Shown here: one piece after another, positions 1 to 55,693 of the stretch | Position numbering within the stretch: position 1 is the first letter of the stretch | How the letters are laid out: each line of letters opens with the position of its first letter | Position numbers and translations under genes: made by a program | Virus record (IMG/VR): IMGVR_UViG_3300030109_001698 | Span: 1 to 55,693 of that record | From: a virus | DNA length: 55,693 nt | Reading direction: 5' to 3' (one strand) | Notes under the pieces: model-generated | Databases searched by the model: none | Seen by the model: the letters and a program-made list of their open reading frames with translations, nothing else | Told to the model about the DNA's origin: nothing

Positions 1-8
1 TATTTTAT

Positions 9-41
9 TATATTATCCAACACTAATCGTATTTAATTTGT
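9..41 (-). promoter_or_regulatory. Repeated leftward promoter element, copy H (divergent)
   Basis: On the minus strand the distal half reads ACAAA instead of ACGGA, followed by exactly 17 nt and TGGATAATATA. The central TACGA-type motif is retained. It points left, so its gene lies outside the window. Confidence 0.55.
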
Positions 42-46
42 GATGC

Positions 47-55
47 GTGTATAGC
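47..55 (-). repeat. GCTATACAC 9-mer repeat
   Basis: One of six exact copies of this 9-mer in the first 4.4 kb. The others are 1280-1288 and 2061-2069 (same orientation as this copy) and 3487-3495, 3597-3605 and 3611-3619 (opposite orientation). A one-mismatch copy is at 4439-4447. Several lie just upstream of the leftward promoter elements. Function is unknown; an upstream activator or operator site is possible. Confidence 0.45.
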
Positions 56-56
56 A

Positions 57-197
57 CTATTTATCATACCACACTCCGTATACTTTACAACCGTGATGTG
101 TGGTACAAAACAGTTTTCTTTTTATTTCTTTAGGTTTATTTACCTGGCTTTTGTCCCAGTATTTAGGATTCTTACTGTTTAGTTTTTTCTTTTTCAT
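57..197 (-). CDS. Small basic Cys/His-containing protein, unknown
   Basis: A 46-residue minus-strand frame opening with ATG and a Lys-rich stretch (MKKKKLNSKNPKYWDK) and ending with a Cys/His-containing tail (LFCTTHHGCKVYGVWYDK). It overlaps the upstream 46-residue membrane protein gene by 26 nt, which is longer than other overlaps in this block and lowers confidence. I do not recognise the family. The last gene of the operon that begins at 1358. An 8-bp inverted repeat (TACCACAC at 67-74, GTGTGGTA at 98-105) lies in its 3' end and could act in termination or mRNA folding. Confidence 0.45.
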   Translation of the reverse strand: MKKKKLNSKNPKYWDKSQVNKPKEIKRKLFCTTHHGCKVYGVWYDK

Positions 198-312
198 TGT
201 ATTTCTTTATATTATTATTAAATATATTTCTTCTTATACTACATTTTATTTGTGAGGTAACATACATTCCTATTACAATACCTACACCTAATACTATTAT
301 TAATTCTATCAT
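172..312 (-). CDS. Single-pass membrane microprotein
   Basis: A 46-residue frame with an N-terminal hydrophobic segment (residues 2-18, IELIIVLGVGIVIGMYV) followed by a polar, Lys-rich tail, giving a predicted N-out/C-in single-span inner-membrane protein. Its ATG follows the stop of the 203-residue gene in a TAATATG junction, the standard junction in this phage, so it is probably translated by coupling. Function is not recognised. Small membrane proteins in early phage operons often modify host envelope functions, but nothing here shows that. Confidence 0.55.
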   Translation of the reverse strand: MIELIIVLGVGIVIGMYVTSQIKCSIRRNIFNNNIKKYNEKEKTKQ

Positions 313-313
313 A

Positions 314-925
314 TTATTTTACTTTATATCTATGTCCATCTATTATTATTTCTACTGAACTTGGTGGTTCTTCTGTCCATTTATTCCAATAAGCATGTTG
401 CTCATGTACAAATACATCACCGTTTTCTAAGTTTTCTATCTGACCACCTGAGTATTTGAAATTAACCATATCTTCAGTATCTTGACACCTAAGGAAATTA
501 CCTAGTTTTGCTTCATGAACCCATTTAGGTACAAACTTACCATCTTCTATCATATTCGCTTGTTTAATATAATAGTTTTTGAGACAATAGTCTATTAAGT
601 ATTGTAATCTTTTTCTAGTACTATTTAACTTTATACGTTTTTTACTTTCAAATTTATTGTATTTACCTGTCCACTCTTGTTTCATTGTTCCTGTTATCCA
701 CTTGTAATCTTTATAATACTCTACATGTTGTTCGCATTTATTTAGTTGATACGCAGTATGTCCACCATTCATTCTTCTTACATAACCTGACTCAAACGAA
801 CCAACCTCTATGTATTCACCATATTGTTTAATTGGTAGTCTATATATTCTCGTACCATTACTTATTTGTTTATCAGTTGTAATATCCTTCCAACCTAATA
901 AATCTATTTGTTCTTTTAGTGTCAT
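314..925 (-). CDS. Hypothetical protein, 203 aa, early block
   Basis: The largest protein of the leftward block. I start it at the ATG at 925 (MTLKEQIDLLGWKDI) because this follows the stop of the upstream 56-residue gene in a TAATATG junction. The frame stays open to a TTG at 958, but that would overlap the upstream gene by 32 nt. The protein is rich in Lys, Tyr and Trp, with no signal peptide or TM segment. Visible landmarks are a GGH-TAYQLNKCEQ stretch and a C-terminal VEIIIDGHRYKVK. I do not recognise a family. Part of the operon running 1358 to 57 behind the promoter element at 1379-1411. Confidence 0.7.
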   Translation of the reverse strand: MTLKEQIDLLGWKDITTDKQISNGTRIYRLPIKQYGEYIEVGSFESGYVRRMNGGHTAYQLNKCEQHVEYYKDYKWITGTMKQEWTGKYNKFESKKRIKLNSTRKRLQYLIDYCLKNYYIKQANMIEDGKFVPKWVHEAKLGNFLRCQDTEDMVNFKYSGGQIENLENGDVFVHEQHAYWNKWTEEPPSSVEIIIDGHRYKVK

Positions 926-926
926 A

Positions 927-1097
927 TTATTTCTTTTCATTAACTTCTTGAATATCAATTAGTTGTGTCATGTAGTCACCATTATCTATCAACTCTATTT
1001 GTAAGTTTATAATCGCTTGTTTTTCGGTTACACCTTCTATTTCTACCATAGTTTTCATACTTATACAGTCTCTGTATACAATTTCATAATTTTTCAT
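927..1097 (-). CDS. Hypothetical protein, 56 aa
   Basis: A short minus-strand gene (MKNYEIVYRDCISMKTMVEI..., ending QEVNEKK). It sits between two longer genes: 18 nt downstream of the 80-residue gene and joined to the 203-residue gene by a TAATATG junction. This tight fit is the main support for it being real. Predicted soluble, acidic and alpha/beta. No family recognised. Confidence 0.65.
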   Translation of the reverse strand: MKNYEIVYRDCISMKTMVEIEGVTEKQAIINLQIELIDNGDYMTQLIDIQEVNEKK

Positions 1098-1115
1098 AGT
1101 TTTATTTTTTATTAA

Positions 1116-1358
1116 TTAGTTATTATCTTCATTTAAAAACCTATCACCGAACATATCTTCCCAGTCCATATCTGTTAGACACATATTAGTCCATGTAAAG
1201 AAGTCTCGTAATGTTTCTACAGTTAATTCACCCCAAAACTTATTATCTTGTAGTTTTTTTCTAATGTTTTGTGGGCCGTGTGTATAGCAACCTGAGTCTA
1301 TATACTCTTGTACTATAATTTTATACTCTGGTTTGAGTCTGTTCCATAAGTTATCCAT
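1116..1358 (-). CDS. Hypothetical protein, 80 aa
   Basis: Starts MDNLWNRLKPEYKIIVQEYI and ends in an acidic tail (NEDNN). Aromatic- and Asp-rich C-terminal half (FFTWTNMCLTDMDWEDMFGD). It is the first gene behind the promoter element at 1379-1411, 20 nt away, so it heads the 1358-57 operon. Family and function are unknown. No TM or signal peptide. Confidence 0.7.
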   Translation of the reverse strand: MDNLWNRLKPEYKIIVQEYIDSGCYTHGPQNIRKKLQDNKFWGELTVETLRDFFTWTNMCLTDMDWEDMFGDRFLNEDNN

Positions 1359-1378
1359 ATTATTATATTTTATTTGTT

Positions 1379-1411
1379 TATATTATCCATTAGTAATCGT
1401 ATTCAATCCGT
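1379..1411 (-). promoter_or_regulatory. Repeated leftward promoter element, copy G
   Basis: Minus strand: ACGGA, 17 nt (including TACGA), TGGATAATATA. It ends 20 nt before the ATG at 1358 and overlaps the last codons of the upstream gene (1390-1683), as expected for an internal promoter that starts a new transcription unit. Confidence 0.7.
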
Positions 1412-1683
1412 AATAGATCACGGTTCTCTTCAGACATAACTTCTAAATTATAAATGTAGTTTTCGTAATGACTAGAATCTACTCTTTCACTCCAAATATC
1501 TTCATTCATCCATTCTATTATGTCTTCACAAGTATTTATATTTTCTCTAATTACATTTTCAATCTTATAGTTTTGTAGTACGTTATTTAATTCTTTATCA
1601 GTTTGAACAAAGAACATACATATTACCCCGATAGTAAAACCAAATATACCACCTATTATTGTTGTTTGTGTTTCTATTTTCAT
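1390..1683 (-). CDS. Membrane-anchored small protein, 97 aa
   Basis: Has a single N-terminal hydrophobic segment (about residues 8-26, TTIIGGIFGFTIGVICMFF), then an acidic, Asn/Glu-rich region with helical character. Predicted N-in with the rest in the periplasm. It directly follows the lipoprotein gene (1695-1913) with an 11-nt gap. A TM protein with a long periplasmic part next to a small lipoprotein resembles an inner/outer spanin pair, but I see no specific spanin signature and the genes sit in an early-type block. Unknown function. Confidence 0.65.
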   Translation of the reverse strand: MKIETQTTIIGGIFGFTIGVICMFFVQTDKELNNVLQNYKIENVIRENINTCEDIIEWMNEDIWSERVDSSHYENYIYNLEVMSEENRDLLRIEYDY

Positions 1684-1694
1684 ATTTTTTTTAT

Positions 1695-1913
1695 TTAGTC
1701 AATTTCATCACAGTTTTCACACTCATCTTTATAATATTCATTAATTAAACTATCTCTTTCGTACATATAATCTATCCATAGTTTATCTAGTTTATAGTTT
1801 ATTTTAACTTGTTTCTGTGTTACTTGAGTAGTTCCACAACTCATCATCATTAGTCCTAAAACTAAAGATATCCACGTTATTATAAATATATTTCTACTTT
1901 TTCTTTCACTCAT
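1695..1913 (-). CDS. Small lipoprotein, 72 aa
   Basis: N-terminal basic residues (MSERKSRN), a hydrophobic core and a lipobox ending MMMSC, giving a predicted signal-peptidase-II cleavage before Cys26. The mature part is about 47 residues (CGTTQVTQKQVKINYK..., acidic C-terminus with a CENC pair). It would be anchored in the host envelope. Phage lipoproteins of this size include superinfection-exclusion proteins and outer spanins; the sequence does not decide between these. It lies in a run of membrane genes with the 26-residue TM protein upstream and the 97-residue TM protein downstream. Confidence 0.7.
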   Translation of the reverse strand: MSERKSRNIFIITWISLVLGLMMMSCGTTQVTQKQVKINYKLDKLWIDYMYERDSLINEYYKDECENCDEID

Positions 1914-1917
1914 AATT

Positions 1918-1998
1918 TTATTGTTTTCTATTTAATATTATACTTATCATTACTACAAAATATACTAATAGTAATATTCCTTTTATATATACTTCCAT
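1918..1998 (-). CDS. 26-residue transmembrane microprotein
   Basis: A tiny frame (MEVYIKGILLLVYFVVMISI, then ILNRKQ) that is almost entirely one TM helix with a basic tail. The start overlaps the stop of the 83-residue gene (TAATG), and its stop lies 4 nt before the lipoprotein ATG, so it fits the operon exactly. Composition and coupling support it; length makes it uncertain. Confidence 0.5.
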   Translation of the reverse strand: MEVYIKGILLLVYFVVMISIILNRKQ

Positions 1999-2249
1999 TA
2001 ATCTAGTCCGTCTCTATTACCTCTTAGTATACCACTCTTCTTGTCGTGTTGGTGGAGGTCGTGTATAGCACTCGAAAGAGGACTTATCTCACGTTTAACT
2101 TCGTTATCCCATATTTCTTGGGCCTCTTTATTTACTACTGGTGGAAGTAAATAATAACCTAAGTGATGTTCTTGACCGAAACTATCTATCACATGGACAT
2201 TATAGTGTGTATTACCTTCGTACTTATCTATTATTATTCTTCTACTCAT
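1998..2249 (-). CDS. Hypothetical protein, 83 aa
   Basis: I use the ATG at 2249 (MSRRIIIDKYEGNTHYNVHV), which has an A-rich leader, rather than the in-frame GTG at 2273. Middle part is His-rich (GQEHHLGYYLLPP; AIHDLHQHDKK). Predicted soluble, beta-rich N-terminal half. Overlaps the following 26-residue TM gene by TAATG. No family recognised. Confidence 0.65.
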   Translation of the reverse strand: MSRRIIIDKYEGNTHYNVHVIDSFGQEHHLGYYLLPPVVNKEAQEIWDNEVKREISPLSSAIHDLHQHDKKSGILRGNRDGLD

Positions 2250-2299
2250 TTTCTTATTTGTTTTATAATCCACTTTTCGTTATAACTTTTCTTTTTCAT
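2246..2299 (-). CDS. Possible 17-residue coupled microORF
   Basis: ATG at 2299 overlaps the TGA of the 85-residue gene (ATGA), and its own TGA overlaps the ATG at 2249 (ATGA). It encodes a basic 17-mer (MKKKSYNEKWIIKQIRK). The double ATGA coupling suggests that it bridges translation between its neighbours; the peptide itself may have no role. Confidence 0.3.
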   Translation of the reverse strand: MKKKSYNEKWIIKQIRK

Positions 2300-2553
2300 A
2301 ATTTTTCTACTTTTTCACCGTTAACAATTAGTTCGTACTCACCATATTCTTTACGAGTCTTTACATACTCTAACGGAAACTCTTGGTGAGTCTTAAATGA
2401 AGAATATCCATTTGGTCCTTCACTTAGTATTTCTACATCACCATAACCTACCCAGTAAGGATTGTGGTTCATCTCTACTATTATTTGTTTTTTTTCTTTT
2501 ACGTTACTATAGTCTTGTTGTAAGAACATAGTTTTTAATTCTTGTCTAGTCAT
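2296..2553 (-). CDS. Hypothetical protein, 85 aa
   Basis: Starts MTRQELKTMFLQQDYSNVKE. The middle has a beta-type pattern (NPYWVGYGDVEILSEGPNGY) and the end reads YELIVNGEKVEKL. No TM. It lies 2 nt after the 48-residue gene and ends in an ATGA junction. Unknown family. Confidence 0.65.
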   Translation of the reverse strand: MTRQELKTMFLQQDYSNVKEKKQIIVEMNHNPYWVGYGDVEILSEGPNGYSSFKTHQEFPLEYVKTRKEYGEYELIVNGEKVEKL

Positions 2554-2555
2554 AG

Positions 2556-2702
2556 TTATATATCTTTATCTGTTAATAAATCTTTTATTTCGTCTTGTGC
2601 ACTTTCCAACCATTTATCTATACAATCAGTGTATGGATCGAAGTCTGGTAAGTATTTAATTAATAATCTTTTTAATTCTTTAAGTTCAGTTAGTTTGTTC
2701 AT
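2556..2702 (-). CDS. Hypothetical protein, 48 aa
   Basis: A short helical acidic protein (MNKLTELKELKRLLIKYLPD..., ending DLLTDKDI). It is the first gene of the operon running 2702-1390. Its ATG is only 13 nt from the end of the promoter element at 2716-2748, so the mRNA would have a very short leader. Family unknown. Confidence 0.6.
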   Translation of the reverse strand: MNKLTELKELKRLLIKYLPDFDPYTDCIDKWLESAQDEIKDLLTDKDI

Positions 2703-2715
2703 AATTTTATTTTAT

Positions 2716-2748
2716 TATATTATCCAATAGTGTTTGTATTCAGTCCGT
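2716..2748 (-). promoter_or_regulatory. Repeated leftward promoter element, copy F
   Basis: Minus strand: ACGGA, 17 nt, TGGATAATATA, ending 13 nt before the ATG at 2702. It lies directly downstream of a hairpin that closes the preceding transcription unit. Confidence 0.7.
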
Positions 2749-2755
2749 AAAAGTG

Positions 2756-2799
2756 TGACAAAAGGGTGTTACTCTATTTCCTTAACACCCTAATGTCAT
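2756..2799 (-). terminator. Hairpin terminator after the 83-aa gene
   Basis: An 8-bp perfect stem, AGGGTGTT (2763-2770) with AACACCCT (2784-2791), extended by TGACA/TGTCA (2756-2760 and 2795-2799). Read leftward it is followed by a moderately T-rich tract (CCCTTTTGTCACACTTTT). It lies 12 nt past the stop of the gene at 2811 and just before the next promoter element. Confidence 0.55.
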
Positions 2800-2810
2800 A
2801 CTCCAACTAA

Positions 2811-3062
2811 CTAAACTAGTTCCTTACCTCTTAGTATCATTGGTATATTATTGGTCGCGGTGTAAGACTTATACTTTTCCCAACATGGTAGAGTAGTCAA
2901 AGTTTCTTTCATTATATCGAATACTTTATCGTGGTTATAAGTTATTTCTTTACCTTTTTTCGTTACGAAAGTTATAATTTGGTTTTTACCGATTAATGAC
3001 TTTCTTACTACAAATCTTTTAGATTTTAATACATTTACTGTGTTTTTTTCTTTGTTTTTCAT
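2811..3062 (-). CDS. Small basic early protein, paralogue of 4139-4363
   Basis: An 83-residue Lys-rich protein. Residues about 15-60 (KRFVVRKSLIGKNQIITF ... TKKGKEITYNHDKV) and the following C-W-x-KYKSYTATNNIP motif match the 74-residue protein at 4139-4363 nearly residue for residue, so the two are paralogues. Single-gene unit: promoter element at 3106-3138 (43-nt leader) and hairpin at 2756-2799. Basic charge suggests nucleic-acid or ribosome contact, but no known domain is visible. Confidence 0.7.
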   Translation of the reverse strand: MKNKEKNTVNVLKSKRFVVRKSLIGKNQIITFVTKKGKEITYNHDKVFDIMKETLTTLPCWEKYKSYTATNNIPMILRGKELV

Positions 3063-3105
3063 AATTTTTTTAGTTTAGTTTAGTTTATATTTATTTTATT
3101 ACATT

Positions 3106-3138
3106 TATATTATCCAATACTTTTCGTTTTTGTTCCGT
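3106..3138 (-). promoter_or_regulatory. Repeated leftward promoter element, copy E
   Basis: Minus strand: ACGGA, 17 nt (with AACGA in the middle), TGGATAATATA, 43 nt upstream of the ATG at 3062. Confidence 0.7.
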
Positions 3139-3188
3139 AAAAGTATATTATTTGTTTAGTTGATATTTTTAGTTAGTAGGTATTAGTC

Positions 3189-3434
3189 TTACCTTGATTG
3201 TGTATGACTAAAACTTTTATGGAATACTAGTCTATCTTTGAAATTATTATAATCAAAATACTTATTATTATTATAGTGTTCGTCGAGACTTATATAACAG
3301 TAACCTTTTATATTTAAGTGTTCAGTATAATACTTATCAAACCATTTTGGTAATTGGTGTAATTGGTATGGTAAATAAATTTTATTATTTAATTTAATAA
3401 TTTGAAGAGAGGAGAATTTAATTTTATTATTCAT
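3189..3434 (-). CDS. Hypothetical protein, 81 aa
   Basis: Starts MNNKIKFSSLQIIKLNNKIYL; rich in Tyr, Asn, His and Lys, predicted soluble. A monocistronic unit: its ATG is 11 nt from the end of the promoter element at 3446-3478 and the next element lies beyond its stop. No recognisable domain. Confidence 0.6.
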   Translation of the reverse strand: MNNKIKFSSLQIIKLNNKIYLPYQLHQLPKWFDKYYTEHLNIKGYCYISLDEHYNNNKYFDYNNFKDRLVFHKSFSHTQSR

Positions 3435-3445
3435 AACTTTTTTAT

Positions 3446-3478
3446 ATTATTATCCAAACCACTTCGTCGCTCCTCCGT
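3446..3478 (-). promoter_or_regulatory. Repeated leftward promoter element, copy D
   Basis: Minus strand: ACGGA, 17 nt (with GACGA), TGGATAATAAT, ending 11 nt before the ATG at 3434. Its distal part belongs to a 16-bp exact repeat (3465-3480) shared with copy C (3580-3595). Confidence 0.65.
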
Positions 3479-3560
3479 GTCTCGGTGCTATACACCACAC
3501 ACCTTCGGTGTTCAGTCGGTGTGCCTCGCTTGTATGGACAATGAAGTTCCAATCGTTTAT
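3479..3560 (-). ncRNA. Candidate small leftward RNA with alternative hairpins
   Basis: About 80 nt between promoter copies C and D with no minus-strand ATG frame. It can form CACACC (3498-3503) paired with GGTGTG (3518-3523), or the exclusive smaller hairpin ACACC-TTC-GGTGT (3499-3511). A promoter with no gene behind it suggests either a small RNA or a tandem promoter for the 81-residue gene. Confidence 0.25.
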
Positions 3561-3593
3561 TATATTATCCAAAGAGTGTCGTCGCTCCTCCGT
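3561..3593 (-). promoter_or_regulatory. Repeated leftward promoter element, copy C
   Basis: Minus strand: ACGGA, 17 nt (with GACGA), TGGATAATATA. No minus-strand start codon follows for about 125 nt, until the gene at 3434. Confidence 0.6.
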
Positions 3594-3610
3594 GTTGCTA
3601 TACACTTCGT

Positions 3611-3636
3611 GCTATACACGAGTGCCTTTCGGCACT
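3611..3636. terminator. Hairpins downstream of the 51-aa gene
   Basis: AGTGCC (3621-3626), loop TTTC, GGCACT (3631-3636) is a perfect 6-bp stem just past the stop of the leftward 51-residue gene (3644). A second small palindrome, CGTG-CTATA-CACG, overlaps the GCTATACAC repeat beside it. No clear T-tract follows, so termination is only probable. Confidence 0.35.
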
Positions 3637-3643
3637 TCATGTT

Positions 3644-3799
3644 TTACAGTAACTCAACTGACATGTTTAATGAATCCCACAAGTCTCCATACTCAGACTC
3701 ATAGATATTATCAAGAGTATACACTGTGTTGTTGATAGTCATTTCATAGATGTCATTATCTTCATCTAGTTTTATTGTAATTATAGGTTTTAGTTTCAT
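3644..3799 (-). CDS. Hypothetical protein, 51 aa
   Basis: An acidic short protein (MKLKPIITIKLDEDNDIYEM..., ending NMSVELL) with an alternating beta-type N-terminus. It follows the 76-residue gene by 25 nt in one operon headed by the promoter element at 4089-4121, and a hairpin lies just past its stop. Family not recognised. Confidence 0.6.
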   Translation of the reverse strand: MKLKPIITIKLDEDNDIYEMTINNTVYTLDNIYESEYGDLWDSLNMSVELL

Positions 3800-3824
3800 A
3801 GTTTTAATTTTATTTAGTTAGTTA

Positions 3825-4055
3825 TTATATATTAATAATTAGATATGATAATTCTACATCTTTAGATATATGATGAGAGAATGGTATTTTATTATTTAAT
3901 AATTCTATCATAATTTCTTTTATATTACTAGTATATTCGAACACTACTATAGAATCGTCATCATGGTGTGGATGTAGTTCTCTTTCTACTTCACAGTCGA
4001 TTAGATAGTGGTATTCAGAGTCTGATAGTTTTGGTAAATTAATTAGTTTAGTCAT
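3825..4055 (-). CDS. Hypothetical protein, 76 aa
   Basis: Starts MTKLINLPKLSDSEYHYLID; the middle is His/Asp-rich (ELHPHHDDDSIVVFEY) and the end hydrophobic (VELSYLIINI). Predicted small alpha/beta soluble protein. First gene behind the promoter element at 4089-4121 (33-nt leader). Unknown. Confidence 0.65.
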   Translation of the reverse strand: MTKLINLPKLSDSEYHYLIDCEVERELHPHHDDDSIVVFEYTSNIKEIMIELLNNKIPFSHHISKDVELSYLIINI

Positions 4056-4088
4056 AGTTTTATTTATTTAGTTAGTTATTTATTTATA

Positions 4089-4121
4089 TATATTATCCAA
4101 TTATATTAGTATTCTCTCTGT
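4089..4121 (-). promoter_or_regulatory. Repeated leftward promoter element, copy B
   Basis: Minus strand: ACAGA (one change from ACGGA), 17 nt, TGGATAATATA. Heads the 4055-3644 operon. Confidence 0.65.
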
Positions 4122-4138
4122 ATTCCAAACACTCTGTA

Positions 4139-4363
4139 TTATCTACAGAATGTTGGAATGTTATTTGTATTTGTGTATGACTTATACTTCTTGAAACAGT
4201 TCATAGATTCAAATCTATCTTTATTTCTTTCATACACTTCATCATGGTTGTAAGTAACTTCTTTACCTTTCTTAGTAGTGAATGTGATGATTGTGTTTGT
4301 ACCAATTAGAGATTTTCTGATTACAAATCTTTTAGTAATAATTTTGTTTAGTTTAGTTTTCAT
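4139..4363 (-). CDS. Small basic early protein, paralogue of 2811-3062
   Basis: 74 residues. The shared block runs TKRFVIRKSLIGTNTIITFT, then TKKGKEVTYNHDEVY, then CFKKYKSYTNTNNIP. It is the first gene of the leftward block, 36 nt from the promoter element at 4400-4432. The two paralogues bracket the right half of the block. No known domain; high Lys/Thr/Asn content. Confidence 0.7.
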   Translation of the reverse strand: MKTKLNKIITKRFVIRKSLIGTNTIITFTTKKGKEVTYNHDEVYERNKDRFESMNCFKKYKSYTNTNNIPTFCR

Positions 4364-4399
4364 AATTTATTTATTTATTTAATTAATATTCTATTCATA

Positions 4400-4432
4400 T
4401 ATATTATCCATCATCAGTCGTCACTGCTCCGT
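4400..4432 (-). promoter_or_regulatory. Repeated leftward promoter element, copy A
   Basis: Minus strand: ACGGA, 17 nt (with GACGA), TGGATAATATA. The rightmost copy; it marks the start of the leftward block. Confidence 0.7.
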
Positions 4433-4785
4433 GTCTATGCTATACATCAGGAGCGGGGGACATTTCCTGAAACATTTGATGGAACATCTATTTGTAGTTG
4501 TTGAGGTTAGATACATTAGTGACTAGATATTACAGGAGCAAGAAGCCAAACGAATAATAAGCAAATCTGTAGGAACCAAAGCGGGGTGGGCAAAAAAAAT
4601 CAATTTCCCTTTTTCAAAAAAAGCGGGGAGGATAGGAGCAGCACCCTACCCCTATATTTATAATGTACTTTTTTTTAGAAGGGCCGCCCCTTTTTATAGA
4701 AGGTACCGTTAAATATAAGCGGGCTATGTTAAATAAAGAAATTAACATGTAATTATTAGTATTAATAACACAAAGACAAGAAATT
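4433..4785. other. Noncoding divergence region with G-runs and hairpins
   Basis: About 350 bases without a credible gene, between the leftward early-type block and the rightward genes. It holds four AGCGGG motifs (at 4452, 4580, 4622 and 4718), poly-A and poly-T tracts, a terminator-like hairpin (AGAAGGG 4677-4683, loop CCGC, CCCTTTTT to 4695), and an ATGTTAA/TTAACAT inverted repeat (about 4726-4749). The rightward promoter is expected here but I cannot identify a clear host-type (TTTG/TAnnTTTG) match. Confidence 0.5.
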
Positions 4786-5244
4786 ATGGGTTATACACCG
4801 TTCAAGATGAAAGGACCTTCTTTATATAATAGTCCAAATAAAAAATTTAAGAATGTAAGTAAAAAAGTATCTAAGGCTATGAAAGATGCTGAAAAAGGAT
4901 ATTCTACACTAGATGCTTTCAACGATGAAGGTAAAATAAGTAAGGTGGACATTTCAAATAGAATGCTAGACAAAGAAATAGAAAGAAGAAAGAGTGGAGG
5001 TAAAGTAGGGACGGTTTCGTCTCCTGGTGATGAATATATGAAGAAACTAAACAGAAAAGATCGAAACGTACACTATGACCCAAAAAATAATACACAATAT
5101 AGAACGTTTCACGACAAAAAAAACAACATGGTCTACATGCATAATAGAAACGCGTTACTAGGTGAAAAAACCGTGGATCATCCTAAATATGGCCCTCAAA
5201 CTACTGGAGAATATAAAGATATAACAGGTAAGAAAGGAAAATAA
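4786..5244 (+). CDS. FKMKG-signature basic protein, 152 aa
   Basis: First rightward gene. It opens MGYTPFKMKGPSLYNSPNKK, carrying the PFKMKG signature and a following S-P-x-K motif shared by about ten proteins of this phage. The rest is Lys/Asn/Asp-rich with no TM or signal peptide (predicted basic, partly disordered), including KNNTQYRTFHDKKNNMVYMH and a Gly/Lys tail. Its stop overlaps the next ATG (TAATGG). Function is unknown. A virion-associated or DNA-bound small protein is an inference from charge and location only. Confidence 0.75.
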   Translation: MGYTPFKMKGPSLYNSPNKKFKNVSKKVSKAMKDAEKGYSTLDAFNDEGKISKVDISNRMLDKEIERRKSGGKVGTVSSPGDEYMKKLNRKDRNVHYDPKNNTQYRTFHDKKNNMVYMHNRNALLGEKTVDHPKYGPQTTGEYKDITGKKGK

Positions 5245-5474
5245 TGGCCGAAAAACGACCAGGTAACTCACAAGGGCTTAGTCCAACAGCTTTAAGAGCT
5301 AAACGAGCAAGAGACAAAGCTGCGGCTATGACCACTAAAAGAAAAAATAGAAAAGCAGAGAATCAGAGGATAGGACAAAGACCAGATAGTGATCTACATC
5401 ACACATCATCAGGTACAGTAAAAAGAACATCGATAGCTTATAACAGAGCGACACACGATAGAAAAGAAGTATAA
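5244..5474 (+). CDS. Small Arg/Lys-rich protein with DLHH motif
   Basis: 76 residues, extremely basic (SPTALRAKRARDKAAAMTTK, RKNRKAENQR), then SDLHHTSSGTVKRTSIAYNR. The D-L-H-H and later N-R residues recall compact HNH-type nuclease-like or nucleic-acid-binding small proteins, but the match is too weak for a call. Overlaps the preceding gene by one base and precedes the next by 1 nt. Confidence 0.65.
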   Translation: MAEKRPGNSQGLSPTALRAKRARDKAAAMTTKRKNRKAENQRIGQRPDSDLHHTSSGTVKRTSIAYNRATHDRKEV

Positions 5475-5475
5475 T

Positions 5476-5982
5476 ATGAAGAAATACGAACCGTTTAAAA
5501 TGAAGGGACACGAATTACCTGGGCCGAACCAAAGAAGTTCATCTCCGGTTAAAAATGTTGATGCTGACCCTAAATCGTATTTAGATGAAAGCGGTAGAAG
5601 AGTATATGGTGATGCTCATGCTAATACGGGTATAGAAGGTACTTCTGAAGGAGTTAGAGGTTCTGGTAGTAACTGGAGAGAAGCTACTTATTCGGATACG
5701 TCGCCAATGGCAGGTAAAACTTATCGTAATATATCAAGTCAAGACGTAGATATGGATAAATTAATAAGTGCTTCAGCCGGTGCTGATAACGTGGTAACTA
5801 AAACACAAGCTGGTATAGGTGCTATTCCAGTAGACCCAGTACAATCTGATTTTGTTCCTGAAGGAACAGAAACTGGAGGCGCACTTATGGATAGGAAAGA
5901 TAATTATAGTGGTTTAGGAAAAGCTATGGTTAAAAAAGAAAACGTAGACGTTGAAGTAACAGTAAACGGTAAAAAAATATAA
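5476..5982 (+). CDS. FKMKG-signature protein, 168 aa
   Basis: Starts MKKYEPFKMKGHELPGPNQR followed by SSSPVK, the shared FKMKG/SPxK signature. Downstream it is Gly/Ser/Asp-rich and probably disordered (GTSEGVRGSGSNWREATYSD), with a more hydrophobic part near residues 95-125. Ends EVTVNGKKI. Neutral to acidic, so the signature is not just part of a basic tract. Function unknown. Confidence 0.75.
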   Translation: MKKYEPFKMKGHELPGPNQRSSSPVKNVDADPKSYLDESGRRVYGDAHANTGIEGTSEGVRGSGSNWREATYSDTSPMAGKTYRNISSQDVDMDKLISASAGADNVVTKTQAGIGAIPVDPVQSDFVPEGTETGGALMDRKDNYSGLGKAMVKKENVDVEVTVNGKKI

Positions 5983-5984
5983 AT

Positions 5985-6350
5985 ATGGAAAAACCATTTA
6001 AAATGAAAGGACAGCCTTTCAAAAGAAATTTTGGTATAGGTGAAAAAGAATCACCAGCAAAAAACTGGCTTGCTAATGCTGGTAAAGCAATAACAGCAAA
6101 TGTAAAAGAAGCTGGTGGGTGGGGGCAAGTAGCGGCTAAGTCTTTAGCTGCTGGTATGAGAACGCTGAAAGGTGGTTACGATGCTTTTCAACCTACAAAA
6201 GAAAAACAAGAAGAACTTAGTACGTCTCAAATGTTAGAAAACTTCAAACAAGAACTGGATATGGATAATTTAAGTCAAGAGGAAAAAGATATGATAGAAG
6301 ATTTTGAAAACGTAATTAAAAAACAAAACGAATCAGAAGAAGAAGAATAA
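5985..6350 (+). CDS. FKMKG-signature protein, 121 aa
   Basis: Opens MEKPFKMKGQPFKRNFGIGE then KESPAK: signature, repeated PFK, and SPxK within 26 residues. Residues 28-65 form a predicted amphipathic helix (NWLANAGKAITANVKEAGGW). The C-terminal third is acidic and helical (SQEEKDMIEDFENVIK..., ending ESEEEE). Function is unknown. Confidence 0.75.
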   Translation: MEKPFKMKGQPFKRNFGIGEKESPAKNWLANAGKAITANVKEAGGWGQVAAKSLAAGMRTLKGGYDAFQPTKEKQEELSTSQMLENFKQELDMDNLSQEEKDMIEDFENVIKKQNESEEEE

Positions 6351-6351
6351 T

Positions 6352-6978
6352 ATGGGATTTAATTTTAAAAAATATAAAGGAGCTGTTACTGGAGACTCAC
6401 CCCTACACAAAGGAGAAAAGGGAGAGGGGTCTGGTAAATCTATAACTAGGAAACAACACGCTGGTGATGTTGGTAGAAGAGCTACAGCTACCAAAGCACA
6501 AGACAGATCTGGTTATTCAAGATCTGGAGGAGATTATATAAACGTACACTCTTTCACGGCTAACACAAGATTGTCACCAAGTTTAGCTAATACATTAGGA
6601 CCTTCTATATCACCAGCTGTTAGAGGCAAGGGCAACAGTGGAAGTGGAGAGTTTGAATTACCAGATATAGATACTACATTAGCAAACTTTGATGTAACTA
6701 CAGAAATAGTAAAAGGAAACAACAAGAAGAAAAGAGGTTTTCAAGAAATTTACGATGAATTCCCTATAGTAAATGGAAAAAGGTACAATAAAAGCACAAA
6801 CACATACTATGACGACCTTCAAGACTTTAAAGATGACGCGGCAAAAAACCCGTCTAAAAGTAGTGGAAAAGATAAAGTTGTAACAACAGTAAAAAAGGAT
6901 GGAAAAGTAATTATTCAATACGAAGGCGAGGGTGGTGATCTGTTTAAACAAGAAGATATATTAGAAAAAAATAAATAA
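6352..6978 (+). CDS. FKMKG-like signature protein, 208 aa
   Basis: N-terminus MGFNFKKYKGAVTGDSPLHK is a looser copy of the signature (FKKYKG, then SPLHK). Next comes a Gly/Ser/Arg-rich region (about 22-100), and a C-terminal half with KRYNKSTNTYYDDLQDFKDD and beta-type strands. No TM. Spacing to neighbours is 1 nt upstream and 35 nt downstream. Unknown function. Confidence 0.72.
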   Translation: MGFNFKKYKGAVTGDSPLHKGEKGEGSGKSITRKQHAGDVGRRATATKAQDRSGYSRSGGDYINVHSFTANTRLSPSLANTLGPSISPAVRGKGNSGSGEFELPDIDTTLANFDVTTEIVKGNNKKKRGFQEIYDEFPIVNGKRYNKSTNTYYDDLQDFKDDAAKNPSKSSGKDKVVTTVKKDGKVIIQYEGEGGDLFKQEDILEKNK

Positions 6979-7013
6979 CAAAAACATAATAATTAATACA
7001 AAAATATAAAACA

Positions 7014-7943
7014 ATGGAAGGAAAACCTTTTAAATTAAAATCTGGAAATAAACCTGCATTCAAAATGATGGGTGCTAAAACTCCAGCAAAACACAAAGTA
7101 GACGGTAGCTATAGAGGCCACGACCACGAGGGTATGGGGCTTTTTGAAAGATTTACTGGTAAAAAATTCAAAGACACTAAAATCGGTAAAGGATTTTATA
7201 ATGAAGATGGAGATCTTAGAATAAAAGCTGATTTAGAGCAAAAAGCGCAAGATGTTAAAGATCTAGGTACAGACATCTCAACGAATCAAACACTAGGAAC
7301 TACTAAAGAAGAAAGAGAAAATACTCCACCAGAAGTAACATACACTAATTTAAAGTCTGAAAAAGGAGATCCTTATGAGTATAGAAAAGGCTCTGATAAC
7401 ACTTATCAATTTAGAAAAGGTAGTGAAGGAGAATTTACTACAGCAAAGGGTAAAGGTTTGGACGCTATTAAAGAAAGATATGACTCTCCTGCAGATATGA
7501 AAAGTCCTGTAAAAATGGGACACAAGTCACCTACTAAAGACTACAGCGTTGAAAAAGGGTCGCATGATCACCCTCATTCACCTGCTAAATTAAAAAAAAA
7601 TAGTCCAGCTAAAAGAGGGCACGATGATGGCGAACGAACTACCCAGCAAGAATTAAAACTTAATGCAGTTAAAAAATTTAAAGAAAAAGAATTAAAACTT
7701 AATGCAGTTAAAGACTTTGATGAAAAAAAAGGAAAAAAAGCAACAAACTCTAAGTATACAGAAAAAGTTGCAGATCTTCGTGATAAAATGAAAGAAATTG
7801 AAGCAAAGAATCCTGATGCAACAGTTAAAAACAATAAAAGACTAAGAAACTTACAAAATAGAATAAATAAAGAAATGGGCTCTAAGGTTCGTCATAGAAA
7901 AAATCTTTTAACTAAAGAGTATAAAAAAGTTACAAAAAAATAA
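7014..7943 (+). CDS. FKMKG/SPxK repeat protein, 309 aa, very basic
   Basis: Begins MEGKPFKLKSGNKPAFKMMG then AKTPAKHK, two FK[LM][KM] motifs and a TPAK. Further S-P-x-K-type motifs are clustered at about residues 160-200 (KSPVKMG, KSPTKD, HSPAKLK, NSPAKRG). The C-terminus is Lys-rich and helical (DLRDKMKEIEAKNP, RLRNLQNRINKEMG). A 24-nt exact repeat (7650-7673, 7689-7712) duplicates the octapeptide ELKLNAVK. SPKK-like motifs are known minor-groove binders of AT-rich DNA, so DNA binding is a reasonable but untested inference. Confidence 0.75.
   Translation: MEGKPFKLKSGNKPAFKMMGAKTPAKHKVDGSYRGHDHEGMGLFERFTGKKFKDTKIGKGFYNEDGDLRIKADLEQKAQDVKDLGTDISTNQTLGTTKEERENTPPEVTYTNLKSEKGDPYEYRKGSDNTYQFRKGSEGEFTTAKGKGLDAIKERYDSPADMKSPVKMGHKSPTKDYSVEKGSHDHPHSPAKLKKNSPAKRGHDDGERTTQQELKLNAVKKFKEKELKLNAVKDFDEKKGKKATNSKYTEKVADLRDKMKEIEAKNPDATVKNNKRLRNLQNRINKEMGSKVRHRKNLLTKEYKKVTKK
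7650..7712 (+). repeat. 24-bp in-frame direct repeat (39-bp period)
   Basis: An identical 24-nt sequence at 7650-7673 and 7689-7712 encodes ELKLNAVK twice. Exact nucleotide identity points to a recent duplication. Confidence 0.8.
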
Positions 7944-7976
7944 CAAAACTAATATTAACCAATACATAAAACCAAA

Positions 7977-8264
7977 ATGACTTATTTGTATTACAAAAGT
8001 TCGTATACCACGAACACAAAACCGAACGAAAAAACAATTAACCAATGGAAACATTTAGCTGATAAAGGTAATTGGAGAATTACGCAGTTAGCAAATGGCT
8101 ACTACCAAACAGAGTGTTCTAATCCAGATACAGAGGACTGGCACGCTGTAACAAGAAGAGAAACAGTTGAAGGTGCTGAAACCGCAATTAACGGTAGCAT
8201 CGACCACTTTTCTAAAAAAATAGATTCTACAAAAGGACCTAAAGTTGTTAAAACGTTTAAATAA
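7977..8264 (+). CDS. Hypothetical protein, 95 aa
   Basis: Starts MTYLYYKSSYTTNTKPNEKT. The middle (NQWKHLADKGNWRITQLANG, YYQTECSNPDTEDWHAVTRR) has a compact alpha/beta pattern with several Trp residues, ending GPKVVKTFK. No signal peptide. Sits between the FKMKG cluster and groEL with its own short leader. No family recognised. Confidence 0.7.
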   Translation: MTYLYYKSSYTTNTKPNEKTINQWKHLADKGNWRITQLANGYYQTECSNPDTEDWHAVTRRETVEGAETAINGSIDHFSKKIDSTKGPKVVKTFK

Positions 8265-8284
8265 ACTAAATTAAATTAAATTAA

Positions 8285-9853
8285 ATGGAATATAATCTAC
8301 CTAGCGAGATTGTCAAAGACTTAACTTTTGGCAACGACGCTAAAAGCAAAATTATTATGGGTGTAGACAAATTAACAAAAGCTGTTAAATCTACACTAGG
8401 AGCCTCAGGAAAGTGTGTAATATATGAAGACGCTCGAGGCAACCCGGTCATAACAAAAGACGGAGTTACAGTAGCGGAATCTGTAGTCTTACTTGACCCG
8501 GTTGAAAATATGGGAGCTACTTTAATAAAGGAAGCTGCTAGAAATACAGTGAGAGAAGCAGGTGACGGTACCACAACAGCTACCGTCCTTGCTGAATCAT
8601 TAATAAAAGAAATTAATAATGGTAATTGGAAAAACGATACTGTTAGAGAAATAAAAGAAGGAATTACGTCTGGATTAAATAAAGTTAATGATTATTTAGA
8701 TAGTGTAGCTATAAAAGTCGAAGGTGATATGTTACAAGATGTAAGTTCTATCTCTTGTAATAATGATAAAGACTTAGGAAAAACTATATCAGAAGCTTAT
8801 GAAAAAGTAGGGAAAGACGGTGTTGTTCTGATGGAAGAATCAGAGACAGAAAGCACTTACGTTGAAGTAGTTGACGGCGTGCAAATCGAATCTGGACTTA
8901 CATCACCTCATTTTATAACCGATAATGAAAAACAAAGAACAATACTAGAAAACCCACTAATTCTTATAGTGGCATCGGAAATCCCAAACGTTAGAAAAAT
9001 ACAAAATATACTAGAATTTGTTATAAAGAACAATAAATCATTGTTAATTGTAGCACAAGTGTCTCAACAAGTTAAATCTGCGCTTTTAATGAACAAAGTT
9101 AAAGGTAATATTAAAGTAAATATTATAGATTTACCTGGTTTTGGTCCTACAAAGCAAGATACTATCAAAGATTTAGCAATTTTAACTGGCGCAGAGGTAA
9201 TAAACGAAGAATTAGGTGATGATTTAGATGGAATTTCGTTAAATGTACTTGGAGAAGCTGAAAAAGCTGTTACAGATGACAAAAACACGGTAATTACACT
9301 TGAAAATACAGTACAAGACGTTAAAGAACGAATAAAAGAAGTTAAAAAACTACATAAAAAAGAAAAAAATGGCTTTTTTAAGAAGTTTTTAGAGCAAAGA
9401 ATAGCTATGTTATCAGGAAGCGTTGGAATAATACGTGTAGGTGCTGGTTCTAAGATAGAATTAAAAGAAAAAAAAGATAGAGTTGAAGACGCTATCTACG
9501 CTACAAAGGCCGCGTTAAAAGAAGGTATTGTACCTGGTGGGGGCGTTGCTTTGCTTAACGCATCTCAACACATAAGACCTGAAAACGCGGGTGAAGAAAT
9601 ATTGTTAAACGCAATTAGATCACCATTTGAGACAATACTTTCTAATGCCGGTATAGAGCAAATTGGTCCTAGACCAAATAAAGGCATAGGAATCGATGTT
9701 GTTACAGGTGAAAGTGTAGATATGGTAAAAGCTGGAGTAATAGATCCCGTGCTTGTTACTAAAACAGCACTTAAAAATTCCGTTTCTGTTGTAACTACTA
9801 TTATATCCGCTGATTGTATAATTTCAAATATTAGGATCAATGAAGGCAGTTAA
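8285..9853 (+). CDS. groEL: Phage-encoded chaperonin GroEL (Cpn60)
   Basis: Type I chaperonin, 522 residues against about 545 in bacteria; the GGM-type C-terminal tail is missing. Equatorial and intermediate signatures are intact: TKDG (D59), AGDGTTTATVLA (D94), RVEDAIYATKAA (D402) and VPGGGVALL (about 417-425). These match the E. coli ATP/Mg and hydrolysis residues D52, D87 and D398, so it should be an active ATPase. The apical domain is divergent. It would assemble into a ring in the host cytoplasm and fold phage proteins, probably capsid or tail proteins. groES follows with a 14-nt overlap. The leader has tandem AAATT units. Divergence indicates a long-resident phage gene, not a recent host copy. 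Confidence 0.97.
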   Translation: MEYNLPSEIVKDLTFGNDAKSKIIMGVDKLTKAVKSTLGASGKCVIYEDARGNPVITKDGVTVAESVVLLDPVENMGATLIKEAARNTVREAGDGTTTATVLAESLIKEINNGNWKNDTVREIKEGITSGLNKVNDYLDSVAIKVEGDMLQDVSSISCNNDKDLGKTISEAYEKVGKDGVVLMEESETESTYVEVVDGVQIESGLTSPHFITDNEKQRTILENPLILIVASEIPNVRKIQNILEFVIKNNKSLLIVAQVSQQVKSALLMNKVKGNIKVNIIDLPGFGPTKQDTIKDLAILTGAEVINEELGDDLDGISLNVLGEAEKAVTDDKNTVITLENTVQDVKERIKEVKKLHKKEKNGFFKKFLEQRIAMLSGSVGIIRVGAGSKIELKEKKDRVEDAIYATKAALKEGIVPGGGVALLNASQHIRPENAGEEILLNAIRSPFETILSNAGIEQIGPRPNKGIGIDVVTGESVDMVKAGVIDPVLVTKTALKNSVSVVTTIISADCIISNIRINEGS

Positions 9854-10097
9854 TCATTATATAATAATTGAACAAGTTAAAGAAGGGCCTAAAAAAGTTG
9901 GTGGATTAATTTTAACTGATGAAATTAACGAAGATAATAGATATTTAAAAGGTAAAGTAATATCTATTGGTAATTTAGTTCAAGGTATAAAAGAAAACGA
10001 TACTATATACTACGATAAACACGCAGGCCACGGTATACAACATAAAGATAAATTTTACGGCGTTATAAAACAACAAGATGTCGTGCTTATAGATTAA
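9840..10097 (+). CDS. groES: Co-chaperonin GroES (Cpn10)
   Basis: 85 residues, slightly shorter than the usual 95. The N-terminal strand is KAVNHYIIIEQVKEGPKK, the mobile-loop signature GGLIL (about 22-26), then GKVISIGN, VKEND-type and YGVIKQQDVVLID, matching the Cpn10 barrel in order. The Gly-Gly-hydrophobic triad in the mobile loop is what docks on GroEL. Start ATG lies inside the end of groEL, giving translational coupling for a chaperonin/lid pair. Confidence 0.92.
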   Translation: MKAVNHYIIIEQVKEGPKKVGGLILTDEINEDNRYLKGKVISIGNLVQGIKENDTIYYDKHAGHGIQHKDKFYGVIKQQDVVLID

Positions 10098-10102
10098 ACC
10101 TA

Positions 10103-10130
10103 AACCTAAAACTTAAAACCTAAAACTTAA
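10103..10130 (+). repeat. Two perfect tandem 14-bp units in leader
   Basis: AACCTAAAACTTAA occurs at 10103-10116 and again at 10117-10130, preceded by a partial unit. It lies in the 73-nt gap between groES and the next gene and may be a regulator or leader element. Confidence 0.7.
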
Positions 10131-10170
10131 TACAATTAACCTAATTATTAACTAAAAACACTTAGAAATT

Positions 10171-10539
10171 ATGATGCAAAATCCAAAAATGGTAATGCTT
10201 TATTTTCAAACTGGGGACGGTGTAAACGATGGTGCTGATGAAGGATATGCAGCTCCGTTATCAAAGTTCAGAGGTTTTAAATTTATTGCTGATACCGACG
10301 CGATTGAAATGCAATTTGATAGTATGCTTGGTACTGGTGCTGATATAGCAGCGGTAGACAAAGTTGTACTAAACATAACTGCAGCTAAGCAACATTTACT
10401 AATTGCAGACATTACTGCGGCTATTAATGGCCACAAGTACGGTGATGGTTTTATTACTATCGCTGACGACGCTACAAGTACTTATGTATCTTCTTACATT
10501 AGCTCTTGTGGAGCAATTACAGTAACTGCTGCTGCTTAA
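10171..10539 (+). CDS. Small virion-like protein, 122 aa
   Basis: Starts MMQNPKMVMLYFQTGDGVND. Ala/Asp/Gly-rich and beta-type (FIADTDAIEMQFDSMLGTGA; KVVLNITAAKQHLLIADITA), ending AITVTAAA. Composition resembles the small beta-sandwich proteins at 51966-53271 and 11788-12210, so a head-decoration or fibre-related virion role is likely, but no domain is recognised. It has a long leader with the tandem 14-bp repeat, and 6 nt separate it from the winged-helix gene. Confidence 0.7.
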   Translation: MMQNPKMVMLYFQTGDGVNDGADEGYAAPLSKFRGFKFIADTDAIEMQFDSMLGTGADIAAVDKVVLNITAAKQHLLIADITAAINGHKYGDGFITIADDATSTYVSSYISSCGAITVTAAA

Positions 10540-10545
10540 TCTTAA

Positions 10546-10986
10546 ATGAGATTAACAGCGCAAGATTTGCGTGAAATGAACATCCTTAAGTATTACAGGC
10601 TCACTAGAAAGTGGGCTTGTAAGACTTACGGATTAACAGACGCAGATTTAGAATTATTAATTTATTTAGATTGTAAAGGAAGATTTACACGACAAGAGTT
10701 TATAGACGGGGTTTATACTATGAGTTGGGATAAAAACCGTTGGGAAAGACTTAGAAAGAAAGGCTGGATAGAAGTTTGGAGACACAGAAACAGAACAACA
10801 ATAAAGTACTCGGTATTTAAAACATCATTTAAGTGTTCTCAGTTAATAAGTAGAATATACAGGGTGTTGTTAGGCGAAGAAGATTTGCCAGTATCAGAAA
10901 GAAGTACTTTTTATAACAACAAATCATATACAGACAAGGTTTATAATAAAGCTATAGATGATATGATTAAAGACAAAAATAGATAA
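10546..10986 (+). CDS. Winged helix-turn-helix protein
   Basis: 146 residues. About 30-100 follow a wHTH layout: a helix (YGLTDADLELLIYLDCKG), a recognition-type segment (FTRQEFIDGVYTMSWDKNRW), then the wing (RLRKKGWIEVWRHRNRTTIKYSVF). This resembles MarR-like DNA-binding folds; a C-terminal helical part follows. It may regulate phage transcription, but such proteins also serve structural roles in phages. 1-nt gap to the following gene. Confidence 0.65.
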   Translation: MRLTAQDLREMNILKYYRLTRKWACKTYGLTDADLELLIYLDCKGRFTRQEFIDGVYTMSWDKNRWERLRKKGWIEVWRHRNRTTIKYSVFKTSFKCSQLISRIYRVLLGEEDLPVSERSTFYNNKSYTDKVYNKAIDDMIKDKNR

Positions 10987-10987
10987 T

Positions 10988-11380
10988 ATGGCATTTAAAC
11001 TAGGAAGTAAATCAAGTCCTTTAATGGACAAGGGACAGTTAAAAGGTAGTTTATCTTTTAAACAAGATGAGTCATCTATACCTGGAACACCTGTTTTACG
11101 TAGAAAGTTAGATGGTGGCGTATTGGGAGAGGCTAATAAAGATGGATCCATATTTATCAGTGAGAAAGTAGAACCAGGTAGTGATGAAGAAAAACAAATT
11201 CTTATACACGAAATGGTACACATGACAGATATGAAAACTGGAAAATTAGGATATACAGACGAAGCTATAGAATATATGGGGCAAACGTTTCCTAGACACA
11301 AGGGTCACATACTGTATAATGACCAATGGCTACCAGAAGGTAGCAAAGAATTTCCTTGGGAAAGAATGCCTTGGGAATAA
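10988..11380 (+). CDS. HEMVH zinc metallopeptidase-like protein, FKxG signature
   Basis: 130 residues. The N-terminus (MAFKLGSKSSPLMDKGQLKG) is a variant of the phage's FKMKG/SP signature. Residues about 75-79 form an HExxH zinc site (IHEMVHMTDMKTG), with a downstream DEAIEY that could give the third ligand. C-terminus is Trp/Pro-rich (EFPWERMPWE). Length is well below most secreted metallopeptidases, so a minimal catalytic core. Substrate is unknown; processing of phage structural or host proteins is possible. Confidence 0.65.
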   Translation: MAFKLGSKSSPLMDKGQLKGSLSFKQDESSIPGTPVLRRKLDGGVLGEANKDGSIFISEKVEPGSDEEKQILIHEMVHMTDMKTGKLGYTDEAIEYMGQTFPRHKGHILYNDQWLPEGSKEFPWERMPWE

Positions 11381-11391
11381 AATAATAAATT

Positions 11392-11784
11392 ATGAATATA
11401 TTAGGAAAAATATTTTCAGGAGGAGCTACTGAATTAGTGAAAGGTGTAGGTGGCGTTATAGATAATCTACACACGTCTAAAGAAGAAAAGCTCGAAGCTG
11501 AAAAAAAAATTAAAGACATGATAATGGGTTACGAGGCTCAAATGCAAAAAGAGGTTTCAGATAGATGGAAAGTAGATATGAACTCAGACTCTTGGTTATC
11601 AAAAAATATAAGACCTTTAGTGCTTATATTTCTAGTTGTAGCAACAGTGTTAATGATATTTATCGATGCTGGTGTTATTGCTTTTGAAGTAAAAGATACT
11701 TGGGTTGATCTATTACAATTAGTATTAATAACTGTGATCGGTGCTTACTTCGGTGGTAGATCACTAGAAAAAGTAAAAAAATAA
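11392..11784 (+). CDS. Holin of the 3TM family
   Basis: 130 residues. An amphipathic N-terminus and Lys/Glu helix are followed by the family's typical D-M-x-SDSWLSKNIRPL motif (about residues 63-77) and two strongly hydrophobic segments (LVLIFLVVATVLMIFIDAGV; LLQLVLITVIGAYFGG), ending in a basic tail (RSLEKVKK). This matches the 'holin of 3TMs' (gene-transfer-agent type) architecture. It would permeabilise the inner membrane at lysis. It lies far from the endolysin (51113), so lysis genes are dispersed. Confidence 0.75.
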   Translation: MNILGKIFSGGATELVKGVGGVIDNLHTSKEEKLEAEKKIKDMIMGYEAQMQKEVSDRWKVDMNSDSWLSKNIRPLVLIFLVVATVLMIFIDAGVIAFEVKDTWVDLLQLVLITVIGAYFGGRSLEKVKK

Positions 11785-11787
11785 ATT

Positions 11788-12210
11788 ATGGCAAGTATAC
11801 AAGGAGGCTCAGGTAATGAGCTGTTTTTTCATGGATCAACATTTTTAAGTGGTGATGGCGCAATATTAGACTTATCACAATCTGATGCTAAATATTATGT
11901 TTGCGCTATAACTATTATTAGTGCAACAAAATTTGGTGGTAGCGGTCTAGGTATATTAGATGGTGGTGTAAACCTTGGTATGGGAAATACACATTTTGCT
12001 TCTAACGAAGACACGCAAACATTAGATACTGACTGGGGAGCAGACACAAACGCTGGTGACAACGATAGTGATCTTATAGTTTTAGATGGTAGTGGCACAG
12101 AGTTTCCTGCTGGTGTTACTATTTACGGTATGTATGATTATGTTGAATTACACGCTGGAGACATTATATGCTACGTTGCTCCAAGACCAGATTATACAAG
12201 TAGAGCATAA
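11788..12210 (+). CDS. Small beta-rich virion-like protein, 140 aa
   Basis: Begins MASIQGGSGNELFFHGSTFL; Gly/Asp/Ser-rich with alternating beta pattern. The C-terminal motif VELHAGDIICYVAPRPDY parallels the LYAGDW-x-x-x-PW motif of the three proteins at 51966-53271, so a similar fold is plausible. No signal or TM. Likely a minor or decoration virion protein; not verified. Gap of 3 nt to the holin gene upstream. Confidence 0.65.
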   Translation: MASIQGGSGNELFFHGSTFLSGDGAILDLSQSDAKYYVCAITIISATKFGGSGLGILDGGVNLGMGNTHFASNEDTQTLDTDWGADTNAGDNDSDLIVLDGSGTEFPAGVTIYGMYDYVELHAGDIICYVAPRPDYTSRA

Positions 12211-12238
12211 ATTAAATAATTAAATTAAATTAAATAAA
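12208..12238 (+). repeat. AAATT-type tandem leader
   Basis: A run of TTAAA/AAATT units before the ATG at 12239. The leader before groEL (8265-8284) is nearly the same. These A/T leaders replace Shine-Dalgarno sites. Confidence 0.5.
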
Positions 12239-12508
12239 ATGGCAAAAACAAAAAAGAAAGCTGAGAAGGCTACAAAAATTACAAACGAAGAATTAAATCA
12301 AGTACAATCGGTAGTAAACAATATAAATAGAGCTCAATTAGAAATAGGAACAATAGAAACTAGAAAGCATAGTTTATTACACCATATTTCTGTTCATCAA
12401 GAGCAATTAGCGGCAATGCAAGGCGAGTTTGAAAAGATTTACGGAACAGCTGATATTAATATTCAAGATGGTACTATAAATCACACTGAAAATGAGCAAA
12501 CTAATTAG
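12239..12508 (+). CDS. Small coiled-coil protein, 89 aa
   Basis: Lys-rich N-terminus (MAKTKKKAEKATK), then a long predicted coiled coil (about 17-70: NEELNQVQSVVNNINRAQLE, HISVHQEQLAAMQGEFEK) and a polar tail. Overlaps the next gene by 17 nt. Function unknown. Confidence 0.68.
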   Translation: MAKTKKKAEKATKITNEELNQVQSVVNNINRAQLEIGTIETRKHSLLHHISVHQEQLAAMQGEFEKIYGTADINIQDGTINHTENEQTN

Positions 12509-12713
12509 AAAAATTACAGTAGGTAAAGATTACAAGGAAAACGCCATGCATTACGCTGTAGGCCAAGATGTTTATGGTGGGCATACTATATGTGATATAA
12601 TAGAAGAAAAAGATAAGTATTCTATTTACATAAAGAAAAATAAAGACGTGTTACCTTGGAAAGACTTTAACAAAAACATGGCTGTATCTGTTGAATATAA
12701 CTTAGAATACTAA
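12492..12713 (+). CDS. Hypothetical protein, 73 aa
   Basis: MSKLIRKITVGKDYKENAMH..., with a compact beta-type pattern (IEEKDKYSIYIKKNKDVLPW) and C-terminal VSVEYNLEY. The V-G-x-D-Y-K-x-N-A-M-H-Y stretch suggests a conserved small fold, but I do not know it. Tightly packed between the coiled-coil gene (17-nt overlap) and the nuclease gene (1-nt gap). Confidence 0.65.
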   Translation: MSKLIRKITVGKDYKENAMHYAVGQDVYGGHTICDIIEEKDKYSIYIKKNKDVLPWKDFNKNMAVSVEYNLEY

Positions 12714-12714
12714 T

Positions 12715-13083
12715 ATGTATACTTATAAAATCTCACCATTAAAAATTGTTGATGGTGATACTATAGACGCTGAGATTGATTTAGGTTTTGATATTAAAGT
12801 TAAAAAAAGAGTTAGATTTATGGGTATTAATGCTCCAGAATCTAGAACTAGAGACTTAGAAGAAAAAGCTAAAGGATTAGCAGCTAAAGATAGAGTAAAA
12901 CAATTATTAGATGGTTGTAAAAATATAACACTAAAATCTCATGGTATTGGTAAGTTTGGAAGATGTTTAGGTGAGTTACATTTAGACACTATTGACGGAC
13001 AAGAAAAATTAACTTTAGTGAGTTTAAACGAATTATTAATTAACGAAGGCCATGCTACAAAATATGATGGCGGAAAAAGATAA
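12715..13083 (+). CDS. Thermonuclease (SNase-like)
   Basis: 122 residues with the staphylococcal nuclease OB fold in order: VDGDTID (D13, D15), VRFMGINAPES (R34, E42), helix (EEKAKGLAAKDRVKQLLD) and KFGRCLGELHLD (R83). The two Arg and the Glu match the catalytic R35, E43 and R87 of SNase. The D40 calcium ligand is replaced by Asn in INAPE. Probably a Ca-dependent DNA/RNA endonuclease for host nucleic-acid breakdown. No signal peptide, so cytoplasmic. Confidence 0.88.
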   Translation: MYTYKISPLKIVDGDTIDAEIDLGFDIKVKKRVRFMGINAPESRTRDLEEKAKGLAAKDRVKQLLDGCKNITLKSHGIGKFGRCLGELHLDTIDGQEKLTLVSLNELLINEGHATKYDGGKR

Positions 13084-13086
13084 AAT

Positions 13087-13263
13087 ATGAAAATAGATTG
13101 GATTAATGGTTACAAACCAGGTAACAAAAAAGAAAAGTACGAAATAACTTTTAGATTAGGAACGTTTACAGTTTTAGAAATTAAAGCTTGTTTATTTTGT
13201 GAAAAAGGATGCTCGTCTAAAAAGTTTAGATTTATGATATTAAACTTAGGGTTTCAAATATAA
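13087..13263 (+). CDS. Short Cys-containing protein, 58 aa
   Basis: A small frame (MKIDWINGYKPGNKKEKYEI...) with C-L-F-C and G-C in ACLFCEKGCSSKK, a possible metal-binding cluster, and the ending FRFMILNLGFQI. It starts 3 nt after the nuclease stop and its TAA overlaps the next ATG (TAATG). This spacing strongly supports it. Confidence 0.65.
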   Translation: MKIDWINGYKPGNKKEKYEITFRLGTFTVLEIKACLFCEKGCSSKKFRFMILNLGFQI

Positions 13264-13853
13264 TGAAAGCACCTTTTGACTTTGTTATAGAGCCAAAAGG
13301 TAATAGATATAATAATACCAAAAAAATTGGTGATAAAGACCTTATATTAAATACCGAAATATTTAACCATCAATTTGTAAATAGAGAAGCTATTGTTAAA
13401 TCTGTTCCTACAGCTTTTGAAACAGAAATAAAACCAGGAGATACTATTATAACACACCACAATGTTTTTAGGCGTTGGTATGACGTTAAGGGTAATGAAA
13501 AAAACAGTAGAAGTTTTTTTAATGAAAATACATATCTTATAAAAGAAGATCAAATATTTTTATACAAAAGAAAAAACGAGTGGATAGCTCCAAAAGGATA
13601 TTGTTTTGTGCAACCTATAAAACAAAAAGACAAAATGAGTGTAGATCTAGAAAAAGAATGCGTTGGTATTATAAAATATACAGACGGAACTTTTGACAAA
13701 GACAATCTTGTAGGTTTCACACCATTTTCAAAATATGAATTTATTATAGACGGTAAACGTTTATATAGAGTTATGACACAATTTATTACAATTAAATATG
13801 AATATCAAGGAAACGAAGAAGAATATAATCCAAGCTGGGCAGAAAGCTGTTGA
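13263..13853 (+). CDS. Tandem Cpn10-like (GroES-like) protein
   Basis: 196 residues that appear to hold two Cpn10-type barrels. Half 1 (about 5-110): FDFVIEP, DLILNT in the loop position, REAIVKSVP, IKPGDTIITHH, TYLIKEDQIFLYKR. Half 2 (about 112-190): KGYCFVQPIK, CVGIIKYTDGT, NLVGFTPFSKYEF, RLYRVMTQFITIKYEY. The strand/loop order follows GroES, but identity is low and the GG-hydrophobic triad is not evident. Might be a dedicated lid for the phage GroEL or a repurposed barrel. The last 56 nt overlap the next gene. Confidence 0.55.
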   Translation: MKAPFDFVIEPKGNRYNNTKKIGDKDLILNTEIFNHQFVNREAIVKSVPTAFETEIKPGDTIITHHNVFRRWYDVKGNEKNSRSFFNENTYLIKEDQIFLYKRKNEWIAPKGYCFVQPIKQKDKMSVDLEKECVGIIKYTDGTFDKDNLVGFTPFSKYEFIIDGKRLYRVMTQFITIKYEYQGNEEEYNPSWAESC

Positions 13854-14073
13854 TGAATTAATCAAAGTAGCAAAAGAACCAATTGTAGATTCAGACGACG
13901 ATATATCAGCAGATAGACTTAAAAATGCCGCAGCTACTAAAAAATTAGCTATATTTGACGCATTTGAAATACTTAACAGAATACAAGAAGAAGAAAACTT
14001 ACTCGAGGGCAAAACACCTAAAGAGGCAGAGAAAACGGTCTTTAAAGGATTCGCAGAAGGTAGATCTAAGTAA
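13798..14073 (+). CDS. Putative terminase small subunit
   Basis: 91 residues, acidic and all-helical (NIIQAGQKAVDELIKVAKEP; DRLKNAAATKKLAIFDAFEI; LNRIQEEENLLEG), ending in a basic KGFAEGRSK. Size, helical content and one-base overlap with the terL start (TAATG) suggest TerS, which recognises phage DNA for packaging. No sequence motif proves it. It starts 56 nt inside the preceding gene in another frame, an unusually long overlap for this genome. Confidence 0.5.
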   Translation: MNIKETKKNIIQAGQKAVDELIKVAKEPIVDSDDDISADRLKNAAATKKLAIFDAFEILNRIQEEENLLEGKTPKEAEKTVFKGFAEGRSK

Positions 14074-16289
14074 TGTACAAGCAAAGTTTAGTTAAGGTTG
14101 TTGAACCTATAAAAAAAACCACTATAACACGTATGAATCGTGGTAAAAAGTGGAAATATGGATATGACAAAGAACACGATATTATTGTTATATCAAAGAC
14201 AGGTAAAATTGGGGAAATAATTGAAATACAAAATTTACAAATCGCTTTACCTTTAGCGCCAAAAGAAGTTTACACAAACGATAAAAAAAAGTGGGAAAAG
14301 ATAGAATATCCAAAAGAGTTAAGTAAACTTAAAAATATATTTGATTGGAGATCATATCCTGAAGATCAAAAAGAAAAGTGGTTTGATTTTATAAACGAAG
14401 AGTTTAAGTATAGAGAAGAAGGTTTTTGGTTTGTGAATGGTAAAACAAAAACATATATAACAGGCAGTCATTACATGTATTTACAGTGGAGCAAAATAGA
14501 TGTAGGCGCGCCAGATTTTAGAGAGGCAAATAGATTATTTTTTATATTTTGGGAAGCCTGTAAAGCAGATAAAAGATGTTATGGTATGTGCTATCTTAAA
14601 AATAGGCGTTCTGGATTTTCTTTTATGTCAAGTGCGGAAACGGTTAATTTAGCCACAATATCAAGTGATAGTAGATATGGTATACTGTCTAAAACTGGTA
14701 GCGACGCTAAAAAAATGTTTACAGATAAAGTTGTGCCAATATCAGTTAATTATCCCTTTTTCTTCAAACCGATTCAAGACGGTATGGATCGACCTAAAAC
14801 AGAATTAGCATATAGAGTACCGGCTAGTAAATTTACTAGAAAAAAGATAACAGCAAACGAAAAACAAGAGGATTTAGTTGGGCTTGATACTACTATAGAT
14901 TGGAAAAATACAGGTGACAATAGTTATGACGGTGAAAAACTTAATCTATTAGTACATGACGAAAGTGGTAAGTGGGAAAGGCCTGATAATATATTAAACA
15001 ATTGGAGAGTTACAAAAACTTGTTTGAGATTAGGTAGTAAAATAGTTGGAAAGTGCATGATGGGTAGTACTAGCAACGCTTTAGATAAAGGAGGTGATAA
15101 CTTTAAAAAACTGTATTATGCTTCAGATGTTACAGAAAGAAATCGTAATGGACAAACAAAGTCTGGTTTATATTCTCTCTTTATCCCAATGGAATGGAAC
15201 TACGAGGGATTTATTGATGAATACGGACAACCTGTATTTAATAACCCAGATCATGATGTACACGGACCCGACGGTGAATTAATAGATTACGGTATAATAG
15301 AACACTGGGATAATGAAGCAGAGGGATTAAAGTCTGACCACGACGCTCTTAACGAGTTTTACAGACAGTTTCCAAGAACAGAAGAACATGCGTTTAGAGA
15401 CGAAGCGGTTAATTCAATATTTAATCTTGTTAAAATATACGAACAAATAGATTATAACGACGGTACTGGTAATTCTACAAATATATCAACGGGTAATTTC
15501 CAGTGGATTAACGGAATAAAAGATACACAAGTAATATTTTATCCAGATCAAAAGGGTAGGTTTAAAATTAGCTGGACACCTCCTCATGAGTTACAAAATA
15601 GAATAATTGTTAAAAATGGCGTAAAGTACCCTGCTAATGAACACATGGGGGCGTTTGGTTGTGATAGTTATGACATATCAGGTACGGTTGATGGAAGAGG
15701 TTCTAATGGATCATTGCACGGCTTAACGAAATTTAGCATGGAAGATGCTCCACCTAATCACTTTTTTTTAGAATATATAGCTAGACCACAAACAGCAGAA
15801 ATATTTTTTGAAGACGTTTTGATGTCTTTAGTTTTTTATGGCATGCCAATATTAGCAGAAAATAATAAACCTAGATTATTGTATTATTTAAGGCGTAGAG
15901 GTTATAGAGGGTATAGTATGAACAGACCAGATAAAGTTTGGAATAAATTATCTGTAGCAGAAAAAGAAATAGGTGGTATACCAAACTCTTCAGAAGATAT
16001 AAAGCAAGCGCACGCCGCTGCAATTGAAATGTATATACAACAACACGTTGGTCATTTAGGAGACGGTAATTATGGTAATATATATTTTAACAGAACGTTG
16101 AATGACTGGGGTAGATTTGATATAACAAAAAGAACAAAGTTTGACGCTACGATAAGTAGTGGATTAGCTATAATGGCTTGTAATAGACATTTATACAGAC
16201 CAAATGCTAAAATAGAAAAACCAAAATTAAATATAAACATTGCTAAATATTCTAACAGAGGTAATGTTTCAAAGATAATAAAAGAATAA
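14073..16289 (+). CDS. terL: Terminase large subunit (TerL)
   Basis: 738-residue packaging motor. The ATPase part has a deviant Walker A (KNRRSGFS, about 176-183), then Walker B LLVHDE (D296, E297) and a coupling motif region with MMGSTSNA. The nuclease part begins with GAFGCDSYD (D531) and ends at KRTKFDATISSGLAIMA. Both halves are intact, so it should translocate and cut DNA at the portal. It is longer than T7- or P22-type TerL and closer to the size of large marine and crAss-like phages. Directly followed by the portal gene (1-nt gap). Confidence 0.9.
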   Translation: MYKQSLVKVVEPIKKTTITRMNRGKKWKYGYDKEHDIIVISKTGKIGEIIEIQNLQIALPLAPKEVYTNDKKKWEKIEYPKELSKLKNIFDWRSYPEDQKEKWFDFINEEFKYREEGFWFVNGKTKTYITGSHYMYLQWSKIDVGAPDFREANRLFFIFWEACKADKRCYGMCYLKNRRSGFSFMSSAETVNLATISSDSRYGILSKTGSDAKKMFTDKVVPISVNYPFFFKPIQDGMDRPKTELAYRVPASKFTRKKITANEKQEDLVGLDTTIDWKNTGDNSYDGEKLNLLVHDESGKWERPDNILNNWRVTKTCLRLGSKIVGKCMMGSTSNALDKGGDNFKKLYYASDVTERNRNGQTKSGLYSLFIPMEWNYEGFIDEYGQPVFNNPDHDVHGPDGELIDYGIIEHWDNEAEGLKSDHDALNEFYRQFPRTEEHAFRDEAVNSIFNLVKIYEQIDYNDGTGNSTNISTGNFQWINGIKDTQVIFYPDQKGRFKISWTPPHELQNRIIVKNGVKYPANEHMGAFGCDSYDISGTVDGRGSNGSLHGLTKFSMEDAPPNHFFLEYIARPQTAEIFFEDVLMSLVFYGMPILAENNKPRLLYYLRRRGYRGYSMNRPDKVWNKLSVAEKEIGGIPNSSEDIKQAHAAAIEMYIQQHVGHLGDGNYGNIYFNRTLNDWGRFDITKRTKFDATISSGLAIMACNRHLYRPNAKIEKPKLNINIAKYSNRGNVSKIIKE

Positions 16290-16290
16290 T

Positions 16291-18690
16291 ATGAGGGAGT
16301 TTCCAAGTCAAATAGTAAGCGATTTAGAAAAGTTAAGTTACGAATATGGGCTTAAGGTAGCACAGGCTATTGAAGCAGAGTGGTTTGATAAAGACAACTT
16401 TTCAAATAGATATATTTATAATAGACAAAATTTTCATAACTTAAGATTATACGCTAGAGGAGAGCAGTCAATACAAAAATATAAAGACGAGCTATCTATC
16501 AATGGTGATTTATCATATCTTAATTTAGATTGGAAGCCCGTGCCAATAATCCCAAAGTTTGTAGATATAGTTGTAAATGGTATGGCTAATAGAGCTTACG
16601 ACATTAAAGCGTTTTCACAAGATCCTTATGGTATTGGTAAAAGAACAGAATATCTAAACGCTGTACTAGAGGACATGAGAAGTAAAGAGTTAAAAAACTT
16701 TATTAAAGAAAACTTTGGTATGGATTTGTTTAAAAACAATCCTGATTTATTACCCGAAACTCAAGAAGAATTAGACTTACACATGCAGCTTAGTTATAAA
16801 CAAGCTGTAGAAATAGCAGAAGAACAAGCTATAAACACCTTATTTGAGGCTAATAAATATGAACTTACCAAAAAAAGATTTTATTACGATTTAACTGTTT
16901 TAGGCATTGGTGCTGTAAAAACATCTTTTAATCCATCTGAAGGTGTTAAAGTAGAATATGTTGATCCAGCTAATTTAATTTATTCTCATACTGAATCACC
17001 TTATTTTGACGACGTGTACTATGTAGGTGAAGTGAAAAGTATACCTATAAACGAGTTAACTAAAGAGTTTCCACATTTAAAGAGTAGCGATTTAGAAGAA
17101 GTCGCGAAATATAACAATCAATACTCTGGTAGATATAACGCTTCTTCTAATAGAAATAGAAACACAGACAACAATAAAGTGCAAGTTTTGTATTTTAATT
17201 ATAAGACTTTCATGAATGAAGTTTATAAATTTAAACAAACTGGTACTGGCGCTGAGAAAGCTATAGCAAAAGATGATTCTTTTAACCCACCAAAAGATAC
17301 CGAAAACTTTAGCAAGCAATCAAGGTCTGTAGAATGTTTGTATGACGGAGCGTTGATACTAGGTACAGACAAACTAATAAAATGGGAAATGTCTAAAAAC
17401 ATGATGCGTAGTAAAAGTAATTTTAACAAGGTTAAAATGAATTACGCTATATGTGCACCACGTATGTACGAAGGACGTATTGAATCACTTGTAAGTAGAA
17501 TAACTGGTTTTGCTGATATGATTCAATTAACACACTTAAAAATACAACAAGTAATGTCAAGAATAACACCCGATGGTGTTTATTTAGACGCTGATGGGTT
17601 AGCTGAAATAGACTTAGGAAATGGAACGAATTATAACCCACAAGAAGCTTTAAACATGTTTTTTCAAACAGGTAGTATTATAGGTAGATCTTTTACAAGC
17701 GAAGGAGATATGAATCCTGGCAAAGTACCTATACAAGAAATACAGAGTAGCAACGGTGGTGCTAAATTACAGTCTTTAATAGGTAACTATAATTATTACT
17801 TACAGATGATTAGAGACACCACCGGTTTAAACGAAGCAAGAGATGCTGCTCAACCAGACCCAAAAGCATTAGTAGGAGTGCAAAAAATGGCTGCCGCTAA
17901 TTCTAATACCGCGACAAGACATATATTACAAGGTGGTTTATTTTTAACTAAAGAGATAGCAGAAGGATTGTCACTTAGAATATCTGATATTATAGAGTAT
18001 TCTCCTACTGCAGACGCTTTTGTGTCTGCGTTAGGTTATCACAACGTTGCAACCTTGTCCGAGATGTCAGAGCTTCACATGTATGATTTTGGTATATTCT
18101 TAGAGTTGTCACCTGACGAAGAAGAAAAAGCTATGCTTGAAAATAACATTCAAGTAGCTATAGCACAACAAAACATAGAACTAGAAGACGCTATTGATTT
18201 AAGAGAACTTAAAAATATAAAATTAGCAAATCAGTTGTTGAAAATAAGAAGAAGAAAAAAGTTACAAAGAGATCAAGAAATACAACAACAAAATATGCAG
18301 GCTCAAGCACAAGCAAACATGCAAGCTCAACAAGCAGCTGCTCAATCTGAAATGCAAAAACAACAAATGTTAACACAAACTTCTATGGCTTTAGAACAGA
18401 ATAAGAGCAACTTAGAAATACAAAAATTACAAACTGAAGCTCAAATTAAAAAGCAATTAATGGAACTAGAGTTTCAGTTTAATATGCAGTTAAAAGGTAT
18501 AGAAACTGAAGGTATAAAAACAAGAGAAAAAGAAAAAGAAGATCGTAAAGACGAAAGAACAAAAATACAAGCGACTCAACAAAGCGAGCTTATTGAACAA
18601 AGACAAAACGAGTTACCATCTAAAAGTTTTGAATCTTCAGGAAACGATATATTAGATGGTATAGATTTATCTATGTTTGGTCCTAGATAA
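16291..18690 (+). CDS. Portal protein
   Basis: 799 residues between TerL and scaffold. The N-terminal part reads LRLYARGEQSIQKYKDEL and DWKPVPIIPKFVDIVVNGMA, typical of large podovirus-type portals. The central helical core includes SRITGFADMIQLTHLKIQQV and RDTTGLNEARDAAQPDPKAL. The C-terminal about 130 residues form a Gln/Met/Ala-rich coiled coil (QAQAQANMQAQQAAAQSEMQ) like the barrel of P22-type portals. It forms the dodecameric DNA gate at one capsid vertex and binds TerL and the neck. Confidence 0.87.
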   Translation: MREFPSQIVSDLEKLSYEYGLKVAQAIEAEWFDKDNFSNRYIYNRQNFHNLRLYARGEQSIQKYKDELSINGDLSYLNLDWKPVPIIPKFVDIVVNGMANRAYDIKAFSQDPYGIGKRTEYLNAVLEDMRSKELKNFIKENFGMDLFKNNPDLLPETQEELDLHMQLSYKQAVEIAEEQAINTLFEANKYELTKKRFYYDLTVLGIGAVKTSFNPSEGVKVEYVDPANLIYSHTESPYFDDVYYVGEVKSIPINELTKEFPHLKSSDLEEVAKYNNQYSGRYNASSNRNRNTDNNKVQVLYFNYKTFMNEVYKFKQTGTGAEKAIAKDDSFNPPKDTENFSKQSRSVECLYDGALILGTDKLIKWEMSKNMMRSKSNFNKVKMNYAICAPRMYEGRIESLVSRITGFADMIQLTHLKIQQVMSRITPDGVYLDADGLAEIDLGNGTNYNPQEALNMFFQTGSIIGRSFTSEGDMNPGKVPIQEIQSSNGGAKLQSLIGNYNYYLQMIRDTTGLNEARDAAQPDPKALVGVQKMAAANSNTATRHILQGGLFLTKEIAEGLSLRISDIIEYSPTADAFVSALGYHNVATLSEMSELHMYDFGIFLELSPDEEEKAMLENNIQVAIAQQNIELEDAIDLRELKNIKLANQLLKIRRRKKLQRDQEIQQQNMQAQAQANMQAQQAAAQSEMQKQQMLTQTSMALEQNKSNLEIQKLQTEAQIKKQLMELEFQFNMQLKGIETEGIKTREKEKEDRKDERTKIQATQQSELIEQRQNELPSKSFESSGNDILDGIDLSMFGPR

Positions 18691-18724
18691 CAAAACAATT
18701 TTATTAATTATATAATATTTTATT

Positions 18725-19948
18725 ATGGCAAAAAAGAAAAAAGAAGAGGTGATTGAAAATGCACCCGAAAAACCAATTGTAGACGATAAAGTCGAAAAAA
18801 TTCAAATTAAAAAGAAACCTAAAAAATTTACACCTGAACCAGATGTAATAAAAGTTGATTTATCAAATGATAAAAAAGAAGCAAAGGAAGATGTTGTAAA
18901 AGTTGATTTATCAAATGATAAAAAAGAAGAAGTAATTGAGGTGGTTGAAGAAGCACCCGTGGTAGAAACAAATACAGAAAACACGGAACAACAAGACATA
19001 CCGGTATTAGAAGAAATAACAAGTGAAGAAACAACGCAAGAAGCTTCTGAAATAGCAGAGGTTACTGAACAGGCAATAGTTGAATCTATAGAAACAGGCA
19101 AAGAGTTACCTGAAAACATTCAAAAACTTGTTGACTTTATGGATGACACTGGTGGAGATTTAAATGATTATGTTAATCTAAACAAGAATTATGAAGATTT
19201 AGATAATGATCAATTACTTAGAGAATACTATAAACAAACAAAGCCACATTTATCTGCAGATGAAATAGAGTTTGTAATGGAAGATAACTTTTCTTATGAT
19301 GCAGATGTAGATGAGGATAAAGAAATTAAAAGAAAAAAATTAGCGTTAAAAGAGCAAGTTGCCAGCGCTAAAAGCCACTTGGACGGGCTAAAGTCCAAAT
19401 ATTACGAAGATATTAAAGCGGGAAGCAAGCTTACACAAGAACAGCAAGAAGCTATTAATTTCTTCAATCGTTACAACGAGGAGTCAGAACAATCTAACAT
19501 GGTTATGCAAGAACAAGCTAATACTTTTGTTAAAAAAACAGACCAAGTTTTCAACGAAAAATTCAAAGGTTTTGAATATAAAGTTGGAGATAAAAGGTTT
19601 AGATTTAACGTAAAAGATCCAAAAACTGTAAAAGAAACCCAGAGCGACATAAATAATTTTATCAAGAAGTTCTTGAACAAAGAAAATTTAATGGAAGATG
19701 CTGGTGCTTATCACAAATCTTTATTTACAGCTATGAATCCCGATCAAATTGCAAATCATTTTTACGAGCAAGGTAAAGCGGATGCGTTGAAAGAAAGTAT
19801 AGCTAAGTCTAAAAACGTTAGTATGGAACCTAGAAAATCACACATTGACAACGTTAATACTAGCGGTTTAAGAGTTCGTGCTTTAAATGATGATGGTCCT
19901 GATTTCAAATTTCAAATTAAAAACAAAAATAACAAATTTAAAAATTAA
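18725..19948 (+). CDS. Putative capsid scaffolding protein
   Basis: 407 residues located immediately before the capsid gene. The first about 130 residues are Lys/Glu/Val-rich and disordered, containing a 16-residue duplication (KVDLSNDKKE) from a 31-nt exact repeat. The rest is helical and charged (KSHLDGLKSKYYEDIKAGSK; EQANTFVKKTDQVFNEKFKG), ending in a basic Asn/Lys tail. This layout and position fit a scaffold that guides capsid assembly and then leaves. No protease domain is visible. Confidence 0.75.
   Translation: MAKKKKEEVIENAPEKPIVDDKVEKIQIKKKPKKFTPEPDVIKVDLSNDKKEAKEDVVKVDLSNDKKEEVIEVVEEAPVVETNTENTEQQDIPVLEEITSEETTQEASEIAEVTEQAIVESIETGKELPENIQKLVDFMDDTGGDLNDYVNLNKNYEDLDNDQLLREYYKQTKPHLSADEIEFVMEDNFSYDADVDEDKEIKRKKLALKEQVASAKSHLDGLKSKYYEDIKAGSKLTQEQQEAINFFNRYNEESEQSNMVMQEQANTFVKKTDQVFNEKFKGFEYKVGDKRFRFNVKDPKTVKETQSDINNFIKKFLNKENLMEDAGAYHKSLFTAMNPDQIANHFYEQGKADALKESIAKSKNVSMEPRKSHIDNVNTSGLRVRALNDDGPDFKFQIKNKNNKFKN
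18850..18928 (+). repeat. 31-bp exact direct repeat, 48-bp period
   Basis: Identical 31-nt copies at 18850-18880 and 18898-18928 within the disordered N-terminus of the scaffold gene encode KVDLSNDKKE twice. A recent in-frame duplication. Confidence 0.85.
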
Positions 19949-19953
19949 AAATT

Positions 19954-21453
19954 ATGGCAATTACAGCAGGAGGTAGTTTGAATACTGTTCCTTCTTCACA
20001 GAAGCAAACACTATCAACAAACTACTTAGATTTTACAGGTACTACTGACAATACTTTTGCGCAGCAGTACTTACCAGATCTTATGGAGAAAGAAGCTGAG
20101 ATATTTGGTCCTAGAACCGTATCTGGTTTTCTTTCACAAGTAGGAGCTGAGGAGCCTATGAGCTCAGACCAAGTTGTTTGGTCAGAACAATCAAGATTAC
20201 ACATTTCAGTAAAAGGTACAGTAGCAACGGCGGGAGATACAAATGGTACTTTTACAGTTACTAGTGATATTGATGGAAACAACGCTTCATCTACACCAGC
20301 GTTTACACTAGCTAATCACGGTGTTAGAGTTAATGATATTGTACTTATCGCAAGTGCTGGTATCGTTACAAAGTGTAAAGTTGTTGAAGCTGCTTTAGCA
20401 AAAATTGAAGTAGAACCTTATGACAAAGCTGATTTAACTGGTCACGCTACAACGGCTGGTGGATCTACTTTATTAGTTGTAGGTTCTGAATACGGAAAAG
20501 GTACTAAGTACTACTCTAATTCAGACGGTTCTACTGAAAGTGATTCAAGAGGTGCTAACGAGCCAACTTTCAAGTCTTTTAGCAATAAACCAATTATAAT
20601 GAAAGATTACTACGAAGTATCAGGTTCTGATACAGCTAGAATCGGTTGGGTAGAAGTTGCTGCTGAAGACGGAACAGCTGGTTACTTATGGTACTTAAAA
20701 GCAGAAGCTGAAACAAGATTACGTTTCGCTGATTACATGGAAATGGCAATGATTGAAGCTGAGAAAACTCATGCTGATTCTGTTATTGGTATTTCTCACG
20801 GTTCTACTGATTTAGGAGCTGGAGGAGCTGGTACAGAAGGTTTATTCAAAGCTATCACAACTAGAGGTAATGTTACTTCTGGTATTACTGGGGTTAACGC
20901 AGCTACTGATTTAGCTGAGTTCGATGCTATTTTAGCTGAGTTTGACTCTCAAGGAGCTATTGAAGAAAACATGATGTTTGTAAACAGGGCTACATCTCTA
21001 GCTATGGATGACATGTTAGCTTCTATGAACTCTTACGGAGCTGGTGGTACTTCTTATGGAGTATTCCAAAACTCAGAGGACATGGCACTTAACTTAGGTT
21101 TCTCTGGATTTAGAAGAGGTTCTTATGACTTCTACAAGTCTGACTGGAGATACTTAAATGACAAAGCTACTAGAGGAGGTATTAATGCAGCTGCTACATC
21201 TGCCGCTGTTAGAGGGGTTATTATCCCAGCTGGTACTTCTACAGTTTATGATCAAATGTTAGGTAAAAACCTTAAGCGTCCATTCTTACACGTTAGATTT
21301 AGAGCTTCACAAACAGATAACAGATACTTCAAAACTTGGGTTACTGGTTCTGTTGGTGCTGCTACGTCTGCGTTAGATGCGATGCAAATACACATGTTAA
21401 CTGAAAGATGTTTAGTTACTCAAGGTGCTAACAACTTTATGTTAATGCAGTAA
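19954..21453 (+). CDS. Major capsid protein
   Basis: 499 residues in the expected place after portal and scaffold, 5 nt from the scaffold stop. N-terminal part: TFAQQYLPDLMEKEAEIFGP. A beta-rich insertion lies at about 85-190. The core reads KPIIMKDYYEVSGSDTARIG and YLKAEAETRLRFADYMEMAM, with LKRPFLHVRFRASQTDN near the end. This matches the overall plan of HK97-fold capsids of large marine/crAss-like phages. Codon use is noticeably biased to GCT, GGT, TCT and GTT compared with neighbours, as for a highly expressed gene. A strong hairpin terminator follows. Confidence 0.85.
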   Translation: MAITAGGSLNTVPSSQKQTLSTNYLDFTGTTDNTFAQQYLPDLMEKEAEIFGPRTVSGFLSQVGAEEPMSSDQVVWSEQSRLHISVKGTVATAGDTNGTFTVTSDIDGNNASSTPAFTLANHGVRVNDIVLIASAGIVTKCKVVEAALAKIEVEPYDKADLTGHATTAGGSTLLVVGSEYGKGTKYYSNSDGSTESDSRGANEPTFKSFSNKPIIMKDYYEVSGSDTARIGWVEVAAEDGTAGYLWYLKAEAETRLRFADYMEMAMIEAEKTHADSVIGISHGSTDLGAGGAGTEGLFKAITTRGNVTSGITGVNAATDLAEFDAILAEFDSQGAIEENMMFVNRATSLAMDDMLASMNSYGAGGTSYGVFQNSEDMALNLGFSGFRRGSYDFYKSDWRYLNDKATRGGINAAATSAAVRGVIIPAGTSTVYDQMLGKNLKRPFLHVRFRASQTDNRYFKTWVTGSVGAATSALDAMQIHMLTERCLVTQGANNFMLMQ

Positions 21454-21462
21454 GCAATTTTT

Positions 21463-21496
21463 AAAAGACCGGGGCTTCGGCCTCGGCCTTTTATTT
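21463..21496 (+). terminator. Rho-independent terminator after major capsid gene
   Basis: A GC-rich stem capped by a TTCG tetraloop (CCGGGGC-TTCG-GCCTCGG, flanked by AAG/CTT pairs) followed by TTTTATTTTATT, 9 nt past the capsid stop. Confidence 0.88.
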
Positions 21497-21521
21497 TATT
21501 AATTTTATTATATATTATATT

Positions 21522-22337
21522 ATGGCAAAGAAAAAAGAAACAAAAGAAATTATAGAAACAACTGAAGAAGTTGTACTAGAAAAACCAAAACCAGTTGAAA
21601 CACCAAAGAAAAATGTTTGGGAGGTAAAAGATAGAGTTTATTATTTAAAAGGAAAAGATAAACCTTTATCTAAATCAATAAAATCTGCTGGTATATACTG
21701 GTTTGATGAAAAAGAAGGATACGAAAGAGAATTAAAATACTGTGAAAATCAAAAAACTTGTTTTGTTGATGAAATGAAAGGAGATCAAAGACTTTCTCAT
21801 ATAGTATTTAGAAACGGAGCTTTACACGTTCCAAGACAAAAACAGACGTTACAAAAACTACTTTCTTTATACCATCCATTGAAAGATGTTGCTTTTTATG
21901 AGTGGCAACCTGTTGTTGAAGCTGAATCACAATTAGATTGGTTAGAGTTTGAAGTTGATGCTTTAAACGCTGCTAGAAATCTAGACATAGATATGGCTGA
22001 AGCTGTTTTAAGAGTAGAGTATGGTTCTGCGGTTACAGAGATGAGTTCTAAGGAACTTAAACGTGATTTGTTACTATATGCTAGAAACAATCCTAAATTG
22101 TTCTTAGAATTAGTTACAGATGAAAACGTAATGCTTAGAAACTTTGGTATTAGAGCTACTGAAGGTGGAATTATTAAGTTATCTCAAGATCAAAGAACGT
22201 TTGTGTGGGGATCTAACGATAGAAAACTAATGACAGTTCCATTTGATGAGCACCCATATTCAGCCTTAGCTGCTTGGTTTAAAACCGACGAAGGTATGGA
22301 AGTATACAAAAGTATAGAAAAAAGATTAAAAGATTAA
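21522..22337 (+). CDS. Structural-module protein, 271 aa
   Basis: Lys/Glu-rich N-terminus (MAKKKETKEIIETTEEVVLE), then a globular alpha/beta part (VYYLKGKDKPLSKSIKSAGI; LSHIVFRNGALHVPRQKQTL), a helical stretch (ELKRDLLLYARNNPKLFLEL), and a C-terminal FGIRATEGGIIKLSQDQRTF with KLMTVPFDEHPYSALAAWFK. Its position after the capsid gene suggests a head-completion or capsid-associated protein. Family not recognised. It lies behind the capsid terminator and so depends on read-through or its own promoter. Confidence 0.75.
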   Translation: MAKKKETKEIIETTEEVVLEKPKPVETPKKNVWEVKDRVYYLKGKDKPLSKSIKSAGIYWFDEKEGYERELKYCENQKTCFVDEMKGDQRLSHIVFRNGALHVPRQKQTLQKLLSLYHPLKDVAFYEWQPVVEAESQLDWLEFEVDALNAARNLDIDMAEAVLRVEYGSAVTEMSSKELKRDLLLYARNNPKLFLELVTDENVMLRNFGIRATEGGIIKLSQDQRTFVWGSNDRKLMTVPFDEHPYSALAAWFKTDEGMEVYKSIEKRLKD

Positions 22338-22343
22338 TCAAAC

Positions 22344-22382
22344 TGTAGTGGTAGTCGCCCTACGGGGCGATTACAAACTACA
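22344..22382 (+). other. Strong hairpin in intergenic gap
   Basis: A perfect 6-bp core (TCGCCC, loop TACG, GGGCGA; 22355-22370) within an outer TGTAGT/ACTACA pairing (22344-22349, 22377-22382). It is followed by an A-rich rather than T-rich stretch, so it may serve as an mRNA processing or stability element more than an intrinsic terminator. Confidence 0.6.
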
Positions 22383-22396
22383 AATTAAAAAAAATT

Positions 22397-23176
22397 ATGG
22401 TAAACGTAGATAGAGTGTATCAAAGAGTTTTGGCGTTAGCCAATAAAGAACAAAGGGGATATATAACTCCTCAAGAATTTAATTTACTAGCTAATCACGC
22501 TCAAATGGATATATTTGAACAATACTTTTATGATTTAAATCAATTTAGAAGATTACCCGGTAATGACACTGTACATTCTGATATGGTTACAATATTAGAA
22601 GAAAAAATATCACAATTTCACGAAGCAAGAGGAAGTAATTTTATGAGTCAGTTAGTTCCTAACGGACCTGGTTTTGAACTTCCAGATAATCTTTATAGAG
22701 TAGAACAAATTAGAATAAGAGGTACAGAGTGTGAAAGATTAAATGTTAAAGACTATAATAACGTTAGACAGTCTCCTTTAACAAGACCATCAACAACTAG
22801 ACCAGTGTACGTAATAAGAGGTCGTAATATTTTAATTTTAAACAACGGCACACTTAGATCTGACAACGCAAACCTAACTGGTAGTGATTCAGTTGACATA
22901 GCTGAAACTGACGATAATGGAGACATAGTAAATTCTACCAACATGATTATGATAAGAAGACCTAATTTAGTTAACTGGACATTTGTAATGGTTAACGGGT
23001 CTGCAATGGCAAATCCTCAAGCTGCTGATTATAATGATTTTGAATTACATGCTTCTGAAGAAACTGATTTAGTTATAAAAATATTAACCTTAGCTGGTAT
23101 TACAATAAAAGATCCTGGCTTATATCAAATAGGCGTAGGAGAAGACAATAAAAATATTCAACAAGAAAAATCATAA
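22397..23176 (+). CDS. Head-tail connector / neck protein (putative)
   Basis: 259 residues. N-terminus (YQRVLALANKEQRGYITPQE, FNLLANHAQMDIFEQYFYDL) is the helical start typical of ring/neck structural proteins found between capsid and tail genes in marine podovirus-like phages. The rest is beta-rich (NLYRVEQIRIRGTECERLNV; TRPVYVIRGRNILILNNGTL). Likely a P22 gp4-like adaptor that sits under the portal. Inference from position and layout. Followed by the next neck gene after 4 nt. Confidence 0.65.
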   Translation: MVNVDRVYQRVLALANKEQRGYITPQEFNLLANHAQMDIFEQYFYDLNQFRRLPGNDTVHSDMVTILEEKISQFHEARGSNFMSQLVPNGPGFELPDNLYRVEQIRIRGTECERLNVKDYNNVRQSPLTRPSTTRPVYVIRGRNILILNNGTLRSDNANLTGSDSVDIAETDDNGDIVNSTNMIMIRRPNLVNWTFVMVNGSAMANPQAADYNDFELHASEETDLVIKILTLAGITIKDPGLYQIGVGEDNKNIQQEKS

Positions 23177-23180
23177 ATAA

Positions 23181-24677
23181 ATGGGATTATTAGATAACAC
23201 TACTCAAAGAGATTATTATCAAGGTTCAGAACAAGGTAATTATCAATTTGTTTCACTACAAGATATTATAAACCAATTTATGATAGTTTATGTTGGTGAA
23301 GAAAAAATTATAAGTAAAGCAAAAAGAACCGATGTTGCTTTTCATGCTCAAAGAGCTTTAGCGGAATTATCTTTTGATACATTTAAATCTTTCAAGTCTC
23401 AAGAAATAGTACTGCCACCCTCATTAACAATGATGTTGCCTCATGATTATGTAAATTACACCAAATTATCTTGGTCTGACGATGCTGGTGTAAAGCGTAT
23501 AATATATCCAACTTCTTTAACATCAAATCCTTTTAAAATACAACAACACGACGACGGTAGGTACGATTTTTCAATACCAACCACCGCTTTAATTACCAAC
23601 GGTGATTTTAGTGAGTCCTTTGGACAAACTGGAGGTTGGTCATCTTCGCCGCATCATGGAAGTTCATTTGGTTCTGCTTTGGGAGTTACAAATGGACAAT
23701 ACGAGTGGACGCATACTACTCAAGCTTTAAACGGAGTGTATTCTGGTAGGCACTTTGCAATATGGCAAGAAATAGACGTTTCTGAAATAGATACGATTAC
23801 AATAACCGCTAAAGGTTTGTCTTCTGCTGCTAGTACAGGTAAAAACGCTGGTGTAGTTAGAATTGGTTTGTCTAACTTTATAGATTTTAACCAGACATCA
23901 GGAACAAGTGGTTACGATCCAAATAGAACAAATCCAAATTTACCAACTAACCCTTCAAGAAACTTAGACCCTCTTGTTTTTGATTTACAAACCACAGCCG
24001 GTTTACCTAGTTATATAGAATTTAACGATGGCTCTGGATCATTATCTGCAGACGCAACTTTAGAAGATGTAGATGTTAGTGGGTTAAATACTGTTTATTT
24101 ACTAGTTGTAAGTGATGGTGGTCAAACAACAAGTTCTGCTTCTAACGGTACTAATGCTATTGATGATATAGTACTAACTTATGATGATATATCGTTTAAA
24201 TTACAAACCACCGGAGATTCTACAACATGGACTAATTTTAAAAGCCACTCTGCTCAAGATTTAAAAACTGATGATTATGAGTATGATGACGATATATTTA
24301 ACACTTATGAAGGTCAGCGTTATGGTATAGATCCCGCTCACGCTCAAGCTAATGGATCTTTTTATATAGATAATTTAAAAGGTTTAATTCATTTTAGTTC
24401 TAATATTTCTGGAAAAACTGTAATATTAGATTATATAAGTGATGGTCTTGGCACTAACGAAGAAATGAAGGTTCATAAATTTGCAGAAGAAGCAATGTAT
24501 AAGTATATAGCACACGCTGTGTTATCTACTAAATCTAACACACAAGAATATTTAGTGCAAAGATTTAAAAAAGAAAAATTTGCAGCCGTAAGAAACGCTA
24601 AGTTAAGATTATCAAACTTTAAATTAGAAGAATTAACTAGAATATTACGAGGTAAATCTAAACATATAAAACATTAA
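23181..24677 (+). CDS. Neck/tail protein with jelly-roll (CBM-like) insertion
   Basis: 498 residues. The N-terminal about 130 (KAKRTDVAFHAQRALAELSF; LPHDYVNYTKLSW) and C-terminal about 150 residues (EEMKVHKFAEEAMYKYIAHA; RNAKLRLSNFKLEELTRILR) look like one tail-ring domain. About 136-335 is a beta-rich insertion beginning ALITNGDFSESFGQTGGWSS and ending NAIDDIVLTYDDISFKLQ, the usual boundaries of CBM4/9-type jelly rolls. The insertion may bind cell-surface glycans or decorate the neck. Position between adaptor and stabilisation protein supports a tail-tube role. Confidence 0.68.
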   Translation: MGLLDNTTQRDYYQGSEQGNYQFVSLQDIINQFMIVYVGEEKIISKAKRTDVAFHAQRALAELSFDTFKSFKSQEIVLPPSLTMMLPHDYVNYTKLSWSDDAGVKRIIYPTSLTSNPFKIQQHDDGRYDFSIPTTALITNGDFSESFGQTGGWSSSPHHGSSFGSALGVTNGQYEWTHTTQALNGVYSGRHFAIWQEIDVSEIDTITITAKGLSSAASTGKNAGVVRIGLSNFIDFNQTSGTSGYDPNRTNPNLPTNPSRNLDPLVFDLQTTAGLPSYIEFNDGSGSLSADATLEDVDVSGLNTVYLLVVSDGGQTTSSASNGTNAIDDIVLTYDDISFKLQTTGDSTTWTNFKSHSAQDLKTDDYEYDDDIFNTYEGQRYGIDPAHAQANGSFYIDNLKGLIHFSSNISGKTVILDYISDGLGTNEEMKVHKFAEEAMYKYIAHAVLSTKSNTQEYLVQRFKKEKFAAVRNAKLRLSNFKLEELTRILRGKSKHIKH

Positions 24678-24680
24678 TAG

Positions 24681-27600
24681 ATGGCTGAAATAAAAAACAC
24701 GTTTTCTCAAGGTAAAATGAATAAAGACCTTGACGAGAGACTTGTACCCAATGGACAATATAGGGATGCGATGAACATACAGGTTTCCACATCAGAACAA
24801 TCAGAGGTGGGAGCAGCACAAAATATATTGGGTAATATTAGAGTTGAAAATGAAATAGATAATACTTTTGTAAATCCTAGCTGTATTGGAAGTATTGCTG
24901 ATGAAAAAAACGATGTTTTATATTGGTTTATTTTTAGTGACAATAAAGATATTATACTTGAGTATAAACTAGACGGCACTACAACTCCGGTATTTGTAGA
25001 TACAAATAAAAATGTTTTAAATTTTTCTGCAAATAATTTAATAACAGGTATAAATATAGTAGACGATATTTTAATGTGGACAGACAATGAATCTGAACCA
25101 AAAAAAATAAACATAAAAAGATCTAAACAAGGAACCGTTAACAACGACACACATACTAAGTTAGTTGTTAATGAAACTATAACTAATGTAGAGGTGGTTG
25201 AAAAACACATTACAGTTATAAAAAAAAGACCTACACTATCACCGATAATTAAAATAAATCCTCCCGCTGGACAAAATGAAATATTAGCTAATTGCGATTT
25301 TACTCAAGGTAGCACCTCTGTAAGTAATACTAATACGGCCGGCCACCCTTTTGATCACGGCGGGGATGGTATAAATTTAGTAGGTACAGGTGATATTTCT
25401 TATGTTAGAATAAATAGAACCGCTAGTGGTTTTGGTCCTAACACTTCAGTTGAAATCATAGGCGAATTAGGAGACGCTCCTGTTCAACCCACAAATCTAA
25501 TAACACCTCCCACAGACTTTACTGGTAGTAATTCTAACATAGGTGAGTTTAATTTAGATCCTACTACGTTAGATAATTTTACTTTTTATAATTACGATGA
25601 TACTGACCCTAGTGGTAACGCTCCTAACGGGGCCGGGCCCGATTTTTTACATGATTCTACGCAGGGGCATCTTGTCTGGGACAAAGTAGACCCATTTACT
25701 TCTCATACAGATAATACTCAAGCCTATTTTAGGTTCAAAATGTTTAGTGATCCTGACAACGGTCCATATAATCATCCAGACGAAAGGTCATACGTTGAAG
25801 GTGATCAAATAACAGTTACTTTTGACTTTAATTTAGATAATCCATCTGGAGATACTAACGACCGTACTATAACTGTTGGTTTATTAGATTACTCAACCGG
25901 CGCTGGTCCTGGACAGGTCCCATTTTTTGGAAACAATTGGATAGAACTAGATAAACATGATTTTGTTATTACGCCTGGATTAACTACTGGTTACACATAT
26001 ACTTTTACAGTACCGTCAACCCACAGCGGCGGTTTAATAAGATTAGCTTTTTACAATGGTGGTAACAATATAATAGGGGAAACCGGTGGAGGTGTTGCTA
26101 CTTGGATGGATAATCTTGTTATACAACATACAGCTGAGTTAGGCCCATTGCCTAGTAACTTTTATACAGCTGGAAACCATATAATAGTTGACAACGCGGT
26201 TAATGCAAACGCTGGCGATTTAGTCACAATGCCTGGTTTTCCACAAGGCACGCACATTTTAACGACGCAAGCATTTGGAAATAATCAAACAAGATTACAT
26301 CTATCAAGTGGTCCAGATCCGGGTTTTTATACTCCAATACCAGAAAATAGTTATACGCAAGGCGCTGCAGGGTCTAATGACGCTTTTTTTACTAATGCTA
26401 ATTTTGCTAATTTTGAATCTACTGCTAGTTATGTCGTAGGAGACGCTTTGTTGCTTAGTCAAGTTAACACACCTGGATCTCTACCCACAAACTTTGAGGT
26501 TAGGTGTACTATAGTAGATATTTTTGATCAAATAGGTACGCCTGGTTTTACAGAGTATCAAGTTGAAGTAGAAAGTATAGATATTAGTGTTCCAAATAAC
26601 GCGGCGGAATTTGATACGCCACCTAATCCAAACGTTCCTGGTTTAGCTTTCAAAACTACAGCAGGTGTATTTATGAATGCTATATCAGAACTTGAAGGTA
26701 GTAGACTTTTTGAAGATAAGTTTGTAAGATTTGCAACTCGATGGAAATATGAAGATGGAGAGTATTCTGCGTTTTCACCTTTTTCAGAAGTTGCTTTTAA
26801 TGCTTCATCTTTTTCTTTTCATCCAACAAAAAATACTTACAACTTAGGAATGCAAAATAACTGCGAGACAATAGATTTATTAAATATTGTTACGCCTGAT
26901 ATACCAGAAGACGTTGTTCAAATAGATATACTTTTTAAAAAAGAAGATTCTACTTCTATTTATTCTTTAGATTCTATAAAACCTAACGATCCTATTCCCA
27001 CAGGAGAAACTAACAACTATTGGAATCAAAACTCCGCTCCTAGTGTAGAAATATACGACTCAAACAATTTAGTCAATAATTTACCTAGTATAAACTCAAT
27101 AAGTTTACCAACCTCTTATATGGGTAAATACATTGTTTCTACAGAAAATATATACGCTGCTTTGCCAGCAAATCAATTTCTTAGACCTTGGGACAATGTT
27201 CCTAAAAAAGCTTTGGCTCAAGAAATAACCGGTAATAGATTGGTTTATGGTAATTATACCCAAGGTTATAATATGGTAGATGTAAACAACAACGTTGTTA
27301 AACCTGAAATAATTACTAGCTATAGACAGAGGTCTTATTTAGATAATGATATTGTTGATTTTTCTAATGGTCAAAAATCTTTAAAAACATTTAGAACTTA
27401 TCAAGTGGGTGTTGTTTACGGAGATGAGTACGGTAGAGAAACACCTGTTTTTACAAGTAGAGACGCTTCTATAAAGATACCTTATGATGCGGATAATACA
27501 CCTGAGTTTAATGGAAATGCAAGTAGATCAATACAGCTTTCTCCAATGTTGGTTGGCACGCAACCCGCTTTTGCTAAATACTACAAGTTTTTTATAAAAC

Positions 27601-30600
27601 AAAATTCAGGTGAATATTACAACTTATCAATGGATAGAGTTTATAGAGCACAAGATGATGAAAACATGTGGATTTCATTTCCCTCTTCAGACATTAATAA
27701 AGTTCAAAAAGAAGATTATTTAGTATTAAAAAAACAAGCAAACCAAGAACTACAAGTACCTATTAACAATAAATTTAAAGTTGTTGATATAAAAGCTGAG
27801 GCGCCAGACTACATAAAATTCAAAATGATAGATATAGGATATGTAGCTAGTCCTAGTACTCTGTTTACTGGCTACAGCACGGGTGTTAACATTCCACAAG
27901 CAGGAGAAGATCAGTTGATAATATTTAAAGAAGTGTGGACAGATAACGGCGGTACTGGTAATTTACACGAAGAGACAGATAAACTTGGTTTAGAATTTTC
28001 TATAAATGTGGGTGGTAACACAATGTTCTCAGAAAGATATGAAATTTTATCTATAGAAGAAGTTGACGAAACAACAAGTGATCCTAAGTATAGAATAAAA
28101 CTAAACAAAGTAATAACAACAACAGATGATTTTGGCCACACCACTGGATTGATTAATTCTAGTTTAAAATTAAAAATATTAAAACTTATACCTAAGGACT
28201 CTGGAGAGTTTGAAGGTAGATTTTTTGTAAAAATTATTTCAGACGCAATAACATCAGCGTATTTAGAACCTTTAATAAACGAATTAACAAGTTACAAAAT
28301 AACAAGTAGTTTACCTGCTTATTATTTTGCTGATGATCAAGCCGATTATGATTCAGGTGAAGACCACAGAGATGGTGTTGCTAATTCTTCAGAGGCTTAT
28401 ACAGAAAACACAAAAACATTACACGGTTTAGAAAAAAGTGATACTATAGGTGCTTGGACTAATTTATTAGATTTTGGAACAGCTCAATTAGCATCTGGAT
28501 TTTTTATAGATAGAACTTTTATGGCTGCTGGACAACCTATAGATCCAGCTGATCCTAGTGGACAAACAGGTGCTACAAGAGCAGATTGGAGCGGTGGAAC
28601 GTGGAAGGGCAGTAGCAGTGTTAATGCGAGTTCTGTAGTAGATAGTATTGAAGGAGCTATAAATATAGATGGAGTAAGTAGTTATACCGGTTCGCGTAAA
28701 TGGAGAAATTCTAACGGTGGTTCTAGCTGGGACGATACGTACGAACCTAGCGATCCTAATAATCCAAGTACTTTTTACTTACATCTTTCTTTTGGTCCTG
28801 TAGGTAACAATTTACACAACGGAAACTTTAGCGGACCTATGAACTCTCAATATATGAACTGGCAAGGTATTGATAGAGGAGACTTTGGTCATGGAGCCAG
28901 GCCACTCACTGTTGGCTCAGGGGTAACTCAAACAAGTGTAGACAACCACAACAGTCAGTGGGAAATTAAAAATGTTAACCAAAAAGCAATCGCGGACAAA
29001 ATAATACCTGGAGCAAAATTTAAATTTTTAGGAAGTAACGAAGTTTTTACAATAAATAAAGTAAGAGTAAAAAGGCTTTATAATCACACAGCTTTTAATG
29101 AACGTATAAAAGTTTTTGATGGTAACAATCTTGTCAACCCATCTAATTTAGTTGCTTCTCCTTCTGTTGAATATTGGTATAATTTATGGGGAAGTACAAC
29201 TCCCACGGCGTTCAGTAGTGGTAGTGGAAACGCAGCTGTCTATAGAGATGGATTAAAAGACGCTATAGTAACTTTTGGACATAAAACAAATCGAAGACTG
29301 TTATATGTAATAGAACTAGACAAGGACCCAACAGATCCTCAATTTAATACTGGTATTTATTCTACTCCAGACGTAGATGATTTTTTAAATATAAGATTTG
29401 TAAAAGAAACAACAGCAGAAGGAGAAACAGATTCAGCTATTACACCGGCTATATGGGAAACAGAACAAAAAGACGATGTTGATTTAGATATTTATTATGA
29501 AGCTAGTGGAGCTATACCTATTAGTCTTGATAAAAATAAACAAACGTCTGAAATTTACGCGCCTATAGGATCAAGAGTATGGTGTAATAAATCAAACTCC
29601 ATGCCAGATTTTCCTGGTAATGCAGAGGGCCTTTCTTTAATAATAACAAATTGGGAAGCTAACACAAGTAACGGAACTTACAATATAGTTGAAATAGCCT
29701 CCCCAGGTTTAAACGTAGATACAAGCGTTGCGTTTACAAACGACTCTGCTGGATTAAGTGCGCAAACATCAAAATATCAAAATAGATATATAAGGTTTTT
29801 TAGAGAAGACGGAAGTTATGTTACTAGCAGGATATTTTCAGTAGTAGAAATAACTGGGCATTATATTACAAAAGTATCTTTAATGTTTCAAACTCACGGG
29901 TATGGAAGAAAAATTGGTCTCCCATATTACGATTGTTTTAGTTTTGGAAACGGTGTTGAGTCAAGTAGAATAAGAGATGACTTTAATTCTATGGTAATAA
30001 ATAAAGGTGTTAAGGCTTCAGCTGTAATAGAACAACAATATAAAGAAGAAAACCGTAAAAATGGATTAATATATTCTGGTATATACAACTCAACTAGTGG
30101 CGTGAACAACTTAAATCAATTTATACAGGCTGAAAAAATTACAAAAGACTTAAATCCAACTTACGGTAGTATACAAAAGTTGTTTCAAAGAAGAATAAAC
30201 TTAGTGTCTTTTTGTGAAGATAGAGTTGTGAAGATACTAGCGTTTAAAGATGCTTTGTTTAATGCCGATGGTAACTCACAATTAGTTGCTACCAACAAAG
30301 TTTTAGGTGAAGCAAATCCTTTTGTTGGAGATTACGGTATATCTAAAAATCCAGAATCTTTTGCCAAAGAATCTTACAGAGCTTATTTTGCAGACAAACA
30401 AAGAGGTTCAGTATTAAGATTGTCAATGGACGGTATAACACCAATATCTTCTGCTGGAATGTCTGATTTTTTTAAAGATAACTTAGTAAATTCAGAAGTT
30501 ATATTGGGAAGTTATGACGACCGAAAAAATAATTACAATATAACCTTAAAATCTGAATTGCAAAATTTAAATAGAGGTAGTGGGAGTCTAGAAAATGACA

Positions 30601-31037
30601 CAGAAGGCTTAACGTTGTCTTACAACGAGAATGTTAAAGGTTGGATTAGTTTTAAGTCTTTTATACCTGACACAGGTTTAAGTATGGGTAATAATTATTT
30701 TACCACGTTTAACGGTCAACTTTTTCAACACCATATTGAAGAGGATCAACAGAATAGAAATAATTTTTACGGAGTGCAGGCACCATCTACTATTACAGCT
30801 GTTTTAAACATGCAACCAGACATGGTGAAAAGTTTTAACACGCTGAATTACGAGGGTAACCCGGGTTGGAGATCAAACTTTATAAGAACAAACATGCAGA
30901 CTGGTACTGTAAATGAGTTTATAAGAAAAGAAGATAAGTGGTTTAACTATATAATAGGTAGACAACAAGATATAGATGTAAATGCTTTAAACTTTCAAGG
31001 ACTAGGCGTGGCAATACAAATAGATGAAAATATATGA
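24681..31037 (+). CDS. Giant P22 gp10-like stabilisation/tail hub protein
   Basis: 2118 residues. The N-terminus (NTFSQGKMNKDLDERLVPNG, QYRDAMNIQVSTSEQSEVGA) carries the 'G-x-M-N-x-D-x-D-E-R ... Y-R-D-A-x-N' start seen in phage stabilisation proteins, which plug the portal after packaging. Next is a beta-rich region with jelly-roll insertions (about 195-480; NWIELDKHDFVITPGL, ATWMDNLVIQH), a long beta-propeller-like middle, and a C-terminal part with YGSIQKLFQRRINLVSFCED and EGLTLSYNENVKGWISFKSF. P22 gp10 has about 470 residues, so this protein is about four times longer and probably forms both tail hub and outer tail decoration. ATGA overlap with the next gene. Confidence 0.72.
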   Translation: MAEIKNTFSQGKMNKDLDERLVPNGQYRDAMNIQVSTSEQSEVGAAQNILGNIRVENEIDNTFVNPSCIGSIADEKNDVLYWFIFSDNKDIILEYKLDGTTTPVFVDTNKNVLNFSANNLITGINIVDDILMWTDNESEPKKINIKRSKQGTVNNDTHTKLVVNETITNVEVVEKHITVIKKRPTLSPIIKINPPAGQNEILANCDFTQGSTSVSNTNTAGHPFDHGGDGINLVGTGDISYVRINRTASGFGPNTSVEIIGELGDAPVQPTNLITPPTDFTGSNSNIGEFNLDPTTLDNFTFYNYDDTDPSGNAPNGAGPDFLHDSTQGHLVWDKVDPFTSHTDNTQAYFRFKMFSDPDNGPYNHPDERSYVEGDQITVTFDFNLDNPSGDTNDRTITVGLLDYSTGAGPGQVPFFGNNWIELDKHDFVITPGLTTGYTYTFTVPSTHSGGLIRLAFYNGGNNIIGETGGGVATWMDNLVIQHTAELGPLPSNFYTAGNHIIVDNAVNANAGDLVTMPGFPQGTHILTTQAFGNNQTRLHLSSGPDPGFYTPIPENSYTQGAAGSNDAFFTNANFANFESTASYVVGDALLLSQVNTPGSLPTNFEVRCTIVDIFDQIGTPGFTEYQVEVESIDISVPNNAAEFDTPPNPNVPGLAFKTTAGVFMNAISELEGSRLFEDKFVRFATRWKYEDGEYSAFSPFSEVAFNASSFSFHPTKNTYNLGMQNNCETIDLLNIVTPDIPEDVVQIDILFKKEDSTSIYSLDSIKPNDPIPTGETNNYWNQNSAPSVEIYDSNNLVNNLPSINSISLPTSYMGKYIVSTENIYAALPANQFLRPWDNVPKKALAQEITGNRLVYGNYTQGYNMVDVNNNVVKPEIITSYRQRSYLDNDIVDFSNGQKSLKTFRTYQVGVVYGDEYGRETPVFTSRDASIKIPYDADNTPEFNGNASRSIQLSPMLVGTQPAFAKYYKFFIKQNSGEYYNLSMDRVYRAQDDENMWISFPSSDINKVQKEDYLVLKKQANQELQVPINNKFKVVDIKAEAPDYIKFKMIDIGYVASPSTLFTGYSTGVNIPQAGEDQLIIFKEVWTDNGGTGNLHEETDKLGLEFSINVGGNTMFSERYEILSIEEVDETTSDPKYRIKLNKVITTTDDFGHTTGLINSSLKLKILKLIPKDSGEFEGRFFVKIISDAITSAYLEPLINELTSYKITSSLPAYYFADDQADYDSGEDHRDGVANSSEAYTENTKTLHGLEKSDTIGAWTNLLDFGTAQLASGFFIDRTFMAAGQPIDPADPSGQTGATRADWSGGTWKGSSSVNASSVVDSIEGAINIDGVSSYTGSRKWRNSNGGSSWDDTYEPSDPNNPSTFYLHLSFGPVGNNLHNGNFSGPMNSQYMNWQGIDRGDFGHGARPLTVGSGVTQTSVDNHNSQWEIKNVNQKAIADKIIPGAKFKFLGSNEVFTINKVRVKRLYNHTAFNERIKVFDGNNLVNPSNLVASPSVEYWYNLWGSTTPTAFSSGSGNAAVYRDGLKDAIVTFGHKTNRRLLYVIELDKDPTDPQFNTGIYSTPDVDDFLNIRFVKETTAEGETDSAITPAIWETEQKDDVDLDIYYEASGAIPISLDKNKQTSEIYAPIGSRVWCNKSNSMPDFPGNAEGLSLIITNWEANTSNGTYNIVEIASPGLNVDTSVAFTNDSAGLSAQTSKYQNRYIRFFREDGSYVTSRIFSVVEITGHYITKVSLMFQTHGYGRKIGLPYYDCFSFGNGVESSRIRDDFNSMVINKGVKASAVIEQQYKEENRKNGLIYSGIYNSTSGVNNLNQFIQAEKITKDLNPTYGSIQKLFQRRINLVSFCEDRVVKILAFKDALFNADGNSQLVATNKVLGEANPFVGDYGISKNPESFAKESYRAYFADKQRGSVLRLSMDGITPISSAGMSDFFKDNLVNSEVILGSYDDRKNNYNITLKSELQNLNRGSGSLENDTEGLTLSYNENVKGWISFKSFIPDTGLSMGNNYFTTFNGQLFQHHIEEDQQNRNNFYGVQAPSTITAVLNMQPDMVKSFNTLNYEGNPGWRSNFIRTNMQTGTVNEFIRKEDKWFNYIIGRQQDIDVNALNFQGLGVAIQIDENI

Positions 31038-32335
31038 AATTAATAACTGGCTTTCAAATAGACACAAATGATTTATCTGCGTTAGAGCAAGCTAGATCAT
31101 TTAAAATTACAGGTGACGAAGGTGCCGCTTTTAATATGCAGGTAAAAACCTCTGATGGAAGATATTACAATTGGGCCACTAAACTTTTTGTTGCTAACTC
31201 TGTTCTTGTTGATAACACAAGATTAAAATTATCAAAAAAGATTCAAGGCGGTAGATATAGTAATTCTATAAATTTTCCAGCTGATGCAGATGGTGAGACT
31301 TATACGATTATACTACTTGCACAGCCACATTATGAAACAGAAATAGATCCTAACGTTATTGGAGATTATTTTAATGGCACTGAAACAGTAGCAAGACAGT
31401 TTAACAAACTTTTGTACCAAACAGATATAAGACAAATAGCTAATGTAACCGTAACGTTTCAACCTATAGCCGCTACAGCTGCTCAATACACAAGCGGATC
31501 ATTAAGCCAAACAGCAACTTCTACACAGTCCCCTTTAGTTGCAACCCAACAAGAAGTTGATATTAACTTTCCTGTTGTAAACGACGGTGACGACGCAGTG
31601 GCGTTTGGTTTTATTCAAGACAAAACAACCGTAGAAGACGGTGATTTTTACATTCAAACCACACAGACGGTTGATGAACCAGAAAGAGATGGTAGTACTT
31701 CTCACGCTAATTACGTTATGGACTCTATTAGTAATCTTTCTGTTGGTATGCAAGTAGTTGGAACTAGCAGTGGATCAATCACGGGTGTGCCAGCTTTAAT
31801 AAAAGTAGGTGTTTATTCAGGAAGCGCTTCTGAACCTCAAAAAAGGGGTAAGCCTTATATAAAAATGGATCAAAATGAAGCTTTTGCAGATGGTGTTACT
31901 TTAACTTTTAAAGGCTATGGTTCTGATATTTTTCAAAACGTCAATGGTTTAGAAGTCGAGTTTAAAGACTTAAAAATAGTAGCTACACCAGTCACAACTT
32001 TAGTTAGAGGGGCTATAAGCTCAAGTAACACTGTGACCGTTTCTGGTACATACGGTATAGGTGTTGACGCGACAAATGGTACTTATATAGAGGGATTTGG
32101 TGTTAAAAACAATTTAGCAGACAACAAAATAACAGCTATCGATGTTTCTGACGGAGCTGGAGGTTTAGTAATGACGTCGGTTCAAACTTTAACAGACAAA
32201 ACAAAACTAACTATTATTGGATGTGCTTTAACATATACTATAACAGGTAAAGCTTTAATTAAAAAATTCCCAACAGCTAACACTACTGTTTATTTAGATT
32301 TAGATAAATTACTATCAGTAGGAGTAGCAGCATAA
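31034..32335 (+). CDS. Tail structural protein, 433 aa
   Basis: Beta-rich, Thr/Ser/Asn-rich. Start MKLITGFQIDTNDLSALEQA overlaps the stabilisation gene stop by 4 nt. Residues about 115-145 are helical (ETVARQFNKLLYQTDIRQIA); the middle and C-terminus are strands (DVSDGAGGLVMTSVQTLTDK; TVYLDLDKLLSVGVAA). No domain recognised. Its place next to the stabilisation gene suggests part of the tail or spike. Confidence 0.68.
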   Translation: MKLITGFQIDTNDLSALEQARSFKITGDEGAAFNMQVKTSDGRYYNWATKLFVANSVLVDNTRLKLSKKIQGGRYSNSINFPADADGETYTIILLAQPHYETEIDPNVIGDYFNGTETVARQFNKLLYQTDIRQIANVTVTFQPIAATAAQYTSGSLSQTATSTQSPLVATQQEVDINFPVVNDGDDAVAFGFIQDKTTVEDGDFYIQTTQTVDEPERDGSTSHANYVMDSISNLSVGMQVVGTSSGSITGVPALIKVGVYSGSASEPQKRGKPYIKMDQNEAFADGVTLTFKGYGSDIFQNVNGLEVEFKDLKIVATPVTTLVRGAISSSNTVTVSGTYGIGVDATNGTYIEGFGVKNNLADNKITAIDVSDGAGGLVMTSVQTLTDKTKLTIIGCALTYTITGKALIKKFPTANTTVYLDLDKLLSVGVAA

Positions 32336-32344
32336 ATTAAAAAA

Positions 32345-32746
32345 ATGGCAGATAGAATACACTTCAACTCAATAAACGACTCTTTACAAATTGGTGACAT
32401 GGCTTTTGTTGTTATAACAAACGCTAATAATATAGTAACACCTATAGAATTAGGACCTGTAATTGAAATAGGTGAAACTTCTATAGTTGTAGATACAACT
32501 GTAAATGAACTAGATAATCTTGGTATTTTAAATAACTTACAAAATTCAATGTTTTTATTTAGAAAAGATAGTAGAGCAAATTTATCAACTTTGTTAGGTT
32601 ATTTTGCTGAAGTACATTTAGAACTAACTAATACAGACATCGTTGCACAAAACGATCAAAATGGAAATATAACAGGTGTTGATCCAACTATTATACAAAA
32701 TGAAATATTTTCAATAGGATCAGAAGTTTTTATAAGTAGTAAATAA
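32345..32746 (+). CDS. Tail structural protein, 133 aa
   Basis: Starts MADRIHFNSINDSLQIGDMA. Strand-rich (FVVITNANNIVTPIELGPVI; TSIVVDTTVNELDNLGILNN) with a helical R-A-N-L-S-T-L-L-G-Y-F-A-E-V motif near residue 80 that is common in small marine-phage tail proteins, ending IGSEVFISSK. Function unknown; a tail or tail-assembly role is inferred from position. Confidence 0.65.
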   Translation: MADRIHFNSINDSLQIGDMAFVVITNANNIVTPIELGPVIEIGETSIVVDTTVNELDNLGILNNLQNSMFLFRKDSRANLSTLLGYFAEVHLELTNTDIVAQNDQNGNITGVDPTIIQNEIFSIGSEVFISSK

Positions 32747-32785
32747 CGCATAAAAAGTGTAATTATAGATAAAATAAATAAAATT

Positions 32786-33676
32786 ATGAAATATACAGAC
32801 TTTAAAAATAAAAGAAGATTAGAAGAGAATACAAAAACCTCTCCTAATAAATTTATTAGTTTGCTTTTTGGAGGTAAGAAACGAAGAAGAGAACAAAGAG
32901 CGGCTAATGAAGATCATCAGTATTGGATGACGCAATGGGATAATCAAAAAATGACAAACCCTTATGCGGGTATGAAAAATCCTTATGCTGACATGGAGAA
33001 TGTATATGAAGATACTAAAGTTAATTTACAAGCCGCTGATTATGCTAGAGAGCAATCTCAGCAAAATATGGCTAATATAATGAATAATATGTCCGCAGCG
33101 GCTGGGTCTTCTGGTGTTGCTGGTTTAGCTCAAGTGTTAGCTAATCAAGGAGTACAACAAGCTAGACAGCAATCTATTGATATAGGAAAACAAGAGCAGG
33201 CCAATGAATTAAGAGCAAGAGCTGAAGCTGGTAGAATAGATCAGTTAACTAGAACACAGGAATCTAAAATAGATTTAGCAGAAAGAAAAGGAGAGGCTAT
33301 GGTAGAAAGGTTTGATTTTGCTAAAGTTGACAAGCAGTTGCAATTTGCGCAAGATAGAAAAAAATATGCCGACGCTGCTAGAGATCAAGCAAGAGCATCG
33401 AGAGATTCTTTTTTAAGTAGTGCTGTTAGTGCTGCAATACCTCTTATTGCTTCAGACGTTAGGTTAAAAGAAAATGTAAAACGTACAGGAACTTCAAGAT
33501 CTGGAATACCTATTTATAATTTTAATTATATAGGTAGTAAACGAAAATATTCTGGAACTACAGCTCAAGATTTATTAAAACTAGGTAGAAAAGACGCTGT
33601 AGGAATTATGGACAATGGTTATTATGGTGTAAATTATGATAAAATTGATGTTCAAAGAACAAAAAAAAGTAATTAA
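32786..33676 (+). CDS. Internal virion-like protein with S74-type C-terminal domain
   Basis: 296 residues. Residues about 75-215 are Ala/Gln-rich helices (NNMSAAAGSSGVAGLAQVLA; RARAEAGRIDQLTRTQESKI) as in T7 gp14-like internal core proteins. Residues 223-290 resemble the intramolecular chaperone of endosialidase (peptidase S74): SDVRLKENVKR (S223, D224), GIPIYNFNYIG, SGTTAQDLL, MDNGYYGVNYDKID. In that family self-cleavage is just before the Ser of the S-D motif. Finding it on an internal-type protein is unusual. Confidence 0.68.
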   Translation: MKYTDFKNKRRLEENTKTSPNKFISLLFGGKKRRREQRAANEDHQYWMTQWDNQKMTNPYAGMKNPYADMENVYEDTKVNLQAADYAREQSQQNMANIMNNMSAAAGSSGVAGLAQVLANQGVQQARQQSIDIGKQEQANELRARAEAGRIDQLTRTQESKIDLAERKGEAMVERFDFAKVDKQLQFAQDRKKYADAARDQARASRDSFLSSAVSAAIPLIASDVRLKENVKRTGTSRSGIPIYNFNYIGSKRKYSGTTAQDLLKLGRKDAVGIMDNGYYGVNYDKIDVQRTKKSN

Positions 33677-33678
33677 AT

Positions 33679-34503
33679 ATGGATGCAAAAAAGTTAGATG
33701 TAATAGAATCTTATTATGAAAATTTACCGTATGGTAACAAATCTTTGTCATCTGAAGTGCATGGGCCTCAAAACCAAGCTGTAATAAATGAAAATATAAA
33801 AACATTGGTACAGATGAGTGACGTTGCAAAACAAAATGGAAATGAAGATTTAGCAGCGTCATTAAAAAGTGGTATATATAAAATATCAAAAGAATTAGAT
33901 GTATTAAAAAGTATTAAAGAAGAGCATGCTGCTGATCTTCGTACAAGATCAAACTGGACAGATCACGGTTGGGACGACAATGCTTTTACAGAGCTATGTG
34001 AAATATCTTTTGATGACAACATGAATGTTGTTGTTTCTGCTTATGACCCTACTTCACAAGCTCGTGTCAGTAAAAAAATAAATGAAATTACAAGAGACTG
34101 GGTTACAGTAGGGGATTGGATGCAAACTTTAAGCGAAGCTAAACAAGAGTTACTCAAGTCTAAAAACGACATGGACGTAGCACCGCCTTTTGATATAGAT
34201 TTTTTTGTAAGTAACTTATTAAAAAATAATTGGAAAAGTATTTTGTCCGATGCAGACCCAACTTTAGATCCTAATGGGCCTTCAAGAGGTTATAGACTAC
34301 AGCAAATATTAATAGAAGAAGCTGATGAAAACGGAAATTTACCTATTGATTACAATATAGATAAGTTTTCTTTTGATCCTACTTACGACACTAGACTTCA
34401 TAAAAATATATCTAATGAGTTAAAAAGAGCGTTTGATCCTTCTTATGAAACAGAAAAAGAAAAAAGTACTGCGATAGAGTTAATGAGTAGAATAAATAAA
34501 TAA
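33679..34503 (+). CDS. Virion-module protein, 274 aa
   Basis: Mostly helical, acidic (NIKTLVQMSDVAKQNGNEDL; ISKELDVLKSIKEEHAADLR) with a central W-T-D-H-G-W-D-D-N-A-F stretch and a C-terminal KENISNELKRAFDP-like helical part. Located 2 nt after the internal virion-like gene and 6 nt before the 1149-residue gene, as expected for a member of the ejected or internal protein set. No domain recognised. Confidence 0.68.
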   Translation: MDAKKLDVIESYYENLPYGNKSLSSEVHGPQNQAVINENIKTLVQMSDVAKQNGNEDLAASLKSGIYKISKELDVLKSIKEEHAADLRTRSNWTDHGWDDNAFTELCEISFDDNMNVVVSAYDPTSQARVSKKINEITRDWVTVGDWMQTLSEAKQELLKSKNDMDVAPPFDIDFFVSNLLKNNWKSILSDADPTLDPNGPSRGYRLQQILIEEADENGNLPIDYNIDKFSFDPTYDTRLHKNISNELKRAFDPSYETEKEKSTAIELMSRINK

Positions 34504-34509
34504 TACACT

Positions 34510-37500
34510 ATGGCAGACGATATTAGACCTATAACATTACAAGAGGAAGAAAACAAAAAAATAAACATAAAAAAACAGATTCAAAATATAAGAAATCAGT
34601 ACGAGGAAATATATGGTAATATTTTAGGAGAAAAACAAGTAGATGTTACAACAACTATGAACCAAGATTTAGAATCTGCTTTTAAACCTTTTGTAGACTC
34701 TGATAAATACAGTCAAAAAGAGTTAAAAATTATAAAAGATCATCTTTTAAATACATTAAAAAACGAAAGAACTAGTAGAGGTATGGGTGAAGAAGCCTAT
34801 TCACCACAGCTACTAAAACAACCTTCAATGATTAAGTTTGGTAAATTTATAAAAAGGGAGGTTCCTAAATGGTTTACAGAAGAACACAAACAAAAATATG
34901 GTCAATTTAAATTTTTAGAATTTAATAAAAACTCTTTTACTAACTACTCTTTTGGTAGCAGCGTTGTTCCTTCTAACTCGACAAGTCCAATAAGTTATTA
35001 TGACGACGAGATTTTTGAAACATATGAAACAAGTGACTACAAAGACGAGCTTGAAAAAAGAAAAGAAAATAAATATAGTAGTGATTTAGATTACTTAAGA
35101 GTTTATAACGACGAAACTTTTGGTTTAGATACTGACAACGAGTATGTAGAGATAGATGGTATTAGACGATCTTTAGGTGAAAACGGTGATTTTAAATATG
35201 AAATATATAACATACAAGAAAACGTAGACGAAAATAACAATCCTATTATTGGAGAAAACTTAGAGTTAGCTAGTGAAGAACAAATAGAAAGTTTTGAAGA
35301 TAAATACTACGAGTACGAATATAACGCTGTAAAAAACAGTATTATTAACGACCCTTTATTGACAGCTAGTTCAGATACAGAAATAGACACGTACGTATCT
35401 AGCTCTATTGATCAAGTTAAAGAACAAGAGTTAAATGAAAAAGTAAACAAAGAGGTTGAGAGGGTTATTGAAAATAGTAATATTGTTGAGGCTTTAGAAA
35501 CACCAGAGGATATTGATAAAGTAAGAGATGTTTTAAAAAAAGCATTTTCAAATGTTCACGGAACTAAATCAGATAGAATTAGACTAAGAAAACCACTTGA
35601 AATTCCAAACTCTGTTTTAAAACAGCTTGAAGAAAAAGGAATTAACGTTAATATTTACAAAAAAGGAGAAAATGTAGATTTTTCTATAATATTCAACTTA
35701 GATTCTAGTATGTCTAAAGAAGCTGTATATAGAAACCCTACGGAGGAAGACTTTACGATAACAGACTACATGGAGACAAAGGGCATGTTAAAAGCTGAGC
35801 AGTACGAGAAAGAAATAAAAGAGTTAATGAAAGATGTTCAATTAAAGTTTGACAAAGATACACAAAAAATTAGAAATAAAACAAACAAAGTAGCTCAAAC
35901 CTGGTGGCAACATAAAGCCTTAAACGATTATAGTGAGTTTCTTGGCGACGCTGAAGACGGAGATGGTTTTTTTGTAATAGAAGATCAAAGTAAAGAGAAT
36001 ATAGACAGAATTATAAGCGAATATAAAAAGGCTGGTATTAAACTTAAAATTTATGATAGTGATTTTGGAAAAGGAATTGACTATAAAGATGCTGCCGCTT
36101 ATTATTCTTCAAGAGCGAATTACTACTATGAAAACGACGAGGATTATAAAAAATTATTAGCAGTAGCAGAGTCAACTCAAGAAGAATTAATGAAAAATTA
36201 TTCTTTGAAATTTAAACCAGAATATAAATATCTTGATTCAAATATTACAGATTTTATTAATGAAAAATTAAAAAGCTCTGGTTTTCACAACGCCAATACT
36301 TATGACAAGGCTATGATAACAGACAATATATGGTTAGGTTTAAAAGAATATATAATGTTATCAAACCCAGTTGAAAAAGGAGATCTTGAAGGTCTAAGTA
36401 AGCGTCGAGATATGATATTCAAGCTTCGAGATGAATTTTATTTTTCAATGTTTCACAATCACTTGGCTTTTCGTAAAGATTACACTCAAAAAGCAACCCA
36501 AGAAGATGTTGACGCTGGGGTAGCAACAGAGGTTGGTGGTCCTGTTTATGCTTGGAGTGTTTTTGCATTAAAAGATTTTGCGCGCGATTTAGTGTCGCCA
36601 GAACAAATAAATCTTAGCGATATGATAAATAAAGCTAGTGGAAAAGATAAAAAAAGATTAGAGTTGTTAAGAAGTTTTGCTGAAGAGGTTATAAATGCTG
36701 ATGAAGACATTTTGTTTAAAAAAGACGGTGGTTTTGAATCGTTTATGAAAGGTTTTACAAGTAACAAGTGGTATGAGTATCTTCCGTACGCAGGTTCTAT
36801 TGTGGGTATAAACGATTCTAGGTATATAAAAAACTCTGCAGAAAGAATAAGAGCAGTAGAAAGAAGAGATGCTCTAAACTTTAAAAAATCAAGAGGTATT
36901 AAATTAAGTAGTAACGAAAAAGAAGAGTTAAAACAATTAAATAAGTTGGGTCCTGTTACAGCATCAGATCAACTTATGATGGACATGTACACCTTGAAAA
37001 ACATGATGGATGGTATATTTAGTGAGAGTAGCACCGCTTATAGCGCTGGTAAAATAACAGCTGATATGTTACCTTATCTACCGGAATTTGCTTTATCAAG
37101 CCCTGCTTTTACCTGGGGTAAAGGCGCTAGTTTACATTATGGTAAACAAGTTTTAAATGCATCTGTTAAAGGTGGACTTTTAAATCCAGGCGCATCAATG
37201 TTTGGAGTCAACGCGTTAGCGTTTTCTGTTAAAACTAAAAACACTTTGTCTTGGTTATTAGGAACTGGTGCTCAAACAGCAGTTAATCCACAAATGTATA
37301 TAAAGTATACTATTGAAAACATGACACCCGAAATGCAGTTTGCTTTTTCGGAACAGGCTAATGATATATACAATGCGCTAGATGGTACAACAAGTGTTGA
37401 TAATTTAGAAGAAGGAGAAGTTTACACAGCTAATAACGGTAAAAAATCAAAGTTTAGCGCTAAATGGACTGGCCAAAATCCAGACGGTTTTTTTATAGCT

Positions 37501-37959
37501 TTTGCAAGAGCATACGGTGTTAGTTGGGCAGAAATGGCAACAGAAAGAATTGGTAGTTATTTACCTGGCGCTTTTAAATATATGACAAACGACCAGTTGG
37601 CAGGGTCGAAAACCTTTATGCAAGCAGTTGTATTAAAACAGTTTATGGGTACAAAAAAATATACTAATTGGTTAACAACAAAGAATTTAAAAGCTAATAA
37701 AAAATCTTTATTAAGATATATAACCGAAAACTCTCTAGGTTGGAACGGTTTGCTTTCTGAAATAGCTGAAGAAACTATTAACCAACCTTTGTCTAGTTTA
37801 ATAATGGGTAGACCAATGAACGAGGCTTTTATTGACAACGAAGGTAATTTTGATCCGCAGTTTTTTAAAGAAATGGGAATAGCGATGACAGTTACGTCTT
37901 TAACTTTTGGCGCTGGTAACTATGTTCAAATTAGACGTAAATTAAATAAAAAGAAATAA
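34510..37959 (+). CDS. Giant internal/ejected virion protein, 1149 aa
   Basis: Starts MADDIRPITLQEEENKKINI. The first about 830 residues are charged, helical and Lys/Glu/Asp-rich. About 850-930 is hydrophobic with small residues (ITADMLPYLPEFALSSPAFT; GVNALAFSVKTKNTLSWLLG), a pattern suiting membrane insertion. The C-terminus reads GIAMTVTSLTFGAGNYVQIR with a basic tail. Size and position between the gp14-like and 2378-residue proteins fit the T7 gp15/gp16-type ejection set. No catalytic motif seen. Confidence 0.65.
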   Translation: MADDIRPITLQEEENKKINIKKQIQNIRNQYEEIYGNILGEKQVDVTTTMNQDLESAFKPFVDSDKYSQKELKIIKDHLLNTLKNERTSRGMGEEAYSPQLLKQPSMIKFGKFIKREVPKWFTEEHKQKYGQFKFLEFNKNSFTNYSFGSSVVPSNSTSPISYYDDEIFETYETSDYKDELEKRKENKYSSDLDYLRVYNDETFGLDTDNEYVEIDGIRRSLGENGDFKYEIYNIQENVDENNNPIIGENLELASEEQIESFEDKYYEYEYNAVKNSIINDPLLTASSDTEIDTYVSSSIDQVKEQELNEKVNKEVERVIENSNIVEALETPEDIDKVRDVLKKAFSNVHGTKSDRIRLRKPLEIPNSVLKQLEEKGINVNIYKKGENVDFSIIFNLDSSMSKEAVYRNPTEEDFTITDYMETKGMLKAEQYEKEIKELMKDVQLKFDKDTQKIRNKTNKVAQTWWQHKALNDYSEFLGDAEDGDGFFVIEDQSKENIDRIISEYKKAGIKLKIYDSDFGKGIDYKDAAAYYSSRANYYYENDEDYKKLLAVAESTQEELMKNYSLKFKPEYKYLDSNITDFINEKLKSSGFHNANTYDKAMITDNIWLGLKEYIMLSNPVEKGDLEGLSKRRDMIFKLRDEFYFSMFHNHLAFRKDYTQKATQEDVDAGVATEVGGPVYAWSVFALKDFARDLVSPEQINLSDMINKASGKDKKRLELLRSFAEEVINADEDILFKKDGGFESFMKGFTSNKWYEYLPYAGSIVGINDSRYIKNSAERIRAVERRDALNFKKSRGIKLSSNEKEELKQLNKLGPVTASDQLMMDMYTLKNMMDGIFSESSTAYSAGKITADMLPYLPEFALSSPAFTWGKGASLHYGKQVLNASVKGGLLNPGASMFGVNALAFSVKTKNTLSWLLGTGAQTAVNPQMYIKYTIENMTPEMQFAFSEQANDIYNALDGTTSVDNLEEGEVYTANNGKKSKFSAKWTGQNPDGFFIAFARAYGVSWAEMATERIGSYLPGAFKYMTNDQLAGSKTFMQAVVLKQFMGTKKYTNWLTTKNLKANKKSLLRYITENSLGWNGLLSEIAEETINQPLSSLIMGRPMNEAFIDNEGNFDPQFFKEMGIAMTVTSLTFGAGNYVQIRRKLNKKK

Positions 37960-37960
37960 T

Positions 37961-40900
37961 ATGGCTAAAGGCGCTCCTTATAGAATAAAAATAAAAAATA
38001 AACCTACTAGAGTTTTTCAATCCGAACAGGAAATGAAAGACGCTTTAAGAAACGATCCTGAATTAAGAGACCAGCTTAAAAACAACGAGTATACAATCGA
38101 GACGGATAAGGACGGCCAGTATGTAGTTCCAGAATCATCTAAAATGGTGATGTATGAGACTATAATAATGTTAGAGGATAAAAAAAAGAAAAAGAAAAAA
38201 GAAAAAGAGGTAGAAATTAAGCCAGAAGAAACAAAAGTAGAGGTTAAGCCAGAAGAAACAACTACAGAAGAAGTAACTACCGATCCTGATCAAGCTTACG
38301 AAGAAGCTTACCCAGAAGAAAAAACAGTTATAAAAACAGATCCAGAAAGCGGTGCACAAGAAGTTGTTTTAACAGAAAAAAATAAAGAGCAAGAAAAAGA
38401 AGACTTTACTGATTTTATGCAAATAGGTAAAGAAACAGATCCTGTAACTCAAGCTATGCCAAAGTTTGGTTTATTTGGTAAGCAAATTGACCAAGAAAGA
38501 GTTTACAACTATTGGGAAAACAAGTTGCAGGACATGACAATAAAAAACGAGGAAGAAGTTCTTGATAGAGCTATAGCTGAAGAAATGGAGTTAGTTATGG
38601 AGATGGATAGTAAACTAGCGGAAACTGTAGAGAGTTATGAAGATAAAATAAAAAAACTTACAGATGAAAAAGAAGGACTTGAAGACGAAAAGAAACAAAT
38701 AAAAATTCAGAAACAAATAGATAAACTACAAACTAAAAAGAACGAAGTTTTAGAACCTGTTAGAAAAAAAATAAAAGATAAAAAACAAGTAGATATTTTT
38801 AATGAAAGACTTGCTAGAGTAGAAGAAATATCGAAACAAATATTTGGTGAGCAGTTTGAGTTTGATATCGCGGAGACTGGTGAAGAGTACGTAGAAAAGT
38901 TTGAATTAGATTTAATAAGACAAGTTGAGGAGTTAGATGTTTTGATAAACGAAACTACTGATCCAAAAAAGAAAAATGAGTTATACGAACAAAGAAGAGC
39001 TATTCAAAACGAGTTAAATGAACTTGAAGGTTATTTTCTTAACGAAAAAGGAGAATCAAAATTTAACGAAGCAAAAAGAGAAAACAAATTAAAACAGTTA
39101 AAAGAAAAAACACATGGCAACATGAGTATTGATGGTATGAAAGCTGTTATTAATGTCGCAGCTTCGTTATCAGAAGGAGGAAATATAAACGTTGCTGCTC
39201 ATGAGTTTTTACACAAGTTACTTTTGAATACCATTAGAAATAATGATAATATAAGAATTGTATTAGGATCAAATTTACATAAATATATAGCTAAAATCGA
39301 TCCTAACTTGGTTCAAAATAGTGATTTTAGAAGACGTTTAGTTTCTTACGGTAACAATATAGAACTTATAAATGAATTAGTAGGACGGTTAAACGAAGCT
39401 AGACAAGAGGGAAATACAGAATTAGCTAAAAAGCTAGAAAAACAAAGAGTAAAATTAGAAAGTAGCTTTGAAAACGGTTCTCAAGCTGAAGAAGTTTTAA
39501 CGTTGTTTTCAGACGCTATATACTATAACGAAGTAACATTTAATGAAAATCTTTATACTAAACTAGGTGATATGTTTAGGCGTATATTTAGATCTTTTGG
39601 TGTTACCGCTAAATGGGCTAACCCTAGAGACGTTTATAATTTTATAAGAGATTACAACAATACTATTGAAACGGGTAGAGGTGTTGCTGCTTTAATAAAA
39701 GAAGGTAGAGAGGGTGTGACATTAAAAGGTGATATAAAACAACAAATAGATATAGAATCTGGAGACGCGCCTAAAAAACGTAGACGTAAAAAAAGGTTTA
39801 CAATATTTCAATCTAAATCAGACGCAGAATCCGTAAACAATATATATCAAGAAAAAGGTAAAGATGGTGCTTTTGATATTGCAGAGGAGTACCGTGGTAT
39901 GGCAAACAAAATATATGATAGATATGTTTCGCAACTACCTAGAGATTTACAAGCTTGGATTAAGCAGCAAGATAATTTTAGAGAAGACTTAATTAACGGT
40001 ATATTATTTGCTAGTTATAAGTTTATTAACGAAGGAAACGCTAACAGAAGTGTTGTTGGTATGGTTCAAAATGAATTTGTTGAAGCTAGACAGACTTATG
40101 GTAATTTAGCCGCTTATATAAATAAGTTTATATCATTAAGAGCAATACAAGAGTTTAAAGATAATCTACCACAAGAAGCTAAACTACCTGAACCAACTGA
40201 GCCAACTGAAACAAAGCCTGAGGAGCAAGTAAGAAAAGGTAAAATAGCACTAAAAGAATTAAAACAAGAAGAAACACAAGAAGATGTAAAAAATATTGTT
40301 CGTACAAGCGGTGTAAAACTTCCTGCGGAACCAAGTTATAAAGATGTTAAAAATTTAATAACTAGTCACGATGGGGCTAAAAAATCAAAACGTATTCCTA
40401 CTGGTGAGTTGTTTCCAGTTTTAGAAAAAATATGTGAAGATTTATTTGGTGACGCTAGTATAGCCCTAAGATTAGTTAGAGAAGTAGATCTTACTAAAAG
40501 CCAAAGAGCTGCAATTCAAGATTATATACGTAGAAAACATATAGAGCTTATTACCTATGTAATACCTGAAGGTACTTCAAAAGAAGGTAAGGCTACTGGC
40601 GCGGCAAACACTAAGTTAGGTGTACTTTATACAGAAGGCGCTAGAACAAAAACAGGGCCAGGATTAAAAGAGCAAAAGAAACTACATATAGATCCAGCGT
40701 TTTTGTTAGAGCAAGCTGGTATGGTTAAGGGACAACCTACTATAACTACCACTAAAGTTGATCCGTTTTTAAGATCAATGGCTATTCAAATAGGTGTTAT
40801 AGCCTCTAATCAAGCTATAAGACAAGAAAAAGAATATCTTAATCTTACGGAGCTACAAGTTATTAGACTAAAAGATGGTAAGCCTAAATTAGCTTATTCT

Positions 40901-43900
40901 CAAGCAGCTAATGAAAATGTTTCTTGGATAAAACAACAGTTAGACAAAGGAGACTTTGATTCTATTAACAAAATAAATAAATTATTAGGTAATAAAAAAC
41001 TTATTTTAGACCCATCAAATCCAAATCATATAACGCAAATGGAGTATTTTGCAACTGATGTGTTAGCAAAATATTTACCTTGGGAGTTTGTAAACGCTGC
41101 TAGTTTTGGTGTTGGAACAAAAAGAAATACTGGTCAGTTTTTTACAGCTGAAGGAGGTGCTGAAGCAGGTACTAGAATAAAGCTTCAAAATAAAGTTAAA
41201 AAATACCAATCAAAAAATCCTTTAAATCTTACGGAAAAACAGATAAGATCTGTAAGGTTAGCTATTAGATCAAAAAGAGGTTATGGCAAGGGTGGTTGGT
41301 ATGATATGCACACTATAAAAACTGTAAGAGGTGAAGTTAAAAATAGAAGTTTTACTTCAGACTATTATCAAGAGGTAATAAAAGATCATAACGAGGGCGT
41401 TGAAATTATTTTAAACGCATTACAAGATATAATCAACATAGACAACGGTAAATATCTACCTGAAATAGCGGCTATGTTTAAAAGCCAAGCGTATGCGACT
41501 GATCATTTTATAAGACAAATGGCAATACCTAAAGGTAGAGAACAAGGAATAGGAGTTAACAATACTTATAGTGAACACTTTTTTCCATCTGGCAAAATGA
41601 GTGAATTAATACTTAGGGCTTTAATTAATAATCAAATTAATGATTTAATACCTTTTATGCAAGATAGTTATTACCAAATTGGTTTAACTTCTGTTACAAA
41701 TAAGAAAATTGACAATCTTTACAAAGAAGGTTTCCCTAAAGAATATTATGATGTTATTAATGAAAAACTTAAAGAAGGGTTTAGTAATTTACCAGATCCA
41801 ATAATTAGATACGCTCATTCTAATATTAATTTAAATAAAATAACGTTAAATAATAATAACACATTAACTCAAAACTATGGTTTAGCTTACGCAGAAACTA
41901 ATAGTTCTTTTGAACTTGTAGCCGTTGTAAATACTTTACTTCAAGAGTTTTCTTTAGGACAAATATCACAAGAAAAAGCTATAAATGTTTTACAGTCAAC
42001 GTTAAAAATATCTTATTCAAAAAATAGTAACAAAGAAAAGATATTGGATCTAGCTATTCAAAACGCAAGAGCTAATTATAATAATCCTAAAGGTATGAGT
42101 ACTTTTGATTTTGACGAAACGTTGATTGATAAAGGGGACAATTTTATTATAGCTACAAAAGACAATAAAACTATTAAAATAAGTAGTGGGCAATGGCCTG
42201 TTCAAGGTCCTGAATTAGCTAAGCAAGGTTATAAGTTTGATTTTTCAGACTTTATTAACGTTAGAGGTGGTATTGAGGGTCCTTTGTTAGAAAAAATGAG
42301 AAACCAAATAAAGAAGTTTGGAACTCAAAATGTTTTTGTACTAACAGCTAGACCATCTCAATCAGCGCCAGCAATACACGAGTGGTTAAAAACAAGAGGT
42401 ATTAATATACCTTATAAAAACATAACTGGATTAGGTAACAGTACTGGCGAAGCAAAGGCAGAGTGGATGCTTGAAAAGTTTGCAGAGGGGTATAATGATA
42501 TGTATTTTGTTGATGATGCTTTGTCAAATGTAAAAGCTGTTAAGAACGTGTTAGAACAGCTAGATATTAAATCTAAAGTTGTACAAGTAAAAATAAACTA
42601 TAGTAAAGAAGCTAGTAAAAGATTAAATGAAATAATAGAACAAAGTACAGGTGTTGATGGTAAGAAAATATTTTCTGAGGCGCAAGCTAAACTAAGGGGT
42701 GATAAATTTAAAGTTAGAGACATAGTACCTCCTTCAGCACAGGACTTTCTTGGTTTACTATATAATATGTTACCTAAGGGCAAACAAGGTGAGGAAGCAA
42801 TGGAGTACTTTAAGAAAACATTAATAGATCCGTTTGCTAGAGGCGTAAACGAATTAAACACGGCTAAGCAAAGAGCTGCTACAGAGTTTGCTGCTTTGCT
42901 TAAGACTTTTCCAGATGTTAAATCTGATTTAAAAAGAAAATTGAAAAATTTTGATGGTGTACCTAAACATATTGGTAATTATAAAATTGATCACGCTGTT
43001 AGAGTTTATTTATGGAACAAAGCTGGTTATGAAGTGCCAGGTTTATCAAAAAGAGATTTAAATGAATTAGTTGACTTTGTAAAGCAAGATGAAGAGCTTA
43101 GAGCTTTTGCTAATGCGGTTGGTAATATATCTAAAAACGAAAAAGGATATGCTGAGCCAGGTGAGTATTGGTTAGTAGAAAACATACAAGCTGACTTGCT
43201 TAGTGATGGAGCCATCGGAGAGGTTAGAGGAAAGTATCTTACTGAATGGCAAAATAATGTTGATTTAATGTTTACGCCGGAAAACATGCGTAAGTTAAAA
43301 GCTATATACGGCAGTAAGTATGTAGAAGCCTTACAAGATATACTTTACCGTATGAAAACAGGTAGAAACAGACCTAGCGGTACTAATAGATTATCAAACA
43401 TATATATGAACTGGGTAAATAATTCTGTTGGCGCTATCATGTTCTTTAACATACGTTCAGCTGTGTTACAAACTATATCTTCTGTCAACTACATTAATTG
43501 GACGGATAACAACCCGTTAAAAGCTGGACTTGCTTTAGCTAATCAAAAACAATTTTGGAAAGATTTTGTATACATATTTAATTCTGATATGTTAAAACAA
43601 AGAAGAGCTGGTAATAGAAGAGGTGTTAATGAGTCTGAATTGCTAAACGCTGTTATAGGTAGTAACAACCCAATTAAAGCTTCTATAGCTTGGTTATTAA
43701 ATAAAGGTTTTTTACCTACGCAAATTGCGGATAGTTTTGCTATTGCATCTGGTGGGGCTACTTTTTATAGAAATAGAGTTAACACTTATTTAAAGCAAGG
43801 CATGTCTCAACAGGAAGCAGAGCAAAAAGCTTGGTTAGATTTTCAAGAGGTTACAGAGGTGTCACAGCAATCAGCAAGACCTGATTTAATATCGCAGCAA

Positions 43901-45097
43901 CAAGCTAATCCATTGGGTAGATTAATATTAGCCTTTGCAAACACACCTATGCAATATGGCCGTATAATGAATAAAGCATTTAGAGATATTATAAATCGTA
44001 GAGGCGATACTAAAACACATGTTTCTAAAATAGTTTACTATGGTGTAGTACAAAGTGTAATTTTTACAAGTTTACAATCAGCTATATTTGCAGCCTTAGG
44101 AGAGGGAGACGAAGAGTTGCTCGACAAAAAGAAAGATAGAATGTTTAATGGTATTATAGATTCTTGGTTAACAACGTTTGGCTATGGTGGTAAAGCTATT
44201 AGCGCGTTAAAAAATACCTTGATGGAATATAAAAAGCAAGACCTGAAAGATACTGATGACGATTATTTCTCACGATCTGATCATGCTTATACCATACTAC
44301 AAGCGTTAAGTTTTTCTCCTCCTATTGGGGCAAAACTTCGTAAAATATATCAATCTACACAAACAAGAATATTTAATAGAGATATTATTAAAGAAAGAGG
44401 ATTTACTTTAGACAATCCAGTATGGGGAGCTGTTGGTCACGTTATAGAAGGTGTAACTAATATACCGCTTGGTAGATTATCTAATAAAATGTTAAACTTA
44501 GACAATGCTTTAGATACAAGAAACGAAAGTTGGAAAAGAATAGCTTTAATAATGGGTTGGAACACTTGGGACTTAGGCATAAAAGATCCTGATTTACAAG
44601 CTTTAGGAGAAGATATAAAAGAAAGAAAGAAGCAAGAAAAGAAAATGCAAAATGAAAAAGAAAAAGCTGAAAAACAAAGGGAGAAGTTAAGAGAAAAATA
44701 TCCTGACAAAACAGATGAGCAAATTGATGAAACTGTAACTACTGAAAAGAAAATAAAACAAATTTTTGATTTAAACAAAAGAGAACAAGTAAAAATAATA
44801 GAAGGTTTAAACTTAAATCCAAAAGATTATCCTAAGGAACAGGATAGAGTAGATATAATAATGGAAAGTTACAATGAAGATTCTAAAAAAATAGATTCTA
44901 CTTTAACAGCTATAGAAAACTACGTGCCATCAGAATCAGAACAAAGATCTATAGATTTATTTAAAATGAACAAAAAAGATCAAATAAATATGTTAATGCA
45001 ACTAGGTTTAAATAGTAAAGCTATAAAAAAACTTAAGTATGAAGAGGATAGAGTAAATAAAATATTACAATTAGAAGAAAAAGAAAAAAGTAAATAA
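37961..45097 (+). CDS. 2378-aa polyvalent virion protein: metallopeptidase + HAD phosphatase
   Basis: Order: small N-terminal domain; Lys/Glu/Thr linker (about 65-145); coiled coil (about 190-310); zinc-peptidase region with HEFLH at 414-418; Pro/Thr/Glu linker (near 740); unknown domains; HAD phosphatase domain (about 1378-1540) with motif I DFDET (1383-1387), LTARPS (1461-1466) and FVDDA with D1518/D1519; a long C-terminal part with hydrophobic stretches (SVIFTSLQSAIFAALG) like the C-terminal domains of large polyvalent proteins; Lys/Glu coiled-coil end. Such proteins are thought to be delivered with the DNA and act early in the host. It probably enters the cell from the capsid. Confidence 0.8.
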   Translation: MAKGAPYRIKIKNKPTRVFQSEQEMKDALRNDPELRDQLKNNEYTIETDKDGQYVVPESSKMVMYETIIMLEDKKKKKKKEKEVEIKPEETKVEVKPEETTTEEVTTDPDQAYEEAYPEEKTVIKTDPESGAQEVVLTEKNKEQEKEDFTDFMQIGKETDPVTQAMPKFGLFGKQIDQERVYNYWENKLQDMTIKNEEEVLDRAIAEEMELVMEMDSKLAETVESYEDKIKKLTDEKEGLEDEKKQIKIQKQIDKLQTKKNEVLEPVRKKIKDKKQVDIFNERLARVEEISKQIFGEQFEFDIAETGEEYVEKFELDLIRQVEELDVLINETTDPKKKNELYEQRRAIQNELNELEGYFLNEKGESKFNEAKRENKLKQLKEKTHGNMSIDGMKAVINVAASLSEGGNINVAAHEFLHKLLLNTIRNNDNIRIVLGSNLHKYIAKIDPNLVQNSDFRRRLVSYGNNIELINELVGRLNEARQEGNTELAKKLEKQRVKLESSFENGSQAEEVLTLFSDAIYYNEVTFNENLYTKLGDMFRRIFRSFGVTAKWANPRDVYNFIRDYNNTIETGRGVAALIKEGREGVTLKGDIKQQIDIESGDAPKKRRRKKRFTIFQSKSDAESVNNIYQEKGKDGAFDIAEEYRGMANKIYDRYVSQLPRDLQAWIKQQDNFREDLINGILFASYKFINEGNANRSVVGMVQNEFVEARQTYGNLAAYINKFISLRAIQEFKDNLPQEAKLPEPTEPTETKPEEQVRKGKIALKELKQEETQEDVKNIVRTSGVKLPAEPSYKDVKNLITSHDGAKKSKRIPTGELFPVLEKICEDLFGDASIALRLVREVDLTKSQRAAIQDYIRRKHIELITYVIPEGTSKEGKATGAANTKLGVLYTEGARTKTGPGLKEQKKLHIDPAFLLEQAGMVKGQPTITTTKVDPFLRSMAIQIGVIASNQAIRQEKEYLNLTELQVIRLKDGKPKLAYSQAANENVSWIKQQLDKGDFDSINKINKLLGNKKLILDPSNPNHITQMEYFATDVLAKYLPWEFVNAASFGVGTKRNTGQFFTAEGGAEAGTRIKLQNKVKKYQSKNPLNLTEKQIRSVRLAIRSKRGYGKGGWYDMHTIKTVRGEVKNRSFTSDYYQEVIKDHNEGVEIILNALQDIINIDNGKYLPEIAAMFKSQAYATDHFIRQMAIPKGREQGIGVNNTYSEHFFPSGKMSELILRALINNQINDLIPFMQDSYYQIGLTSVTNKKIDNLYKEGFPKEYYDVINEKLKEGFSNLPDPIIRYAHSNINLNKITLNNNNTLTQNYGLAYAETNSSFELVAVVNTLLQEFSLGQISQEKAINVLQSTLKISYSKNSNKEKILDLAIQNARANYNNPKGMSTFDFDETLIDKGDNFIIATKDNKTIKISSGQWPVQGPELAKQGYKFDFSDFINVRGGIEGPLLEKMRNQIKKFGTQNVFVLTARPSQSAPAIHEWLKTRGINIPYKNITGLGNSTGEAKAEWMLEKFAEGYNDMYFVDDALSNVKAVKNVLEQLDIKSKVVQVKINYSKEASKRLNEIIEQSTGVDGKKIFSEAQAKLRGDKFKVRDIVPPSAQDFLGLLYNMLPKGKQGEEAMEYFKKTLIDPFARGVNELNTAKQRAATEFAALLKTFPDVKSDLKRKLKNFDGVPKHIGNYKIDHAVRVYLWNKAGYEVPGLSKRDLNELVDFVKQDEELRAFANAVGNISKNEKGYAEPGEYWLVENIQADLLSDGAIGEVRGKYLTEWQNNVDLMFTPENMRKLKAIYGSKYVEALQDILYRMKTGRNRPSGTNRLSNIYMNWVNNSVGAIMFFNIRSAVLQTISSVNYINWTDNNPLKAGLALANQKQFWKDFVYIFNSDMLKQRRAGNRRGVNESELLNAVIGSNNPIKASIAWLLNKGFLPTQIADSFAIASGGATFYRNRVNTYLKQGMSQQEAEQKAWLDFQEVTEVSQQSARPDLISQQQANPLGRLILAFANTPMQYGRIMNKAFRDIINRRGDTKTHVSKIVYYGVVQSVIFTSLQSAIFAALGEGDEELLDKKKDRMFNGIIDSWLTTFGYGGKAISALKNTLMEYKKQDLKDTDDDYFSRSDHAYTILQALSFSPPIGAKLRKIYQSTQTRIFNRDIIKERGFTLDNPVWGAVGHVIEGVTNIPLGRLSNKMLNLDNALDTRNESWKRIALIMGWNTWDLGIKDPDLQALGEDIKERKKQEKKMQNEKEKAEKQREKLREKYPDKTDEQIDETVTTEKKIKQIFDLNKREQVKIIEGLNLNPKDYPKEQDRVDIIMESYNEDSKKIDSTLTAIENYVPSESEQRSIDLFKMNKKDQINMLMQLGLNSKAIKKLKYEEDRVNKILQLEEKEKSK

Positions 45098-45141
45098 AGT
45101 TAAAAACAAGTGATTCTATAATAATAAAGTATACTAAAAAA

Positions 45142-45426
45142 ATGGCAAAAGAATTAAATGAAGACACGGGCTTCGTATTAAGTATAAAAACAATAATAGG
45201 TTTAGGGTTTGCAGTAGCTACATTGGCTGGTATGTGGTTTACGTTGCAGGCAGATATAGCTGAAGCAAAAGAGCTACCGGTAATCCCACCGGATGAGGTT
45301 ACTAGAATGGAGTTTGACATGAAAGATCAAATGATTCGCCAGACTATTATGACAACTCAAGAAGACGTTACTGAAATTAAAGAAGATATGAAGCGTATTG
45401 AAGAAAAAATTGATAAATTAAGATAA
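45142..45426 (+). CDS. TM plus coiled-coil protein (possible holin/spanin)
   Basis: 94 residues: one TM segment (about 14-36, LSIKTIIGLGFAVATLAGMW) after a short acidic N-terminus, then a Pro-rich hinge (ELPVIPPDEV) and a C-terminal coiled coil (TTQEDVTEIKEDMKRIEEKI). Single TM plus periplasmic or cytoplasmic coiled coil is typical of accessory lysis proteins. Located at the head of the envelope/lysis cassette, 44 nt after the giant gene. Confidence 0.65.
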   Translation: MAKELNEDTGFVLSIKTIIGLGFAVATLAGMWFTLQADIAEAKELPVIPPDEVTRMEFDMKDQMIRQTIMTTQEDVTEIKEDMKRIEEKIDKLR

Positions 45427-45432
45427 AATTAA

Positions 45433-45795
45433 ATGGAAAATACAGACGTCACATGGAGAACATTTAGTGTATATATGTTAGTTTTGCTTTTTATGTTGTT
45501 TGCTGGCGGCGTTTTTGGTCAAATAAAAGTTGTACACTTTAACGCAGAATGGAATAAAAACAACGGTGCTGATTGGATTATGTCTTTAAAAGACTGTAAT
45601 ACTAAAAGTTATGTTGATATAGCTAAAGACCCAGAAGCACAAAAAAAATATAAAATAGCAGTTGTACCTACAATTATAATATTTAAAGACGGGGAAGAAG
45701 TCGCTAGATTTCAAGCTGATTTAAGTTTTAAGTTGTTAGCAACTAGAGAAGAAGTACAAGAAGAAATAGACGAACAATTAATGAGCGATTTTTAA
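45433..45795 (+). CDS. Exported thioredoxin-fold protein without catalytic cysteines
   Basis: 120 residues. N-terminal hydrophobic signal or anchor (YMLVLLFMLFAGGVFGQ, residues about 14-30). Then the thioredoxin pattern: KVVHFNAEWNKNNG in the place of F-x-A-x-W-C-G-P-C, and the cis-Pro region VVPTIIIFKDGEEVARF. The C-x-x-C is missing, so it cannot do disulfide exchange. Thioredoxin folds without cysteines often act as binding or processivity modules (compare T7 DNA polymerase and host Trx). The signal places it outside the cytoplasm. Confidence 0.75.
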   Translation: MENTDVTWRTFSVYMLVLLFMLFAGGVFGQIKVVHFNAEWNKNNGADWIMSLKDCNTKSYVDIAKDPEAQKKYKIAVVPTIIIFKDGEEVARFQADLSFKLLATREEVQEEIDEQLMSDF

Positions 45796-45796
45796 T

Positions 45797-46159
45797 ATGG
45801 CATATACACAAAAAAATAATCCTTTTAAAGTTACAAGCTGTGGCAGAAGAAGAACCTTTATGTGTGGAGGTAATCCAGGCGATGACAGAACAAAATCAAG
45901 TCCTTTTGCTAGTAGAGAACCTAGAAAAACAACAAAGGGTAAGGGTCGTAATTTTAGAACAACAGAAGAGGGTGCCGGTATGACAGCTAAAGGTGTTGCT
46001 GAGTACAAACGTAAAAACCCTGGCAGCAAGTTAAAAACAGCTGTCACAGAAAAAAATCCTTCTAAAAAAGATGCTGCTAGAAGAAGATCTTTTTGTGCTA
46101 GATCGAAAGGTTGGAAAGGCGAAAGAGGTAGAGCTGCTAGACGTAGATGGAAATGTTAA
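45797..46159 (+). CDS. Basic Cys-containing protein, DUF6321-like, FK signature
   Basis: 120 residues, extremely Arg/Lys-rich. N-terminus MAYTQKNNPFKVTSCGRRRT keeps the PFK start of the shared signature and later KSSPFAS. The C-terminal half (GAGMTAKGVAEYKRKNPGSK, then SFCARSKGWKGERGRAARRR) resembles the short DUF6321-type domain of many marine phages, which holds a conserved S-F-C-A-R motif. I am fairly sure of the resemblance but not of function; nucleic-acid binding is plausible from charge. Confidence 0.72.
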   Translation: MAYTQKNNPFKVTSCGRRRTFMCGGNPGDDRTKSSPFASREPRKTTKGKGRNFRTTEEGAGMTAKGVAEYKRKNPGSKLKTAVTEKNPSKKDAARRRSFCARSKGWKGERGRAARRRWKC

Positions 46160-46179
46160 ATAAATAAAAAATATATAAA

Positions 46180-46326
46180 ATGAGAAATGCACCATTAAAA
46201 GGTTTAATACACAAATCTTCACCTTTAACAAAAAAGGGACCTTGTTGGACTGGTTACGAAATGATAGGCATGAAGAAAAAGGGAGGTAGAACCGTTCCTA
46301 ATTGTGTTCCTAAAAAGAAAAAATAA
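46180..46326 (+). CDS. Small basic protein with CWxGYEMIGMKKKxG motif
   Basis: 48 residues. It opens MRNAPLKGLIHKSSPLTKKG (the PLKG/SSPL variant of the phage signature), then GPCWTGYEMIGMKKKGGRTV and PNCVPKKKK. The C-W-x-G-Y ... G-x-K-x-K-x-G-x-x-V-x-N-C pattern recurs as a short module in many marine myoviruses and podoviruses. Its stop codon directly abuts the next ATG. Function unknown. Confidence 0.75.
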   Translation: MRNAPLKGLIHKSSPLTKKGPCWTGYEMIGMKKKGGRTVPNCVPKKKK

Positions 46327-48525
46327 ATGAAAAAAATACTTCTGCTATTGTTATTACCTATAATAACCTTTGCTCAAAAAGAGGTTATTATACATATAAA
46401 AACAGATAGTTATCCAGGGGAGACTAAATGGACTTTATATAAAGACGCTTATCAAGGAGATACATTAGCGTTTGTTAATTATGGTCATTATACATCTGTT
46501 AGCACTATGAATAGTGATACTGTTTATATTCCAGATAGTATAACTAATATATCTTGGGTTATATTTGATCAATATGGAGATGGTATAACTAATGGCGAGT
46601 ATTACATTACTATATGTGGTGATACAATAGTTAATTATCCTGCTAGTACTTTTACCACGGGATTAATACATAACAGAGTTGTACCACAGTGCATGCCGCA
46701 ACCACCACCACTACAAATGGTGCCTGCGAAAGTTATAATAAATTTAGATCAATATCAAAGTGAAACAAGTTGGGATATAAAAGATACAAATGGAACAACC
46801 TATGCTTCTGGAAGTGGTTATAACGCTCAACCTGATTACGCTACTATAGTTATTCCAGTTCAGATACCAAAAGGACCTTTAGTATTTACTATATACGATA
46901 CTTATGGAGACGGATTAAATGGTAGTTTATGGCAAGGACAAGATGGTTCTTATTATTTAAAACAATGTAATGATACATTAATATATGGAACTGATCCTGC
47001 GTTTGGTAATGATACTTCGCATGTATTTGTTTCTGATTCTTGTCCACCTATATTAGGATGTACAGATGATGATTACGTAGAGTGGAACCCTTTTGCAGAT
47101 GTAGACGATGGTAGTTGTCAGACTTTGAAAATATTTGGGTGTACAGATAGCACAATGCACAATTACGATCCAAATGCTAATACAATGGAACTAATAGATA
47201 CCTGTGTTTATACGTTAGTATTACATGATTTAATGGGTAATGGCTGGGTAGGATCTCATTTAAAGTTAATACATCCTGACACATCGTACCAATTTACTCA
47301 CGCCGGTGGATTTGACGATGTATATTATGTAGGATTAACTGCGCCAGACCCTGTTACGTTTAGATTCCACATATCTTCACAAGCTAGTTTAACAACAATA
47401 GAATGTGGCTTTACTTTTATAAATCCAGAAGGCGATACACTTATAAGTATACAACCTCCGTTTATACAGCCTTTATTACCATATCACATTATAACAAATT
47501 GTGGCAACACTTGTGAAGAAAAAGTTTTTGGATGTTTAGATCCGTTAGCTATTAATTATGACAGTGTTGCAAACACCAGTGATAGTAGTTGTTATTACAC
47601 ACCTGGTTGTACTAATTCTTCGTATTTAGAATATTATACCCAAGGATTTGTAGCTGACTATGATGATGGTAGCTGTATTATAAAAGCAGTGTGGGGATGT
47701 ATGGATAGTACAGCTTTTAATTATGATTCAACTGCAAATATAGACAACGGAGGGTGCGTTCCGGTTATATATGGGTGTATGGAAAGTTTGGCATTTAATT
47801 ATGACCCATTAGCAAATACGCCTGATACGTGTATAGCATACTTGTACGGTTGTACCGATCCCACAATGTTTAATTATAATCCATTAGCTAACTCTGACGA
47901 TGGAAGTTGTATTGCTTTTGTTTATGGCTGTATGGATTCTACAATGTTTAATTATAATCCTTTAGCAAATGCTTCTAGCAATCTCGTTCCTTGTATTCCT
48001 TATACTTATGGTTGTACTGACCCAAGTATGTCCAACTATAATCCAGAAGCTAATACAGAAGACTTTAGTTGCGTACCATTTATTTATGGGTGTATGGATT
48101 CTACTGCTCTTAATTACGATTCAACTGCTAATACGGACAACGGTTCTTGTATCGAAATTGTTACGGGTTGTATGGATCAAAACGCTTGGAATTACGATAT
48201 CTTGGCGAACGTCCACGATACTAGCTCTTGTCTTTATGACGCTGGTTGTGTTACTGGGCCTGGTAATCCTTATTGGTTAAACGATCCTTGTTACGAGTGG
48301 GTAATATTAGTTGATGAGTATTGTTGCGAAAATGAGTGGGACACAATTTGCCAAGCTACGTACAATCATTGTAAAGGAACTTGGACAGGCCCATTGCCAA
48401 AAAGATTAGATAAAGAATTATTAATGGTAACAGATATATTAGGTAGACCAGCAAAGCCGGGTAATAATAAAATATTGTTCTTTATATATAGTGACGGAAC
48501 AGTAGAAAAGAGATTAACAAAATGA
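46327..48525 (+). CDS. Secreted Cys-repeat protein with T9SS-like C-terminus
   Basis: 732 residues. A signal peptide (MKKILLLLLLPIITFAQ) is followed by two beta domains (about 20-125 and 135-240; YDTYGDGLNGSLW). Then come about eleven repeats of GC[TM]D...NY[DN]P.AN.DDGSC type (about 240-640), the Cys-pair repeat common on Bacteroidetes surface proteins. The last 35 residues (TDILGRPAKPGNNKILFFIY, then SDGTVEKRL) match the flavobacterial T9SS C-terminal signal pattern (LGR ... YxDGTVEK). It should be exported by the host T9SS to the cell surface. Adhesin, receptor mask or virion part are possible. Confidence 0.82.
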   Translation: MKKILLLLLLPIITFAQKEVIIHIKTDSYPGETKWTLYKDAYQGDTLAFVNYGHYTSVSTMNSDTVYIPDSITNISWVIFDQYGDGITNGEYYITICGDTIVNYPASTFTTGLIHNRVVPQCMPQPPPLQMVPAKVIINLDQYQSETSWDIKDTNGTTYASGSGYNAQPDYATIVIPVQIPKGPLVFTIYDTYGDGLNGSLWQGQDGSYYLKQCNDTLIYGTDPAFGNDTSHVFVSDSCPPILGCTDDDYVEWNPFADVDDGSCQTLKIFGCTDSTMHNYDPNANTMELIDTCVYTLVLHDLMGNGWVGSHLKLIHPDTSYQFTHAGGFDDVYYVGLTAPDPVTFRFHISSQASLTTIECGFTFINPEGDTLISIQPPFIQPLLPYHIITNCGNTCEEKVFGCLDPLAINYDSVANTSDSSCYYTPGCTNSSYLEYYTQGFVADYDDGSCIIKAVWGCMDSTAFNYDSTANIDNGGCVPVIYGCMESLAFNYDPLANTPDTCIAYLYGCTDPTMFNYNPLANSDDGSCIAFVYGCMDSTMFNYNPLANASSNLVPCIPYTYGCTDPSMSNYNPEANTEDFSCVPFIYGCMDSTALNYDSTANTDNGSCIEIVTGCMDQNAWNYDILANVHDTSSCLYDAGCVTGPGNPYWLNDPCYEWVILVDEYCCENEWDTICQATYNHCKGTWTGPLPKRLDKELLMVTDILGRPAKPGNNKILFFIYSDGTVEKRLTK

Positions 48526-49640
48526 AAAAACTATTACTATTATTACTAACTATTTTAATGTCTTGCGCCACTACAAAAACTTGTTGTGGACAGTTTAGTT
48601 ATAAAGGTTATGATTATGATATTCAAGATATTTTAAAAAATCAATTAAAGTTCTCTACTATATACGGAGCGGTAAACGGTGGTACATCTATATCTGACAT
48701 TAAACAGTTTTCAGTTATAGACGGTTTACAAACATCAATGATAGAAACTCCTTATGATTATTCTTTTACTTTAGGTATAAGAAAAATTGCAAGGTTTGGA
48801 TATGAAAATAAAGCCCAAACATTTTACGATGGTACAGAATCTAACTACACAGACGCTGCTACTGTAGGTAAAGTACAGGGTTTTGAATATTTATTTGAAA
48901 TAGACTACGCTAGACAGCAGGGTTTAGATTATATAGACCAACATCATTTTATTAGATACAGTTCTGATGATAATTGCGATGGACCTTTATGTATAGATCA
49001 CTTCGCTGCTAAAGTAGAATATTTAAAAGATGGTTTCGCTGATGTAGAGTATTTCGAGTTATCAGAAAGGTATAGATACAAGAAAGACAAAAACTTAGCG
49101 TTTAGTATAGGTGCTGCGCATAGACTGGCAGAGCCATACGGTTATGATCCGCTAAAAGAATGGATCTTGGATAATGGCAATTTGCATTACACTTACTTAG
49201 CAATACAAGAGGGGTATACGATAGATGTAGCAAATAGTGAGTATAAAGATCCAAGCGGAAACACCGTTGCTAACAGTGCTGACGTTTGGAAAGAAGTTGT
49301 TATACCACAAGTACTAGCGGATTATACTACAAGAAAAAGAAACGAATTAAGTAGAGTTATACAGCATTCATTGGTGATAGGTTTTGATTACTATAACTAC
49401 AGTAAGAGTTATTGGTTACATGCTTGGGGTAATTTACTACCTTACCACTACAACGATGGTAGTGAGTTTAGCTATCATAATTATATAGACGAAGATCAAT
49501 GGTATGATTATTCTGGTGGAATTATATTTGGTAGAAAGTTAGATAAACAATTAGGTATATTTGCAGAAGGTAAATATAATAAGTATTGGAATAGAGAATG
49601 GTATGATTTTAAGTTTGGCGTTAACTATATAATAAGATAA
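48522..49640 (+). CDS. Lipoprotein with beta-barrel-like C-terminus
   Basis: 372 residues. Signal peptide with lipobox (MKKLLLLLLTILMSCATTKT) puts Cys15 at the mature N-terminus. The rest has alternating strands and many aromatic residues (SGGIIFGRKLDKQLGIFAEG; KYNKYWNREWYDFKFGVNYI). The ending in YIIR strands looks like an outer-membrane barrel terminus, but lipidated barrels are uncommon. ATGA-coupled to the preceding secreted-protein gene. No family recognised. Likely located at the host outer membrane; may block later phages or change the surface. Confidence 0.7.
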   Translation: MKKLLLLLLTILMSCATTKTCCGQFSYKGYDYDIQDILKNQLKFSTIYGAVNGGTSISDIKQFSVIDGLQTSMIETPYDYSFTLGIRKIARFGYENKAQTFYDGTESNYTDAATVGKVQGFEYLFEIDYARQQGLDYIDQHHFIRYSSDDNCDGPLCIDHFAAKVEYLKDGFADVEYFELSERYRYKKDKNLAFSIGAAHRLAEPYGYDPLKEWILDNGNLHYTYLAIQEGYTIDVANSEYKDPSGNTVANSADVWKEVVIPQVLADYTTRKRNELSRVIQHSLVIGFDYYNYSKSYWLHAWGNLLPYHYNDGSEFSYHNYIDEDQWYDYSGGIIFGRKLDKQLGIFAEGKYNKYWNREWYDFKFGVNYIIR

Positions 49641-49642
49641 CA

Positions 49643-50164
49643 GTGTTTCAAGATTTTAATATAAAACCGTACTTAAATAAAAAACCGCCTAATGATAATT
49701 CTATAACTACAAAAGGTGAAATAAAAGAATTAGTTAATATACCTATTAAAGAAAATTTTATAAAAGAAAAAGATGATATTAAAAAATCTTTTAGTAAAAT
49801 TGTACCAGAAGATAAATTAATACAAAAACTTATTGATGAGTCCGCTCCTGTTATAATTAAAATTAAAAAACATCACAATAGGCCTAGACCTAAAGTGATA
49901 GCTAAAAAACTAAAGACAAAAATGCAAGACATGGAAATGGCCTCAATGAAAACACCGTCATATCCATCTGGTCATTCAACGCAAGGTTATTTAATAGGTA
50001 TGGTGTTAAGTGATAAATATCCACAAAAGAGAGATAAACTAATGAAAAACGCTAGAGATATATCTTATAGTAGAAGAGTAGCACATGCTCACTATAAATC
50101 AGATTCTTTGTTTGGCGAAAGAATAGGTAGAGATATGTATCAGCATATAAAAAATAAAACATAA
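49643..50164 (+). CDS. Soluble PAP2-superfamily phosphatase
   Basis: 173 residues, GTG start 2 nt after the previous stop. It carries all three PAP2 motifs: K-x6-RP (KKHHNRPRP, to R82/P83), PSGH (108-111) and SR-x5-H-x3-D (SRRVAHAHYKSD, S143, R144, H150, D154). No TM segment or signal peptide, so unlike lipid phosphate phosphatases it should be a soluble acid-phosphatase/haloperoxidase-like enzyme acting via the PSGH His and the third-motif His. Substrate is unknown. Neighbours (lipoprotein, endolysin) point to the envelope, e.g. polyprenyl or phospholipid phosphate. Confidence 0.85.
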   Translation: MFQDFNIKPYLNKKPPNDNSITTKGEIKELVNIPIKENFIKEKDDIKKSFSKIVPEDKLIQKLIDESAPVIIKIKKHHNRPRPKVIAKKLKTKMQDMEMASMKTPSYPSGHSTQGYLIGMVLSDKYPQKRDKLMKNARDISYSRRVAHAHYKSDSLFGERIGRDMYQHIKNKT

Positions 50165-50168
50165 TATT

Positions 50169-51101
50169 ATGGCATACTATATGAAAGGAAGCCCAATTAA
50201 ACGGGGTGAAATACAATCAAAAGATTTATTAAACAGTGTTAGAAGTAATCCTTTAAAAACAATGCACGACAAAAAAACCTATACTATACCTGCAGACAAC
50301 ACCGGTGGAGGATGGCATGGTACAAACACTTATGTTCCACCGTATCCAACGGAAGGAGAAGGAATTAGTTACATTACGAGTGATGATGGGAAAAAATACC
50401 CTATCAAAAAAATGGAACTCAAAAATAATGTAGTGGTGGGTTATCCACCTATGTTTGGTAGAGGTAAAGTTCTTAAATACGGTAAAGACATATTGAAAGG
50501 AATTTATAATTATTTCAAAAATCCTGGCAAGACTAAAAAAGTAATAGATGCTGTAAAAAGCGAAGCTAGTTTAATAAAAAACGTTCCTTCACAGGTTACA
50601 AAAAACGTAAAGACTTTTGTTACAAAAAATCCAGGAAAATCTGCTGCAGCTGGAACCTTCGTTGTTGGTAATAAAACTTTAGATGAGTTAGAGAAAATAA
50701 CTGAGAAAAAACAAGATAAAACTAGTGCTGAAGTTGGTGATATACTAAATAGTGAACGAACAGTTTACGAAATAGCCGTTGATAAAGCGAAAGATGAAGG
50801 TGTAGATCTTCGTAAAATTATAAGCGAAAGAGATAATATTCAAATGAATGTAGCTAGTGAAAATTTTGATTTAAATTTTAAAAATGTTGATGGTTGGAAA
50901 AATTACAGAAGTGATATAAAAAATGCAGAAACTCTTAGTAAAATTTACAAAATAGCTAATCAAAACAAAGATTACAAGTTAAAGAAAAGATATATAGATA
51001 AAATGTATACAAGTGTCAAAGGACAAAACGATCCGAACATAACACAAGACACAACAGGAGGAGGTGCTTGGAATATGGTTCCAATAGATATTACGTATTA
51101 A
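50169..51101 (+). CDS. MKGSP-signature protein, 310 aa
   Basis: Starts MAYYMKGSPIKRGEIQSKDL, a compact form of the shared signature (MKG followed by SPIK). Beta-type first third, then a Lys-rich part (KVLKYGKDILKGIYNYFKNP) and a short hydrophobic stretch (GKSAAAGTFVVGNKTL), followed by charged helices and QDTTGGGAWNMVPIDITY. No known domain. The gene lies between the PAP2 and endolysin genes, so a virion or lysis-related role is possible but open. Confidence 0.68.
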   Translation: MAYYMKGSPIKRGEIQSKDLLNSVRSNPLKTMHDKKTYTIPADNTGGGWHGTNTYVPPYPTEGEGISYITSDDGKKYPIKKMELKNNVVVGYPPMFGRGKVLKYGKDILKGIYNYFKNPGKTKKVIDAVKSEASLIKNVPSQVTKNVKTFVTKNPGKSAAAGTFVVGNKTLDELEKITEKKQDKTSAEVGDILNSERTVYEIAVDKAKDEGVDLRKIISERDNIQMNVASENFDLNFKNVDGWKNYRSDIKNAETLSKIYKIANQNKDYKLKKRYIDKMYTSVKGQNDPNITQDTTGGGAWNMVPIDITY

Positions 51102-51112
51102 AATTAAAATTT

Positions 51113-51607
51113 ATGAAAAATATAAGTAAACATATTAGCTGGCATGAAGGAACCTACAGCAGAACAGGAGATAGAAGAGGTTTAGATAACACTCCTAATG
51201 AAGAACAAATTAAGTGCATGAAAGAAGTTGCTGAAAATTTGTTTGAACCATTGAGAGAGTGGGTAGGTGGACCTATAAAAATAAATAGCTTTTTTAGAGG
51301 TGAACCAGTTAACACCGCTATAGGTGGTAGTAAATACTCTCAACATATGAAAGGCCAGGCTATAGATATGGATGATACTTTTGGACACAAGACGAACGCA
51401 GAGATGTATCATTATATAAAAGATAATTTAGATTTTGATCAAATGGTTTGGGAATTTGGTACTGAATATCCTAATGGTAACCCTAACTGGGTTCATATTA
51501 GCTGGGTATCAGATAGACCAAATAGAAAACAAGAAGTTATTGCTATTAAAAAAAATGGCAGAACTAAATATATAAAAGATATTGAAGAGTACTTAAAAAA
51601 TAAATAA
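51113..51607 (+). CDS. M15-type peptidoglycan endopeptidase (endolysin)
   Basis: 164 residues from the ATG at 51113. The frame extends to a TTG at 51068 inside the preceding gene, which I reject. Zinc ligands fit the D-Ala-D-Ala peptidase/endolysin (M15) plan: SQHMKGQAIDMD (H78, D85) and NWVHISW (H128). The N-terminus reads HISWHEGTYSRTGDRRGLDN. It should cut the peptide cross-links of host peptidoglycan at lysis. No signal peptide, so it needs the holin. Confidence 0.87.
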   Translation: MKNISKHISWHEGTYSRTGDRRGLDNTPNEEQIKCMKEVAENLFEPLREWVGGPIKINSFFRGEPVNTAIGGSKYSQHMKGQAIDMDDTFGHKTNAEMYHYIKDNLDFDQMVWEFGTEYPNGNPNWVHISWVSDRPNRKQEVIAIKKNGRTKYIKDIEEYLKNK

Positions 51608-51608
51608 T

Positions 51609-51941
51609 ATGGATTTTAAAATGAAAGGCTTTAGTGGCTTTGGAAATGAATGTGCTAAATGTGGTAGCCGCCCTTGTGTTTGTGTAGATTCTCCAGCTAA
51701 ATTCTGTGGGCCACACTCAGATTTTGCTAAAGCAGTCGTGAAGATTTCTCATAATATAAAAGATAAAATCAAAACTACTAAAACTAAAATTAAAAAGAAA
51801 AGGGAAACCAATAAAGAATTTAGAAAAAGAAAGAAAAATATAAGAAAGTATGGTAATCCATATGGACAATCCCATACTAATCCTAGAACGTTAAAAAGTA
51901 GCAACATGCGCACTTATGGAACTTTTGAAGGAGACGATTAA
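51609..51941 (+). CDS. FKMKG-signature Cys-rich protein, 110 aa
   Basis: Opens MDFKMKGFSGFGNECAKCGS, then RPCVCVDSPAKFCG. The exact FKMKG signature runs directly into a Cys cluster (C-x2-C ... C-x-C) that could bind zinc, followed by SPAK. The rest is strongly basic (KTTKTKIKKKRETNKEFRKR). Its position directly after the endolysin shows that the signature spans both the 5-7 kb cluster and this cassette. Function is unknown. Confidence 0.75.
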   Translation: MDFKMKGFSGFGNECAKCGSRPCVCVDSPAKFCGPHSDFAKAVVKISHNIKDKIKTTKTKIKKKRETNKEFRKRKKNIRKYGNPYGQSHTNPRTLKSSNMRTYGTFEGDD

Positions 51942-51965
51942 ATTTAAAATATAAAATAAATAAAT

Positions 51966-52370
51966 ATGGCGACAACTACAGCAACATTAACTATAAATAG
52001 CACAGATCTTTTAACAGATGAAATATCTTTGTCTACAACTTCAACGCTTACAGGTGCTGGTAATTCTACTGGTCTAACTGGTACTACTGGTTTAGCTAGA
52101 AAAACAGTAGCAGGAGCACACGGTCAATACACTTTGTTTGATGGATCAGATTTTACAGCTGATAAGGCTCATAAATTATATTTAAAAAATACTTCAACAA
52201 CAGCAACTGAATATTTTTTAATAACAGTTAACGCAGAAGACGTAGGGAGACTTTACGCTGGTGATTGGGCTTTAATACCTTGGTCAGCGCATGATAATGA
52301 CTGTGACATTAAAATAGACCCTAGCGCGAACGATATGACGTTAGAATATATGTTATTTACAGACGGATAA
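51966..52370 (+). CDS. Tandem virion-like paralogue 1, 134 aa
   Basis: First of three adjacent paralogues (51966, 52398, 52864). It starts MATTTATLTINSTDLLTDEI, is Thr/Ser-rich and beta-type, and carries the shared motif RLYAGDWALIPWSAHDNDCD near residue 95 and a C-terminal LEYMLFTDG. No signal or TM. Paralogy and location before the fibre-like gene suggest a small beta-sandwich virion or fibre-assembly protein. Confidence 0.72.
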   Translation: MATTTATLTINSTDLLTDEISLSTTSTLTGAGNSTGLTGTTGLARKTVAGAHGQYTLFDGSDFTADKAHKLYLKNTSTTATEYFLITVNAEDVGRLYAGDWALIPWSAHDNDCDIKIDPSANDMTLEYMLFTDG

Positions 52371-52397
52371 AATTAATAATAATAAATAAAAAACAAA

Positions 52398-52832
52398 ATG
52401 GCGACAACAGCAACGATTACATTAACGAGTGCGGACATTGCTGGTGATCCAGTAAATGTCTCAAAAACTGCTACCTGTACAAAAGCAGGTACAACAACTG
52501 ATTTAGACCAATCAACTGGATTAAGTAGAGTTCACTTAAGATCTACAACCAACAAAGTATTACTTGCAGCTAACGCAGAGGGTAATGATTTAGCAGCTAA
52601 GGTTTATATAATAAACAAAGCTACAGATCCTACACTTTATGTTACTATAACTATTAATGCTCAAACTGTTGGTAAACTTTATGCGGGAGATTGGATGTTT
52701 ATTCCTTGGAGTCAAACAGATACTTCTGCTAGTATAGAAATAGCTGCGACTAACTGGACGGCATCAACAGGGGATATACCGATTGAGTATGCTTTATTCC
52801 ATGAAGATACAGATCTTTTAACTGACGCGTAA
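52398..52832 (+). CDS. Tandem virion-like paralogue 2, 144 aa
   Basis: Same layout as its neighbours: MATTATITLTSADIAGDPVN, then KLYAGDWMFIPWSQTDTSAS and IPIEYALFHED. The C-terminus is a little longer (TDLLTDA). Separated from paralogue 1 by 27 nt and from paralogue 3 by 31 nt with similar A/T leaders, suggesting gene duplication. Confidence 0.72.
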   Translation: MATTATITLTSADIAGDPVNVSKTATCTKAGTTTDLDQSTGLSRVHLRSTTNKVLLAANAEGNDLAAKVYIINKATDPTLYVTITINAQTVGKLYAGDWMFIPWSQTDTSASIEIAATNWTASTGDIPIEYALFHEDTDLLTDA

Positions 52833-52863
52833 AATAAATTATAAATATTAAAAATTAAAAAAT

Positions 52864-53271
52864 ATGGCAACAACAACTGCAGCAATTAGCTTGTCTAGTG
52901 ATGTTACTGATAATACTTTATCGGTTTCAAACGAAGCTAATTTATATACAGCTGGTACTACAACTGGTTTAAACACAATGACTTCTGTTACTAAGGTTTT
53001 AGCTAGCACAAACCAGGTTGATTTAATTACAACTGGTAGTGTTTCTACTACTCATGGTTATGTATATATAAATAATCCTGATGCTGATAGTACTAGACAT
53101 TTTAAAATAACAATAGGTAACGCTGGAACTGGTTCTCCAACTGATACTGAAGAAATAGGTAGACTTTACGGTGGTGATTGGATGTGGTTTCCTTGGGATG
53201 TAGATGATGATATTTGCATTACACCAAGTGATTCCAGTAATATGACTGTAGAGTATATGGTATTTAGTTAA
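52864..53271 (+). CDS. Tandem virion-like paralogue 3, 135 aa
   Basis: MATTTAAISLSSDVTDNTLS..., with RLYGGDWMWFPWDVDDDICI and the ending MTVEYMVFS. It aligns along the whole length with the two upstream proteins. Likely part of the same virion substructure. The stop is 1 nt before the next ATG. Confidence 0.72.
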   Translation: MATTTAAISLSSDVTDNTLSVSNEANLYTAGTTTGLNTMTSVTKVLASTNQVDLITTGSVSTTHGYVYINNPDADSTRHFKITIGNAGTGSPTDTEEIGRLYGGDWMWFPWDVDDDICITPSDSSNMTVEYMVFS

Positions 53272-53272
53272 G

Positions 53273-53614
53273 ATGGCTTTTACACCATTTCATAATATTA
53301 CAGGGTCAACAGGTGTTCACGTAGAGTTACTACAACCTGGTGATAACGCTAGTAACGTAAAGTCTATAAGTATTTGTAATAAACACGCTACAGCTGACGC
53401 TACAGTAAGTTTATCAATAACTAAACTGTCTGATTATTCTGATAGGAACACAGAAGAAGTTTATTATTTAATTAGTACTTTAGCCATACCATCAGATACA
53501 ACTTTATTACTAGATGATTCTAATTTTTTATCATTTGACAATTCAACTGGTGGTTATTCTTTATTTATAACTGTAGGTTCTTCTGACACTGTAGATGTAC
53601 TAATTAAAAGATAA
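53273..53614 (+). CDS. Small structural protein, 113 aa
   Basis: Starts MAFTPFHNITGSTGVHVELL. Beta-sandwich-like (NVKSISICNKHATADATVSL; STLAIPSDTTLLLDDSNFLS) with the S-I-x-N-K-H-A-x-D-A-x-V pattern typical of small phage tail proteins. It lies 2 nt before the fibre-like gene and probably belongs to the same structure. No enzyme motif. Confidence 0.7.
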   Translation: MAFTPFHNITGSTGVHVELLQPGDNASNVKSISICNKHATADATVSLSITKLSDYSDRNTEEVYYLISTLAIPSDTTLLLDDSNFLSFDNSTGGYSLFITVGSSDTVDVLIKR

Positions 53615-53616
53615 TT

Positions 53617-55080
53617 ATGAAATGGATAGGAACACAAACATTATATGACGGTATAAGATTAGCAGGAAATTCTAAAACAATACAGATTGGTGGTGCTGGT
53701 ACAGGAACGTTAAGTTTAACGGGAAATAAAATAAAGTTATATGATGCTACTAATGATGGTAACCCTACTATTAGCTTAGGATCAGCTGACGCTGAAAGAT
53801 TAAAAATAGAAGCAGTTTATGAAAGTGGCGCACAAGGATTAGATGTTGTTAAGTTTGTAACTCACACTGCTAGTGGTTCATCTAATGATGCTAGGTTTGC
53901 TTTTAACGTAGATGAAACTTTTATTTTTAATATACTAGATAACGGCGTAAGAATTAAAACTAGTGGAGAATTAGAAATAGGTAGTGGTAATACTATATTG
54001 TCTGATAGCAGTGGAACCACAACTTTAAGTAATATTGACGATTTAGATGCTACAACTATAGCTACTTTTAATTCTCATTTAACAGCTGGAGATATAACAG
54101 GTGTAACTGCTGGTAATGGTTTAACTGATGGCGGTACGTCTGGTGACGTAGAAGTAAATGTTGGAGCTGGTACTGGTATTACTGTAAACACTAATGACGT
54201 GGCTATTACAGCCGCACAAACAGGTATAACAAGTGTGTATAACACTAGTTTAAAAGTAGGTAGAGACGCTGATAATCTCATAGATTTTGGTACTACTGAT
54301 AATAAAATATTTTTTAGAGCATCTGGTGCTGATCAAATAGTTTTACAAGACGGTATTTTAGGACCAAGAGTAACAAATGAGATAGATTTAGGAACTGCTA
54401 GCTTTGAATTTAAAGATGCTTATTTTGATGGAACTGTAACTTCAGATGCTTTCGCTGGACCTTTAACTGGTAATGTAACAGGTAATTGTAGTGGTACTGC
54501 TGCCACTGTAACTGGTGGTACTCAAGGTTCTATTACTACGTGTGCAAATCTTACCACAGTTGGAACCATTGGTACTGGAGTTTGGCAAGGAACTGCTATT
54601 GCCTCAGCTTATTTAGACGCTGACACGGCTCATATATCCACAACAAAACAACTAACGCATCACGGTATATCAGATGATATTGATTCTGATGTAGTGTATA
54701 TAAGTTTATTAGAGTCTGATGCTGAGAATACAAGCGCGGCTAATAAACACCTACCTATTATAGCCCCTGCTGCTGGAAAGTTATTAAAGATATTTGTCAG
54801 AACAACAGTAGATCAATCTAGCGAGACCTTTACATGGAAATTATACACTAGAACTATATCACAATCTACAAATGGAGCGGCAACTGAAATTGGGGCACAA
54901 AGTGGAGCAGGTCCTACAAATAAAACTATGGTAACATATGATTTTACTACTGGATTAGATAGTGGTACTAATGTTATTGCTGCAGGTGATAAAGTGCAAA
55001 TATCTTTACAAGCTGGAGATGGCGCTACGGCTAATGGCGGTTATTTTATAACCTGCTTGTGGGAATGGGATTTAAGTTAA
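53617..55080 (+). CDS. Tail fibre-like protein, 487 aa
   Basis: Beta-rich and repetitive, with the stretch AFAGPLTGNVTGNCSGTAAT, VTGGTQGSITTCANLTTVGT typical of collagen-free phage fibres ('TGN-x-SGTAATVTGGTQ... LTTVGTI-TG-W-G'). An N-terminal G-T-Q-T-L-Y-D-G-I-R region resembles a virion-attachment part. The C-terminal about 140 residues (ADTAHISTTKQLTHHGISDD to FITCLWEWDLS) form a distinct globular domain. It probably mediates host recognition. The last gene of the rightward block; a terminator follows. Confidence 0.78.
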   Translation: MKWIGTQTLYDGIRLAGNSKTIQIGGAGTGTLSLTGNKIKLYDATNDGNPTISLGSADAERLKIEAVYESGAQGLDVVKFVTHTASGSSNDARFAFNVDETFIFNILDNGVRIKTSGELEIGSGNTILSDSSGTTTLSNIDDLDATTIATFNSHLTAGDITGVTAGNGLTDGGTSGDVEVNVGAGTGITVNTNDVAITAAQTGITSVYNTSLKVGRDADNLIDFGTTDNKIFFRASGADQIVLQDGILGPRVTNEIDLGTASFEFKDAYFDGTVTSDAFAGPLTGNVTGNCSGTAATVTGGTQGSITTCANLTTVGTIGTGVWQGTAIASAYLDADTAHISTTKQLTHHGISDDIDSDVVYISLLESDAENTSAANKHLPIIAPAAGKLLKIFVRTTVDQSSETFTWKLYTRTISQSTNGAATEIGAQSGAGPTNKTMVTYDFTTGLDSGTNVIAAGDKVQISLQAGDGATANGGYFITCLWEWDLS

Positions 55081-55084
55081 AAAA

Positions 55085-55104
55085 AAAGGGGCGTTAGCCC
55101 CTTT
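55085..55104. terminator. Bidirectional hairpin terminator
   Basis: A perfect 8-bp stem AAAGGGGC (55085-55092), loop GTTA, GCCCCTTT (55097-55104) with A/T tracts on both sides. It lies 4 nt after the stop of the fibre gene and 2 nt before the stop of the convergent gene, so it serves both directions. Confidence 0.88.
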
Positions 55105-55106
55105 AA

Positions 55107-55307
55107 TTATATAGTAACAGAATTTTTTTGGTTTTGAATTTCAACTCTAATCTGTTGCGCTAAGTTTTTTACTTTTTGCATTGATTTTCTAACCCGTGTT
55201 CCTGCCGAGTTATTACCTTCAACAAATTTTTCTGCATCAGGCATGACTTTTTCAAATTCATCACCCATTTTTTGGAACAATTTAATTACATTATTTTCTC
55301 CGTACAT
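55107..55307 (-). CDS. Histone H1-like (Hc1-type) DNA-binding protein
   Basis: 66 residues. The segment FEKVMPDAEKFVEGNNSAGT, then RVRKSMQKVKNLAQQIRVEI has the 'DAEKF..GN.AAGTRVRK.MQ..K.LAQ.IR.EI' pattern of the short Hc1/histone-H1-like proteins found in most Bacteroidetes. In those hosts it is an abundant nucleoid protein. Here it is phage-encoded and sits on the minus strand downstream of the truncated outer-membrane protein gene (11-nt gap). Possible roles are phage DNA compaction or host nucleoid remodelling. Confidence 0.85.
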   Translation of the reverse strand: MYGENNVIKLFQKMGDEFEKVMPDAEKFVEGNNSAGTRVRKSMQKVKNLAQQIRVEIQNQKNSVTI

Positions 55308-55318
55308 ATTTATTTTAT

Positions 55319-55693
55319 TTAAAATTTATAAGATATTCCTAATTTAAACTCTCCTTCTGAATCTTCTTTCATAGACATCATATAATTTGGTTCTACATAT
55401 AGCTCATCCCATACTTTCATAGAATAACCAACACCAAAAGTCATATTGTCCATCATGTCTTCAGTTGGAGCTTGTACAACTGCGTAGCATTTACTAAAAT
55501 AGTATCTACCCCACATATCGTACTCTTCACCGTTTTTTACAAGACCTAGAGTAATGTTATCATTTAACACATATCCAATCCCCATATTATCGGTGATGTT
55601 TGACATTTCCCACTCCGCGTCATCCTCTGGCATATTTATAGTTGTTACAGCCATAAACTGTGCAGAGCATAAAATTGTAGCAAGAGCAAAACT
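55319..55693 (-). CDS. Outer-membrane beta-barrel-like protein, 5' end cut by window
   Basis: The frame is open from the window edge (..SFALATILCSAQFMAVTTIN) to the stop at 55319. The first visible residues look like the end of a signal peptide, with likely cleavage near C-S-A-Q, so the true start lies beyond 55693 and the ATG at 55654 is internal. About 124 residues are visible, with alternating strands (NMGIGYVLNDNITLGLVKNG; MTFGVGYSMKVWDELYVEPN) and a terminal Phe in FKLGISYKF, the usual outer-membrane barrel ending. Function unknown. Confidence 0.7.
   Translation of the reverse strand, partial: SFALATILCSAQFMAVTTINMPEDDAEWEMSNITDNMGIGYVLNDNITLGLVKNGEEYDMWGRYYFSKCYAVVQAPTEDMMDNMTFGVGYSMKVWDELYVEPNYMMSMKEDSEGEFKLGISYKF

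Follow-up and report, generated by a model that had tools for sequence, protein, structure and literature searches.

The left end of the window, by which we mean the whole 55.7-kb podovirus fragment analysed here, carries a block of small leftward genes in which one promoter-like element recurs eight times. Which RNA polymerase would read such an element? The kin of this phage are the Elemovirus, Callevirus and Pachyviridae flavophages, and the groups involved are marine flavobacterial or Bacteroidetes phages. The primary-sigma promoter of Bacteroidetes consists of TTG near -33 and TAnnTTTG near -7 (PMC9723704); the element has GATAATATA and no TAnnTTTG, which agrees with the mismatch to this consensus that had been predicted. 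Comparison of sequences leads us to propose that the eight elements probably constitute one phage-specific promoter class, read by the host core RNA polymerase together with a phage-encoded sigma70-family factor.

Eight elements in the leftward block

As indicated in Table 1, all eight predicted copies were recovered on the minus strand, and the spacer between the ACGGA-like block and the TGGATAATATA block was exactly 17 nt in 8/8 of them. When up to three mismatches to ACGGA-N17-TGGATAATATA were allowed, the window contained 10 sites, compared with 0.84 expected (maximum 4) in 100 dinucleotide shuffles of the window. The two further sites (1730, minus strand, and 33047, plus strand) have three mismatches each and look like chance matches. 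Six copies are followed by an ATG on the same strand 11-43 nt on, as originally noted. No ATG was found within the 70 nt following copy 3561, which we predict to be either a tandem partner of copy 3446 or the source of a short untranslated RNA; an Rfam search of window positions 1-5000 gave no match. Copy 9-41 lies at the window edge, with its own gene outside the window, and it has the highest score of the eight (41.7) with the family matrix described below.

The genes of the block (314..4363) gave no confident family match. The hairpins thought to separate its operons were found in part: stable ones (fold z -2.2 to -6.6) lie ahead of at least five copies, but those before copies 1379, 3106 and 4400 were unconvincing. 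Family comparison identified the hairpin at 2749-2808 as the window's form of a second conserved element, GTGACA...AGTAA...TGTCAC.

Table 1. Predicted promoter elements, genes and hairpins at the left end of the window. Mismatches are counted against ACGGA-N17-TGGATAATATA; distances run from the element to the ATG.
Feature	Coordinates	Strand	Mismatches	Predicted start	ATG downstream	Remarks
Promoter element (predicted)	4400..4432	-	0	4396 (G)	36 nt, gene 4139-4363	Nearest the divergent junction; purine at position 37
Promoter element (predicted)	4089..4121	-	1 (ACAGA)	4085 (A)	33 nt, gene 3825-4055	Strong hairpin directly upstream, z -6.6
Promoter element (predicted)	3561..3593	-	0	3557 (A)		
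Promoter element (predicted)	3446..3478	-	2 (3' end, ...TAAT)	3442 (A)	11 nt, gene 3189-3434	Predicted leader ~8 nt
Promoter element (predicted)	3106..3138	-	0	3102 (G)	43 nt, gene 2811-3062	
Promoter element (predicted)	2716..2748	-	0	2712 (A)	13 nt, 48-aa ORF (2556-2702)	Hairpin 2749-2808, z -5.2
Promoter element (predicted)	1379..1411	-	0	1375 (A)	20 nt, gene 1116-1358	Element overlaps end of gene 1390-1683
Promoter element (predicted)	9..41	-	2 (ACAAA)	5 (A)		Family-consensus form ACAAATTAAATACGA
Leftward block of small genes	314..4363	-				From the ORF list; elements proposed as drivers. Genes: 314-958, 927-1097, 1116-1358, 1390-1683, 1695-1913, 1998-2273, 2296-2553, 2556-2702, 2811-3062, 3189-3434, 3644-3799, 3825-4055, 4139-4363
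Strong hairpin between transcription units	2749..2808	-				-23.3 kcal/mol, z -5.2
Strong hairpin, terminator-like	4122..4175	-				Directly upstream of copy 4089; -18.6 kcal/mol, z -6.6

The element in related phages

Absence from related phages had been named as a result that would speak against the original prediction; the element is in fact present in no fewer than 118 IMG/VR stretches, where it is almost confined to the same leftward block and lies just upstream of ATGs. Its family-wide form is (T/C)ACAAAnTAAATACGA-N9-GATAATATA, of which ACGGA-N17-TGGATAATATA is a local variant. The ACGGA block is thus present as described but not general, since the relatives, like copy 9-41, have ACAAA. 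Similarly, the mid-spacer A-C-G/A is indeed conserved, yet it is no separate pattern and forms the last part of a single 15-nt block, ACAAAnTAAATACGA.

The arrangement of the two blocks is highly constrained. A family matrix was built on 198 distinct sites. When half-site distances of 3-16 nt were allowed, the spacing was 9 nt in 271 of 273 half-site pairs. Position 37, located 7 nt after GATAAT, is a purine in 295/295 sites, with mixed bases at the adjacent positions. The distance from this purine to the ORF has a median of 21 nt and was at most 60 nt in 85% of the cases, compared with 32% of control positions (591 sites). Nearly all sites (196/199) are oriented against the GroEL/structural block and, in two long relatives, no matrix match falls outside the leftward block and its divergent junction. 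Bacterial genomes contain almost no copies of the motif. Conservation in relatives, a single spacing and the invariant downstream purine support the idea that this promoter set drives the leftward block. A hexamer spacing of 17 with a discriminator of 6 is the standard sigma70 geometry. The element has these same values, and its geometry, as read from the sequence, is that of a sigma70-type promoter.

Candidate readers of the element

We discarded the host sigmaA, or another host sigma, as the reader, given the consensus mismatch (PMC9723704) and the near absence of the motif from host genomes; all six Flavobacterium sigma motifs reported from F. psychrophilum are unlike the element (PMC9723704). 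An alternative or phage-modified RNA polymerase had been suggested instead, and this idea gained support and became more specific, namely host core plus phage sigma, since the same block of the relatives contains, after a conserved helix-turn-helix gene, a gene for a sigma70-family protein of 252 aa. The protein matches sigma region 4 (9e-6) and region 2 (1e-4) in Pfam, the PHROG 'RNA polymerase sigma factor' (2e-20) and SigA in the PDB (1e-8), and its AlphaFold model matches PDB sigma factors (Foldseek, E 3e-6). In relative L234 the element stands directly before the sigma gene itself.

The sigma gene and the motif go together in counts that all come from within one clade: sigma was found in 22 of 23 motif-bearing contigs of at least 60 kb, the remaining contig ending inside the gene just before sigma, and the motif in 24 of 25 sigma contigs, the 25th having seven copies of a variant whose spacer is one base shorter. 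Because both co-occur within this one clade, the association could be explained by common descent alone. Neither sigma nor the element was found in the seven cultured relatives (named phages) searched (0/7). The sigma gene was not found in the window, because the window is a fragment, and when a window protein was used to look for the sigma of the ACGGA lineage to which the window belongs, just fragments or distant contigs were returned. The phage of the window presumably encodes the same sigma in a part missing from the fragment.

On this proposal, the phage sigma would read the element: the holoenzyme carrying it would recognise a -35-like block, at about -36 to -22 within ACAAAnTAAATACGA, and open the DNA at the -10 element GATAATATA (-12 to -4). 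Transcription would start at the invariant purine, resulting in short A-rich leaders for the small leftward genes. Conservation from -29 to -22 is unusual where a sigma acts alone and counts against a sigma-only reading; a possible helper is the 206-aa helix-turn-helix protein, whose gene immediately precedes that of sigma and which might bind the unusual TAAATACGA part. We consider it unlikely that the two proteins form a module reading a composite promoter, with the helix-turn-helix protein on TAAATACGA within the usual spacer, and that a few host bacteria have put genes of their own behind copies of it, which would then be on only during infection.

If sigma were made solely from such promoters, the first sigma would have to come from elsewhere. 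The host-type TTG-N17-23-TAnnTTTG showed no excess in the relatives, and a search for a cascade-starting host-type promoter before the helix-turn-helix/sigma operon found TAnnTTTG in 4 of 53 upstream regions (compare with 3 in the reversed control). With the sigma gene lying downstream of motif copies, a middle or self-amplifying class is at least as good a fit as an early one.

The helix-turn-helix protein could also act in another way, as a DNA-binding activator of a host holoenzyme that keeps its own sigma, similar to T4 MotA, the phage sigma then serving a different class, for instance late genes. An activator site would be expected to be long and to extend into the spacer, as the 15-nt upstream block does, and the helix-turn-helix gene precedes sigma in 29/29 loci and is present in 54/54 genomes examined. 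In addition, this protein showed a slightly higher correlation with block positions 0-8 (partial r 0.20, p 0.03) than sigma did. The Mantel tests of co-variation between the motif and this protein, or the DNA-reading residues of sigma, gave, however, weak correlations confounded by ancestry, and an equal effect in the non-conserved spacer suggests shared ancestry. Moreover, GATAATATA resembles neither the flavobacterial sigmaA -7 box TAnnTTTG nor the other five described motifs (PMC9723704), and the confident AlphaFold model of the helix-turn-helix protein had no significant PDB match. An activator acting with the host sigma is in our opinion rather unlikely.

N4 and crAss-like phages use related strategies, based on an RNA polymerase of their own. 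A phage-encoded enzyme, either a virion polymerase of this kind within a giant protein (2118 or 2378 aa) or a T7-like one, seems to us quite improbable as the reader. The window does encode giant virion proteins of no assigned function, and ATACGA-N9-G superficially resembles a T7 promoter. Nevertheless, both giant proteins lack a PDB sequence match, DFDxD and the T7-type motif set, their homologs range from 1324 to 3028 aa, and T7-type enzymes contact DNA no further than about -17, short of the -36 (counted from the invariant purine) that would be needed here. We rejected a crAss-like virion polymerase after finding no D[FYL]DxD in the window's four large proteins. We also set aside a T7-type promoter: conservation is lacking in the TATA region ahead of the G, the invariant purine is located 12 nt beyond that G, and the searches yielded no T7-type polymerase. 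A PF00940 search matched 0/16 relatives, with a control that was uninformative, as the control genomes gave no match either.

That the element is instead a DNA site (operator, replication, packaging) or an mRNA leader element, as copies such as 3561 with no gene start behind might suggest, is highly improbable given its one-sided, strict orientation with the genes, its median position 21 nt before ORFs, and its two blocks, a constant 9 unconserved bases apart, with the invariant purine at start distance.

Significance and comparison with known systems

These phages appear to retarget the host RNA polymerase by a variant of the known phage-sigma strategy. The flavophage paper makes no mention of promoter, sigma or RNA polymerase (PMC8776804) and, going by it, transcription control in these abundant marine flavobacterial podoviruses is unstudied. 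If true, our proposal would define a promoter class in hundreds of uncultured phages, name a candidate factor that recognises it, and make transcription units readable from sequence alone. It would also offer a sigmaA-independent promoter for Bacteroidetes, hosts in which standard genetic parts fail, and make phage competition for their unusual polymerase directly testable.

The closest phage sigma system is that of SPO1, with gp28 for the middle and gp33/gp34 for the late class; homologs occur in SP10 and other Herelleviridae, and both gp28 and gp34 are essential in SPO1 (PMC9429907). In both cases a phage sigma70-family protein redirects, or here is proposed to redirect, the host core to phage-specific two-block promoters in a strictly ordered gene block. 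Unlike in SPO1, the host is a Bacteroidetes with an unusual primary sigma, the promoter consensus differs, and a single sigma gene follows a helix-turn-helix gene, the element also standing before the sigma gene or operon. The likeness between SPO1-type sigmas and the relatives' sigma rests on general sigma70 homology. A phage factor also shifts the promoter choice of the host polymerase in T4, through MotA at middle promoters and the late sigma gp55. MotA acts with the host sigma70 on promoters composed of a -10 and a special box near -30, whereas the upstream block here is different and the relatives' sigma is full, with regions 2 and 4; gp55 promoters have no -35. The Flavobacterium sigmaA promoters (TAnnTTTG, SM1-3) and SM4-SM6 belong to the same kind of host and have, as is predicted here, A-rich leaders without Shine-Dalgarno, but no motif of the F. 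psychrophilum survey combines GATAATATA with ACAAAnTAAATACGA (PMC9723704). Finally, the crAss-like Bacteroidetes phage phi14:2 and the podovirus N4 each bring along transcription machinery for a single gene block, whereas in this podovirus family no polymerase signature was found and a sigma gene was found instead.

The element in the window and among relatives

We recovered all eight predicted minus-strand copies (see table), each with 17 nt between its blocks, where 0.84 would be expected by chance when up to three mismatches are allowed. As had been proposed, an ATG lies 11-43 nt past six of the eight; no start codon follows copy 3561, and at copy 9-41 the window edge separates the element from its gene. 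The original prediction also placed hairpins between the units: at least five copies are preceded by strong hairpins, with weak evidence for the remaining three. ACGGA, given as the consensus, holds as the local form in the window, but the general family form differs and is seen at copy 9-41. The string GTGTATAGCA recurs in the window; four of its occurrences lie shortly before promoter copies, and it is often within hairpins. Similar proteins (..KRFVIRKSLIG..KKGKEVTYNHDEV..) are encoded by the small genes 4139-4363 and 2811-3062, each directly behind an element, and homologs in the same position turn up again on other contigs, L226 and L227.

Among 80 relatives collected by GroEL, the element is present in most loci that reach the leftward block; it is thus not absent from related phages. 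The family matrix (198 distinct sites) reads (T/C)ACAAAnTAAATACGA-N9-GATAATATAAAT(R)AAA, and its exact pattern occurs in at least 118 IMG/VR stretches. The half-sites are 9 nt apart in 271 of 273 pairs when 3-16 nt are permitted, and 196 of the 199 sites in GroEL-oriented loci point leftward. In two long relatives, matrix sites are confined to the leftward block plus one divergent copy at its head, facing the structural genes; the matrix search found no such rightward-facing copy at the junction in the window. Since a copy faces the structural block in some relatives, the same promoter class is suggested to drive rightward genes there as well.

Position 37 of the element is a purine in all 295 distinct sites, with adjacent positions mixed, and sits 7 nt past GATAAT, the usual distance from a -10 sequence to the transcription start. 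The first ORF follows this purine at a median of 21 nt, and within 60 nt at 85% of sites compared with 32% of control positions. If GATAAT is taken as the -10 hexamer, a CAAAnT hexamer lies 17 bp upstream, which is the standard sigma70 spacing. By these features of its sequence, the element appears to behave like a promoter.

It was also said not to match the primary-sigma consensus of Bacteroidetes. The sigma factors of F. psychrophilum comprise one sigmaA, one sigma54 and seven of the ECF type, and none of the six promoter motifs found in that species resembles the element (PMC9723704). The family pattern matched only 10 stretches in 84,980 bacterial species genomes, phage contigs among them; of 397 Flavobacteriaceae genomes it matched 2. 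As judged from its sequence, the element does not correspond to a known host promoter. Near-perfect copies stand on a few Bacteroidetes chromosomes, 20-96 nt ahead of host genes, of which several code for small secreted proteins; two chromosomes (G074 and G072) have two copies each. Such cases could be infection-responsive host genes, relics or chance associations; some of the genes behind the copies appear to be broken.

Coordinates of the elements and associated features
Feature	Location	Strand
Promoter-type element, window	9-41, 1379-1411, 2716-2748, 3106-3138, 3446-3478, 3561-3593, 4089-4121, 4400-4432	-
String GTGTATAGCA, window	47, 1280, 2061, 3485, 3595, 3609, 4437, 47829	
Second conserved element, window	2749-2808	-
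Second conserved element at helix-turn-helix gene start, 52 relatives	e.g. L228 near 1938	
Divergent-junction copy facing structural block (matrix search)	L092:10986	+
Divergent-junction copy facing structural block (matrix search)	L097:7645	+
Near-perfect copies, bacterial chromosomes G072, G073, G074	L225:4274	+
	L224:141	-
	L332, L337, L333, L338	
Near-perfect copy before host gene	L222:323	+
Giant virion-block protein, 2118 aa, window	24681-31037	
Giant virion-block protein, 2378 aa, window	37961-45097	

A sigma factor and a helix-turn-helix protein in the relatives

In the leftward block of the relative G001, a 252-aa protein matches Sigma70 regions 4 and 2, the PHROG sigma family and PDB SigA, and its AlphaFold model (pLDDT 76) resembles sigma factors. 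We found 32 such loci and aligned 31 sequences. SigA opens the -10 with two tryptophans; these align with K102-R103, invariant throughout the phage family. The residues reading position -12 are altered relative to SigA, which is suggestive because the phage -10 starts with G where T is usual, and the two changes may fit each other. The sigma gene lies within the leftward block, with the nearest element usually 1.5-3 kb ahead (directly ahead in contig L234). A search for host-type promoters ahead of the helix-turn-helix/sigma operon of the relatives found none.

Motif and sigma go together. Sigma is present in 22 of 23 motif-bearing contigs of at least 60 kb, the remaining one stopping inside the gene that adjoins sigma. 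Conversely, the motif is on 24 of 25 sigma contigs; on the other one, L242, at least seven copies occur whose spacer is shorter by one base. A shorter contig (G065, 58.8 kb) has the motif and not sigma, and the seven cultured relatives searched have neither. The putative pairing of sigma with the motif draws on this co-occurrence inside one clade and on geometry.

Immediately before sigma, in 29 of 29 loci, lies the gene for a conserved protein of 206 aa whose C-terminal part has a helix-turn-helix, present in all 54 genomes examined. It had no match among 50,697 phage records, and a PDB search with its confident model (pLDDT 87) gave no significant match. This protein is a candidate for recognising the spacer portion of the element; in a Mantel-type test neither it nor sigma stood out as tracking the motif. 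The helix-turn-helix gene has its start codon in the 3' arm of a second conserved element, some 43 nt long (GTGACA..AGCC..AGTAAyAGGCT..TGTCAC), of which single copies also occur elsewhere in the leftward block. In form this second element resembles an operator in RNA or a DNA dyad.

Kinship of the window and known phage sigma systems

The window is a virus record of 55,693 bases, and its terminase, portal, capsid and GroEL genes run rightward from 4.8 kb. Its terminase is 64% identical to that of a Manatee Spring podovirus, 46% to Elemovirus, 41% to Maribacter phage Panino, 39% to the Pachyviridae phages phi19:3 and phi13:2, 37% to Callevirus phi38:1 and 33% to Gundel. Compared with the 79-kb G001, the window is a fragment whose leftward block lacks, roughly, its replication part. 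At both of its ends G001 itself (IMGVR_UViG_3300030104_003924, 79,494 bp) bears the same 5-6 kb with the sigma gene, in versions that have diverged, and thus seems to close on itself by way of a second strain. Two giant virion-block proteins of the window, of unassigned function, have homologs of 1324-3028 aa that have gained and lost internal stretches.

We found no description in the literature of the present set of element, sigma and helix-turn-helix protein. That phages can encode sigma factors which have promoters of their own is already known, as with SPO1 gp28 and gp34 and T4 gp55 (PMC9429907). The strategy proposed here is of the same kind, whereas the host phylum differs, the putative promoter has another sequence with a 15-nt upstream block, and a helix-turn-helix protein is linked to the sigma factor.
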